Positions 1 to 64,000 of a stretch of 64,000 nt of DNA are shown here, one piece after another. The position numbers were made by a program, and so were the translations under genes. The DNA is from Amyloporia xantha (taxonomy: Eukaryota; Basidiomycota; Agaricomycetes; Polyporales; Adustoporiaceae): contig JAYKKR010000004.1 in the NCBI GenBank assembly GCA_036971615.1, positions 1,984,001 to 2,048,000 of the forward strand, in the 5' to 3' direction. The first letter of the stretch is position 1; each line of letters opens with the position of its first letter. A model generated the notes under the pieces. That model worked only from the letters and a program-made list of their open reading frames with translations, did not search any database and was not told the DNA's origin.

Positions 1-2239
1 TGTTCGTTGGTTGCGCATTGGGCGCTGTCATCTCGGCGAGCAAGTGCGCGACTTTCTTACCTCATGTGCATTTGCGGTACTCACAACCTTTATGTAGTGT
101 ATATCTTGGTCTGAAGACAGGATGGACCTTCGGTGCCTCCATGTTCGGGTCGATCTTCGGATTTGCCATCCTGAAGCCGCTATCCAAGGCATTACCGGAC
201 CGATTTGGCGGTGGTTACTTCGGTCCTAAAGAGAATGTCTGTTGCCAGAGCGCTGCCACTGTATGTCTATAAATCCGCGTCTACATCCCATTTTTGCTCA
301 CGATCGACGCCTAGGCTGCTGGCTCTCTGGGTCTGCTTTTTAGCTCGGGTTTTCCAGCCGCATATCAACTTGGTCTGCTGGGGAAAGACCCATCTGCGGA
401 TTTTGGGTATGTATTCAGTCCTGCTTGCAACCTTACACGAGATGTCTAACGTTCAGTTTTGCATAGGCGTATCATTACGTTCACGATTTGCTGTGCCTAT
501 GTCGGCATCTTCTTCACTATGCCTTTGCGTCGGCTGTACATTCTGAAGCTCAAACTTGTCTTCCCGAGCTCAGTCGCGACTGCGTACACCATCCGTTCCC
601 TACATGTCGGAGTCAACGCGGCTGCCATTGCCAAGAAGAAGACGTGGGCCTTGGCTATCTCTTTCGCTATTTCTATCATCTGGCGTGTGACCAGTGAATA
701 CGCGCCTGGTATCATGTGGGACTGGCATTGGAGTTGGTGGTTCTACAAGGCCGGATGGAAATGGATCATCTGTGCGGAGAGCTGGGTTCGTACTTTCTCT
801 TCAATCTCACGAGGCACGTATCCTTATTGCGAGTCCGACTATTGTGCAGGGATGGATCTGGGAATGGACGCCCGCTTTCATCGGCGTCGGCTTGTTGGTA
901 CCCATGAACAGCTCAGTCTCTTTCATTGGTGGCGCCGCGCTCGCCTGGGCTATCATCGGTCCCGCCCTTGTCACGACTGGCAAAGCCTTTGGCACGGCCA
1001 TGTCAGCACAGTATCCTGGGTACATCAATTATTCCAACATGGTCCTCGACGATCCCGTCCACAAGCCGTCGCCAGAGTACTGGATGATCTGGCCGGGTTG
1101 TATGCTCCTCTTGAGTGCTAGTGTCGCCGAGATCGGTGCGAATTACAAGACGATCGGCACAGCATTCTCTGTCATGATGGCCCCCCTCATGCAGCGCATC
1201 CGCCCAGGAAAGGAACAGGTGATAAACCAGGAGGACGGATTCTATGACCCAGTCCCTCTTGACGAACAGACGCCGTGGTGGATGTGGGTTGGCGGTCTCA
1301 TTGCCAGCTCGATCATGACTATGTGTGTCATGAAGTATCAGTTCGGACAGAACGCTGGTATCACACTGCTCTCCATCGTCTTCGCGTTCATCTTCTCGCT
1401 GGTTGGTGCGGAATGCGTCGGCCGAGTGTCAGTAAACCCCGTCACGACGCTTGGTAACTTCTCGCAGTTGGTATGTTGTAATTTAGAGACTTGTCCGATT
1501 TGACTCTGATTCATGTCACTTATAGATCTTCGGTGGTATCTCGAAGGGCTCCAACATGCCGCCTGCGAAAAACCAGCTTAACAACGGCCTTACGGGCATG
1601 ATCTCTCTCGCCGCGGCAGAGCAATGCTCAGACATGTTGGGCGATCTCAAGACAACTCATCTGCTGAGCGCGTCTCCCCGAGTTCAGCTCTACGCCCAGT
1701 GCTGCGGCGCTCTCGTCTCCATTTTCCTTTCCAGTGCGATGTACGTTGTCTTTTCCACGGCGTATCCTTGCATCAACACACTTTCGACGACAAAATGCTC
1801 CTTCCCCGCTCCCGACGTCAGCGCCTGGCGGGCTGTTTCCCTCGCCGTCTCGGAACCGCAACTGCCTATCCCCTTGTCTTCCGGCGTCACCGCACTCGTG
1901 CTGGGAGGGCTCGTCATTGTGACCACCGCGGTCAAGTACCGCTACTTCTCTCCCGCTGCGCAACAATGGTTCCCTAACTGGAATGCGATCGGTATTGCGT
2001 TCGTTCTTGGCCCATCGAACGTGTACCCCACTGCAATGATGTTCGGGAGTCTGATCGCGCTGGTCTGGCGGAAGCGCTTCGGGAGCAACTGGCTCATGTA
2101 CGGCTATGCCGTTGCCGCAGGGATGATTGCCGGAGAGGGCTTAGGGGGTATCGTCAACGCCGCATTAGAGATTGGCAAGGTGTCGGGCTCACTGTATGGC
2201 ACTAGTGTCGGCTGCCCCATGGGTGAGTACTGCGGGTGA
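1..2239 (+). CDS. OPT-family oligopeptide transporter, 5' truncated by window edge
   Basis: This is an integral membrane proton-coupled transporter of the OPT superfamily, which takes up small peptides or related compounds. Exons read 1-43, 98-260, 315-406, 467-785, 850-1470 and 1526-2239; together they give an open frame of about 649 residues with all junctions in phase. OPT hallmarks seen are NVYLGLKTGWTFGASMFGSI near the start, GGGYFGPKEN, GFPAAYQLGLLGKDP, LVPMNSSVSFIGGAALAW, many hydrophobic segments, and a C-terminus ending GCPMGEYC, as is common in fungal members. The N-terminal part lies outside the window, so total length and start cannot be judged. The five introns visible are 54-64 bp with GT-AG ends. 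It converges tail to tail with the GH16 gene at 2871. Family assignment is secure; substrate cannot be told. Confidence 0.93.
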
Positions 2240-2870
2240 AAGTATGATTTTATCTTGTTATTTGTATCCGAGTTACGAGTACAGTCTCTGTATATTGTTT
2301 AGACATACGACACGTCTGTACTGCGGTGCAGTCGTTGCACCTTTGTATGATTTCTTTAGGTTACGATTTGATGATGCTGGATGATAAATGATAAATTTCC
2401 GCAATAAGACGTGAAGTTGTTGCAATCAGACCATTCGGATCGTGTACGCTAGTTAGAGCACAGTCGAGTTGCATTGATCTGCACAAAACAGACGACAGGA
2501 TACAGTTGGACCTATATGTACATGGAGCAATGCCTGAGGCACGTCAAATGGGAGACAACTAGCGACGGGTGAGACCCTCCAACAACATCCGAGCACATAT
2601 GAGAAGGCAATGAGGATCTCGTCACCGTCCTGAGATGCGAAAGCCCCCTCGAAAGGACTTCGGCGAACAAACGAGACGATACTAACGTCCTCGCATAAGC
2701 AAAAAAGGGTCAAGTCTACGAGGGTAAGAATGCACGACGAGGGGTCCTGTATGTATATGTCAGTCCGAGGAGGCTCGTGATAAAGAGATGTAAGCAATGA
2801 AGAATATCCGCATGATAGGGTATCAGTGAGGAATGAAACTGAAACTAGTCGTCCGAGGTCGCCCACGCCA
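2240..2870. other. Convergent intergenic spacer
   Basis: About 630 bp between the stop codons of the OPT and GH16 genes. It must hold both 3' UTRs. An open minus-strand stretch at 2453-2881 is mostly a readthrough of the last GH16 exon in another frame. I see no gene, tRNA or repeat in it. Confidence 0.6.
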
Positions 2871-5743
2871 TCAGCAGCCACCTTCGTACTGGTGGGATGT
2901 CTCTGTTAGGTATGGGTGATTCACCACAAGGGAGAGGAATCCTCACCAATCCGTTCTTGGGCCATGAGTAGCCTGCGCTACCAGGTTCCGTACCAGACCA
3001 GTGTGTCAAGTTTGGATCTACCAAACGACAAATAACGATCAGTACTCTTACCCAGACATCACGTGTAAGAAGACGGACTCGAATACGCATCCATGTGTGC
3101 ATTGATGTAGTCCGCAGTAGGATAGTCACTTGGGCTGCACCCGACGTTCGTCTCCCCCGACCGCTGATACACCCGCACGTAATCGATCAGCATCTCCGCA
3201 GGGAACGTCATCGTCGAGAGGTCGATGTCCTGCCAGTTGTCTATGTGAAGGGGGAGAAGCGCGCGACGTCATCAGCGGAAATGAAGGAGGACACCATCAA
3301 CGAAGCACACGTACGAGAGAGGCCGAGATTGAAAATGATCGACTGGGTAGAAAGTATGAGCGAGTTGTGCACAGATCGAGGAGAGTGTGGATCACCATCG
3401 GTTCCACCGAAACGAGCCTCTGCGAGACCATGGAGCCGCCCTCTCCCTGGTCGGGTCCGACCGCTGCCGCGCCCATGGTGACGGTCGGCTGACCGTTTGT
3501 CTGCCATGTTATGAAGCCTTCCTCCGGATTTGAGGGATCGGTCCAGTACTCGAAGCCTGGAAAGCAGCCACAACGGCATCAAAACCGATCGATCGCCCAA
3601 GCATCGAAAGTAGCAGTGATCACTGACCTAGGGTAGTAAAGACCTGGCCGGAGCCCTGGAACATGTCATCAGGTAAGTCTGTCAGTGCTGACACCGCCTG
3701 CTGTCTGTATAGCACATAACATATCAACATAACTCATCACGGCGCTCTAATTGGCAGGCCACTTACAGCGGTGAACCCCTTTAAACCCGCACCCGTCAAT
3801 CGATCACGTCACAAACATACAAAGAAATCACAAAAAGGGTCACTCACCTGTACCCATTAGCCCGCGTGCCGCTCGCGTTGTGGATGGTCCACGCGTCGCC
3901 CGTGTCGTCAAACACGTAATCGTGCGTGAAGGGCGCGAACTGCGCGGACTGCGAGACGACCTGGCCGTTGCCTGTCTTGTTCTTCTCCGCCTCGAGGATG
4001 TCGATCTCGGGCGCGCCGCGGCCCGTCGAGGTTGTCGGCCCTGGATGGTCTTCCCCGGAGCATGTACACGCCCTGTTGCGGCGCGAATGCATGATGCATG
4101 ATGAGAGGGGCCAGTTGCAGGGAATGGAAGATGGGCTTACGATAACCGCTGGCCGCCTAGCCATGACAGGTCGTAGTTGTACTCGCTCTTGGACGCGTCT
4201 GAGTGAAGTGCTGCTGTCGGCCCGCTGCCGTTGACATATGTCTGGTTCGGAAAGGTCCCTACATCGCATGCGTCGTACCTTAGCGTTATCGTGGACATCA
4301 GCAAAGAGCGCTACTCAGGGGACGGTGTGAGACTCACGAATACGGCCATGTCCCATCGGTGCTGGCAGCATAGCCCGCCCGCCCGAGGTTTCCCAGCGTC
4401 CACGCACCAGGCCACTAGAACGAGCGAGGAACGAGCATCAGAACCAGGCACAACGCGGTGCGACACCATCAAGGAACAAAAAATGGAAATCAGTCTCACA
4501 TATCCCTGCGTATTCGAGTCCGGCCCCGGGAGCGTTAGTGAGACCTCGATGTACCCGCCCGTAAAGCAGAACTTGTTCCAACTCTGTAGCATCCCGCTTT
4601 TATACGAGAGCCCGTGATTCGCCGTGGGATCCGCGACCTGCTCCATCGTGATGTGCAGCGCGCCTCCCGCGGTGGTGACCTGCTCGGGCGCATACCACTC
4701 GAGGTCGTTCGTCGCGCCGTACCAGATGTCGACCGCCTCCCAGTACGGGTCGTCCCCCGAGAAGAACGTCCGCCCGTCCACGTTGAACTCGTCGGAGAAG
4801 ACGAGCTCGTACTGCTGTCCGTCGAAGCCCGTGCGCTGTTTCGCGGCGCTGGGCGTATCTGTGTCGATGAGGTCTGGGTCGCGAAAGCTATAACGTGTTT
4901 GGTTAGGCGGGGCGATGCAAGAAGAAACAAAAGATGGCGCGCGCGTGCTTACAGGCTGGAGGCGGCGGCGATGGTAGCGCCCTGGCCGGTGCTGTTGACG
5001 TGCGTGTTGTTATCTACGGCTTTGTTAAACGAGTCGTCACGGTAGAAGCTTAGCACGGGGTAGCAGATGAACAATGTTAGAAGGGCGGTTATAACGATGA
5101 CGAGCAGGGAGATGTTGAGAATGCCGCGCCATGATAGCGTGTAGCAGCAGTTTTGATCGTCGCCGTAGGCTGGTTCGTAGAGGTAGTCGTCGTCCTCTGG
5201 CTCGTCCTTGGCGTCAGCCCATGGGTCATACGCGTACGGAATGAATACGCTCTGGCGGTTGGGAGTGGCGGCGGCCGGGTACTTGGAGTCGTAGGACACG
5301 GTTAGGACCGAGTCGCCGGAGTTGGAGAAGGTGGAGTTGCGGATATTGGACATCCTGGGTGGCTCGGGAAGATCATCTTGGCCATCCTCGATGGCCATTC
5401 TGTAGAGGATCATGGAACCGCGATTAATGTTCAGGTTGGGCTGTGAACCGAGGGCCTGAGCATCTTCGGACGCGACGCGTTGTATGGTGGAGAGGGGGCG
5501 GGAGCGGACGCGTGGGTTGAGAGGAGAAGAGCCCGGGGCGGCTTGTAAGGAGCGTGGTTGGCGGAGATGGGACGTGGACGTTGTGGCCTGCCTTGAACTC
5601 GGCCTGGACTCGTCCGAGACAGACTCTGGGGTGTGTTGGGCTGAGGAGATAGGGCCAGAGGGGTCAGCGGTGGGATGCGCACCTGTGCGCCTCTGGTCGT
5701 CTTGGCTGTCACCGCCGTCGATGAGGGGCCATGGGGACGACAT
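2871..5743 (-). CDS. SKN1/KRE6-type GH16 beta-glucan synthesis-associated membrane protein
   Basis: Type II membrane protein of the KRE6/SKN1 family, required in fungi for cell-wall beta-1,6-glucan. Eleven exons were traced by hand: 5743-4952, 4887-4500, 4414-4338, 4278-4141, 4072-3848, 3704-3628, 3556-3396, 3342-3315, 3240-3079, 3016-2947 and 2900-2871. They sum to 2148 nt, exactly 715 codons plus stop. The N-terminus is a Ser/Pro-rich cytoplasmic tail of about 210 residues. One transmembrane helix follows (SLLVIVITALLTLFICYPVL), then the lumenal GH16 domain with QYELVFSDEFNVDGRTF, WPGAWTLGNLGRAGYAAS and the catalytic-type EIDILEAE motif. The Cys-containing family tail YVRVYQR...INAHMDAYSNPNLTHW...WPKNGL ends in EGGC. 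The start is the first ATG of the long 5' exon. One intron uses a less usual GTCCGT donor (3078), so that junction is less sure. Confidence 0.94.
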
Positions 5744-7123
5744 GGACGGGGAGGGCGGCGGGGAGTGGATGGGCGGAGGAGAGAGCAGAGGCGGAGGAGA
5801 GAGCAGAGGGCGTTATCAACGCGCCAGTGACGCATTTTCAGCGCAAGGCACGGCGGTGGCAGACTTGGGCTGACGAGCGCTAACGCTATCCGTGAACTCA
5901 TTTGGATCTGATCCATGTCGATCGTCCTTTAGCCGAGCAAACAGCCATCGCCACCTCTTCACTCTCCACCATCGTCCTGATCAACGTCGCTCACGATGTC
6001 GGCACCGGGCTCGGTAACCCGCCAGCTGACAGCCTTTCCCATGCCCCGGCGTCGGATGCTCTAGCTTGGCTCCAAGGTCGCCTATTATCCCACGTCTCAA
6101 CTCTACTCTTGCCGGCATTCGCGACTTCCTTCTTATCGTCGTCGTACTCTTCCGTTTCCGCGTCGGGCTAACCGTCGACTTGCTTTCATCCCGTATCTAT
6201 GCCTTTAGGTGCGCAGGTGATGAGGTCTCGTGTCCCGCGTTTGGAGCGGGCAGCGTGCTCATCTCGCGGCGTTGGAGCCTTTCGTGATGCAATCGTTTCA
6301 TACGTGACGGCGAGCCATTGATGGTCATCTGGCGTTCTGGCTGCACAAACCCCATCGTCGTGCTCGCTCTTTCAGCCGCGCAGGCGTCTCGTGTATGTTC
6401 TTTCCGTATCAGTCCACACCTCCTTCGTGTCGTTGATATCATTCACCCGCTCAAACCTTCTTCGTGGCCTGAGTGTCTCCACCGAGGTCTACTTAACCTC
6501 CACGTCTCATTGAATCCCTGTGCGATCCCCACTGTAAGGCCAACTCGATCGTGTATGAGATGAAGTCATCGACGTCAACAAGCCAACCTCATGGATGAAT
6601 GGTCGGAATATCAGTTCAATCTGCTTCCGTCTCAACGACGTCATCCGTAACGGCCGATACGTCCGCATAACCTCCTGTTCAAAACCACCCGCTCAACTCG
6701 CGCATTTGGGGAGATAAAGCACATTCGGAGTGTAACGTACGGCGACTAGAGAAAGGCATACATACACACACGTCAACCACGGAACAACGAGATTACAAGG
6801 CATACTGGTCGGGTATAGGATAAATAAGCCGCATTAGAAACGAAGACGGAGTTATTCTGTAGACATCGACCCGTGCGCCGCAACAACAAAAATGGTAAGT
6901 AGAACCGCATGTGAGCCAAGGGTGAACGTATCGTCGTAGGTGTAATTAGAAGGATGTAGCATAGTCCTCTGGAATCATGGAAATCGAACACCGTCAGTCC
7001 TAACAAGAACAGGCGAGATATGAGCGAGCCGGACAAGGATTAAGCATATGCGTGAGCGTCGTGATGAGAGTGGGTGCAGTCATGGTACTGCCGGGCCCAG
7101 GCAGTACACCCCGCGATTCAAGG
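5744..7123. other. Intergenic region, GH16 promoter side
   Basis: About 1.4 kb between the GH16 start codon and the 3' end of the Ser/Pro-rich gene. It must contain the GH16 5' UTR and promoter. The reading frames in it are short, overlap each other on both strands and show no family resemblance, so I call no gene here. Confidence 0.5.
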
Positions 7124-8295
7124 TCAGGCCTTTCCGGGAACGGCAGGAGGGCCAGTGTGCAGCGCCTCCAGGCGCTCCTCGAGTCCGCGGCCCAGTCCTT
7201 CACGCTCCCACTCGCCGCCCACGTCGTCCAGCAGCCCCACACCGGCATCGCGCTCCAGTGCAGGCGGGAACCCGTGGATGCTCCCTGCGCTCGAGCCCGC
7301 CGCGTACTGCGCCTGCGGAAAGCCGATCACGCTCGGAAGGTGCGGCGGCGGCTCCGACGTCGTTGCGGAAGAGGTCAGGCTGGACAGAGGGAGCGTCGAG
7401 GCGGGCGTCGATGAGAGGAGGTCCATGTAGGACAGGAAGGACAACCGCTTGGACGCGTTCTTGGGCGAGGGCGGGTGGGAGACGAGACTGGTGGGGATCG
7501 TGATCGTCGCCTGCGGAGGCGGGAGAGTGTGCAGCGGGTGTTCGTGATGAGTCGCTGTGGTCGGGGAAGACGCTTCGGTGTCTGCTTCTGAGGGAGGCGC
7601 GGTCGACGGTACCGAATAGTATGCGGATGTAGGCGTAGCGGGAACATGGGCGATTGGCGCAGGCGGGGGGCTGGTGGTTTGAATGGTCGGGCGCGACGGC
7701 GGGGAGCCTTGGAGCGGACTATTTGCCGACAGAGGACTTGTGCTCAGGAGCAGACTCCGTCTGTTCCCCATGCCTGTCGGACTCGGACTGCGACTGCTCA
7801 TCCGCGAGATGGGGCTTGTGAAACCGCTGGAGTACCCTGCTTCCGGAAGAGCAGGGGCCAGGATCGAAATAGAGTCAAGTTCGTCGTCTTGCGAGTCGGT
7901 ACCGGTGAGGACGACGACGGCGCTGTCAAGCACAGACGGGACGGAATGCTCGATCTGCTCGGTCATCTTCCCGCGGGGCATGCGATGGGGATCAGAAGAG
8001 GCTGAAAAGTTGGCCGACGCAGGGGCGATGGGCTCGATGTCCCGCTCGAAGATGGCAGAGGACGAGGAGTGTCTGCAATACGGTTAGAAAGGCGCACAAC
8101 GACGTGCGAACGAGATGCTTACACTGAGGTTGGTGAGGAGGGGATTGAAGACGGTGAGCGAGAACCCAGGCGGTGCGTGTGTAGGTGCTGCGAATTCCTC
8201 TTTGAGAGTCTGCGTTCGCGGATAGGGCTGGTGAGGTTGGTGTTGGAGGTGATATGGCGCAACTCGGCGGGTGATGAGGGCGAAAGGGTAGCCAT
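7124..8295 (-). CDS. Ser/Pro-rich hypothetical protein
   Basis: Two exons, 8295-8123 and 8072-7124, joined by a 50-bp GT-AG intron (donor GTAAGC, acceptor TTGCAG), give 373 residues in one frame. The start is the ATG at 8295, giving MATLSPSSPAELRHITSNTN. Visible content: a conserved-looking N-terminus with a basic NLTSPIRERRLSK patch, an acidic stretch around DSQDDELDSISILAP, then a long low-complexity Ser/Pro/Thr region with SPSP repeats, SPKNASKRLSFLSYMDLLSS, and a charged C-terminus (GGEWEREGLGRGLEERLEAL). There is no catalytic motif, signal peptide or membrane segment. The composition suits a disordered, phosphorylated regulatory or scaffold protein, but this is inference; I do not recognise the family. 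Confidence 0.8.
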
Positions 8296-10485
8296 GGCGG
8301 ATGTTCAGGGGTAGGAATATGCGAAGAGTTGGAGAGATGTGGGAGATAGAGGACTAGGAGGACGATATATGGGGTCGGAGTGGCTGAGCCAAGAAGAGTG
8401 GAGGCAGGGAGTCTGTAAGTTGGTCCAGCGGACGACCGTCGACCAGGATCCGTCTCAACTACCACACGGTAACCCCGGACTTCTCCGGATCCCGACAAGT
8501 CTTATATGTCCGAAATTAATTGCCTGACCAATACCGAGCTCTGCGACCTTGATCCTGTACTTATAACTGAGTTGAGCCTGTTTCAACCTTTCATCTCTGT
8601 ACACTGCACCCGCATCGCAATACGGACGCCTTGTCTTTGTTTCCGGCTGAAGGCGCTGCATGAGTCCCCGGAACACAAGTATACACGCAATTCGGGCGAA
8701 GCGCCCCACCGCAGTCTTCTGGACGTCTTGGATATCCATCTCACGCGCTCGTCAGAGGAAACTCCTCGAATGAGCGCTGCATCGTCTTCATCAACCCTCT
8801 CATGAGAGACCGCATGGTCCGTACCTGCATTTTGTCGACCATTTTGTCGGTTGTTCCAATGAAAAATCAGTAAGCATCTAGGCCTGCAAGGATAAGCCGG
8901 ATGCTAGGCTGCCTGTTTCGCCATCGTGCACTGGGCACCCGTCACAAGGCTTGGTGTCAAGGTACAGAATATCCGCGAAGAGTCTTCTGTGAGTATTTCC
9001 ATGTGTCGTGTTCGTTTCAAACATGTACTGTTGTGAGGTCTGGGCAATGCGATATGCCAGCGTTTGCGAGTAGGCATGTAATGACATGCCGTGTACAGCT
9101 CATCCACTCATGTTAATTTCGGACTGCTCGTGAGCTACCATCGCTATCTTATGGTTCATTTTGAAAACCTCACGTCTAATGTTCCATGTGCTTTGAGTCC
9201 TCAGCATTATGCGACTCTTCTGAATTGTGTCCATAGTTAAACGACCTTCCGTGAAAGCAGACGGCATCGGATCTGGACGTTTACATTATATTGGATTTTT
9301 CTAGGCCCCTCAGATACAAGTCCTACCTTCCGGGGAGATGCCTGCATTCAAGTTGGGTCATTTGGTGTTATTTCCATGCACGAGCTACGCACTCGTTGGC
9401 ACACTAACAAAGCTGTGCTAATGCACATTTGAATGAACATGGTCAAGTAACGCCATGTAGGCGCTTGTTGCCCATTTGGGCTGTTTCACACTCTCGCATT
9501 GCTGTGCTAAGACGCAAATGAGTGACACCATACTTGTGCGTACATACATGCTGTTTGTGCGAGACATGTCAACAGTGTCAATGTAGGTGCTGTGAGTCAT
9601 GTGTTAGCATCGATGTGTGAATGCATGCCACAGATCGGTGTGACGAGCGGGTAGCAGTGAGGTAAGTCCATGTTTCAATGTACATAGGACTGATGCTGGC
9701 CAGTGTTGTTTGCAGATGGATTTGTCTAATAGTCTGTTATGCTCTACCACTGGCAGGACTTGGTGTCAATGCTCTGTGAGGTGCTCGCCCATCTACCCTA
9801 GGTCATGACAAGACTGAGGACACATGTTTTATCATGTCAAGCCCAGCATCCATTCCCAAAAACAGGCCTTGCCACTTGCTGAATGCTCAACTGGTAACAT
9901 CCATTAAACAGGATTGAGAGACAGTGAGCATGGAAGATGAGGTGGCCTTTCATTTGCATGTCACTGGTAGCTATTTTATTCAAATGCTGTATGGAAACCA
10001 CAAATCATATGTGGATTACAAGTGAGATCATGTCAAAAGATGAAGGACTGGGAGAGTCTTAAGAGGGTCATTGTGCAAGACTGCAAGACACTGAATTATG
10101 TGACATGCTGAGTGCCATTGCTATTAGTGATGAATCACTGAATGTGAGCACTCTAATTTAATTTGCGACAAATAAAGTGAGATGTTTAACTTTCCATCTA
10201 GGTTATTTTGAGAAGGATTGGGGCAGTATTGATGGATTTGCAAGCAAGACAATAACAAGAAGCAAATCATGGGTCAGTGCCACCAGTATGGGAACAAGCC
10301 GAAGGAGTGGAGACACTGGGCCACCTGGAATGGTGCGACCTTGGATATTTTGATATCAGGGGGTAGATGGGACACCTGTGGATTGATTGAGATTGTCAGG
10401 GAGGCCATGAAATGCCGAACAGGGCAACTCGCTTCCGAAGTTCTGGAGGCGAGTGAAAGAGCATTCACTCCAGCCACCTAACACT
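8296..10485. other. Non-coding region before the array
   Basis: About 2.2 kb of lower-GC sequence than its neighbours, with only short frames (60-99 codons) on both strands. It holds the promoter of the Ser/Pro-rich gene at its left end and the left junction of the 16-kb array at 10,485/10,486. I see no gene, tRNA or terminal repeat in it. Confidence 0.5.
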
Positions 10486-10486
10486 A

Positions 10487-13400
10487 GGACGACCGGAGGC
10501 GTCGAGTCGAACATGAACGCACGGAAGTGGCTCATCTCCAGAGCCGTCACCACCGCCATCGACGAGATGTCCCGCCGGAGGTTCTTGAGGCACGTCCAGC
10601 CCTTCCTGCCCGTCTTCGGGTCCTCCGCGAGCTCGCCCCTCCACGGCATGCCCGAGAACCACAACGCTCGCCACCCGAACAGACGCTCGACCGTCTTGTG
10701 GTCCTCCCGAGCGACGAACTCGTTCCGCGCATCTATCAACGCCGCCACGGTCTGCACGAGCGACCTCGGCGCCATCACCTTGTCGAAGTCGATGTACTTG
10801 AGGTACTCCTTCGCACTCTCCACTTCTTCCGCCGACGGCTCCTTGACGCGCGTCTTCTTCCACCCACTCGACCAGAACATCGCGAACATGCCGGTCCCGA
10901 GCTCTTTCTTCGTGTTCAAACGGCTCCAAGTCGCCGACTCCGGCATCAGTCTCCAGTGCACGTCCAGGAACGACGCCGCTTCGTCTCGCGTGCTCCACAC
11001 CAGCCTGGCCAGCCTGGCGCACGTCTTCTCCACCTGCCCCGGCATGATCCCCGGCCATTGCTCGATCGTGTTGAACACCGTCAGCCAGTGGTCGGCGATG
11101 AACTCGGTCGAGTTCGTCATCGACGTGCACAACACGAACGGTTCGATGAACCACGCGATCTGTAAAAGAACACCCGTCAGCATACCCATAGCGTCGTCAG
11201 ATCGCGCTTCCGTTCGCGCTGGCCGATGCGCGAAACGGAGGCCCCCAGGTACGTCGTCCGATAGACGTCGATATCGCGCATCCGCTCACGCGGGCGGATG
11301 CGCGTCATTCGACGTTCATACACACGCACGTGTGTCGTCACGCACTCGTATGACGCGCATCCGCCCGAGCGAGCGGATGCGCGATATACGCACCTTGTGC
11401 GCATTCAATCGAGTGCGTTTGACGCGCTTCCGTTCGACCGTGCTGAAGCGCGTCAGACGCACCTCTCGTCACGCATACACAAAAATATGTCCCGATATCG
11501 CGCATCCGTTCGCTCGGGCGGATGCGCGTTATCGGACATATTGGAACAGTATAGAAAAATGTTCACTCACCACAGACCATCCCGACGAGTACAGCTGCAG
11601 CTCGCTATCCAGCGACGCCAGATACGCACGGGACAGGGGCGGAGGAGGTATGAACAGGTCGTACTCGTACATCTCCGCAGGCAGCGGCGTGTACAGCATC
11701 TTGATCCGCGCTAGCACCACCTGCCGGAACGCCTTCTCCTCCTCGTTCGCCGCCGGGTTCCGCTGCCAATGCCCCTCCAGACTCTCCATCAGCTGCACGC
11801 TGATGTCCTCCAGCTGCTTCCGCGACGCCTCCGTCGTCTTCCCCAGCTTCCAGTCCTCTGTCCGCACAGCAGCACGGAACGCACCGTCAGCAAGAACCAT
11901 CACCGCGTCGTCCTGCCAAACCTCCCAATCAGGCGTACCACGCATCATCAGCATACGCTCCTCGTGGTACCCTATCCACGACAGTCGCTTGCTCAGTCGC
12001 GTCATCCTCGCATGCAGGTCCTCGTCCGGTACTGCTTCTCCAGGTCCTCGAAGTCCTCCATCAACTTCCGCTGGAGCTTCGAGACATCCGCAACAGTCTT
12101 CATCTCAGAGTGCACCTCCTTCGACCCCAGCAACCCCATGATGTCCGACGACTGCTGCCCCAGGAACACGAACAGCTGCAATATATATATTTTTCAGCAC
12201 ATGTCTCTCCATCGTAAGCACGCATACTCACCCCGAAGTGCGTCTTGAACATCGTCGTCACCTTCTCGATCCGCAGGTACGGCGATTGCAGGAAATCACG
12301 CCCGTATCTCGTAAGAGACATCAGGAACTTCACCGCCCGCGGGTGCGCCCACAGCCGCGAAGTGATTCGCGTGCTTCCGACGCGATTCCCCCGTGCGCGA
12401 CCGCACATCGTTCAGCTCCTTCGCGAGCCTCGCATCGAACTTCCCCGGGACGCGGTCCAGCTCCCGCAACGCACGCAGCGTCATCAGGAAATACTCGTCC
12501 TCCGTCTCGTAGAACCGATGCATCTCTCGGTTCCGAGACAGATGCAACCCCATCTCCGTACTCAACTTCTCTGTAATGCGTATTAATAAAAACATCCAAT
12601 AATAATAATTCAATCGCACACTCACCGTAGACGTACACCTCCGCCGACCACATCGCCTTCTCCTCCAGACGTGCCCGAGCCTTCTCGTACATCTCCACCA
12701 ACTTCGTCAGCATATCGTTCTCCACCTCCGTCCGCGCCGTCTTCGCTCTCAGCAACTCCATCTCCGCCTCCGCCTTCACGTACGAGTCCAACAACCGCTT
12801 GCAGTACATCGCGTTTGCCTCCCTCCGGTGGTGCCCACCGATGATGTACACCTCCGCCGGCGCCAACGTACCGTCCTCCAGCTCCGCCCGCGCACTGGGA
12901 TCAATCTTCAGCTCCGGTAGAAGGTGTCCGGCCCGGCGCTGCAGCTCCCGAGGCGTCAGCGTATCGTCCAGGAACTTCTCCGAGATCGCAATCTGGATCA
13001 TATTCCCCGCTAGCAGCCCACCGTGCTCGACGTTCAACTCCGCCAGCAGCCGAGTCGCCTCCATCTTGTTGATCGGCCGATCATTCCACTGGTGCGGAAC
13101 GAACACCATCCCCAACTCCTTCGCGAGGAAGTCCAGCAACGGCACCCGCACATGCCCGTACAGCGCCTCCGAAATCTTCGCCTCCAGCTTCGCCACCTCC
13201 TCCCGCGTTCCTTCGAATCGTCCGTCAGCCCGATCGCAGTCGTCATCTTCCGCAACGCATTCTAGATCCCCGTACGATCGAACGTCAATATCACATCCAG
13301 CCCGATCATGTTAATCTTACGTACCTCCGATCTCTCCGCTTCCCTTTCCGCCTTCGTCTGCTCGTCTTCCTCCTCCGCGGCCTCCTCCCCGTCCTCATCC

Positions 13401-13874
13401 TCACTCTCCCCGTCCCCGTCGCTCACCTCCTGCGCCTTCTCCTTCCCCTTCCCCTTCCCCTTCGCCTTACCTTTCGCCTTCGCCTTACCTTTCTTCTTCC
13501 CCTTCGCCACAGGAACAACCTCCTCCACCTCCACCACATCGTCCTCGTCCTCGTCGATGACTGCGCCAACTTTCGACGGCCCAGCAATCGTCGCCTGCTT
13601 CACAGGCGGCGCAGCAGGCTTCGACTGCCGACGTGGCGGCGCATACCCCTGCGGCACCCCAGCACGCTGACCGCGCAGCGTGATCGGCCGACTCAGCTGC
13701 GTCACAGCCGGCACTGTCCACAGCGTTATCCATGCACACTCTCATAGGTATATGCTACTCACCTTCTCCTCCTCCTTCTCCTTCTCCAGAGCTGCTATCA
13801 ATCTCCTCCACCTCAGGAGGATCTGGTTGCTTTCGGCGGCGGCCTCCAGTTGTCGTCGCTTTCTTCGGAGGCAT
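10487..13874 (-). pseudogene. Gene A, copy I, truncated at its 3' end
   Basis: Exons 1-5 map at 13874-13763, 13713-13325, 13261-12626, 12570-12232 and 12175-11571. Exon 6 starts at 11159 and is cut at 10,486 by the array edge. The open frame runs on for about 43 codons into the flank and stops at 10,356, so exon 6 has a non-native C-terminus. Relative to the other copies it lacks one base near 13,203, two near 12,355 and one near 12,021, each breaking the frame. It lacks the C-terminal half (acidic and RGG-like regions), so it is either dead or makes a short fusion protein. Function unknown, as for the full copies. Confidence 0.8.
11203..11528. repeat. Palindrome cluster, gene A intron 5 (copy I): five 30-bp palindromes
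   Basis: Five cores of exactly 30 bp at 11203-11232, 11275-11304, 11354-11383, 11423-11452 and 11499-11528. Each is a 10-bp arm of type CGCGCTTCCG or CGCGCATCCG, a 10-bp loop and the complementary arm. They fill most of a 411-bp intron (11570-11160). The last has a private outer stem, AATATGTCC (11484-11492) pairing with GGACATATT (11534-11542). Confidence 0.93.
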
Positions 13875-14004
13875 GCTAAAGGTACGTCTCAGTCTCAGTG
13901 TGGAAGTCGAGGCGTATCGAACGACCAACGCATCCCAGCGCCCAGTCGATCGATACGATCACTCAACTCTCACAGTCACATGCATCGCCCGCACGTGCCT
14001 TCTT

Positions 14005-14397
14005 CGCGCATCCGCATGTCCGAACGGATGCGCGATATCGAGGGTATATTTGTGGTCTACACAAGTGCGCAGATCGCGCTTCCGTTCGCTCGAACGGAAG
14101 CGCGATCGACGAGGTAAATATATCCCCAAATGTATAGCCCCAAAGGGCAAAAAACGCGCTTCCGCCCACTCGTGCGGATGCGCGTTGTTTGCCCTTTGAC
14201 ACTACCCATATTTACCCTGTCGATCGCGCTTCCGTTCGATCGTGCGGATGCGCGTTCGACGAGGTATATATGTATAGTACCCTCGAGTGCCTCGAACGCG
14301 CATCCGCACGAGCAAACGGATGCGCGTTCGTGCATATACTTCACTTCTGTACATTCAGTACTACGTTCGCGCTTCAGCACGCTCTATCCGAAGCGCG
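14005..14397. repeat. Palindrome cluster, gene A leader (copy I): six 30-bp palindromes
   Basis: Cores at 14005-14034, 14075-14104, 14155-14184, 14225-14254, 14297-14326 and 14368-14397, between the gene A start codon (13,874) and the unit end (14,549). Spacing is fairly regular, about 70-80 bp centre to centre. The third has a perfect extra outer stem, CAAAGGGC at 14141-14148 with GCCCTTTG at 14191-14198. The cluster lies where the promoter or 5' UTR of gene A should be. Confidence 0.92.
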
Positions 14398-14476
14398 TTC
14401 TTTTCTCTCAACTCATATATTTATGGTATATTACCCTACTGTACAGGGTTTCGCTACGTAAATGTACCTCCCCCAT

Positions 14477-14549
14477 CCCTAATCGGACCTACCCAAACCC
14501 AGAAGGGAGGTAAGTGTACCCCAACCCAGTTACGAAAACCCTATATAAT
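14477..14549. repeat. E1 terminal motif, copy I
   Basis: The unit ends in a segment with TACCCCAACC, GTTACGAAAA and finally ACCCTATATAAT. The position of the end is fixed by copy 3, where the sequence leaves the repeat right after this motif. Here it is followed directly by the start of the next unit. Confidence 0.6.
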
Positions 14550-14828
14550 CATCCAGTCTTAGGTTCTGACATTGCTCGTGCTGGTTTAGAAACATCTCCG
14601 TCGTCTTAGCCAGACATATATATCTTGATGAGAGTGTTTTGCTGAGATATCAAGATCTTGGTAAATGGTACAAATTTATGTATCCAGAACATATGCACTT
14701 TGTCGCATACTAGCACATGAGGAGCTGCTTTTACTGCATCATGTCTCCTTTAAGGATCGTCCAGCAAGGCACCCAGTCGGTACAAATAGCCCTTGCACAA
14801 TGCATGCTATGGTTGGTGTGACTACAGC

Positions 14829-15085
14829 CGGGTTCCAATGTCATTCCAAATTCTGTCCTGTGTCTCTCCCGCTTCAGGCCCCACACCAGTGAATGAAAGT
14901 GTTGGCACCATGTAAGAATTGAACAAGAGGAACACATGCAAGAGCATGATGGAGGTGAGCATTGTCAGCACGTAGATCCTCCAGCATGGCGCAGACATAT
15001 TCTCACTACGAAAAGGTTAGACACTACTCTCAACATGGTGGGCATCACATACCACACCATCGGCCAATAGATCGTTTTCTGTCAG
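14829..15085. repeat. Diverged direct repeat, left copy, unit 1
   Basis: This block (with CCCGCTTCAGGCCCCACAC, GTGTTGG and ACCATGTAAGAA) recurs at 16,983-17,207 in the same orientation, clearly diverged in sequence and spacing. The two copies flank the minisatellite. They do not end in TG...CA and are too different for young LTRs. Confidence 0.75.
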
Positions 15086-15465
15086 CTCTCGACTGATAAA
15101 CTTGAGAGCAGCAGCCACAGCGTCGGAAGAATCAACGAACGCACAAAAAGATCACGGTCAATAGTGTGATCGTTGACGCTGGTGACAACAACGAGATGTA
15201 GAACCCGATGTTTTATCCAGAATTCTACAAAAAAAGGAAAGTACGCTTTGGCGGGCACATTCAGAATGTACCACGCAAACTGTGTGCTAACATAGATGTT
15301 GCTTTACCGACAGTTTTCAGTTGTCCTTGCAGAGAGTTGACAAGCAACTTACGGGACGATTTCAAGAGCACCCGAATCTGGATTAGTGGAGATGTGGTGG
15401 ACATTGAACTCGAGTATCACATGCATTGTCGGCATTCAGTTTCATGTGCTCGCGAAAGCGACTGT

Positions 15466-16190
15466 TGCGCGAATGTCATGGTGTGGCGAAGGCGACCATC
15501 GCGCGAAGGCGACCGTTGCGCGAAGACGATCGTTGCGCGAAGGCGATGGTGTGGCGAAGGCGATCGTTGCGCGAAGGCGATCATCGTGCGAAGGCGATCG
15601 TTGCGCGAAGGCGATCATCGTGCGAAGGCGATGGTGTGGCGAAGGCGATCGTTGCGCGAAGGCGGTCATTGCGCGAAGGCGATCGTTGCGCGAATGTCAT
15701 AGTATTGCGAAGGCGACCATCGCACTAAGGTGATGGTGTGGCGAAGGCGATCCTTGCGTGAAGGCGATGGCGTGGCGAAGGCGATCGTTGCGCGAAGGCG
15801 ATCGTTGCGCGAAGGCGATGGTGTGGCGAAGGCGGTCATTGCGCGAAGGCGATGGTGTGGCGAAGGCGGTCATTGCGCGAAGGCGATCGTTGCGCGAAGG
15901 CGATGGTGTGGCGAAGGCGGTCATTGCGCGAAGGCGATGGTGTGGCGAAGGCGGTCATTGCGCGAAGGCGATCGTTGCGCGAAGGCGATGGTGTGGCGAA
16001 GGCGGTCATTGCGCGAAGGCGATCGTTGCGCGAAGGCGATCATCGTGCGAAGGCGATGGTGTGGCGAAGGCGATCATCGTGCGAAGGCGATGGTGTGGCG
16101 AAGGCGATCGTTGCGCGAAGGCGATGATGTGGCGGAGGTGATGGTGTGGCGAATGCGACCATCGTGTGAATGTCATGGTGTGGCGAAGGT
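15466..16190 (+). repeat. 17-bp minisatellite, unit 1
   Basis: About 40 tandem units of 17 bp with consensus GCGAAGGCGATCGTTGC and variants (GCGAAGGCGATGGTGTG, GCGAAGGCGGTCATTGC, GCGAAGGCGATCATCGT). Looser units continue to about 16,960. Three interspersed copies of a non-tandem block containing GATTAGTGGAGATGT and GTGGACATTGAACTC start near 15,381, 16,206 and 16,612. The unit has no stop codon in any plus-strand frame, so long plus-strand reading frames (up to 329 codons) arise; I do not call them genes. Confidence 0.92.
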
Positions 16191-16982
16191 GACTCTCCTA
16201 ATCTGGATTAGTGGAGATGTAGTGGACATTGAACTCAAGTATTTCCGAGAGCTTCACCCTTGGTGGATCTGTGTACAAATGAATGAGGGAATACGTGCGC
16301 GAGCACCACAGAGCTTGGCATTGTCGGCATTTAGTTTCATGTGCTCGCGAAAGCGACCGTTGTGCGAATGGTGTGGCGAATGCGACCGTTGCGCGAAGGC
16401 GACTGTTGCGCGAATGTCATGGTGTGGTGAAGGCGACCATCACCCGAATGTCATAGTATCACGAATGCGACCATTGCGCGAAGGCGATCGTTGCGCGAAT
16501 GTCATAGTATCGCGAATGCCACTGTGCCACCATTGCGCGAATGTCACGGTGGGGCGAATGCAACCATTGCGCGAATGTCATAGTATTGCGAATGCGACTC
16601 TCCTAATCTGGATTAGTGGAGATGTAGTGGACATTGAACTCGAGTATCACATGCATTGTCGGCATTCAGTTTCATGTGCTCGCGAAAGCGACCGTTGTGC
16701 GAATGTCATCGTGTCGTGAATTGTGTGAATGTCATAGTATCGCGAATGCGACCATTGCGCGAATGCGACCGTTGCGCGAATGTCATGGTGTGGTGAAGGT
16801 GACTGTTGCGCGAGTTGCATAGTATTGCCAACGCAACCGTTGCGCAAATGTCATGGTGTGGTGAAGGCGACTGTTGCGCGAAAGTGACCATTGCGCAACT
16901 TCCATAGCATCGCGAATGCGACTGTTGCGCGAGTTGCATAGCATCGTGAAAGCGAAGTGGTTTCATGGGGTCGCAAAAGCAT

Positions 16983-17207
16983 CGGGTTCCGATGTAATCC
17001 TTTTCAATATTCTTCTGCCTCTTTCGGAATTCTGTCTTGTGGTTCTCCCGCTTCAGGCCCCACACGAATGAATGTGTTGGTACCATGTAAGAAAGTCGGC
17101 ATTCAGATCTTTCAGCATGGCACAGATATATGCTCGCTACCAAAGAGTTAGAGACTACCCTTCAATCACATACTACACTATCGGCCAATGAGTTGTTTTC
17201 TGTTCAC
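16983..17207. repeat. Diverged direct repeat, right copy, unit 1
   Basis: Partner of 14829-15085; shared pieces include CCGCTTCAGGCCCCACAC and CGGCCAAT followed by GTTTTCTGT. Confidence 0.75.
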
Positions 17208-17228
17208 AATGGCTGTGGTTTCAAGCAG

Positions 17229-17425
17229 GTGTGATTGCACAAACAATGCGGAATCGGGATCGGTGGCAGTTTAATATAAGTGCAATTGCAAGCACGAGGC
17301 GGAAGCGATAGCCAAAACGATGCGGAATACAGGTGTGATTGCAAGAACGATGCGGCAGCGATTTCAAAAACGATGTGGTTAGGTTGTGGTGTAATACAGG
17401 TGTGATTGCCAGAACGTTGCAGAGG
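17229..17425. repeat. Imperfect repeat of about 25 bp, unit 1
   Basis: Several degenerate copies of a segment like AGGTGTGATTGCAAGAACG followed by ATGCGG, just downstream of gene B. The same block occurs at about 33,499-33,694 in unit 2. Confidence 0.65.
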
Positions 17426-17664
17426 TTATTGCATGCACGATTGCCCTTCTGCAGGAATACATGAAAACACCCTGGCGCTTGTGACGCAGCCAACATGATG
17501 TCTTATTCTCTTTAAAATCTCTGTTCGTGCTAAACTACTTGACTTAAATTGATATCAAAAATAAACTAAACCTGTAAACTACATAGCATCTGCAATAGGC
17601 CTGGTGTAAGCCACCGTGGGACGCATCCGTTTCTTGGGCTGTGACAAAGGAATATCAAAAGGAT

Positions 17665-20600
17665 CTACATCTGCATCATCTTCATCATCACTGGGGACCA
17701 TTGCACGCCTCTTGCCTCGTGCGGTGGCACTGAGACCTGTCCTGGACCTTGGGTTTGATGAAGATGGCCTAGCATCGTCAAGGAGGATGATGGGCTGAGA
17801 AATGGAACCCCCGTGATGTTACTTGGCCTTCTGATGAGCTGCCCATCCTCCACCAACCTGTCTGCCATCCACTGCCCTCCGATGGCTTTGACCGCATCAT
17901 AAGGACCGTATGGAGCAGAGTTGAAGAGGGTGAGCAGCCTTTGGTAGTACCTGATGAGCTCCTCGTCCTTGTGGAATTTCCAGTCCTGGCCGAAGATGGG
18001 CTTGATGATTTTTGTCGAGGTGGCACAGGCGATACCCATGCGAACGAGATTGAATGCGGTCAAACCTTTGGCGTTGTGCTTGGCAGTCCATTGGGGACCA
18101 AGTGCGTTTGATTTGCTCTTGGCGACTGATTTGCGAAGGGGTGACTGTGGGTCCCACAAAGCGAGGATGAAGACCGTCATCATGGGGATGAAGGGATCTT
18201 GACGTGTGTTGCCCTTGCGACCCATGTTTGACAACCAGGGAGCGTGTCTGACGGCCTCTGTGAGGACATTTGCCGAATGGGTGTTGGGTAGGACACACTT
18301 GGAGTCCTTGGTCTCGAAGAAAACGTTGGGGATGAAATGGGAAAAGACGATGGCGAGGATGAGAGCGAGATGGTGGATTTGGTTTCCAAAGTCGAAGCGG
18401 TCGAAGACGTAGTGATAAGTCTTGGTGACGATATGCTCGCGGTCGCTGTCCAAGGTACAATTGTCGATGGTGAACTCGGAGGGGGGGACTTGGCGAGTCA
18501 AGACGGAGGAGAGTTGAGAGAGGGGGATGGCAGATGCGGACCAGTCGGCACGGGTGCTGAGCTGAAGGGCACGAGAGGTGATGGCTGCTGCGAGTTGTTC
18601 CTGGTTCTCCTCATGGTTCTGTACGGCAGGGCGGATGAGTCTTGGAATGGTGTGTGCGTCTGGAGCGTCGACCATGATCCAAGAATCGAACTGGGGTTTC
18701 CTGGATGTTCTTCCGCCTTTCTTCTTGCCCTTGGGTGACTCATAGTGCCAAGGTACGAAGGTGATGTCGTGGGCTTGGATGACGAGAAGGAAGAAGTCGA
18801 CCATCCAGATGTGAAGGTGCTTGTCGGACATGTTAGGCGGGGCCAAGTTGAGCATACCGGTGATGGCGAAGCGGAGGACGGCGGGAGCTGTGCCCTTGGA
18901 AATGAGGGGTGCGGCGATGGTGTGTGAACTGCCTGGTTTGCCCATCTCGAAGAGGAGGCGTGCGAGAGCCCTGTGAGGCATGCAACCATCTGTGGGATTC
19001 GGGAGGCCTCGAGCCATGGAGGTGATGTCTGCATTGACCGCTCTGATCAAGGCGGCGTAAGCGATACCTTTGTTAGACATGCTGAGGGGGTTCTTCATCT
19101 TGAGCCACGCTGCGAGCTGCTTGAGCCTGTTGTTGTGGAAGTGGCGTGCCTCTGGCGACATGTTCTCTATGTCGATGGAGGAGACCTTCTTGACGTCGAG
19201 GCGAACGGCGTGGGCGACGTACTGCTTAATGTCCTCTATGATGACGGTTAAAGCGATGTCGGCCATCATGATGGCCTGACGATGTGCTGAGTTGCCCTCG
19301 TACTTGATGTACTTGATGGGGATGGGCTTGTCCTTCATGAGGGAGAAGCGAAAGTTGGCCATGTACGCCTGTGGAGAGCAAAGAGAAATATGTGTCAGTG
19401 TGTGTGTGTGTGGGATGAAGCATGTATAGAGAGGGACCGTGGACGCGCATCGGCCCGAGCGAACGGAAGCGCGAAAACGGACGCCAGGGGCGACCGTGAT
19501 GGACGTCCATGCACGATAGGGGCCGTTTGCGCGCATCGGCCCGAGCGAACGGAAGCGCGAAAACACGCCATAATTGTACGGCGTGCGAGGCAGGGTCGGT
19601 GTCGCAGTGTGCAAAAAACGCGCTTTTGCACGGTCGTGCAAAAGCGCCAACGGGACGCTATTGTGGTGATGGTTGACAATAAGGAAAAAAACACTCACCG
19701 CTGCGACGGATGCTCCCCAGGTTAACATGATGGCACGTGTGGAAGCCGTGGCAGGCAGTCCATCAGGGCCGTATGTGGGCCACTTGGCGGGGGCGATGCT
19801 GAGGGGTTTCTTCTGATTGAGATGGAAGCGGATGTCAGGGTGGAAACAGGGGAGGCCGTGCTCGAGGATGCCGCGATCGATGAAGAGAGGGCGCATCAAC
19901 TTTGTGGCCAAGACCTGGGCGTTGCCGGTACATGCGAAGGCGACCAGGCGCTCAAAGATGGAAATCATCTCGACGTCCGTGGGGGAGATGGTGTTACCCT
20001 TTGCGATATCGGGAGCGAGGGCCAAGTACAAACGCTCCAACAGAACACATATGGCATATGTGGTCCATATGTAGAGGGCGGGAAGGACTGTTGTGGACCC
20101 AAAGGTTCATACATAAGTAATAATGCGAGATACCGCTGTGTGGACTCAGGACTGACCTCCGGTTTGAAGACGACGAGATGGCTTCGGAGTCTTTGGAAAA
20201 TGTTCTGAGAGATGGTGGCGTTCACGAGGCGCATGACGATGTCGCGATAGAACGTTCTACATAAAGGGAGGTCAGGTTGGGAACACGTTAATGTTAAAGG
20301 AAACCACGATAGTACTGACAATCCCGAGCGCTTGATGGGAGGAATGTTGTCCATGAGAATGGTGACGACGTTCTCGATGCGCAGCGATCTGGGAACGGTG
20401 CCGGACTCGATCTTTTGACGGAATCGCTCGTGGGGGAGGCCGAGATCGTGTTGATGCAAGAGGCGAGTGTGAATAGATTTGCTGCGAGTGTCGGAGGCCC
20501 ATCCGCCTGTGCAGGCCTGAGTGAGACCACCTGTACAGACCTCCTGGAGACCTGCGGTGGGCCTGATGCGATGGGAGACCTCGTTGTAGATCTGGCAGGC

Positions 20601-23381
20601 GATGGGGAGAACGATAGGGCCTTGTCCTCCGTTTTCTCGAACGTAGTCGTCCATCTGCTCGAGCAATTCGGCGTCTTGGAGCTCTTCGATGACTTCTTCC
20701 TCGTCACGACCGTCTTCGTCCATATAGTCCTCGTCATCGTTGTCGTTGTCGTTGTTGAGGACCCCGGTGCGGGGCGGAGGAGGACGTCTGTGGCGGAAAC
20801 CTGGAGGGGAGGAGGGACATCCTTGCGAATTTCCTTCTCGAGGTCAATGATGAAGGGGATGTAGAGGGGAAAGAGGCGATTCGCCTGAACGTTCCCGTAG
20901 ATCTTCAAGAGGGCTTGGGGGTAGCCATGTAGCTTCAAGCCCTTGTCTTCCGTTCCTCGGTTGCGGAAAAAGTCCTCTATCTCTTGACTCGCCTTCTTGA
21001 GTTCCTCGGCTTGGTCGTGGATATTGTCCGGGAAAGGGTTGTTGTCATCATCGTCGTCGTCGCCGCCGTCGTGTTGGTTGTCATGGTCTGGGGGGTCGCT
21101 GGAGCCAAAGTCGCTTTCCTCCATGAACCAGTTGGGATTGTCCTCTGATGGGTTGCCTTGGGGGTCGTGGTCCTCCTCTTGGTCCTCGTCGCCCTCGTCC
21201 ACTGTGTTGCGTCGTGGAGGTCGCTGGTGATACTGACTTTGTTGAGACTGGGACTTGCGTGCGCGATCTGCCTGGCGGATGTATTGCAAGCCTTCGCCGT
21301 TGTCGTTGAGGTCGTTGAACATGTCGTGGATGTTGCGGAGGTCGAGGAGAGCGGCGCACTCTGGTTTTGTGAGGTCGACGGGTCTGTGGATGCGAGGGAT
21401 GCGACGGCCATCTGGGGTATAGATGGGGATCTCGTTTCCTTTCTCGTCTTCGAGAGGGATAGGAGTGGAGATCGAGACCGTCTTCGTCGTCTTCGTGGGT
21501 GTAGCTCGGGAAGACTCGCGGGTATTGAGCGTAGATGTCCTCCACCGGGATGGGTTGGAAGGAGGTGACCTGTCTGATCCTGTTATTGTGAAAGGGAGGG
21601 AAGGAGAGATGAGTTGGTGTGTACATTATTGTATATATTGAGAGCATCGAGGAATGTACATACTGAATGTGTGTGGCGATGGCGATGTCGACGGACTTGA
21701 GACCGAGCCAGTTGCGTTCTTCGTCCCACTGCTTCATCTCTTGGACTGCTGCGCCTTTTACGCCGACGGGTTGGTTCTGGCCGTACCTGCAGGTGATGAA
21801 GATGGGGGAGTGTTTGGTGATGAAACCGGCTTTGCGCCAGCGACCGGGGGTGTTCTGTACCCAAGGTTCCCAGGAGGAGCTGAGGAGGTCGTGAAGACGG
21901 CGTGCATGGGGAAGGGTGAGTCGAATGTTGCGATGCTCGCTGCGAAATGAATATCATGAGTGAGCGGATATAGAGACGAGGATGGTGAGTGAAAGACGCA
22001 ATAACGCGCATCGGCCCGAGCGAACGGAAGCGCGATATGAGCGTATATTTATATGCATGACGTGGACGACGACGGACACCAGTAACGCGCTTCCGCGGAA
22101 GCTAACGGAAGCGCGATCTGGACACCTATGTGGTGTGTGTGTGTGTGTGCACGACGTTGATATGACCAACACGGGCCGATAACGCACTTCCGCACGGCGA
22201 TGCGGAAGCGCGATATATACGCTACATATATATATACGCACGTGATCTATGTGACGCTAGAAGCGTGCGGAACGCGCTTCCGCACGGCCGTGCAGAAGTG
22301 GGAATGGGGCACAGTAACGTAAAGAAAAGAAAAGAAAAGAAAAGACTTACAAGACGTTGGTCACGTCCGAAAGGGACCACGCGTTGAGGTCCTTGTCCAG
22401 ACCGTACCGATGCTGCGGATGGACAGTGATGCCTTGGAATCCCATCTCGGCCAGCTGCGTCGAAAACCAGAGGAGAAAGATCTTGACGTTGTGGGCGCTG
22501 AGGCGGGAGTCTTTGCGCGTCGGGGCGACAAAGGTGACGCTCTCCTTGGAGCTGTCCAAGAAGTCGTTCGGCGCAAAGGCGACCCATAGCTCCTCGTCTC
22601 GACAGCGGCCGACGTACATCATGCGCCCGTCAGGGTTGAAACCCATGTCCCCGTGCTTGGCGCGCCATTCGCGATAGGGCTGCTTGAGGTCCAACTCGAG
22701 AGTGAAATGACGATCGGAGAGTACGGTGGGGAGACAGGCGTCGAGACCCATACCGGAGGGAACGCACCGCATGTAGTCGATGAAGTGGTTGTCTGCGGTC
22801 CACTTGAGAGACTTGTCGAGGGTGGGGATGATGAATTCGTCGTCGACGATGATGGCGGTGCGTTTCTTGAGGACGTTGACGGCATGCTCTGTGCTGCTCG
22901 CGGTGCGGGAGAGGGCTGCGTTGCGCAAGACGGACAGGGAGAGCTTCTGCTGATAGGTGCGATTCCACAAGTTCTCGTTGTTGGCGTCGTGGTTGTCGTC
23001 GAGGACGTCCTCGCGCAAGACGTGCTCGAGGACCTCGCTCTGGTCTATGTGGGTGTCTGCGGTGAGGCCATCTGGGAGGTCGTCCAAAAAGAACGGCTGG
23101 CGGCGCGCGGAGAGCACGTCGTCGAGACATGCAGAGCTGAAAGAAAACGAAGATATATTTAATAAGTTGATAGACGAGAGGATGAGGACGTACTTTGCGT
23201 ATTGCTGAAGGACTTGGTGGGGCAGGAGGTCCGGGGCTCTCGAGTCTTCGTCAACCTGTGCGCTGGAGGTTGAAAACGATAAGAATACGAAAGAAATGAG
23301 AGAAAAACGAGAACATACTGGGAACTGCGAGGGAGGAGGAGGAGGAGGCATGCGAGCTGAGGACGAGGTTGCGACGGACAT
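17665..23381 (-). CDS. Gene B, copy I: large acidic protein of unknown function (about 1,546 aa)
   Basis: Eight exons: 23381-23319, 23255-23194, 23136-22351, 21939-21664, 21579-20320, 20256-20157, 20087-19699 and 19368-17665. With the two-copy consensus all junctions are in phase and the coding length is about 4,641 nt. The N-terminus is MSVATSSSARMPPPPPP. Exon 3 is a compact globular-looking region (IIVDDEFIIPTLDKSLKW, DLKQPYREWRAKHGDMGFNP). Exon 5 has two strongly acidic stretches, with Asp runs around GGDDDDDDNNPFPDN and NNDNDNDDEDYMDEDGRDEE. The C-terminal 568 residues (exon 8) are rich in conserved hydrophobic and His/Trp positions and end in a basic tail. Exon 5 has an extra base near 21,460 and lacks one near 20,812; exon 7 lacks one near 20,084. 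It lies 960 bp downstream of gene A on the same strand. I recognise no domain; a role together with gene A is inferred only from constant linkage. Confidence 0.78.
19444..19648. repeat. Palindrome cluster, gene B intron 7 (copy I): three 30-bp palindromes
   Basis: Cores at 19444-19473, 19530-19559 and 19619-19648 inside the 330-bp intron 19698-19369. The first two have arms CGCGCATCGG/CGGAAGCGCG; the third is a diverged form with CGCTTTTGCACG pairing with CGTGCAAAAGCG. Confidence 0.9.
22005..22303. repeat. Palindrome cluster, gene B intron 3 (copy I): four 30-bp palindromes
   Basis: Cores at 22005-22034, 22086-22115, 22183-22212 and a decayed one at 22274-22303, in the 411-bp intron 22350-21940. 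The second has outer bases CCAG and CTGG that also pair. The intron additionally holds a GT run and an AAAAG run next to the donor. Confidence 0.9.
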
Positions 23382-24342
23382 GTTGGCTTAGAACAGAGTG
23401 GGAGCTGAGCTGACAGTACGAGACTCGAGAAGATGGGAGGAGGAGGAGGAGGAGGAGGAGGGGGTCAGTGACACGTCTGAATGAACTGGTAGACGAACCG
23501 GTATGGATCGGTCCAGGGTGGGACATTAATTAGTGTGTGGCAACCAGGGTTGGATGGGAGGGAGATCGGAGAAAATTAGTGTGGAGCGATCGAGGTAGGA
23601 TCGGCTATAGTGCTGAAACAGGGGAGAAATGTTAACCATTGAATTGATTGAACGGATAGTATGGGTACCTTGGGGATACTACATGATGATGCGTGTACGC
23701 TGTGAGTACAGTGCAGCTATAGGACGAGTATGAAGAGCGTGAACGGAGAATGAGCGGGCGGAATTGAGGACTTACTACGAAGATGATGATGATGATGATG
23801 ATGATGATTTGATCGAGTCGGACGAATCGGAAGCGAGAAGCCGAAGCCGGAGCGGAAGACGCGAAGGAATCTTGAGATAAAGTAATAAGCGAAAAGATGG
23901 AGAGTATATTGAGAAGATGATGGGGATGAAACAGGGGCGTACGCAGATCGGGCGCAGTATGGGATCGAACGGTATCGCTCGCGATGACATAAACATGAAT
24001 GCATTGCGCGTAGATAGCGACGGTAATACATGAGTACGATTATACGTCCGAGTGCGATATATCGACGGGGCGTAGCGAAGACGTACATGACGAGAGAGGA
24101 GAGAACGACGATACAATTACATGAGTATGATGGGTTGAACCATCTGCGAGGGAACATAGTTGTACAGGAAGAATCATGCATCATATGGGTTGAACCATAT
24201 GATGATGCGATAAAGACGAGAAATGTACGCAGCGTGGAGACACTCAGAGCTCATTGATCGTGTCGTCGTTCTCTTCGTGAGCAGGCAGAGAGGCTATGGT
24301 GAAGGATAAGGGGAGTCAGATCGCGCGTGCTGGAGGGTTCGG
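23382..24342. other. Spacer between gene A and gene B, unit 1
   Basis: About 960 bp that must hold the gene A 3' end and the gene B promoter. It contains a GGA run (23,437-23,460) and a GAT run (about 23,782-23,807). Frames up to 155 codons on the minus strand are low-complexity Ser/Tyr/Arg-rich and have no start context or introns I can defend. The same spacer lies at 39,643-40,601 in unit 2. Confidence 0.5.
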
Positions 24343-27300
24343 TTAGGTCTGAAGGAAGCGCTGCTCACCGAGGAAACTTCCGGACGGGCGAGCGGAGGTG
24401 TTGCCTCCACCGCGAACGCCACTGCCACTGCCACTGCCACCGCGAACACCACCGCGAACACCAATGGCAAGTCCACCGCGACGAGGACGAGGACGAGGAG
24501 GGCCCGAGGGTTCCATGGGGCGAAGAGAGGCTGCACGGCGGGGCTGCTCTCTACGTGGAAGAGGGGAGGCGGGGGGAGGCGTGGGGGACGACCTCTGGGA
24601 GAGGGTAGGGGGTCAAGGGGCGGGAGGGATCCTGAGTGAAAGGATGGTGGAAGAGGTTGGTGCGGCGGGGTGGAGGAAGAGGGTTGGCGGAGGAGGGGGT
24701 GAACATGTCAGGGAGCTGGCTGCCTTGCTCAGCGATGACCGAGGCCTGCGTGTTGTCTAAGGAGCGAAGGCAACAACATATTTGTCAGAAATATATAGGT
24801 ATATATACGAGACGGAGAAGGTGCCGATAACGCGCATCCGCCAGAGCGAACGGAAGCGCGTCAAACGGCTTAGTATGCACGAATAATATTCGATATGACG
24901 CGCTTCGGCCCGAGCGTACGGAAGCGCGTCACGCGGGGTACATGAAAATACTACCCCGTATGACGCGCTTCCGTTCGGTCGTGCGGATGCGCGTCGGACG
25001 AATATGTGTGTGCACACCACGCGTATATCGCGCTTCCGTTCGCTCGGGCGGAAGCGCGTCGTACGGTCCATATTGGAGTATAGTACCCCGTATGACGCGC
25101 TTCCGTACGCTCGTGCGGATGCGCGTTCGACGGAGTGTCTGAGCACACTCTCGAGGTGCGTGGATCGCGCTTCCGTTCGTCCGTGCGGATGCGCGTTCGA
25201 CGCACCAATACGATATATAAATATATGTCTCGTTCGCGCTTCCGTTCGCTCTGGCCGAAGCGCGAAACGAGACACACAGAGGCGAACATGTTTACTCACC
25301 GATGAAGTTGTCGTCCATCTCTTGGTCGTCGTCGTCAGGCTGACCGGGTGCGAACAGCACGTCACCCTGGATGTCCTGCTGCTCCTGGTGCGCAGACACG
25401 CCGGGCTCAGAGGTCGTCTTGCCCTTCCCCGTGTCGTCCCCCATCTCCGCATCCTCCTCATCGTCCTCCTCCTCCTCGTTGCGCTCAGGGGTCTCTCCAC
25501 GGCGCGGACGCTTCTTATCCGGAGAGGGTGTCGTCGCCTTTTTCGAATTCTTGGAGACGTTCGAGTTGCTGCGCTTCTTGCCCGCAGGCCCACTCTCCCC
25601 TGCCCATCTCCGCCTCCTTCGCCTTGCTCACCCGGGGCCTCCGGTTCATCATCCCCACCCTCCTCTGGCTCTTGCTCTGGCTCTGGCTCTTCCTCCTCTT
25701 CCTCATCGTCGTTCTGCTCCTGCGTCAGCTCCGGCTCACCAGCACCTTCAGGTGCAGCAGCGATCTCTGCCATGGCCTTCTTCTTGGCAGCCCGCCTCGC
25801 CCGTTTCTTCTCCTCCTCCTCCTGTTGCAGCGCCTGGATGTGGGACTCCTCGAGGTCCATCAGCTCCTTCAGGTCGGTCTCAGTAGGTACGTCCTGTGAA
25901 CACATATAAAAATAATAGGTCAGATGTCGGTATCCGTCTCTCTCGCACGCTCAAACGCACCCAAGGATATTCAAAGCGATCCGAGTATTGCGCATTGGGC
26001 AGCTGCAGCGAATTCGCGTCATACGACTTGAGCAGAACGGAGGCATCGAGCCGCTCCGTCCAGTTCTCGGTAACTTGACGCTCGCGATTGTGCGCCACGG
26101 TACTGACGATCGCCTGCGAACACATTATAATGATGAGTACGTCAAAGTTAAGTACGCGCGCGCGAGAGAGAGAGACACGATCGCTCACCTTGTGCATCTG
26201 GCGCATCGTGAACGCGACCAGTCCGTCCAGCGGACGCGTCGTTGGATCCTCGTCCACGTTATCCTGCGTGACCAGCCGAACCGACGGGAGGTTCGCGATC
26301 AGCGTGATGAGACGCTTCGCCTCCTCCAAGTCGTGGTCCGCCTGATCCGAGATCTCCAACGCCGAAAGGTCCTTGACGGTCTCAGCGGCCTTGCCCTTGC
26401 CCCGGCTCTTCCTGACTGGCTTCGCTGCTTTCGACGCCGACCCAGAAGCCTCCGCCTTCCGCTCATCTTTCGCTTTGGCCCCGGCCTTCGCCTGAGTCGT
26501 TCCACCGGACGCACGACTCGTGCTCTCCGCCATCGCCGTCCCTGCCGCCTTCTCCAACCTCTTCTTCTTCTCCTGATCCACCACGTCCATCTGTTTCTTG
26601 CGCTGCGGGTTGGCCTCCCGCGTTTCGGACTCGACCCACGTCGGATTCGACACCTCCTTCGTCTGCTTCGTGAGATCGCACTCATCCCACCACTCGAACT
26701 TGACCTCCGCAGACGAGTCCATACCCTCCGACATGATCTTGGCGATATCGTCCCGCAGATCCAGGACGACCGGAGGCGTCGAGTCGAACATGAACGCACG
26801 GAAGTGGCTCATCTCCAGAGCCGTCACCACCGCCATCGACGAGATGTCCCGCCGGAGGTTCTTGAGGCACGTCCAGCCCTTCCTGCCCGTCTTCGGGTCC
26901 TCCGCGAGCTCGCCCCTCCACGGCATGCCCGAGAACCACAACGCTCGCCACCCGAACAGACGCTCGACCGTCTTGTGGTCCTCCCGAGCGACGAACTCGT
27001 TCCGCGCATCTATCAACGCCGCCACGGTCTGCACGAGCGACCTCGGCGCCATCACCTTGTCGAAGTCGATGTACTTGAGGTACTCCTTCGCACTCTCCAC
27101 TTCTTCCGCCGACGGCTCCTTGACGCGCGTCTTCTTCCACCCACTCGACCAGAACATCGCGAACATGCCGGTCCCGAGCTCTTTCTTCGTGTTCAAACGG
27201 CTCCAAGTCGCCGACTCCGGCATCAGTCTCCAGTGCACGTCCAGGAACGCCGCGCCGTCTCGCGTGCTCCACACCAGCCTGGCCAGCCTGGCGCACGTCT

Positions 27301-30150
27301 TCTCCACCTGCCCCGGCATGATCCCCGGCCATTGCTCGATCGTGTTGAACACCGTCAGCCAGTGGTCGGCGATGAACTCGGTCGAGTTCGTCATCGACGT
27401 GCACAACACGAACGGTTCGATGAACCACGCGATCTGTAAAAGAACACCCGTCAGCATACCCATAGCGTCGTCAGATCGCGCTTCCGTTCGCGCTGGCCGA
27501 TGCGCGAAACGGAGGCCCCCAGGTACGTCGTCCGATAGACGTCGATATCGCGCATCCGCTCACGCGGGCGGATGCGCGTCATTCGACGTTCATACACACG
27601 CACGTGTGTCGTCACGCACTCGTATGACGCGCATCCGCCCGAGCGAGCGGATGCGCGATATACTGCACCTTGTGCGCATTCAATCGAGGTGCGTTTGACG
27701 CGCTTCCGTTCGACCGTGCTGAAGCGCGTCAGACGCACCTCTCGTCACGCATACACAAAAATATGTCCCGATATCGCGCATCCGTTCGCTCGGGCGGATG
27801 CGCGTTATCGGACATATTGGAACAGTATAGAAAAATGTTCACTCACCACAGACCATCCCGACGAGTACAGCTGCAGCTCGCTATCCAGCGACGCCAGATA
27901 CGCACGGGACAGGGCGGAGGAGGTATGAACAGGTCGTACTCGTACATCTCCGCAGGCAGCGGCGTGTACAGCATCTTGATCCGCGCTAGCACCACCTGCC
28001 GGAACGCCTTCTCCTCCTCGTTCGCCGCCGGGTTCCGCTGCCAATGCCCCTCCAGACTCTCCATCAGCTGCACGCTGATGTCCTCCAGCTGCTTCCGCGA
28101 CGCCTCCGTCGTCTTCCCCAGCTTCCAGTCCTCTGTCCGCACAGCAGCACGGAACGCACCGTCAGCAAGAACCATCACCGCGTCGTCCTGCCAAACCTCC
28201 CAATCAGGCGTACCACGCATCATCAGCATACGCTCCTCGTGGTACCCTATCCACGACAGTCGCTTGCTCAGTCGCGTCATCCTCGCATGCAGGTCCTCGT
28301 CCCGGTACTGCTTCTCCAGGTCCTCGAAGTCCTCCATCAACTTCCGCTGGAGCTTCGAGACATCCGCAACAGTCTTCATCTCAGAGTGCACCTCCTTCGA
28401 CCCCAGCAACCCCATGATGTCCGACGACTGCTGCCCCAGGAACACGAACAGCTGCAATATATATATTTTTCAGCACATGTCTCTCCATCGTAAGCACGCA
28501 TACTCACCCCGAAGTGCGTCTTGAACATCGTCGTCACCTTCTCGATCCGCAGGTACGGCGATTGCAGGAAATCACGCCCGTATCTCGTAAGAGACATCAG
28601 GAACTTCACCGCCCGCGGGTGCGCCCACAGCTTCGCGAAGTGATTCGCGTGCTTCCGACGCGATTCCCCCGTGCGCGACCGCACATCGTTCAGCTCCTTC
28701 GCGAGCCTCGCATCGAACTTCCCCGGGACGCGGTCCAGCTCCCGCAACGCACGCAGCGTCATCAGGAAATACTCGTCCTCCGTCTCGTAGAACCGATGCA
28801 TCTCTCGGTTCCGAGACAGATGCAACCCCATCTCCGTACTCAACTTCTCTGTAATGCGTATTAATAAAAACATCCAATAATAATAATTCAATCGCACACT
28901 CACCGTAGACGTACACCTCCGCCGACCACATCGCCTTCTCCTCCAGACGTGCCCGAGCCTTCTCGTACATCTCCACCAACTTCGTCAGCATATCGTTCTC
29001 CACCTCCGTCCGCGCCGTCTTCGCTCTCAGCAACTCCATCTCCGCCTCCGCCTTCACGTACGAGTCCAACAACCGCTTGCAGTACATCGCGTTTGCCTCC
29101 CTCCGGTGGTGCCCACCGATGATGTACACCTCCGCCGGCGCCAACGTACCGTCCTCCAGCTCCGCCCGCGCACTGGGATCAATCTTCAGCTCCGGTAGAA
29201 GGTGTCCGGCCCGGCGCTGCAGCTCCCGAGGCGTCAGCGTATCGTCCAGGAACTTCTCCGAGATCGCAATCTGGATCATATTCCCCGCTAGCAGCCCACC
29301 GTGCTCGACGTTCAACTCCGCCAGCAGCCGAGTCGCCTCCATCTTGTTGATCGGCCGATCATTCCACTGGTGCGGAACGAACACCATCCCCAACTCCTTC
29401 GCGAGGAAGTCCAGCAACGGCACCCGCACATGCCCGTACAGCGCCTCCGAAATCTTCGCCTCCAGCTTCGCCACCTCCTCCCCGCGTTCCTTCGAATCGT
29501 CCGTCAGCCCGATCGCAGTCGTCATCTTCCGCAACGCATTCTAGATCCCCGTACGATCGAACGTCAATATCACATCCAGCCCGATCATGTTAATCTTACG
29601 TACCTCCGATCTCTCCGCTTCCCTTTCCGCCTTCGTCTGCTCGTCTTCCTCCTCCGCGGCCTCCTCCCGTCCTCATCCTCACTCTCCCCGTCCCCGTCGC
29701 TCACCTCCTGCGCCTTCTCCTTCCCCTTCCCCTTCCCCTTCGCCTTACCTTTCGCCTTCGCCTTACCTTTCTTCTTCCCCTTCGCCACAGGAACAACCTC
29801 CTCCACCTCCACCACATCGTCCTCGTCCTCGTCGATGACTGCGCCAACTTTCGACGGCCCAGCAATCGTCGCCTGCTTCACAGGCGGCGCAGCAGGCTTC
29901 GACTGCCGACGTGGCGGCGCATACCCTGCGGCACCCCAGCACGCTGACCGCGCAGCGTGATCGGCCGACTCAGCTGCGTCACAGCCGGCACTGTCCACAG
30001 CGTTATCCATGCACACTCTCATAGGTATATGCTACTCACCTTCTCCTCCTCCTTCTCCTTCTCCAGAGCTGCTATCAATCTCCTCCACCTCAGGAGGATC
30101 TGGTTGCTTCGGCGGCGGCCTCCAGTTGTCGTCGCTTTCTTCGGAGGCAT
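24343..30150 (-). CDS. Gene A, copy II: large protein of unknown function (about 1,495 aa)
   Basis: Nine exons in this copy: 30150 to about 30039, then exons 2-5 down to 27847, exon 6 27433-26189, exon 7 26113-25961, exon 8 25893-25300 and exon 9 from 24756. Using the consensus of the three copies, every junction is in phase. In order the protein shows a short basic/acidic N-terminus (MPPKKATTTGGRRR), a KGKGKAKAKG lysine block followed by an acidic run, a region of about 800 residues rich in conserved aromatic and charged positions (for example WFIEPFVLCTSM, RLFGWRALWFSGMPW), a Lys/Ala/Ser linker, and a very acidic glutamate tract with nearby KKRPRR patches. The last exon can end in an RGG-like Gly/Arg tail, but the frame there depends on a G run (24,607) that varies between copies, so the 3' end is uncertain. 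The charge pattern suggests a nuclear, nucleic-acid-linked protein (inference). No family recognised. This copy has single-base frame breaks near 27,917, 29,667, 29,925 and 30,107. Confidence 0.75.
24831..25264. repeat. Palindrome cluster, gene A intron 8 (copy II): seven 30-bp palindromes
   Basis: Cores at 24831-24860, 24899-24928, 24964-24993, 25029-25058, 25096-25125, 25166-25195 and 25235-25264, spaced 65-70 bp, inside the 543-bp intron 25299-24757. Private outer stems are clear for the last two: GGTGCGT (25155-25161) with ACGCACC (25200-25206), and GTCTCGTT (25227-25234) with AACGAGAC (25266-25273). Confidence 0.93.
27477..27804. repeat. Palindrome cluster, gene A intron 5 (copy II)
   Basis: Second copy of the five-palindrome cluster at 11203-11528, in intron 27846-27434. 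Two single-base insertions lie between palindromes (near 27,663 and 27,689); the cores themselves are unchanged. Confidence 0.92.
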
Positions 30151-30280
30151 GCTAAAGGTACGTCTCAGTCTCAGTGTGGAAGTCGAGGCGTATCGAACGA
30201 CCAACGCATCCCAGCGCCCAGTCGATCGATACGATCACTCAACTCTCACAGTCACATGCATCGCCCGCACGTGCCTTCTT

Positions 30281-30673
30281 CGCGCATCCGCATGTCCGAA
30301 CGGATGCGCGATATCGAGGGTATATTTGTGGTCTACACAAGTGCGCAGATCGCGCTTCCGTTCGCTCGAACGGAAGCGCGATCGACGGGGTAAATATATC
30401 CCCAAATGTATAGCCCCAAAGGGCAAAAAACGCGCTTCCGCCCACTCGTGCGGATGCGCGTTGTTTGCCCTTTGACACTACCCATATTTACCCTGTCGAT
30501 CGCGCTTCCGTTCGATCGTGCGGATGCGCGTTCGACGAGGTATATATGTATAGTACCCTCGAGTGCCTCGAACGCGCATCCGCACGAGCAAACGGATGCG
30601 CGTTCGTGCATATACTTCACTTCTGTACATTCAGTACTACGTTCGCGCTTCAGCACGCTCTATCCGAAGCGCG
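30281..30673. repeat. Palindrome cluster, gene A leader (copy II)
   Basis: Second copy of the six-palindrome leader cluster, upstream of the gene A start at 30,150. It is identical to 14005-14397 apart from a base change just outside a core (GACGGGG for GACGAGG). Confidence 0.92.
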
Positions 30674-30752
30674 TTCTTTTCTCTCAACTCATATATTTAT
30701 GGTATATTACCCTACTGTACAGGGTTTCGCTACGTAAATGTACCTCCCCCAT

Positions 30753-30824
30753 CCTAATCGGACCTACCCAAACCCAGAAGGGAGGTAAGTGTACCCCAAC
30801 CCAGTTACGAAAACCCTATATAAT
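30753..30824. repeat. E1 terminal motif, copy II
   Basis: Same end motif as at 14,549, at the internal junction between full units 1 and 2. The next bases (CATCCAGTC) match those after 14,549, confirming a clean head-to-tail joint. Confidence 0.6.
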
Positions 30825-31103
30825 CATCCAGTCTTAGGTTCTGACATTGCTCGTGCTGGTTTAGAAACATCTCCGTCGTCTTAGCCAGACATATATATCT
30901 TGATGAGAGTGTTTTGCTGAGATATCAAGATCTTGGTAAATGGTACAAATTTATGTATCCAGAACATATGCACTTTGTCGCATACTAGCACATGAGGAGC
31001 TGCTTTTACTGCATCATGTCTCCTTTAAGGATCGTCCAGCAAGGCACCCAGTCGGTACAAATAGCCCTTGCACAATGCATGCTATGGTTGGTGTGACTAC
31101 AGC

Positions 31104-31360
31104 CGGGTTCCAATGTCATTCCAAATTCTGTCCTGTGTCTCTCCCGCTTCAGGCCCCACACCAGTGAATGAAAGTGTTGGCACCATGTAAGAATTGAACA
31201 AGAGGAACACATGCAAGAGCATGATGGAGGTGAGCATTGTCAGCACGTAGATCCTCCAGCATGGCGCAGACATATTCTCACTACGAAAAGGTTAGACACT
31301 ACTCTCAACATGGTGGGCATCACATACCACACCATCGGCCAATAGATCGTTTTCTGTCAG
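31104..31360. repeat. Diverged direct repeat, left copy, unit 2
   Basis: Unit 2 counterpart of 14829-15085. Confidence 0.75.
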
Positions 31361-31740
31361 CTCTCGACTGATAAACTTGAGAGCAGCAGCCACAGCGTCG
31401 GAAGAATCAACGAACGCACAAAAAGATCACGGTCAATAGTGTGATCGTTGACGCTGGTGACAACAACGAGATGTAGAACCCGATGTTTTATCCAGAATTC
31501 TACAAAAAAAGGAAAGTACGCTTTGGCGGGCACATTCAGAATGTACCACGCAAACTGTGTGCTAACATAGATGTTGCTTTACCGACAGTTTTCAGTTGTC
31601 CTTGCAGAGAGTTGACAAGCAACTTACGGGACGATTTCAAGAGCACCCGAATCTGGATTAGTGGAGATGTGGTGGACATTGAACTCGAGTATCACATGCA
31701 TTGTCGGCATTCAGTTTCATGTGCTCGCGAAAGCGACTGT

Positions 31741-32463
31741 TGCGCGAATGTCATGGTGTGGCGAAGGCGACCATCGCGCGGGAAGGCGACCGTTGCGCGA
31801 AGACGATCGTTGCGCGAAGGCGATGGTGTGGCGAAGGCGATCGTTGCGCGAAGGCGATCATCGTGCGAAGGCGATCGTTGCGCGAAGGCGATCATCGTCT
31901 GCGAAGGCGATGGTGTGGCGAAGGCGATCGTTGCGCGAAGGCGGTCATTGCGCGAAGGCGATCGTTGCGCGAATGTCATAGTATTGCGGCGACCATCGCA
32001 CTAAGGTGATGGTGTGGCGAAGGCGATCCTTGCGTGAAGGCGATGGCGTGGCGAAGGCGATCGTTGCGCCGGCGATCGTTGCGCGAAGGCGATGGTGTGG
32101 CGAAGGCGGTCATTGCGCCGAAGGCGATGGTGTGGCGAAGGCGGTCATTGCGCGAAGGCGATCGTTGCGCGAAGGCGATGGTGTGGCGAAAGGCGGTCAT
32201 TGCGCGAAGGCGATGGTGTGGCGAAGGCGGTCATTGCGCGGGCGATCGTTGCGCGAAGGCGATGGTGTGGCGAAGGCGGTCATTGCGCGAAGGCGATCGT
32301 TGCGCAAGGCGATCATCGTGCGAAGGCGATGGTGTGGCGAAGGCGATCATCGTGCGAAGGCGATGGTGTGGCGAAGGCGATCGTTGCGCGAAGGCGATGA
32401 TGTGGCGGAGGTGATGGTGTGGCGAATGCGACCATCGTGTGAATGTCATGGTGTGGCGAAGGT
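31741..32463 (+). repeat. 17-bp minisatellite, unit 2
   Basis: Copy of 15466-16190 with nearly the same length and the same order of variant units, but with many 1-3 bp insertions and deletions inside individual units. Looser units continue to about 33,225. Confidence 0.92.
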
Positions 32464-33251
32464 GACTCTCCTAATCTGGATTAGTGGAGATGTAGTGGAC
32501 ATTGAACTCAAGTATTTCCGAGAGCTTCACCCTTGGTGGATCTGTGTACAAATGAATGAGGGAATACGTGCGCGAGCACCACAGAGCTTGGCATTGTCGG
32601 CATTTAGTTTCATGTGCTCGCAAAGCGACCGTTGTGCGAATGGTGTGGCGAATGCGACCGTTGCGCGAAGGCGACTGTTGCGCGAATGTCATGGTGTGGT
32701 GAAGGCGACCATCACCCGAATGTCATAGTATCACGAATGCGACCATTGCGCGAAGGCGATCGTTGCGCGAATGTCATAGTATCGCGAATGCCACTGTGCC
32801 ACCATTGCGCGAATGTCACGGTGGGGCGAATGCAACCATTGCGCGAATGTCATAGTATTGCGAATGCGACTCTCCTAATCTGGATTAGTGGAGATGTAGT
32901 GGACATTGAACTCGAGTATCACATGCATTGTCGGCATTCAGTTTCATGTGCTCGCGAAAGCGACCGTTGTGCGAATGTCATCGTGTCGTGAATTGTGTGA
33001 ATGTCATAGTATCGCGAATGCGACCATTGCGCGAATGCGACCGTTGCGCGAATGTCATGGTGTGGTGAAGGTGACTGTTGCGCGAGTTGCATAGTATTGC
33101 CAACGCAACCGTTGCGCAAATGTCATGGTGTGGTGAAGGCGACTGTTACGAAAGTGACCATTGCGCAACTTCCATAGCATCGCGAATGCGACTGTTGCGC
33201 GAGTTGCATAGCATCGTGAAAGCGAAGTGGTTTCATGGGGTCGCAAAAGCA

Positions 33252-33477
33252 TCGGGTTCCGATGTAATCCTTTTCAATATTCTTCTGCCTCTTTCGGAAT
33301 TCTGTCTTGTGGTTCTCCCGCTTCAGGCCCCACACGAATGAATGTGTTGGTACCATGTAAGAAAGTCGGCATTCAGATCTTTCAGCATGGCACAGATATA
33401 TGCTCGCTACCAAAGAGTTAGAGACTACCCTTCAATCACATACTACACTATCGGCCAATGAGTTGTTTTCTGTTCAC
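33252..33477. repeat. Diverged direct repeat, right copy, unit 2
   Basis: Unit 2 counterpart of 16983-17207. Confidence 0.75.
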
Positions 33478-33498
33478 AATGGCTGTGGTTTCAAGCAG

Positions 33499-33694
33499 GT
33501 GTGATTGCACAAACAATGCGGAATCGGGATCGGTGGCAGTTTAATATAAGTGCAATTGCAAGCACGAGGCGGAAGCGATAGCCAAAACGATGCGGAATAC
33601 AGGTGTGATTGCAAGAACGATGCGGCAGCGATTTCAAAACGATGTGGTTAGGTTGTGGTGTAATACAGGTGTGATTGCCAGAACGTTGCAGAGG
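33499..33694. repeat. Imperfect repeat of about 25 bp, unit 2
   Basis: Unit 2 counterpart of 17229-17425, one base shorter in an A run. Confidence 0.65.
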
Positions 33695-33933
33695 TTATTG
33701 CATGCACGATTGCCCTTCTGCAGGAATACATGAAAACACCCTGGCGCTTGTGACGCAGCCAACATGATGTCTTATTCTCTTTAAAATCTCTGTTCGTGCT
33801 AAACTACTTGACTTAAATTGATATCAAAAATAAACTAAACCTGTAAACTACATAGCATCTGCAATAGGCCTGGTGTAAGCCACCGTGGGACGCATCCGTT
33901 TCTTGGGCTGTGACAAAGGAATATCAAAAGGAT

Positions 33934-36900
33934 CTACATCTGCATCATCTTCATCATCACTGGGGACCATTGCACGCCTCTTGCCTCGTGCGGTGGCACT
34001 GAGACCTGTCCTGGACCTTGGGTTTGATGAAGATGGCCTAGCATCGTCAAGGAGGATGATGGGCTGAGAAATGGAACCCCCGTGATGTTACTTGGCCTTC
34101 TGATGAGCTGCCCATCCTCCACCAACCTGTCTGCCATCCACTGCCCTCCGATGGCTTTGACCGCATCATAAGGACCGTATGGAGCAGAGTTGAAGAGGGT
34201 GAGCAGCCTTTGGTAGTACCTGATGAGCTCCTCGTCCTTGTGGAATTTCCAGTCCTGGCCGAAGATGGGCTTGATGATTTTTGTCGAGGTGGCACAGGCG
34301 ATACCCATGCGAACGAGATTGAATGCGGTCAAACCTTTGGCGTTGTGCTTGGCAGTCCATTGGGGACCAAGTGCGTTTGATTTGCTCTTGGCGACTGATT
34401 TGCGAAGGGGTGACTGTGGGTCCCACAAAGCGAGGATGAAGACCGTCATCATGGGGATGAAGGGATCTTGACGTGTGTTGCCCTTGCGACCCATGTTTGA
34501 CAACCAGGGAGCGTGTCTGACGGCCTCTGTGAGGACATTTGCCGAATGGGTGTTGGGTAGGACACACTTGGAGTCCTTGGTCTCGAAGAAAACGTTGGGG
34601 ATGAAATGGGAAAAGACGATGGCGAGGATGAGAGCGAGATGGTGGATTTGGTTTCCAAAGTCGAAGCGGTCGAAGACGTAGTGATAAGTCTTGGTGACGA
34701 TATGCTCGCGGTCGCTGTCCAAGGTACAATTGTCGATGGTGAACTCGGAGGGGGACTTGGCGAGTCAAGACGGAGGAGAGTTGAGAGAGGGGGATGGCAG
34801 ATGCGGACCAGTCGGCACGGGTGCTGAGCTGAAGGGCACGAGAGGTGATGGCTGCTGCGAGTTGTTCCTGGTTCTCCTCATGGTTCTGTACGGCAGGGCG
34901 GATGAGTCTTGGAATGGTGTGTGCGTCTGGAGCGTCGACCATGATCCAAGAATCGAACTGGGGTTTCCTGGATGTTCTTCCGCCTTTCTTCTTGCCCTTG
35001 GGTGACTCATAGTGCCAAGGTACGAAGGTGATGTCGTGGGCTTGGATGACGAGAAGGAAGAAGTCGACCATCCAGATGTGAAGGTGCTTGTCGGACATGT
35101 TAGGCGGGGCCAAGTTGAGCATACCGGTGATGGCGAAGCGGAGGACGGCGGGAGCTGTGCCCTTGGAAATGAGGGTGCGGCGATGGTGTGTGAACTGCCT
35201 GGTTTGCCCATCTCGAAGAGGAGGCGTGCGAGAGCCCTGTGAGGCATGCAACCATCTGTGGGATTCGGGAGGCCTCGAGCCATGGAGGTGATGTCTGCAT
35301 TGACCGCTCTGATCAAGGCGGCGTAAGCGATACCTTTGTTAGACATGCTGAGGGGGTTCTTCATCTTGAGCCACGCTGCGAGCTGCTTGAGCCTGTTGTT
35401 GTGGAAGTGGCGTGCCTCTGGCGACATGTTCTCTATGTCGATGGAGGAGACCTTCTTGACGATCGAGGCGAACGGCGTGGGCGACGTACTGCTTAATGTC
35501 CTCTATGATGACGGTTAAAGCGATGTCGGCCATCATGATGGCCTGACGATGTGCTGAGTTGCCCTCGTACTTGATGTACTTGATGGGGATGGGCTTGTCC
35601 TTCATGAGGGAGAAGCGAAAGTTGGCCATGTACGCCTGTGGAGAGCAAAGAGAAATATGTGTCAGTGTGTGTGTGTGTGGGATGAAGCATGTATAGAGAG
35701 GGACCGTGGACGCGCATCGGCCCGAGCGAACGGAAGCGCGAAACGGACGCCAGGGGCGACCGTGATGGACGTCCATGCACGATAGGGGCCGTTTGCGCGC
35801 ATCGGCCCGAGCGAACGGAAGCGCGAAACACGCCATAATTGTACGGCGTGCGAGGCAGGGTCGGTGTCGCAGTGTGCAAAACGCGCTTTTGCACGGTCGT
35901 GCAAAAGCGCCAACGGGACGCTATTGTGGTGATGGTTGACAATAAGGAAAAAAACACTCACCGCTGCGACGGATGCTCCCAGGTTAACATGATGGCACGT
36001 GTGGAAGCCGTGGCAGGCAGTCCATCAGGGCCGTATGTGGGCCACTTGGCGGGGGCGATGCTGAGGGGTTTCTTCTGATTGAGATGGAAGCGGATGTCAG
36101 GGTGGAAACAGGGAGGCCGTGCTCGAGGATGCCGCGATCGATGAAGAGAGGGCGCATCAACTTTGTGGCCAAGACCTGGGCGTTGCCGGTACATGCGAAG
36201 GCGACCAGGCGCTCAAAGATGGAAATCATCTCGACGTCCGTGGGGGAGATGGTGTTACCCTTTGCGATATCGGGAGCGAGGGCCAAGTACAAACGCTCCA
36301 ACAGAACACATATGGCATATGTGGTCCATATGTAGAGGGCGGGGAAGGACTGTTGTGGACCCAAAAAGGTTCATACATAAGTAATAATGCGAGATACCGC
36401 TGTGTGGACTCAGGACTGACCTCCGGTTTGAAGACGACGAGATGGCTTCGGAGTCTTTGGAAAATGTTCTGAGAGATGGTGGCGTTCACGAGGCGCATGA
36501 CGATGTCGCGATAGAACGTTCTACATAAAGGGAGGTCAGGTTGGGAACACGTTAATGTTAAAGGAAACCACGATAGTACTGACAATCCCGAGCGCTTGAT
36601 GGGAGGAATGTTGTCCATGAGAATGGTGACGACGTTCTCGATGCGCAGCGATCTGGGAACGGTGCCGGACTCGATCTTTTGACGGAATCGCTCGTGGGGA
36701 GGCCGAGATCGTGTTGATGCAAGAGGCGAGTGTGAATAGATTTGCTGCGAGTGTCGGAGGCCCATCCGCCTGTGCAGGCCTGAGTGAGACCACCTGTACA
36801 GACCTCCTGGAGACCTGCGGTGGGCCTGATGCGATGGGAGACCTCGTTGTAGATCTGGCAGGCGATGGGGAGAACGATAGGGCCTTGTCCTCCGTTTTCT

Positions 36901-39642
36901 CGAACGTAGTCGTCCATCTGCTCGAGCAATTCGGCGTCTTGGAGCTCTTCGATGACTTCTTCCTCGTCACGACCGTCTTCGTCCATATAGTCCTCGTCAT
37001 CGTTGTCGTTGTCGTTGTTGAGGACCCCGGTGCGGGGCGGAGGAGGACGTCTGTGGCGGAAACCTGGAGGGGGAGGAGGGACATCCTTGCGAATTTCCTT
37101 CTCGAGGTCAATGATGAAGGGGATGTAGAGGGGAAAGAGGCGATTCGCCTGAACGTTCCCGTAGATCTTCAAGAGGGCTTGGGGGTAGCCATGTAGCTTC
37201 AAGCCCTTGTCTTCCGTTCCTCGGTTGCGGAAAAAGTCCTCTATCTCTTGACTCGCCTTCTTGAGTTCCTCGGCTTGGTCGTGGATATTGTCCGGGAAAG
37301 GGTTGTTGTCATCATCGTCGTCGTCGCCGCCGTCGTGTTGGTTGTCATGGTCTGGGGGGTCGCTGGAGCCAAAGTCGCTTTCCTCCATGAACCAGTTGGG
37401 ATTGTCCTCTGATGGGTTGCCTTGGGGGTCGTGGTCCTCCTCTTGGTCCTCGTCGCCCTCGTCCACTGTGTTGCGTCGTGGAGGTCGCTGGTGATACTGA
37501 CTTTGTTGAGACTGGGACTTGCGTGCGCGATCTGCCTGGCGGATGTATTGCAAGCCTTCGCCGTTGTCGTTGAGGTCGTTGAACATGTCGTGGATGTTGC
37601 GGAGGTCGAGGAGAGCGGCGCACTCTGGTTTTGTGAGGTCGACGGGTCTGTGGATGCGAGGGATGCGACGGCCATCTGGGGTATAGATGGGGATCTCGTT
37701 TCCTTTCTCGTCTTCGAGGGGATAGGAGTGGAGATCGAGACCGTCTTCGTCGTCTTCGTGGGTGTAGCTCGGGAAGACTCGCGGGTATTGAGCGTAGATG
37801 TCCTCCACCGGGATGGGTTGGAAGGAGGTGACCTGTCTGATCCTGTTATTGTGAAAGGGAGGGAAGGAGAGATGAGTTGGTGTGTACATTATTGTATATA
37901 TTGAGAGCATCGAGGAATGTACATACTGAATGTGTGTGGCGATGGCGATGTCGACGGACTTGAGACCGAGCCAGTTGCGTTCTTCGTCCCACTGCTTCAT
38001 CTCTTGGACTGCTGCGCCTTTTACGCCCGACGGGTTGGTTCTGGCCGTACCTGCAGGTGATGAAGATGGGGAGTGTTTGGTGATGAAACCGGCTTTGCGC
38101 CAGCGACCGGGGGTGTTCTGTACCCAAGGTTCCCAGGAGGAGCTGAGGAGGTCGTGAAGACGGCGTGCATGGGGAAGGGTGAGTCGAATGTTGCGATGCT
38201 CGCTGCGAAATGAATATCATGAGTGAGCGGATATAGAGACGAGGATGGTGAGTGAAAGACGCAATAACGCGCATCGGCCCGAGCGAACGGAAGCGCGATA
38301 TGAGCGTATATTTATATGCATGACGTGGACGACGACGGACACCAGTAACGCGCTTCCGCGGAAGCTAACGGAAGCGCGATCTGGACACCTATGTGGTGTG
38401 TGTGTGTGTGTGCACGACGTTGATATGACCAACACGGGCCGATAACGCACTTCCGCACGGCGATGCGGAAGCGCGATATATACGCTACATATATATATAC
38501 GCACGTGATCTATGTGACGCTAGAAGCGTGCGGAACGCGCTTCCGCACGGCCGTGCAGAAGTGGGAATGGGGCACAGTAACGTAAAGAAAAGAAAAGAAA
38601 AGAAAAGACTTACAAGACGTTGGTCACGTCCGAAAGGGACCACGCGTTGAGGTCCTTGTCCAGACCGTACCGATGCTGCGGATGGACAGTGATGCCTTGG
38701 AATCCCATCTCGGCCAGCTGCGTCGAAAACCAGAGGAGAAAGATCTTGACGTTGTGGGCGCTGAGGCGGGAGTCTTTGCGCGTCGGGGCGACAAAGGTGA
38801 CGCTCTCCTTGGAGCTGTCCAAGAAGTCGTTCGGCGCAAAGGCGACCCATAGCTCCTCGTCTCGACAGCGGCCGACGTACATCATGCGCCCGTCAGGGTT
38901 GAAACCCATGTCCCCGTGCTTGGCGCGCCATTCGCGATAGGGCTGCTTGAGGTCCAACTCGAGAGTGAAATGACGATCGGAGAGTACGGTGGGGAGACAG
39001 GCGTCGAGACCCATACCGGAGGGAACGCACCGCATGTAGTCGATGAAGTGGTTGTCTGCGGTCCACTTGAGAGACTTGTCGAGGGTGGGGATGATGAATT
39101 CGTCGTCGACGATGATGGCGGTGCGTTTCTTGAGGACGTTGACGGCATGCTCTGTGCTGCTCGCGGTGCGGGAGAGGGCTGCGTTGCGCAAGACGGACAG
39201 GGAGAGCTTCTGCTGATAGGTGCGATTCCACAAGTTCTCGTTGTTGGCGTCGTGGTTGTCGTCGAGGACGTCCTCGCGCAAGACGTGCTCGAGGACCTCG
39301 CTCTGGTCTATGTGGGTGTCTGCGGTGAGGCCATCTGGGAGGTCGTCCAAAAGAACGGCTGGCGGCGCGCGGAGAGCACGTCGTCGAGACATGCAGAGCT
39401 GAAAGAAAACGAAGATATATTTAATAAGTTGATAGACGAGAGGATGAGGACGTACTTTGCGTATTGCTGAAGGACTTGGTGGGGCAGGAGGTCCGGGGCT
39501 CTCGAGTCTTCGTCAACCTGTGCGCTGGAGGTTGAAAACGATAAGAATACGAAAGAAATGAGAGAAAAACGAGAACATACTGGGAACTGCGAGGAGGAGG
39601 AGGAGGAGGCATGCGAGCTGAGGACGAGGTTGCGACGGACAT
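33934..39642 (-). CDS. Gene B, copy II: large acidic protein of unknown function
   Basis: Second copy of the gene at 17,665-23,381, with the same eight-exon map shifted by about 16,265 bp. It supplies the correct frame where copy I is broken: exon 5 at 37,720 and 37,070, and exon 7 at 36,342, where TCCTTCCCCGCC keeps SFPALYIWTTYAICVLLERL open. It has its own breaks: a lost G in the exon 1 proline run near 39,593, one near 39,350, one near 36,698, one near 36,113, one near 35,980, two extra bases near 35,461, one lost near 35,175 and two lost near 34,752. Since the two copies break in different places and their consensus is fully open over 1,546 codons, a single intact ancestral gene is likely. 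Long introns 38613-38203 and 35961-35636 hold palindromes. Confidence 0.78.
35711..35911. repeat. Palindrome cluster, gene B intron 7 (copy II)
   Basis: Second copy of the three-palindrome cluster at 19444-19648, in intron 35961-35636, with single-base losses in A runs between the palindromes. Confidence 0.9.
38268..38565. repeat. Palindrome cluster, gene B intron 3 (copy II)
   Basis: Second copy of the four-palindrome cluster at 22005-22303, in intron 38613-38203. No change was noticed inside the cores. Confidence 0.9.
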
Positions 39643-40601
39643 GTTGGCTTAGAACAGAGTGGGAGCTGAGCTGACAGTACGAGACTCGAGAAGATGGGAG
39701 GAGGAGGAGGAGGAGGAGGAGGGGGTCAGTGACACGTCTGAATGAACTGGTAGACGAACCGGTATGGATCGGTCCAGGGTGGGACATTAATTAGTGTGTG
39801 GCAACCAGGGTTGGATGGGAGGGAGATCGGAGAAAATTAGTGTGGAGCGATCGAGGTAGGATCGGCTATAGTGCTGAAACAGGGGAGAAATGTTAACCAT
39901 TGAATTGATTGAACGGATAGTATGGGTACCTTGGGGATACTACATGATGATGCGTGTACGCTGTGAGTACAGTGCAGCTATAGGACGAGTATGAAGAGCG
40001 TGAACGGAGAATGAGCGGGCGGAATTGAGGACTTACTACGAAGATGATGATGATGATGATGATGATGATTTGATCGAGTCGGACGAATCGGAAGCGAGAA
40101 GCCAAGCGGAGCGGAAGACGCGAAGGAATCTTGAGATAAAGTAATAAGCGAAAAGATGGAGAGTATATTGAGAAGATGATGGGGATGAAACAGGGGCGTA
40201 CGCAGATCGGGCGCAGTATGGGATCGAACGGTATCGCTCGCGATGACATAAACATGAATGCATTGCGCGTAGATAGCGACGGTAATACATGAGTACGATT
40301 ATACGTCCGAGTGCGATATATCGACGGGGCGTAGCGAAGACGTACATGACGAGAGAGGAGAGAACGACGATACAATTACATGAGTATGATGGGTTGAACC
40401 ATCTGCGAGGGAACATAGTTGTACAGGAAGAATCATGCATCATATGGGTTGAACCATATGATGATGCGATAAAGACGAGAAATGTACGCAGCGTGGAGAC
40501 ACTCAGAGCTCATTGATCGTGTCGTCGTTCTCTTCGTGAGCAGGCAGAGAGGCTATGGTGAAGGATAAGGGGAGTCAGATCGCGCGTGCTGGAGGGTTCG
40601 G
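39643..40601. other. Spacer between gene A and gene B, unit 2
   Basis: Counterpart of 23,382-24,342, with the same GGA and GAT microsatellites; nothing else recognised. Confidence 0.5.
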
Positions 40602-43600
40602 TTAGGTCTGAAGGAAGCGCTGCTCACCGAGGAAACTTCCGGACGGGCGAGCGGAGGTGTTGCCTCCACCGCGAACGCCACTGCCACTGCCACTGCCACC
40701 GCGAACACCACCGCGAACACCAATGGCAAGTCCACCGCGACGAGGACGAGGACGAGGAGGGCCCGAGGGTTCCATGGGGCGAAGAGAGGCTGCACGGCGG
40801 GGCTGCTCTCTACGTGGAAGAGGGGAGGCGGGGGGAGGCGTGGGGGACGACCTCTGGGAGAGGGTAGGGGGGTCAAGGGGCGGGAGGGATCCTGAGTGAA
40901 AGGATGGTGGAAGAGGTTGGTGCGGCGGGGTGGAGGAAGAGGGTTGGCGGAGGAGGGGGTGAACATGTCAGGGAGCTGGCTGCCTTGCTCAGCGATGACC
41001 GAGGCCTGCGTGTTGTCTAAGGAGCGAAGGCAACAACATATTTGTCAGAAATATATAGGTATATATACGAGACGGAGAAGGTGCCGATAACGCGCATCCG
41101 CCAGAGCGAACGGAAGCGCGTCAAACGGCTTAGTATGCACGAATAATATTCGATATGACGCGCTTCGGCCCGAGCGTACGGAAGCGCGTCACGCGGGGGT
41201 ACATGAAAATACTACCCCGTATGACGCGCTTCCGTTCGGTCGTGCGGATGCGCGTCGGACGAATATGTGTGTGCACACCACGCGTATATCGCGCTTCCGT
41301 TCGCTCGGGCGGAAGCGCGTCGTACGGTCCATATTGGAGTATAGTACCCCGTATGACGCGCTTCCGTACGCTCGTGCGGATGCGCGTTCGACGGAGTGTC
41401 TGAGCACACTCTCGAGGTGCGTGGATCGCGCTTCCGTTCGTCCGTGCGGATGCGCGTTCGACGCACCAATACGATATATAAATATATGTCTCGTTCGCGC
41501 TTCCGTTCGCTCTGGCCGAAGCGCGAAACGAGACACACAGAGGCGAACATGTTTACTCACCGATGAAGTTGTCGTCCATCTCTTGGTCGTCGTCGTCAGG
41601 CTGACCGGGTGCGAACAGCACGTCACCCTGGATGTCCTGCTGCTCCTGGTGCGCAGACACGCCGGGCTCAGAGGTCGTCTTGCCCTTCCCCGTGTCGTCC
41701 CCCATCTCCGCATCCTCCTCATCGTCCTCCTCCTCCTCGTTGCGCTCAGGGGTCTCTCCACGGCGCGGACGCTTCTTATCCGGAGAGGGTGTCGTCGCCT
41801 TTTTCGAATTCTTGGAGACGTTCGAGTTGCTGCGCTTCTTGCCCGCAGGCCCACTCTCCCCCTGCCCATCTCCGCCTCCTTCGCCTTGCTCACCCGGGGC
41901 CTCCGGTTCATCATCCCCACCCTCCTCTGGCTCTTGCTCTGGCTCTGGCTCTTCCTCCTCTTCCTCATCGTCGTTCTGCTCCTGCGTCAGCTCCGGCTCA
42001 CCAGCACCTTCAGGTGCAGCAGCGATCTCTGCCATGGCCTTCTTCTTGGCAGCCCGCCTCGCCCGTTTCTTCTCCTCCTCCTCCTGTTGCAGCGCCTGGA
42101 TGTGGGACTCCTCGAGGTCCATCAGCTCCTTCAGGTCGGTCTCAGTAGGTACGTCCTGTGAACACATATAAAAATAATAGGTCAGATGTCGGTATCCGTC
42201 TCTCTCGCACGCTCAAACGCACCCAAGGATATTCAAAGCGATCCGAGTATTGCGCATTGGGCAGCTGCAGCGAATTCGCGTCATACGACTTGAGCAGAAC
42301 GGAGGCATCGAGCCGCTCCGTCCAGTTCTCGGTAACTTGACGCTCGCGATTGTGCGCCACGGTACTGACGATCGCCTGCGAACACATTATAATGATGAGT
42401 ACGTCAAAGTTAAGTACGCGCGCGAGAGAGAGAGACACGATCGCTCACCTTGTGCATCTGGCGCATCGTGAACGCGACCAGTCCGTCCAGCGGACGCGTC
42501 GTTGGATCCTCGTCCACGTTATCCTGCGTGACCAGCCGAACCGACGGGAGGTTCGCGATCAGCGTGATGAGACGCTTCGCCTCCTCCAAGTCGTGGTCCG
42601 CCTGATCCGAGATCTCCAACGCCGAAAGGTCCTTGACGGTCTCAGCGGCCTTGCCCTTGCCCCGGCTCTTCCTGACTGGCTTCGCTGCTTTCGACGCCGA
42701 CCCAGAAGCCTCCGCCTTCCGCTCATCTTTCGCTTTGGCCCCGGCCTTCGCCTGAGTCGTTCCACCGGACGCACGACTCGTGCTCTCCGCCATCGCCGTC
42801 CCTGCCGCCTTCTCCAACCTCTTCTTCTTCTCCTGATCCACCACGTCCATCTGTTTCTTGCGCTGCGGGTTGGCCTCCCGCGTTTCGGACTCGACCCACG
42901 TCGGATTCGACACCTCCTTCGTCTGCTTCGTGAGATCGCACTCATCCCACCACTCGAACTTGACCTCCGCAGACGAGTCCATACCCTCCGACATGATCTT
43001 GGCGATATCGTCCCGCAGATCCAGGACGACCGGAGGCGTCGAGTCGAACATGAACGCACGGAAGTGGCTCATCTCCAGAGCCGTCACCACCGCCATCGAC
43101 GAGATGTCCCGCCGGAGGTTCTTGAGGCACGTCCAGCCCTTCCTGCCCGTCTTCGGGTCCTCCGCGAGCTCGCCCCTCCACGGCATGCCCGAGAACCACA
43201 ACGCTCGCCACCCGAACAGACGCTCGACCGTCTTGTGGTCCTCCCGAGCGACGAACTCGTTCCGCGCATCTATCAACGCCGCCACGGTCTGCACGAGCGA
43301 CCTCGGCGCCATCACCTTGTCGAAGTCGATGTACTTGAGGTACTCCTTCGCACTCTCCACTTCTTCCGCCGACGGCTCCTTGACGCGCGTCTTCTTCCAC
43401 CCACTCGACCAGAACATCGCGAACATGCCGGTCCCGAGCTCTTTCTTCGTGTTCAAACGGCTCCAAGTCGCCGACTCCGGCATCAGTCTCCAGTGCACGT
43501 CCAGGAACGACGCCGCTTCGTCTCGCGTGCTCCACACCAGCCTGGCCAGCCTGGCGCACGTCTTCTCCACCTGCCCCGGCATGATCCCCGGCCATTGCTC

Positions 43601-46419
43601 GATCGTGTTGAACACCGTCAGCCAGTGGTCGGCGATGAACTCGGTCGAGTTCGTCATCGACGTGCACAACACGAACGGTTCGATGAACCACGCGATCTGT
43701 AAAAAGAACACCCGTCAGCATACCCATAGCGTCGTCCAGATCGCGCTTCCGTTCGCGCTGGCCGATGCGCGAAAAACGGAGGCCCCCAGGTACGTCGTCC
43801 GATAGACGTCGATATCGCGCATCCGCTCACGCGGGCGGATGCGCGTCATTCGACGTTCATACACACGCACGTGTGTCGTCACGCACTCGTATGACGCGCA
43901 TCCGCCCGAGCGAGCGGATGCGCGATATACGCACCTTGTGCGCATTCAATCGAGGTGCGTTTGACGCGCTTCCGTTCGACCGTGCTGAAGCGCGTCAGAC
44001 GCACCTCTCGTCACGCATACACAAAAATATGTCCCGATATCGCGCATCCGTTCGCTCGGGCGGATGCGCGTTATCGGACATATTGGAACAGTATAGAAAA
44101 ATGTTCACTCACCACAGACCATCCCGACGAGTACAGCTGCAGCTCGCTATCCAGCGACGCCAGATACGCACGGGACAGGGGCGGAGGAGGTATGAACAGG
44201 TCGTACTCGTACATCTCCGCAGGCAGCGGCGTGTACAGCATCTTGATCCGCGCTAGCACCACCTGCCGGAACGCCTTCTCCTCCTCGTTCGCCGCCGGGT
44301 TCCGCTGCCAATGCCCCTCCAGACTCTCCATCAGCTGCACGCTGATGTCCTCCAGCTGCTTCCGCGACGCCTCCGTCGTCTTCCCCAGCTTCCAGTCCTC
44401 TGTCCGCACAGCAGCACGGAACGCACCGTCAGCAAGAACCATCACCGCGTCGTCCTGCCAAACCTCCCAATCAGGCGTACCACGCATCATCAGCATACGC
44501 TCCTCGTGGTACCCTATCCACGACAGTCGCTTGCTCAGTCGCGTCATCCTCGCATGCAGGTCCTCGTCCCGGTACTGCTTCTCCAGGTCCTCGAAGTCCT
44601 CCATCAACTTCCGCTGGAGCTTCGAGACATCCGCAACAGTCTTCATCTCAGAGTGCACCTCCTTCGACCCCAGCAACCCCATGATGTCCGACGACTGCTG
44701 CCCCAGGAACACGAACAGCTGCAATATATATATTTTTCAGCACATGTCTCTCCATCGTAAGCACGCATACTCACCCCGAAGTGCGTCTTGAACATCGTCG
44801 TCACCTTCTCGATCCGCAGGTACGGCGATTGCAGGAAATCACGCCCGTATCTCGTAAGAGACATCAGGAACTTCACCGCCCGCGGGTGCGCCCACAGCCG
44901 CGAAGTGATTCGCGTGCTTCCGGCGCGATTCCCCCGTGCGCGACCGCACATCGTTCAGCTCCTTCGCGAGCCTCGCATCGAACTTCCCCGGGACGCGGTC
45001 CAGCTCCCGCAACGCACGCAGCGTCATCAGGAAATACTCGTCCTCCGTCTCGTAGAACCGATGCATCTCTCGGTTCCGAGACAGATGCAACCCCATCTCC
45101 GTACTCAACTTCTCTGTAATGCGTATTAATAAAAACATCCAATAATAATAATTCAATCGCACACTCACCGTAGACGTACACCTCCGCCGACCACATCGCC
45201 TTCTCCTCCAGACGTGCCCGAGCCTTCTCGTACATCTCCACCAACTTCGTCAGCATATCGTTCTCCACCTCCGTCCGCGCCGTCTTCGCTCTCAGCAACT
45301 CCATCTCCGCCTCCGCCTTCACGTACGAGTCCAACAACCGCTTGCAGTACATCGCGTTTGCCTCCCTCCGGTGGTGCCCACCGATGATGTACACCTCCGC
45401 CGGCGCCAACGTACCGTCCTCCAGCTCCGCCCGCGCACTGGGATCAATCTTCAGCTCCGGTAGAAGGTGTCCGGCCCGGCGCTGCAGCTCCCGAGGCGTC
45501 AGCGTATCGTCCAGGAACTTCTCCGAGATCGCAATCTGGATCATATTCCCCGCTAGCAGCCCACCGTGCTCGACGTTCAACTCCGCCAGCAGCCGAGTCG
45601 CCTCCATCTTGTTGATCGGCCGATCATTCCACTGGTGCGGAACGAACACCATCCCCAACTCCTTCGCGAGGAAGTCCAGCAACGGCACCCGCACATGCCC
45701 GTACAGCGCCTCCGAAATCTTCGCCTCCAGCTTCGCCACCTCCTCCCCGCGTTCCTTCGAATCGTCCGTCAGCCCGATCGCAGTCGTCATCTTCCGCAAC
45801 GCATTCTAGATCCCCGTACGATCGAACGTCAATATCACATCCAGCCCGATCATGTTAATCTTACGTACCTCCGATCTCTCCGCTTCCCTTTCCGCCTTCG
45901 TCTGCTCGTCTTCCTCCTCCGCGGCCTCCTCCCCGTCCTCATCCTCACTCTCCCCGTCCCCGTCGCTCACCTCCTGCGCCTTCTCCTTCCCCCTTCCCCT
46001 TCCCCTTCGCCTTACCTTTCGCCTTCGCCTTACCTTTCTTCTTCCCCTTCGCCACAGGAACAACCTCCTCCACCTCCACCACATCGTCCTCGTCCTCGTC
46101 GATGACTGCGCCAACTTTCGACGGCCCAGCAATCGTCGCCTGCTTCACAGGCGGCGCAGCAGGCTTCGACTGCCGACGTGGCGGCGCATACCCCTGCGGC
46201 ACCCCAGCACGCTGACCGCGCAGCGTGATCGGCCGACTCAGCTGCGTCACAGCCGGCACTGTCCACAGCGTTATCCATGCACACTCTCATAGGTATATGC
46301 TACTCACCTTCTCCTCCTCCTTCTCCTTCTCCAGAGCTGCTATCAATCTCCTCCACCTCAGGAGGATCTGGTTGCTTTCGGCGGCGGCCTCCAGTTGTCG
46401 TCGCTTTCTTCGGAGGCAT
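40602..46419 (-). CDS. Gene A, copy III: large protein of unknown function
   Basis: Same nine-exon gene as 24,343-30,150. Exon 6 (43696 to about 42449) is intact and three bases longer than in copy II, and exon 8 (to 41561) has the base missing from copy II, so this is the best template for the middle and the acidic C-terminal part. Frame breaks seen here are a 2-bp loss near 44,897 (shared with copy I) and an extra C near 45,990. Introns 5 (44112-43697) and 8 (41560-41017) are the two long ones and carry palindromes; the others are 49-75 bp. The gene begins about 670 bp inside the right end of the unit, so its promoter lies in the palindrome-rich leader. The RGG-tail frame is again ambiguous (G run near 40,866). 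Function unknown. Confidence 0.78.
41091..41525. repeat. Palindrome cluster, gene A intron 8 (copy III)
   Basis: Second full copy of the seven-palindrome cluster at 24831-25264, in intron 41560-41017. It differs by one extra G between the second and third palindromes. Confidence 0.92.
43742..44070. repeat. Palindrome cluster, gene A intron 5 (copy III)
   Basis: Third copy of the five-palindrome cluster, in intron 44112-43697. The A run after the first palindrome is two bases longer than in the other copies; the cores are kept. Confidence 0.92.
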
Positions 46420-46549
46420 GCTAAAGGTACGTCTCAGTCTCAGTGTGGAAGTCGAGGCGTATCGAACGACCAACGCATCCCAGCGCCCAGTCGATCGATA
46501 CGATCACTCAACTCTCACAGTCACATGCATCGCCCGCACGTGCCTTCTT

Positions 46550-46941
46550 CGCGCATCCGCATGTCCGAATGGATGCGCGATATCGAGGGTATTTTTGTGG
46601 TCTACACAAGTGCGCAGAACGCGCTTCCGTTTGCTCGAACGGAAGCGCGATCGACGGGGTAAATATATCCCCAAATGTATAGCCCCAAAGGGAAAAAACG
46701 CGCTTCCGCCCGCTCGTGCGGATGCGCGTTGTTTGCCCTTTGACACTACCCATATTTACCCTGTCGATCGCGCTTCCGTTCGATCGTGCGGATGCGCGTT
46801 CGACGAGGTATATATGTATAGTACCCTCGAGTGCCTCGAACGCGCATCCGCACGAGCAAACGGATGCGCGTTCGTGCATATACTTCACTTCTGTACATTC
46901 AGTACTACGTTCGCGCTTCAGCACGCTCTATCCGAAGCGCG
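46550..46941. repeat. Palindrome cluster, gene A leader (copy III)
   Basis: Third copy of the leader cluster, upstream of the gene A start at 46,419. It carries several base substitutions not seen in the other two: a changed base in the first palindrome, and AACGCG for ATCGCG plus TTTGCTCG for TTCGCTCG at the second. It is thus the most diverged copy of this cluster and lies next to the outer edge of the array. Confidence 0.9.
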
Positions 46942-47020
46942 TTCTTTTCTCTCAACTCATATATTTATGGTATATTACCCTACTGTACAGGGTTTCGCTA
47001 CGTAAATGTACCTCCCCCAT

Positions 47021-47092
47021 CCTAATCGGACCTACCCAAACCCAGAAGGGAGGTAAGTGTACCCCAACCCAGTTACGAAAACCCTATATAAT
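47021..47092. repeat. E1 terminal motif, outer right end of array
   Basis: Same end motif, but here followed by unrelated sequence of element E2. This is the only place where the right end of the unit meets non-unit DNA, and it defines the unit boundary used here. Confidence 0.7.
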
Positions 47093-47333
47093 ATATGTAC
47101 ATAATTAGCGCCCGTGTACAGCCATCGACAATCTTGATCGCCAGCAAGCCGGGGACTTTGATACGTGCAGGCGTACACGAGGCCGTCTTCCATCGTATGA
47201 TCCTTCATACTGAGTGCATCCAATAATATATTTATATTACAATCATGATATCTCCAATAAAGAAGCTTCTTTATTTGTATACTTATTCACGAGTAAGGCT
47301 TTGATTTTGATGCCCGTCGGACGCTCACAATCA

Positions 47334-47464
47334 CGGAATATCGTCCTAGATCGATATTCCGCACTTGATCATGATCGAGATATCGCGGAATATCGTTCAC
47401 GGACGATATTCCGCATTTCCTCGTGATCGTGTTATCATGGAATATCGTTCCTGACCGATATTCC
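47334..47464. repeat. E2 palindromes, downstream cluster (three)
   Basis: Palindromes with arms CGGAATATCG and CGATATTCCG at 47334-47361 and 47386-47412, and one with the outer C/G lost at 47439-47464. Length is about 26-28 bp with a 6-8 bp loop. They lie 3' of the small E2 gene. Confidence 0.9.
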
Positions 47465-47628
47465 TCACATTCGTATGTTTTCAGACTCTATAAAGTAAAC
47501 GTGTACTGCATCTCGGCGATTAATATCTATCTACATTTTACTGGCCGGCGTGTATGTGAGCGATCAATCTAGACAGAGTTATTTATCTGCACGTATACTC
47601 ACGAAGTCAATACTCACCGTGTATGGGC

Positions 47629-48005
47629 TCAGTCTTCGTCTTCCATCAACTCGTCATCCATCTCGTCATCCATCTCGTGGACAATCTCTGCGGCAAGTTC
47701 CACCAACTGACGGTACATGCCAAGCTCCTGGTACATGATGACCCCCGGACTGTGCGGCCTCAACGTGCTTATCAGCACCATGTACTGCTCAATTACTATT
47801 ATTAGCTTCCACGTCTTCCGTTATTTACACCATCACTTACTCCGTAGAATAGGACTCTTTTCGCCCATTCGTACCATACTTCCGCAGGATGCGCCACACT
47901 TCGTGTCACAACTCCCCACGCCCACTGCAGCTGCAGCCCCGCGTACCCTATCTGCGCAACCCCATACATCTGCGCGATGTACTCTTCTTCGGAGATAGTG
48001 GCCAT
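47629..48005 (-). CDS. Small E2 gene, 106 aa, unknown function
   Basis: Exon 1 is 48005-47841 (55 codons, MATISEEEYIAQMYGVAQIG...) and exon 2 is 47784-47629 (51 codons plus stop), joined in phase by a 56-bp intron with GTAAGT donor and CAG acceptor. The protein has a Trp-rich N-terminal half (LQLQWAWGVV, VWYEWAKRVLFYG) and a helical-looking second half ending in a repeated acidic tail (EMDDEMDDELMEDED). No signal peptide or known domain is seen. Directly after the stop there is a donor-like GTGAGT, and palindromes follow as in the large E1 introns, so this could be the 5' part of a longer gene cut by the E1 array. Intron phase and clean splice sites make it a credible gene; its function is unknown. 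Confidence 0.6.
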
Positions 48006-48597
48006 CGGTGATTAGCAGGAGTTAGTATCTCATTTCCTTTAACCATTCCCTCCCTCTTATAACTCTATTCCTCAATCTTACGTTTCAGAAGCCCTCGCTT
48101 ACAATTGAATATATTTTCACTCTTCCCAGACTACCTGCCCAACGATAAGGACACGGGAGCATAACTATTCAATCGCCCTGCCCATCTAATTGATGCGCCC
48201 CGTCAACCACGTCCATTTCTGATGGACACATGTCAATTCCCACACTAACATCGAAGATCCCCCACAAATCCCATCATTTCAATTTGACATGGGAACACAA
48301 CGCTGCATTGCCATCACCTCATGTTCCGCCTCACCTGATCCATGATGTATGGCAATCCTCCCCGTCCTATTGGTCGATTCGTTCATCTCTCTATATCCCC
48401 GATCAAAGACACACAATACGACACAAGCAGCTTTGAAAACAGTTTCAATCTGTCTTATACTCTGGTCAATATGGGTTCCCTCTATTCAAAACATAAATAT
48501 AGCATATTTTTACTAGACTACAAAATCCTTCTTTATGTTCATCAACTGCATGTTTTACTTTATCTCTCATTTCATATTCATTCTGATCTCATAATCC

Positions 48598-48922
48598 CGG
48601 AATAGTGTCCACATTGATATTCCGCATATATCAGATACCTTCATTTTTGTCCCATCGGAGGTCTCGTAGCACGGAATATCGATCCTGACCGATATTCCGC
48701 ATATTATCACGTCTTTTATTTTCATCTTGTCAGACATCATGCATCACGGAATATCGTTCAGGATCGATATTCCGCGTTTCTGACGGTCATTCTTGTCCTG
48801 TAGTAGAGGTTGAATATTGCGGAATATCGTTCACGGACGATATTCCTCACTTCTCACTTTGTCTTTGACATTGATGCCTCACAGTAAACCTTCATGGAAC
48901 ATCGTTCAAGATCGATATTCCG
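48598..48922. repeat. E2 palindromes, leader cluster (five)
   Basis: Same family at 48598-48624 (left arm mutated), 48672-48699, 48747-48774, 48820-48846 and 48895-48922. They lie between the small gene start (48,005) and the E2 end (48,993), matching the position of the leader cluster in E1. Confidence 0.9.
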
Positions 48923-48925
48923 TGG

Positions 48926-48993
48926 TATCTCACTGAAAACCCCTAGGAAGACCCTAGTTTTACCCCGACCTATTTAGAAAAAGTCCCTATAAT
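48926..48993. repeat. E2 terminal motif
   Basis: Ends in TCCCTATAAT at 48,993, after which mL38-like coding sequence begins on the minus strand. It resembles the E1 end motif. Confidence 0.5.
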
Positions 48994-49467
48994 CCGCACC
49001 TTCTCTCTTAACGTCTCCAGCACTCCTTCGTCCCTCTCACCTTCCGCCTTCCTCTCCTCCGCACTGAGTGCCGCCCATACTGCTTTCAACTCCTCCTTCA
49101 GGGCTTGTGAGTCCGCACGTAGGTAGTCTAGCGCAAGGTCATACGCGGGCAGGACGCCCCGTGCAATGGGGCGATTCCATTCTCGTGGATGCTCGAGCGA
49201 GATGCGTGGTCGACGTGTCGGCCATTCACGCTGTGTCTACTTACCCTTCGTCTCTGCGCCCTTGTCCTCGTCTTCGAGAGCGCTGGCCTCCGACTCCTGC
49301 CTGGCTGACGGCGGTGTTGGTTTCGGCGCTGGCGCTGCTGCAATGGGTGGTGGTACTGGCGGCGGGGCTACCGGATCAGAGGCCACATTTGCTGACTGGA
49401 GAGAGGCATTTCCTCGCACTCCAGAGAGCCTGGTGCAGATACGAGGAAGTCTGCGGACGGATAGCAT
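48970..49467 (-). pseudogene. 5' fragment of a mitochondrial ribosomal protein mL38-like gene, cut by E2
   Basis: Exon 1 (49467-49245) starts MLSVRRLPRICTRLSGVRGN, a typical Arg/Ser/Leu mitochondrial presequence, followed by a Pro/Ala linker. A 63-bp GT-AG intron (49244-49182) leads in phase to exon 2: EWNRPIARGVLPAYDLALDY, then a Lys/Glu-rich helix ending LREKVRII. This matches my memory of the N-terminal part of fungal mL38 (yeast Mrpl35), a large-subunit mitoribosome protein with a PEBP-like domain. The match stops at about 48,994, exactly where the E2 end motif begins; a few foreign codons then run to a stop at 48,970. The PEBP-like domain is absent. The start and splice sites are intact, so this may have been a working gene before the insertion, or a copied fragment. 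Confidence 0.6.
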
Positions 49468-50246
49468 GTCCGCGTCTGGGAGGGCGTGTCGCGGTAAAGC
49501 TCGCAAACTTGGTGAAGAGTCGTCCACGTGGGTCGACAGGATGCTCACGTGGTAAGTCGGGGAGCGCTGATGGCGGGACTTCCTGTTTGGGACTGGTCGG
49601 CCATCCGGATGTTACGACTGTCAAGTTCAGGCTGTCTCTTGTTTATTGCTCTTAGGCAAAACCACACAGGCGGACTGTTTTATATATTTTTGCATGAAGC
49701 ATGTATGAATGTCTCGTCAGAACCCCCTCCCAAGTTGATGAGTCAACACACAGCAGGATATATTAATATTACACAACGTCAAGTTCGTGCAGTTCTTCAC
49801 GGCCAACAAGCATATCACGCAACTCTAGAGAACAGTGAAAAGATAAGCTACAATGCAGTAAGTAAAAGCCATGCGAGGTATCATCGATAATCGTCAACTT
49901 CATGAAGGAGAAATGCAACGAGGCACAACGTTGGAGATCAATCATACAAGCCCTAGGTGGCATTCTGGCTGGTAGAGGGGGCATTTACTAGGGCAACAGA
50001 AAATCACCCGCGACTCGGTCAATTCTGGGTGTTTGTGGATGATTCTTGCAGGGGCTGGGCCCGATTGAGGCATATAAAGAGTCGCAACACAAAAAACTGG
50101 AAGGTGGTAAGTGGAATTGAGCCATGGTTGCCAAAAAGGATGGAAGGGAGCAGATCAATACAGTCACATGATACAGTTGCCTATTAAGGCATTACTAGCA
50201 TTAATGAATAGAATACTTACTTTATTAGGAAATTAGGATAATGCCA

Positions 50247-50393
50247 GTTAACTGAGGCAGTTAACTCACCTAGTTAACTAGTCACACCTAGTTAACTGGG
50301 TCACATATAGTTAACTGAGTCACATAACTGAGTCACACCTAGTTAACTGGGTCACACCTAGTTAACTGAGTCACACCTAGTTAACTGAGTCAC
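50247..50393 (+). repeat. Tandem repeat of about 19 bp with GTTAAC and TGAGTCA
   Basis: About seven imperfect copies of AGTTAACTGAGTCACACCT, some shortened or with GGGTCAC. Each good copy contains the palindrome GTTAAC and TGAGTCA, which is the consensus site for AP-1/Gcn4-type bZIP factors. Any regulatory role is unproven; no gene starts beside it. Confidence 0.85.
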
Positions 50394-51190
50394 ACGCATG
50401 ATCTGAGTGTAGCCGAAAGACAACGCGCAGCCTGCATTGTACATGGTGGCTCGAGTATGTAACTGTTAGTCTCGACGACCCGACTGCTCTCTGCTAGCGT
50501 ACAGAACGGGATGCCGTGCGGTGCAGCGACTCGAGTTCGCCATCAGGAACGTAGCCTTCGTAGTATAAACGCGAGAGGTGACGGACGTCAGGCGCATAAC
50601 ATCCGGCTGGCAGCGTCGTACACGGCGGGTTAGCAGAGCTCAAGGATGGTCTGTAGGGCTACATGTCAGTGAGCACCTGGGACACTCGAGTTCGAGTAGA
50701 GCGCAGACACGCGGTCGCTGTGCGTGGATGAGACTGCTGCATGGGGATGCTCCTTCATCCATTGTGAGTGCAGAGGCGGACAGACAGAGCGGGGATAGAA
50801 TGCGATAGGGGGCCGCTGCGCTGCATGTGCTGTGATGGCCGAGTCGTCGAGTGCCGGATGGTGCTGCGTCGTCTGCCCGCTTCGCGATAGGTGGGGTGTG
50901 TGCGCTGCGGGGTGCATTGACAATCTGGACGGTACTGACTGCTGCGTGACCGATGGGACGGCGAGAGGCGGAGTTGAGAGCACGGGCTTCTATCGGGTAC
51001 AGGTCAGATGTAGTATGCAAGTAGATTCGAAGGGGAAGATTCAATATATTTAGTTGCCGATGAACACTCCAGAGCGTACCGGATGAAGAGACTTCTGGCC
51101 GGCCACATATCGAACGAAAAGCGGCATCGACAGGGATGACCACGCACACGGCGTCACAAATCTCGACGGGAGGACTTACAGCAAGACATG

Positions 51191-51366
51191 CCGTGAGTAG
51201 TAGGACCCCGTTGAGAGTCGTAACATCGCGAGAGTGTCCCCCCAGGGAGGGGAAGTGCTGCACCCACACTTTGAGAAGTAGGACTCCATCAAGAGCTGTG
51301 ACACTGCGCACAACCCCCCGAGAGTGTCCCCGCGGGGAGGGGAAATGCTGCACCTGCACCCTGCGA
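51191..51366 (+). repeat. Two-copy direct repeat of about 80-95 bp
   Basis: The segments 51,191-51,271 and 51,272-51,366 share AGTAGGAC, GAGAGTGTCCCC, GGGAGGGGAA and TGCTGCACC in the same order. They lie just 3' of the striatin remnant on its strand. Confidence 0.75.
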
Positions 51367-51379
51367 AAAGTGGAAAAAG

Positions 51380-52776
51380 ACTTACGGCTTTCTGCCCCTA
51401 ACCCCTGTGCACACCAATCGCAGCCCACGCACGTAAGCACCGCCCGCCCCGCCCTCGCCCTGCCCCGCCCCTTCCATACTTTTGATGCGTCTCCCTCGCC
51501 GATGACTCCCGCATCTTCGTCCTCCACTTCCCCGTCTTCGCCTTTCGCTTCGTCTTCCTCGTCCCGCATCCGCCGCTCCCATGATACTGCTCCGCTCGTC
51601 ACCTGGCCTGACGCCTCCAGTCGTGCCTGTTCTGCTGCCTCGTGCGAGTACTCCTTGCCCACCTCCGGCATCAGCTTTCGCGGGCGCCCGTTGTACGCGT
51701 CAAAGGGTACGTTGGGCAGCTGCAGCGGCAGCGTCGTGTTGTTGATCAGCGGACAATTCGGAATCAGGTTCACGGCTTGTGGGGACGTGAGGTACGACAC
51801 CTCTTGGAGACATCTGCGGAGGGCGCATGAGTTTGTAAATCGTGTAGCGACAATACAAAGACACACTGTTTCAGGTAATCCCGACTCCGTGCTCGGCTTC
51901 TCGGGTCACGCCCAGGCGGCGGCCTGCTCATTGTGCCCCTTGCTCATTGTGCCCATTGTTCCCATCGTCCTCCGCCCCCATTCCATTCGCGACGGACCAC
52001 GACGTACTGCCGATCCACGTCTGCGTCCCGCTCGTAGGCTGGCATGTCGCAGCTCCATTGACCGAGCCCGTGGACATGCGGTCGGCAGGTAAAGGCGAGT
52101 CTGTACCATAGTACTTTGTAGTAGGGGACATGTAAGCTGCACTGACACGCACCCTCGCTGCGAGGCGAGCTCCCGCTGCTCTCGTTGTGCTTTTGCACTG
52201 TCTGCCCCATCTGCGCCTGCAGCGTGGCGAGGTTTGCGGGCGGCACCGCCTGCGACGCCGGCTGAGCGAGCTGTTTCGACTTGCAGTGGGACACGTCAAC
52301 CGCGCTGCCCGGACTCAGAGCACCGAACCACGCAACGCTCAACGCGCCACGCATACTCGAGCACCTTGATCTGCCGCATAAGGTCGAGCTTGACGTTCTC
52401 GAACGAGCATCGGTAGCGCTCGAGCAGCGCTATGCATGCCTGCCAATGGGCACACGCGCACACGCGCACAGACGGCCCAGAGGAGCAGCTCTCACCCGCA
52501 TTCCCACACGCTCGATCTCCCACTCGTTGCGGTTGCGTTCGTACCTCCGCCATTCCGTCTGGAGGAAGTGCAGGACGTTCGAGAGCGTAAAGTCCTGGCC
52601 ACTATGGGGAGGAATGGGGATTTCCGACGGCTGGGGCCCCTGCTGCTGTGGAGGTGGCTGGGGCTGCTGTTGCTATTGCTGGTTGTTCTGGAGCGGTTTG
52701 TTGGCGGGCGGAGGGCCCAGTGGGCCTAGCATGGGTAGCTGGATGATGGACTGGTGGGGATGTGTCAATGGTTATA
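51380..52776 (-). pseudogene. Decayed 5' half of a striatin gene
   Basis: The minus strand reads PMLGPLGPPP, a poly-Gln/Pro segment, SGQDFTLSNVLHFLQTEWRR, YERNRNEWEIERVGMR, then after a 56-bp intron (52495-52440) ALLERYRCSFENVKLDLMRQ and IKVLEYAWRVER. This is the caveolin-binding and coiled-coil start of striatin, the scaffold of the STRIPAK phosphatase-kinase complex. A second intron (52336-52280) and a further block, RRCLQEVSYLTSPQAVN ... YNGRPRKLMPEVGKE ... EQARLEASG ... VEDEDAGVIGEG (51,866-51,400), follow in striatin order. Decay is clear: an in-frame TAG in the Gln tract (52,673-52,675), frame changes, an internal loss inside NVPFDAYNG, and no WD40 repeats. Introns are kept, so it came from DNA rather than mRNA. 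An intact striatin is expected elsewhere in the genome. Confidence 0.85.
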
Positions 52777-55700
52777 GTGGAGTTTGGGAGTTGGGTCGTG
52801 AGGCCGCGTTGATCATCCTATCACCTATTTGGCACAAACTTGAACAAGCTCTCAACTTTCTTGCTCGCGGTCTTTGTCGTCGTCGGCGACGTCGACTGTA
52901 ATGAACGAACCGTCGGAGTGCTCTACATTCAAACTGTTACCGCAAAGGAAATAATCACTGCACCGAAGGTTACGTAATAATACACTATGGCTACAACATG
53001 TAAACAATTTCCCGGGCGGTCTTGAAAGACATATCACGACTCGTCTAGGCTTTCACTGCGCTGTGTGCAATGAGGTGTAATGGACCGACGACATCCGTCT
53101 CCAGGATATGTGCACTGTGAACGCAGGCGCGTTTGGCCGTCCTCGAGTCTGCCCTGCCAAAACGTCTCAGCACGCTTGCCTCGCCTTTCCCGCCTTTCCT
53201 GCCTCTTCCCCCACGAAACGCGAGATGGCCGAAGCAGCGCACGCCTGAGCGCCGAACGAGCGTCCGCAGAGAGTACATGCAAGGTACGCGCAAATCAGCT
53301 TATTGCGCAAGCTGTACTATAGCTTACATCCGACACCCTCCCGCGCTCGACGAGATATTCGGCGCGCTCGTGAAGGCGGTGAAGAGCGCAGCACAGCGCC
53401 GTAGGTACTTTTATTCCTCTCGCCCTCTCGCGGCCGCCCCTCGAACACCGCACGGTTCGTTGACGGACGTTCAGCATCGAACATACGCCCTTCGGCGCGC
53501 TGAAGGCCAGGAGAACATTGCGCATGTTTCGTTCGTTCGCGTATACACATGTAGACGCGCCTAGAGGGCAGGGGCAGGGGTATACTATGCAGATCTCTGT
53601 GTTCTTTCGCTACCGCGAATATCGATCTACGCTACGTCCTGAGCGCTGACGGCTACAGGTGATCGTTTCGCAGTTGCCCAGTCCCTCGTCCGCGGGGAAT
53701 ACAGAAAAGGTACGCAAATCAGATATATTCGTCGGCGCTGTATTCTAACGAACATAACAATGTAGCCAGTAACGTCCTCCCCGGTCCAATAAAGTACACG
53801 GCACGCCCCCAGCGAACTCCATCCGCCCCTTCGATCCTCGTGCTCCACTCCTTTGCACGGGAGCACTATCACCAAGAGGTGCGGTGTGCTCAGCAGCACA
53901 TCCGCGATTCCACGACTGACCCTAGCGGATTGACACGCACGCGCATTCGCAGCGTTCGTGCAGATGGCCAGGAGATCTGAGCGCGGTCGACATATGTTCT
54001 CTTGTCGCCCTCTCGCGCCCCCGTGCGAGCGCAGCAGCGTTCGTTCAAGGCTGTTCGTCGCTGAACCCGTGCATGACCATCCCCTCCAGCAGGCAAGACA
54101 CGCCGAGCAACCCACACGCTCAAATGCATCCACAAGTGCCAGCCGGCGGACCGGCTTTTGCACGGGAGTGACGTCTCTGTGATGTCCCCCGTCCCCGGTC
54201 TACCGCGGTAGCTAGGACGGTCCGGGCTACTTCGACAATTCATCAGCCCTACCCGCTCTGTGTCATCGCGCTCAGAGCCTACAGTGTGCACATGTTACAC
54301 TAAGGACTGTCAAGACGAGAGCACTGTACTCTACCGGCTGCAGTAACCGTGGTAGCAACCTCAACGCCCCAATCCCAGCGCGATGATCACGCAGGCGGAC
54401 ACTTGTTTGTCCCAAGGTGCGTATAGCCCTTTTGAGAGGACCGCGCGTGTATGCCTCCCACTGACTGCGCCGCCCAAGCCTATTCTCCCCTCCCGTGTCC
54501 TCCTCCCTGGCCCCACAAGCTCGACTACCGGAGGCCTAAGACCGGGTATGCTAATCATTACATAAAGGTCTGATTTCGTGTCTCTAGCTCCACTACAGCG
54601 CACAGCCCCGAGGCGGATGAACGATCTACAGTCTGTTGTCCGTTGTCCATGGTGCAATCTTGCTCACGGACTGTGACGTCCGCGCGTGCTCACGTCCAGC
54701 GTGCTCTCAGCCCTTCAATTGGATCGGATGGCGCGAAGACGGACAGACACAGATCACGACTTGCTGGCAGTCCGCCGTCCATCGGCATCCATCCAGCGGT
54801 ACGACGAAGAGCGTCAATTCAGCGATCCGGTCTGCGGGACAGCAAGCGAGAGGGGAGGCTCACCGGACGACGTCCCCAGCGGACCGACGGGCAAGCGTTC
54901 CCTCATCGTTCGTCAGTTTTGCGGGCTGACGAAAATGGCTGGGGGGGGCATATCAGCGTGCTGTAAGTGGTGTGGATCGAGAATGCAGTGATCGCAGAGG
55001 CGGGACTTTCCCGTGATAGGTACGCCGTCGCTGCTCACGCGGCTCCTCGATTGACGCGCTGATGGGATTGTTCGTTATCAGCTAGAGCGGTGCAGCGAGA
55101 CCGCGGACTCACTGAGCGACGTCCGGGCATCGTCCCCCGCTGTTCGCTCGTCGTCAACACCGAGCTAGGTGCGTCCGTTCATGCTGTTCATGTTACTGAT
55201 CATCGCGAGCTCCAGCATAGAGCAACAAAGGACCAAGACAGCTGACTCACCGAACGACGACAGGAAGATCGGCCGTCCGCGGACGTGCGCACTGCTCGTA
55301 TCTGGAAGTGCGCTGTCCGTCGAAAGCCATCCTGGTGAGTTTCAATACAGAGCTACATACATTCATCAGCTGTTACACAAATATATCTCGATTACAAGCC
55401 GAGCACTCACAAATACAAACCCTAAGAGATGACAACCGAGCGATACCAAGCGGACGGTGGGTGAGCGCCGTAGCAGTGAATTGGGCGGGAATAAGCAAGA
55501 GAGAGGAGAGGACAGGAGGGGGCCGAATGACGCCCAACTCCGTCCAAATCCCCAGCTTTTATACCCTTGGGTCCGGCCCGTCTCGTCATGCATGAAACAC
55601 GACCACGGCAGCCAAGCGGAGCCCCGCGCGTCCATACTCTCTGTCATGGCCGTGCAAGTCCCCGTCATTCCTGGCAAAAATTGTCATAACCTCTGCAGGG

Positions 55701-58085
55701 CGACGGTCTTCTGCGGTATAGACAATGCCTGTACGTATCCGCTGAATTCTCCAACAGAGCACACCAGTTTAGAGGATTCACCGATGGATGCTGAATGGTC
55801 TTCGTATGGGCCACCGGACCTGTTCATACGAGCATCCTGGGGATATCGTTCAGCGAGCATCCTTGTTTCTAGGCCGGCTGAGGATCACCACGGGGCAGAC
55901 ACTCACAATATATTCTCCAGTAGATACCACCGGGCGTCCGCCTATAGCTCAGACGTCGGCAGCACAGACTCGGAACTCCTTAGCCCGTCTCCCATCGGCA
56001 AGGCCATACGCGTGTGCACGAACACAAAGCATCCGAGCGCGTTTACGGAAGCTTGGCCGCGACGACGGAGCTAGCGAGACATCAGAGTAGAACGAGAGAC
56101 TGCAGCGGAGGTACGTACATGATGACCGACGGCTATACGACCGATCGGAGGGGCGTTATCGCTCATCATGTGTTTCACTATCGGCCCCCAGATGCTTCCC
56201 CGCGCAAGTCCCGATGCTGCCAGTTCGGTGGAGCTCAAACAACGTCGGTGCGGACACCGGACGCGAGGAGAGGTGTAGCAACATTGCTCCCAATGCCCAG
56301 AGCACCCATCACGAAGTCAGTGAGGGCGTGGTTTGAATGAACACAGAATGGTCGTTATGACAACAGTCTCATGAGTAGAACACGAACAAACTAGCAAAAA
56401 TATATCTGTTCAACGCGGTTAGCCACGAGTCTTCGGGTATGTAAACAAAATCCGAGCTTACCACGGGGCGTGCCACCGCAATGCTAACTCCCTGAACCTG
56501 CAGTCGCCGTCCGTTGCTCTCGGTTGATCTCATCCGAACCAGCGTGCCCGACTTGTCATGCGAAGCGCTCCATTCACGGGCGCAGACAACGTATCACCTC
56601 AGGCTAGGGTTCAATTTGGAGGGTCTGGCTTCCGTTTCATAGCAAGAAACAGTCAGCAGTGAGTCCGACATACAAGATTTCGAATACACACGTACCGTAC
56701 ACGGCGAAAAGTGCCGACGCCATTCAAGATGTGGATGTGGACGTGTCCACCGATTGACTAGTATTGACCCAAAGCCTCAAGAAGTGCACTCATTGTCGAA
56801 CTTCAACCCATGACACCTTGGTGCCAAAGGCTGATCTACGACCTCCTTTCACCCCTGTCGGGTGGCCTTTGCTTGTGCAATTCCTTCCGAGGCATTGAGT
56901 CGCCACATTCACGAGCAGATCTGCAAATTTGGCTACATGAAGTGTCACTCGGGCAGGAGCGGATCCAACCGTCGGGCACCATTGAACGCCTAGCAATGAT
57001 ATAGAGTTGGCGAACGACAGGTGGGCATCCTGAAAATATACATTACATGCAGGTCCTCTCAGCTACTCATTTCTTAGCCCTGGACCCTGAGGCCCGAGTG
57101 CCTGAGGGTACTGCCACCAGACCTCGATGTTTCTTCATGTTCACTAGGTCCCATGGTGTTTTCTGTTCGGTCATCAGATGACACGACGAGAATTGTGTTC
57201 GGAGCTAAGCTGCATAAGTCACGATATCCATCGCTGTCTATCATGCTATCGGGCTGACTAGAGACAGGGCAAAAGGCGAACACTACTATCTGCGGTCCGG
57301 TGGACATGGTCTCAAGTAACCGACTCTGTATCTCTGTGCGACCGCCGACAATAGACCCGGTCTGTGCTTCAGCAGAGGGACTATCGTCGTATACATCGCA
57401 TTGCGTAGCTGTAGCGAGGTTTTGGGGAAGGGTGTTCTCTTCTATAGGAGGTGTCTAACCTAGTAGAAACTTAGGCTCCTGTTCTACATCGTCAAAAGCA
57501 CGCAGATTGTGCATTGCACGCCGCAGTGACAGGCCTGTTAATAGGATGGTGCATGTAGAGCTATGTAGCTGCTGGTCCCGTGCTGTCGAGTTGTGAAGAT
57601 GCGCAACAACTTCGTGCACGAAGAAGTAGACATCTAAGTTTCAGACTTGGGCCACCCGAGCCAATTTGCTTGTGTCAGGAATAGGATGGCACCCACGGCC
57701 TCAGGGGAGGGCTGAAGGTTCTGATACAGACAGGTGTAGCGACTGAATTGAAGAGAGACGGTCGCTGGTGATCATCTCGCCTCTCGTAACCGCCAGAGGA
57801 TTTTCGGGGTCCACTTCTCCTTGTGGGCGTGGCAACTCTCTACAAGGTATCTCAACGTTACCCGTATGACATCCCGTCATATTTTCTCTCTGCCCTCAAC
57901 CAGCATCCCTTATAGCGACCGTCCCTCCCTCACTCTCAAAGGGCGCTATTTTTGGTCTGCCTAGGGGAGACAAACCAGCATCGCGCCTTTGTCCTTCACC
58001 GACACGACACTGCACCGCCCCCTTTTGCTCCCACAGACTGTTTTGGCTATTTATTGATCCCTCAACTCGATTGATCAATTGTATC
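52777..58085. other. 5.3 kb without recognised genes
   Basis: Frames are short, overlap on both strands and show no conserved motif; the longest (205 codons, 55,457-56,074 +) has no supporting feature. A TATA-like TTTTATACC at about 55,557 is isolated. The right end, roughly 57,840-58,085, is pyrimidine-rich and is probably the promoter and 5' UTR of the zinc-cluster gene. The rest looks like decayed repeat or spacer DNA. Confidence 0.45.
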
Positions 58086-60065
58086 ATGCCCCGCTCTCAG
58101 ACTTCAAGTCCAGTCAGTCACGGTTTCCCGTCGTCAATCACTACCCACGCTCGCAGTGTCCCAGAATCCCAGCCTTTTGGCGGAGCAGTGTATACCAACA
58201 TCGCCGCTGTCCATGCCCAGCCAGTCGGTGCGTCATCGACAGCGGCATACGGCTATGGCCATGAACAGGCCAATTGGGCACCGTCTCAATTGAGGTCCAC
58301 TTATGGCAGTGAATTTGACTATGGCCAGGACGTGCGATATGCAGTCCCATTGTCGTATGCAGTGTCCGCCGGCGATGTCAGCGTCGGCGGCGGGCCCCTC
58401 TTCCCGGAGTCACAGCAGGAGGCCGCATTCCCTCTTATGCAGCATGGCGCGCATTTTGATCTGCAGGTGTGGCATTAATTCCTCTATCATCAGCTGGCTT
58501 TGGGTATTCTAACTACATTGATTGATGGTCTTCTCAGGGAGCATACTACAGTCATATGCTCACCCCGACAGCTCATTCCCAGGAATATGTAATCTCGCAT
58601 GGTCTCTATGGATCAGCGATCAATCATGTCAAGCAGGAGATCAAGCACTTGGATCAGCCAATCCCTTGGCACACCGAGAGCCTTGTTGACCCGTGGTATG
58701 ATGTCGAGCACGATCAGTCCTTTGAGGATGCACACGATCAGTCTGTGTGCCCACTCTTCTGTCAGGTGTACAAATATTTTGATAACTATCCCTCAAGCTC
58801 TGCCTCCTATGCTGAGTCTCTGGTGTTCTACACGCAAGACGAGTATGAGTCTCCACTTGCAAGCCCCTCCACAGATGACCCGTACTACTACCAGCAGCCC
58901 GCCTTCCAACACAACCGATCATACACACTCGAAGCAGCCATAATTCCAGTGGATACTCCAGCTCCACTTCCAGCGGCCAGTCATACACGCTCACCTACTC
59001 CCATGCTGGCTTCACCTCATCGCTCTCCGATGCCCACACCTGAGCCGACTAGGCCTAGGCCAATAATGGACCATCTTCCCCTGCTCGATGAAGCCTCCAT
59101 GGCAGAACTTGAGCGTGTGTACCAGGCTTTCCTGTACACAAAGGGGAAGGCACCCGTTCATCCTCAGTTACAGCTGCAGGAACAACCTCCACCGCCATCA
59201 CAGCCATTGCCGGTTCGCCGCCCACGCGGGCGCCCTCAAAAGCATCCCCTCCCTACCCGATCATCTCCGCCGCCAGCAGTCAACTATCCATACCCGCAGT
59301 TCCCGCCTGCATCTGCCGAGTCACAGACTGCGCCGTCATCGAACCACCCAGACAAGGGGCACTCGGAGCATGACCACAGGTACATGGACCACCTGCCCTC
59401 ACCCCCACAGGCTGCAGTGCCGATGCCGGACAGCGAAGACCGGCCGGGCCAGGCCATCTTCAAATTGAACACGCCAAACAGATGCAAGGACCCCGTGAAG
59501 AAGAAACCCATCATGGCCTGTCTGTTCTGTCGCGAACGGAAGATCGCGTGTGGGCCGCCGGCTCCAGAGAGCCCCGAACAGCACTGCAAGTAAGCAGCCC
59601 CCTTTCCCGGTTTGATGTTGTGCTTGCTACTTAAGATCGATCCTGTTTTTCGTCCTCACTTGCAGCCAGTGTGCCCGGAGAAGGCTGATGTGTGAGTACC
59701 CAAAGGAGTCGCGGCGTGGACAGCACAAGCGGGGCCCGCGGGCAGCTTGTGTCCAGGCACTGGCGGACACGGCCGCTATGTCCGGGTCGGTGTCGGTGTG
59801 GACATTGATGACGGAGGGTGACTCGCCGATGACCGTTGATCCTATCATGGATGCTCCGGCGGGAACCTCATCCATCTTGGGCGCGGGCGGCGTGGCATCT
59901 TCCGTGTTAGGGAAGTCGCCAGTGTCGAGACCGGGGAAGGAATGTGAGCACTCAGGCTCGAGCTCGCAGTGTGCGAGGGATGTGATGGTGGAGAAGAAGG
60001 TGGCACAGCGCGCGCATCAGCGCAAGGTGTTGCTGCCGCATGTCGGGCTAAAGGGTTCACTCTGA
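58086..60065 (+). CDS. Zn2Cys6 zinc-cluster transcription factor with AT-hook-like motif
   Basis: Three exons, 58086-58466, 58538-59589 and 59666-60065, sum to 1,833 nt (610 codons plus stop), with introns of 71 and 76 bp in phase. It is a nuclear DNA-binding regulator. The zinc cluster reads ACLFCRERKIACGPP ... HCNQCARRRLMCEYP, a perfect C-X2-C-X6-C-X11-C-X2-C-X6-C, at about residues 463-495; the second intron splits it between Cys4 and Cys5. ESRRGQHKRGPR follows, as in the basidiomycete PriB-like group I recall. Upstream are long Tyr/Gln/Ser/Pro-rich stretches suited to activation and an AT-hook-like RRPRGRPQK at about residue 350. The cluster is in the C-terminal third, not N-terminal as in most yeast members. 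The start is the first in-frame ATG; a TTG 15 bp upstream is ignored. The target genes are unknown. Confidence 0.93.
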
Positions 60066-63000
60066 ACAGCTCCGTCGACTATCTGCTTTCCGGTCTGACG
60101 CGCATGGTTTGCGAGGCCTGCCTCCTTTCCTGCTGTGTAGGGCTCGGCAGGGAGCATACATCCTCATGATTACTTGCTGTCTAGGTTGTAACATTTTTAG
60201 CAGTTAATCCTTTGCTGTCTTGCATTGTTTTCGAGTTGCCGTTGTTATTATCGCCGTCGTTGTACCATTCTATTGCTGCCATTTCTGATTTGCTTTTGTT
60301 TGTTTACAGTAAGTATAAGGAGCATCTAGTCGCATGTCGCGCGGTGCAATTTTTACAATGAATATACCTTTGGTTTTGGCTTGGAGAACGTTGGTGTGTC
60401 AGTGTGTTTATTGTACATGTCGACATATCAACGTAAAAAGTGGCCATGGAAATCTACTGACAAGGCTCTGCTCGTGAAATGGAATCTAAACAGTCCACTG
60501 CAGGGTCTCCTCTGCCAGACGTCGCAATTTTCCATTTCTGAATATATGGTGATACTGCGTGCGAAGCAACACCGCCTTCCATTGTGTCCGCTTAGGCAGA
60601 CCAAGTCGTTCCCCCGCCCGGCGTCCGCCGATCCGCCGTTTGTTCCCTGCTATAACCGTGAACCTGACGCGCAAAATCTGCCCACTCGGGCAGCTGTGGA
60701 CGGCGCGCGCATATGGCAGGGGACTGGCAATGGAGAGAGTCCTCTGGCACACGAAATTCCACCAGTCAGCTCACACAGCAGATCAGACAGAAGCAACTTA
60801 CTTTAGAACATCTTCCCGACCGACGTCACGCAAGCCCCAACCCAGAGCGCAGATCCTACGGCACACGTGCTCAGTGCCCATAAGAATCAAATGTGATGCC
60901 TCTCACCATTCTCGATCTTCGCGTAGCTATCCCTCGCCGTCCATTGTACACGTCGTTCATTCGATCCGTCCGGTCCGGCGCAGACACGCCGCAAGGTAAT
61001 GTCGTCCGTTGTGAACAGCTCACACCACTATGCGCTGTCAAAACAAGAACGGTCGGTTCCAGAATGAGAGGACGCGAATCAACGCACCTGCCTTGTCGTG
61101 CAATACGGTCTCGCGCTCATCTAACGTCAAGCCTCCTGTCCGGATGCGCATCCGAGCGCCGGTCACTGCTCTGCTTGGCTGATCGAGGGACCCGTCGGAT
61201 GCAGTCTATCCTGACCACCGTGGCACGTCCGAGATGGCATTACTAGCCATACCCTGCCGTCCAGTACTCAGAGACAGGGGGAACATGCCTATCATTCTCC
61301 TGAACGACGAACCAACAGCCCATTAGGCGGTTGTTGGATGCTGTCCGTGTCGACCGAGACTCCCCGGTCGCTGCACGATGGACTCTGACGATGCGGGGCC
61401 GGGGCAGTCTCATATGCGTGCTGTAGATACAGCAAGATCATGTAGTAGGCCTGAAAAGGCAAGCTCCGAGTCAGCTCAGGGCGAACAGTGAACATCAATG
61501 AACACGTACCTCCCTGCCTTCGTTTCATCATTCGAAGTCTGCGCGCGGCTGAGTCGAGCCATATGAATCTAGATCAGACGTCGGCCTTGCAACTCGAAAC
61601 AGAACACAGCCTGAGTACTTAAACTCACCATCCCGCCCAGGACCTTAGATCCTCGCCCTTCACATCTGACCGCAGCCCTCGTAGGAGACCAAACAGTCTG
61701 AGTATCCGCCGCCGACAGGCCATCGAGATCGGTCAAGCTACGTAGCGTCCGCTACAGGACTGCCTGTGAGTTCAAGGTTGGACGCCGTGTCCGAGCGCCG
61801 TCCACAAGTCGTCCGGCGCGAGGGATGGTACTTTAAAACAGACCGTACCGCTCAATCGTCCATTACGTCAGAGCGTGCCAGTGAAGGAACCCAATCGCGT
61901 CCGGCTTCTGGTGTATATTGGAGGTACTGCCTACTACTTGAACAGAGCCGCAGTTGAGAGGCCTCTAATCAGGACACGATCACGTGTAATCCTGCTTCTG
62001 CTTACCTTAGGGAATCACTGAGACTGACTGTCTTCAGGACGGATATCGCAGTGCATCTCTGCACGGTTTGGTTCTCGCCAACTTATCATCTCAAGCTACA
62101 GTAAGAAGCTATGGTCAGCTTGAGTCCCAAGGCTAGCATGACTCATATCGCTTACCAGCACTGGCAGATATCCGAGTAACCAGTTGGAGTACCAGCCTGA
62201 GGTGTAGATAAGGAAGAGACAACAAATATGATACTCCAAAAGGAGAATTGCTTTTGATAAGATCACATCCCGGAAGATGAACGTAGCACTGCTGAAATGG
62301 CTTCCAAAAAGACAATATTACAACTGATATAACAAACCTATGGACCACATGCACAACAGTATTGCCCTGTTACACAGTTACACAAAGTTGTATTACGATC
62401 CAGTTCTGGATTTTCTTCCCAGTCTGCTGGAGACCGTGCAACTTGAAGCCTGGTAGTGTACCGAGCCAAAATGACTCATATCTCGTAGCGGTAGAATTGT
62501 AACGTAGCAATGAAAGTGGTGTTGACAGTGAGATTGGGGACAGGAGCAGGATATCCGGAGATATGTGTTGCCCATGCAGTATACGCAGTGAGAGTGCTGA
62601 GGAACGTCCATGAAGGAGAAGTGAACGAAGTCACGGTGCGAGCGAGAGCGATCGGCGAGATCTTGATTAGACGCCTATCCCGATTTGGCTTCAGCCACAG
62701 ACGTCCTCCGAGTCTGGATGCTTTCTCCTCTAATTTTCTTGTCTACCCTGCACTGCTGATCGGTCAGATCTCGACACGGATATCATAATCTGGGTGGCGT
62801 TCATCGGCCACAGGAAATAGGAATCCATGCCGCCTCCACTGCATTCATCGCCGCCGCGTCGCTCAAAACGCTAGCCTTCATCTTCCGTCCATCTTTTAGT
62901 ACAGTCACTCTGTTTCTACGCTCCATACACTCAGAGTACACTTTCCTTGCCCCACAAGTTTTAGGCTGTGACTAGTACTATAGATGTCCGAGGCGACTCG

Positions 63001-64000
63001 GAGAAGTTTTGAATTCAAGTCCGTCAGTTCAGAGTCTCCAAGTCGTTGAATCCGTCCTTCTACGCTATATTTTTGCCTCGGCCCGCTGGACTCTAGAACC
63101 ACTTGCAGCCCAACAGCATTTGTCGGCAGGTACAGCACTCGAGCTGACCATACACCAACTACGGCCGTCTGCAACTTCTTCCGCCCACTCGTGCATACAT
63201 CTCTCAGAGCCCGGATCAATTCAGTATTCGGAAATTCCCTTTTTGTCTGAAAACACTTCTCAGATCGTACTAGATCTCGTGTTTACATATCCTGTCCCGT
63301 CGGTTCTGCTTAAGCACCACCGAAACATTTTAGGGAAGCGAGCGATATTGGCATCTTGATGCGACTCGGAGGTGTCTCGCGTTCGGCATCCTTCGCTCGA
63401 GTCCCAGGGGGCCATATAGGTACGTTGAGAACCTCTTGACACCTTCTCCTGCGTTTGGTATGCACGGAGATGTACGACTCGGAGTCGGATACACAGACCT
63501 ACTTACAGTATGTTTTCCTTCGTAAACTGCACCGTTTGCCGTAACATTAATCCAATTCTATGCTCTTACAGACTTTGAATATGATAGTAGACAACATACT
63601 GTACAGGGTGATTTGATGAATGAATACCAACAGTCAAACGAAACTTTCAGTAGTAAGGATTCGCGGCATCGGTCGAGCGAGGAACACAGTGAGCCCTGAG
63701 AGAAGAACGAGCGAGAAAAGCACGACACTTGGCCTCTCTGCTTCGCGGCCAGCGCTTGGTCATCATATCGCGTCGGTGGTACGTTCGCGTTTCAGCATGT
63801 CCCTACGTACTCCTCCGAATCTCCTTCCAATAGCCGCTCTCTGTCCGCTCGGATGTACGGCTCGTTCCTGTTCCGATGGGAATGACTCGGCCCTCCGTTT
63901 GAATTGGTCCACGGGCTTGGTAGTTCGTGCTCCGATTCTCAGTGGTGACGGCAGTAGAAGCATTGCCCGTCGCAGGTAGGCAGGTACGTTTGTTCACATG
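60066..64000. other. 3.9 kb without recognised genes
   Basis: It contains the 3' UTR of the zinc-cluster gene at its left end. No frame longer than about 146 codons occurs, and I see no domain, intron-linked exon series, tRNA or clear repeat. It may be decayed repeat DNA like 53-58 kb. Confidence 0.45.

What the first reader, a model, noticed from the sequence alone, without database searches (positions are those of the whole stretch)
14550..30824. Undescribed two-gene, ~16.27 kb element
Seen: two complete, near-identical units plus a tail fragment, each unit holding one long gene A and one long gene B on the same strand with a constant non-coding end and a leader. Both proteins are about 1,500 aa, intron-rich, strongly charged and match no family I know. 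No known transposase, reverse transcriptase, helicase or recombinase motif was found. Inference: A and B together form the working parts of an unknown mobile or self-amplifying element.
Basis: partly seen in the sequence, partly recalled or inferred. Interest (0 to 1): 0.9.

Follow-up and report, generated by a model that had tools for sequence, protein, structure and literature searches.

The report
Two-gene element capping chromosome ends
In a fungus-like genome, a large two-gene mobile element of unknown protein families is found stacked at chromosome ends, starting at the same sequence and facing the telomere, which suggests an unusual way of adding DNA to chromosome ends.

Summary
The repeat is real: two 16.27 kb units and a truncated third, 99.6% alike, genes A then B on the minus strand. 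It is mobile: all 30 junctions printed begin ATTATATAGGG, on mostly unrelated flanks. Of 36 listed starts outside the window, 35 point their variable end at the nearer contig end; one copy read and one mapped run into telomere repeats (TTAGG)n. Copies stack: a start sits on a truncated older copy, a Penelope-like retroelement or a sister family, and 12 of 13 scorable junctions share 1-5 nt. Sister families share the ~40 nt terminus; one has the same A-B order. Each has its own palindrome array, outside exons in the main family. A and B show purifying selection; no scanned exon has a convincing database match. The 16.27 kb 'unit' is not the whole element: its far end is a truncation. Best reading: an element copied onto chromosome ends from a fixed template terminus. 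The polymerase, and whether the template is RNA or DNA, are unknown. Eukaryote protein and literature searches failed.

The parts
30825..47092 (-). main-family element, unit 2: start (el:1) at 47092, truncation point (el:16268) at 30825
14550..30824 (-). main-family element, unit 1: start at 30824, same truncation point at 14550
10486..14549 (-). third copy, truncated at its far side inside gene A
47053..47092 (-). conserved ~40 nt terminus ATTATATAGGGTTTTCGTAACTGGGTTGGGG... (also 30785-30824 and 14510-14549)
40500..46419 (-). gene A, unit 2 (intron-rich; carries a GGHHRREA motif, ParB-like by recall only)
   Evidence: the last exon and stop were read by eye
33934..39642 (-). gene B, unit 2 (intron-rich; frame broken by private small indels in this unit)
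   Evidence: the first exons (start at 39642) were read by eye
17665..23377 (-). gene B, unit 1 (the last exon 17665-19368 is one open frame; start is approximate)
24234..30153 (-). gene A, unit 1 (ends approximate, transferred from unit 2)
30282..30672 (-). leader palindrome array, unit 1 (28 bp sites, GCGCWTCCG-N10-CGGAWGCGC or close to it, about every 70 bp)
27478..27803 (-). palindrome array inside an intron of gene A, unit 1
24832..25263 (-). palindrome array inside the last intron of gene A, unit 1
22006..22282 (-). palindrome array inside an intron of gene B, unit 1
19445..19558 (-). two palindromes inside an intron of gene B, unit 1
15366..16955 (.). 17 bp satellite arrays in the 3' non-coding part, unit 1 (unit 2: 31717-33225)
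47093..48993 (-). start of a sister-family (fam2) element, truncated; own start ATTATAGGGACTTTTTCTAAAT... at 48993, own palindromes

Best explanation
This is a mobile element that attaches to chromosome ends. SHOWN: copies start at the same nucleotide. Outside the window the start faces the chromosome interior and the other side is truncated at a variable point and faces the nearer contig end in 35 of 36 cases. Truncated ends are followed by TTAGG repeats, by a Penelope-like retroelement, or by the start of another copy. At 12 of 13 scorable junctions 1-5 nt are shared between the start (ATTAT...) and what the flank would have read next. INFERRED: when a chromosome end has lost its telomere repeats, its 3' end pairs by a few nucleotides with the 3' terminus of an element template, and the template is copied outward from that terminus until copying stops or the end is later eroded. 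The chromosome-primed strand is the coding strand of A and B, so the template is the opposite strand. An antisense RNA copied by a reverse transcriptase is the likelier form: copying an unspliced antisense strand would keep the introns, and open Penelope-like reverse transcriptase genes lie in the same stacks. A linear DNA template is the alternative. A and B are maintained by selection. My guess is that one of them, A, binds the family's own palindromes and marks or tethers the element, and that B serves the end reaction.
For: 30 of 30 junctions printed begin ATTATATAGGG. In an all-against-all comparison of 31 flanks, two pairs are the same junction on the same flank (window 30824/14549; L048/L059); the other shared stretches are short or join at different points. 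35 of 36 starts outside the window face the nearer contig end (binomial p = 1e-9, taking copies as independent; counted once per contig end it is 22 of 23, p = 6e-6). el:11891 runs directly into (TTAGG)n at the end of C55. By mapped coordinates el 1-599 ends where (TTAGG)n begins in C9. On C11, el:3489 is followed by two TTAGG units and then a retroelement reading inward. Start-on-truncation stacks: C11, C17, C12, C23, window. Microhomology: 9 of 9 junctions whose continuation is known from a relative at least 90% alike (2,3,3,3,1,2,2,5,2) and 3 of 4 with relatives 77-85% alike (2,0,1,3); for the first set P <= 2.5e-6 against random el positions. From stacking, a third family's start was looked for and found inside gene B2. 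Three families share the terminus. Purifying selection: pN/pS 0-0.45 for A and 0-0.28 for B, no stops by substitution. 13 Penelope-like RT matches at 96-100% identity over the full query without stops.
Against: The window array itself is internal, 411 kb from the nearer contig end, between ordinary genes. This needs a rearrangement, end capture at an internal break, or a misassembly, and I could not decide. The C42 copy faces the farther end. One scored junction (C23 outer, L046) has no shared base, and the C12/C19 junction scores 5 against its closest relative but 0 against the C11 copy of that retroelement. No polymerase, nuclease or recombinase was found in A or B. Microhomology also fits end joining of a linear fragment. 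The Penelope-like element has a different terminus (telomere repeats), so nothing shows that its enzyme copies this element. The true distal part is unread. The palindrome-binding role of A is a guess: Pfam found nothing and the structure predictions were useless (pLDDT 33 and 37).
Confidence: 0.68

Rival explanations
1. Giant Penelope-like 'terminon' whose reverse transcriptase lies, on the opposite strand, in the unread distal part beyond el:16268; A and B are its extra genes.
For: Sequence continues past el:16268 in two copies. The fixed inner and truncated outer end is the pattern expected of an antisense-RNA-templated retroelement. Penelope-like RTs lie in the same stacks in the opposite reading direction.
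Against: The one RT query used found no match (E <= 1e-5) between C23:2562792 and the contig end at 2575634. The known PLE is a separate element, attaches at TTAGG and is cut at different points by this element's start.
Confidence: 0.25
2. DNA-level mechanism: a linear extrachromosomal form of the element with a defined 5' end is joined to, or copied by, a deprotected chromosome end (microhomology-mediated break repair, or 5'-end transfer by a protein such as B).
For: One defined 5' end; the terminus is shared by three families; microhomology of 1-5 nt; no RT match in the exons of the 16.27 kb; introns retained.
Against: No nuclease, HUH, polymerase or recombinase family match above a cut-off in the exons scanned. 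Extrachromosomal DNA not observed.
Confidence: 0.25
3. Ordinary transposon inserting near telomeres, with the outer parts later lost by terminal deletion and telomere healing.
For: Mobile, dispersed, exact 5' end; truncation and capping by telomere repeats clearly happen.
Against: 35 of 36 in one orientation; no second constant end seen; starts sit directly on truncated copies. Short terminal repeats and target-site duplications were not specifically searched for.
Confidence: 0.08
4. Y'-like subtelomeric repeat spread only by recombination between chromosome ends.
For: Tandem, subterminal, near-identical units; the two window units share one truncation junction and L048/L059 share one flank, so some copies did spread by duplication.
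Against: Most flanks at the same nucleotide are unrelated, which homologous recombination does not produce.
Confidence: 0.05

Closest known systems
HeT-A / TART / TAHRE (telomeric retrotransposons of Drosophila) - from recall
   Same: Head-to-tail stacks at chromosome ends, one fixed inner end, variably truncated outer end, attachment to ends without telomere repeats
   Different: Genes read toward the telomere, no reverse transcriptase or Gag match found, no A/T tail at the fixed end, introns present, host keeps a TTAGG telomere
Terminons / Athena and Coprina (endonuclease-less Penelope-like elements) - from recall
   Same: Telomeric stacks mixed with telomere repeats, large elements with extra genes, introns kept; a Penelope-like element shares these chromosome ends
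   Different: No RT match in the 16.27 kb; junctions are not at telomere repeats; the terminus is a conserved ATTATA(TA)GGG motif
Yeast Y' elements and telomere-linked helicase genes - from recall
   Same: Large tandem subterminal repeats with long genes
   Different: No helicase match; exact start on mostly unrelated flanks
VANC proteins of VANDAL transposons; ParB-parS - from recall
   Same: Family-specific short repeated sites in non-coding parts of the element, with a fast-evolving protein coded alongside
   Different: Binding untested; ParB likeness rests on one short motif, without a Pfam match

Membership tests
Telomeric non-LTR retrotransposon (HeT-A type) | fixed end joined to chromosome ends, outer end truncated, stacked | tested here: met
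Telomeric non-LTR retrotransposon (HeT-A type) | coding strand is the copied RNA (genes read toward the centromere) | tested here: not met
   A and B read from the fixed start outward, toward the contig end, in the copies mapped
Telomeric non-LTR retrotransposon (HeT-A type) | Gag or RT domain | tested here: inconclusive
   no match at a curated cut-off in the exons scanned; the part beyond el:16268 is unread
Terminon / endonuclease-less Penelope-like element | encodes a Penelope-like RT | tested here: inconclusive
   none found in 16.27 kb; the region beyond was not readable; one RT query had no match there
Terminon / endonuclease-less Penelope-like element | junctions at telomere repeats | tested here: not met
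   30 of 30 junctions printed lack a TTAGG repeat tract at the start
Terminon / endonuclease-less Penelope-like element | hammerhead ribozyme motif | tested here: not met
   26 matches at E <= 10 in 30000-47400, none a hammerhead; the part beyond el:16268 was not searched
TIR (cut-and-paste) transposon | two constant ends with inverted repeats | tested here: inconclusive
   one constant end seen and no inverted repeat of 200 bp or more in the window, but the true far end is unread and short terminal repeats were not searched
TIR (cut-and-paste) transposon | target-site duplication | not testable with these tools
   no copy with both ends was read
Helitron | Rep/helicase protein, 5' TC and 3' CTRR ends | tested here: not met
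   start is ATTATATAGGG; no Rep or helicase match in the exons scanned
Y' element | helicase gene, spread by recombination with shared flanks | tested here: not met
ParB-like DNA-binding protein (gene A) | ParB/Srx domain | tested here: inconclusive
   motif by eye and recall; Pfam none; AlphaFold pLDDT 37

The most novel reading that the evidence does not exclude
A class of element without reverse transcriptase that adds itself to unprotected chromosome ends using its own two proteins: a fixed 5' terminus is captured by the chromosome's 3' end through a few paired nucleotides, and each family marks itself with a private array of palindromic binding sites placed in introns and non-coding parts. 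Several families compete and stack on the same ends.
Probability: 0.3. Interest if true: 0.92.

Novelty: new variant of a known kind. Interest (0 to 1): 0.77.

Why it matters
Chromosome ends are known to be maintained by telomerase, by a few retroelements and by recombination. A two-gene element of unknown protein families, with no polymerase found so far, that repeatedly caps eroded ends would be a further route and would give a testable system: one defined terminus, short pairing at the junction, and family-specific sites. It also shows sister families evolving separate recognition sites around a shared terminus.

Tried and rejected
Rejected: single-copy housekeeping genes (39 starts); a simple tandem duplication (mostly unrelated flanks); 16.27 kb as full length. 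Led nowhere: Rfam at gathering scores (none) and at E <= 10 (26 matches, all below the families' gathering scores); Pfam, NCBIfam and PHROGs on selected exons (the weak hits listed, for example E 0.0016 to an NCBIfam lipoprotein family and 0.0097 to phrog_95 for one A2 exon, I took as chance or coiled coil); PDB sequence searches with one A exon and two B alignments (one hit at E 0.064); GTDB and viral contigs with the B alignment only (gene A was not sought there); AlphaFold on part of B2-type protein and on an A exon (too poor to use, so no fold search was made). TTAGGG telomeres were searched first and not found; TTAGG is the repeat. One search was an uninformative pattern used only to place the window.

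Could not be done: the protein homologue search (database switched off), so relatives in other eukaryotes are untested. All literature searches and paper look-ups failed; no paper was seen, every comparison with named elements is from recall, and no claim of absence from print is made.

Full report
OBSERVATION. Window 10486-30824 matches 26763-47092 at 99.58%. In gene orientation (minus strand) the array reads: start 47092 to 30825, start 30824 to 14550, start 14549 to 10486. I number element positions from 47092 (el:1). Units 1 and 2 differ by 9 substitutions and 61 indel columns. Unit 2 has private small indels (for example el 1100, 3356, 9065, 10979, 11112, 11631, 12338) where every other copy covering the site agrees against it. 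Between copies, exon length differences include many of 3, 6, 9 or 12 bases but also many single-base ones, mostly in runs of one base; I did not count them. As modelled, copy C17 keeps gene A open over 1,239 codons.

GENES. A and B are both on the minus strand, with 7 introns predicted in A (C17) and 6 in B (unit 1). The models are rough and incomplete: the last exon of A and the first exons of B were read by eye, and stretches of B near single-base differences are probably mis-spliced. Over chosen exon stretches (3,093 bases of A, 2,272 of B), each copy compared with unit 2, pN/pS is 0.00-0.45 for A (8 copies with synonymous differences) and 0.00-0.28 for B (8 copies, only 1-8 synonymous changes each), without stops by substitution. 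No scanned exon reaches a Pfam cut-off.

THE ELEMENT IS MOBILE AND TELOMERIC. I printed 30 junctions (10, 20). All 30 begin ATTATATAGGG. Over the first 17 nt 27 are exact, two have one mismatch (L047, L055), and L057 lacks one T. Comparing 31 flanks with each other, window 30824/14549 are the same junction, L048/L059 are the same junction (90% alike), L046 and L056 share 48 bp at 85% but join at different points, and a few pairs share 22-38 bp; the rest show no similarity. Of 36 starts outside the window, 35 have their variable side toward the nearer contig end (contig lengths; p = 1e-9). Copies on one end are not independent: counted once per contig end it is 22 of 23 (p = 6e-6). The exception is the old, 84% copy on C42. 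The telomere repeat is TTAGG: 186 forward and 190 reverse matches, none in the reversed control; the rows listed (C1, C5, C6, C7, C9) lie at contig ends. At the end of C55 el:11891 passes straight into TTAGG repeats. On C9 el 1-599 ends where the repeats begin, by mapped coordinates. On C11 el:3489 is followed by two TTAGG units and then the 3' end of an element coding for a reverse transcriptase that reads inward. It weakly matches RT families Drt3a (E 2.6e-4) and Drt2 (E 0.0011), far below their cut-offs, no Pfam family at E <= 0.001 and no PDB chain, and carries motifs that I recognise as Penelope-like from recall. One search finds 13 matches to it at 96-100% identity over the whole query without stops, plus one at 77%; most lie on contig ends that also carry the element, but the length of contig C22, which holds one, is not known.

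STACKING AND MICROHOMOLOGY. Where the flank has a relative among the sequences held, one can see what it would have read next. With relatives at least 90% alike there are 9 independent junctions: fam2 to el in the window 2; el16268 to el 3; Penelope-like to el on C34 3 and on C11 3; el1593 to el 1; el566 to el 2; el194 to el 2; the junction shared by C12 and C19 5; C12:4108515 2. With relatives 77-85% alike there are four more: fam2 to fam3 2, C9 1, C1 3 (after two unaligned bases), C23 outer 0. So 12 of 13 share at least one base. Against random positions in the element the sum for nine junctions (23) is not reached in 400,000 draws (P <= 2.5e-6). The C12/C19 junction scores 0 instead of 5 if the C11 copy of the retroelement is used; with that zero and one more the result stays at P <= 3.3e-6. 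Two further cases, read only from overlapping match coordinates (C12 el796: 2; C23 about el13368: 3), agree. The junction of fam2 on a Penelope-like piece in C10 could not be scored, because the alignment stops 8 nt short.

THE FAR END. Units 1 and 2 both stop at el:16268. In C23 the same sequence runs on, and C59 continues likewise at 87%, so this is a truncation joined to the next start by 3 nt, later duplicated. No complete far end has been seen.

SISTER FAMILIES. B has relatives at 32-37% identity at C10, C17, C15, C57, C36 and C59. In C10 a gene A relative lies upstream of B2 in the same order; A to A2 is 26% identical, E 4e-4, z 6.8 against shuffles. Only one exon of A2 aligns convincingly; of the other three tested, two score z 0.4 and 1.4 and one z 3.2 in low-complexity acidic sequence. 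The fam2 start was found at window 48993 and C10:131806 on different flanks. A third family's start was then sought and found inside B2. The three starts share about 40 nt. Weaker A relatives lie inside C58.

PALINDROMES. Unit 1 holds 44 half-sites, 0 of 44 in my exon list although exons make up about 69% of el 1-13200 (parts of that exon list were placed by hand). The same half-site pattern occurs twice in the 16 kb of C10 and 5 times in 25.5 kb of window flank. Complete 28 bp sites: 21 found. The stricter pattern occurs at 200 places in the genome with 0 in the control. The 50 sites listed (C1 to C12) fall in el copies mapped; the rest were not listed. fam2 has GGAATATCG-N8-CGATATTCC, 41 sites on C10, C34, C35, C36, C57 and C59, 0 in the control. 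fam3 has GGAATAGCG / CGCTATTCC, 24 half-sites in 2,191 bases and none in the fam2 body. Such private arrays suggest recognition by a protein of the same element. That protein is not known.

MECHANISM. The chromosome's 3' end continues as the coding strand of A and B starting at el:1, so whatever is copied is the opposite strand with its 3' end at el:1. This explains a fixed inner end, a ragged outer end and short pairing at the start. Antisense RNA plus an RT (their own in an unread part, or the Penelope-like enzyme in trans) and a linear DNA template both fit. I put RNA somewhat ahead because an unspliced antisense template would keep the introns and RTs share these ends. The internal position of the window array, with OPT and SKN1/KRE6 genes to the left, is unexplained.

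LIMITS. The host is called fungus-like on gene content and introns only.

Noticed in passing
L041 183-2314 (C11 telomere) and 12 other full-length matches: Penelope-like reverse transcriptase genes, open and 96-100% alike, mostly on contig ends that carry the element and reading the opposite way; on C11 joined at TTAGG repeats
   Followed up: partly
L041 1-180; L031 end: The telomere repeat of this fungus-like genome is TTAGG, not TTAGGG
   Followed up: partly
window 47669-48133 and L063 176-643: Gene-like stretch (MATISEEEY...) in the leaders of fam2 and fam3, 76% alike: perhaps a third gene of those families
   Followed up: no
window 10485/10486 and 48993/48994: A telomere-type stack sits 411 kb inside contig C34 between ordinary genes (OPT transporter and SKN1/KRE6 to the left): old chromosome-end fusion, capture at a break, or misassembly
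   Followed up: partly
window 31726-32462 and 15451-16189; C23 2558867-2561243: 17 bp satellite in the 3' part of the element; the corresponding interval is about 2 kb longer in the C23 copy
   Followed up: no
unit 2, e.g. window 45993, 38028, 36114, 35462: One-base indels private to unit 2, breaking frames that other copies keep: possibly assembly errors
   Followed up: partly
window 50267-50395: Tandem repeat of 19 bp (CACCTAGTTAACTGAGTCA) in the right flank
   Followed up: no
C58 873671-903085: Internal, diverged gene A relatives (38-63% identity), possibly an old internal stack
   Followed up: no
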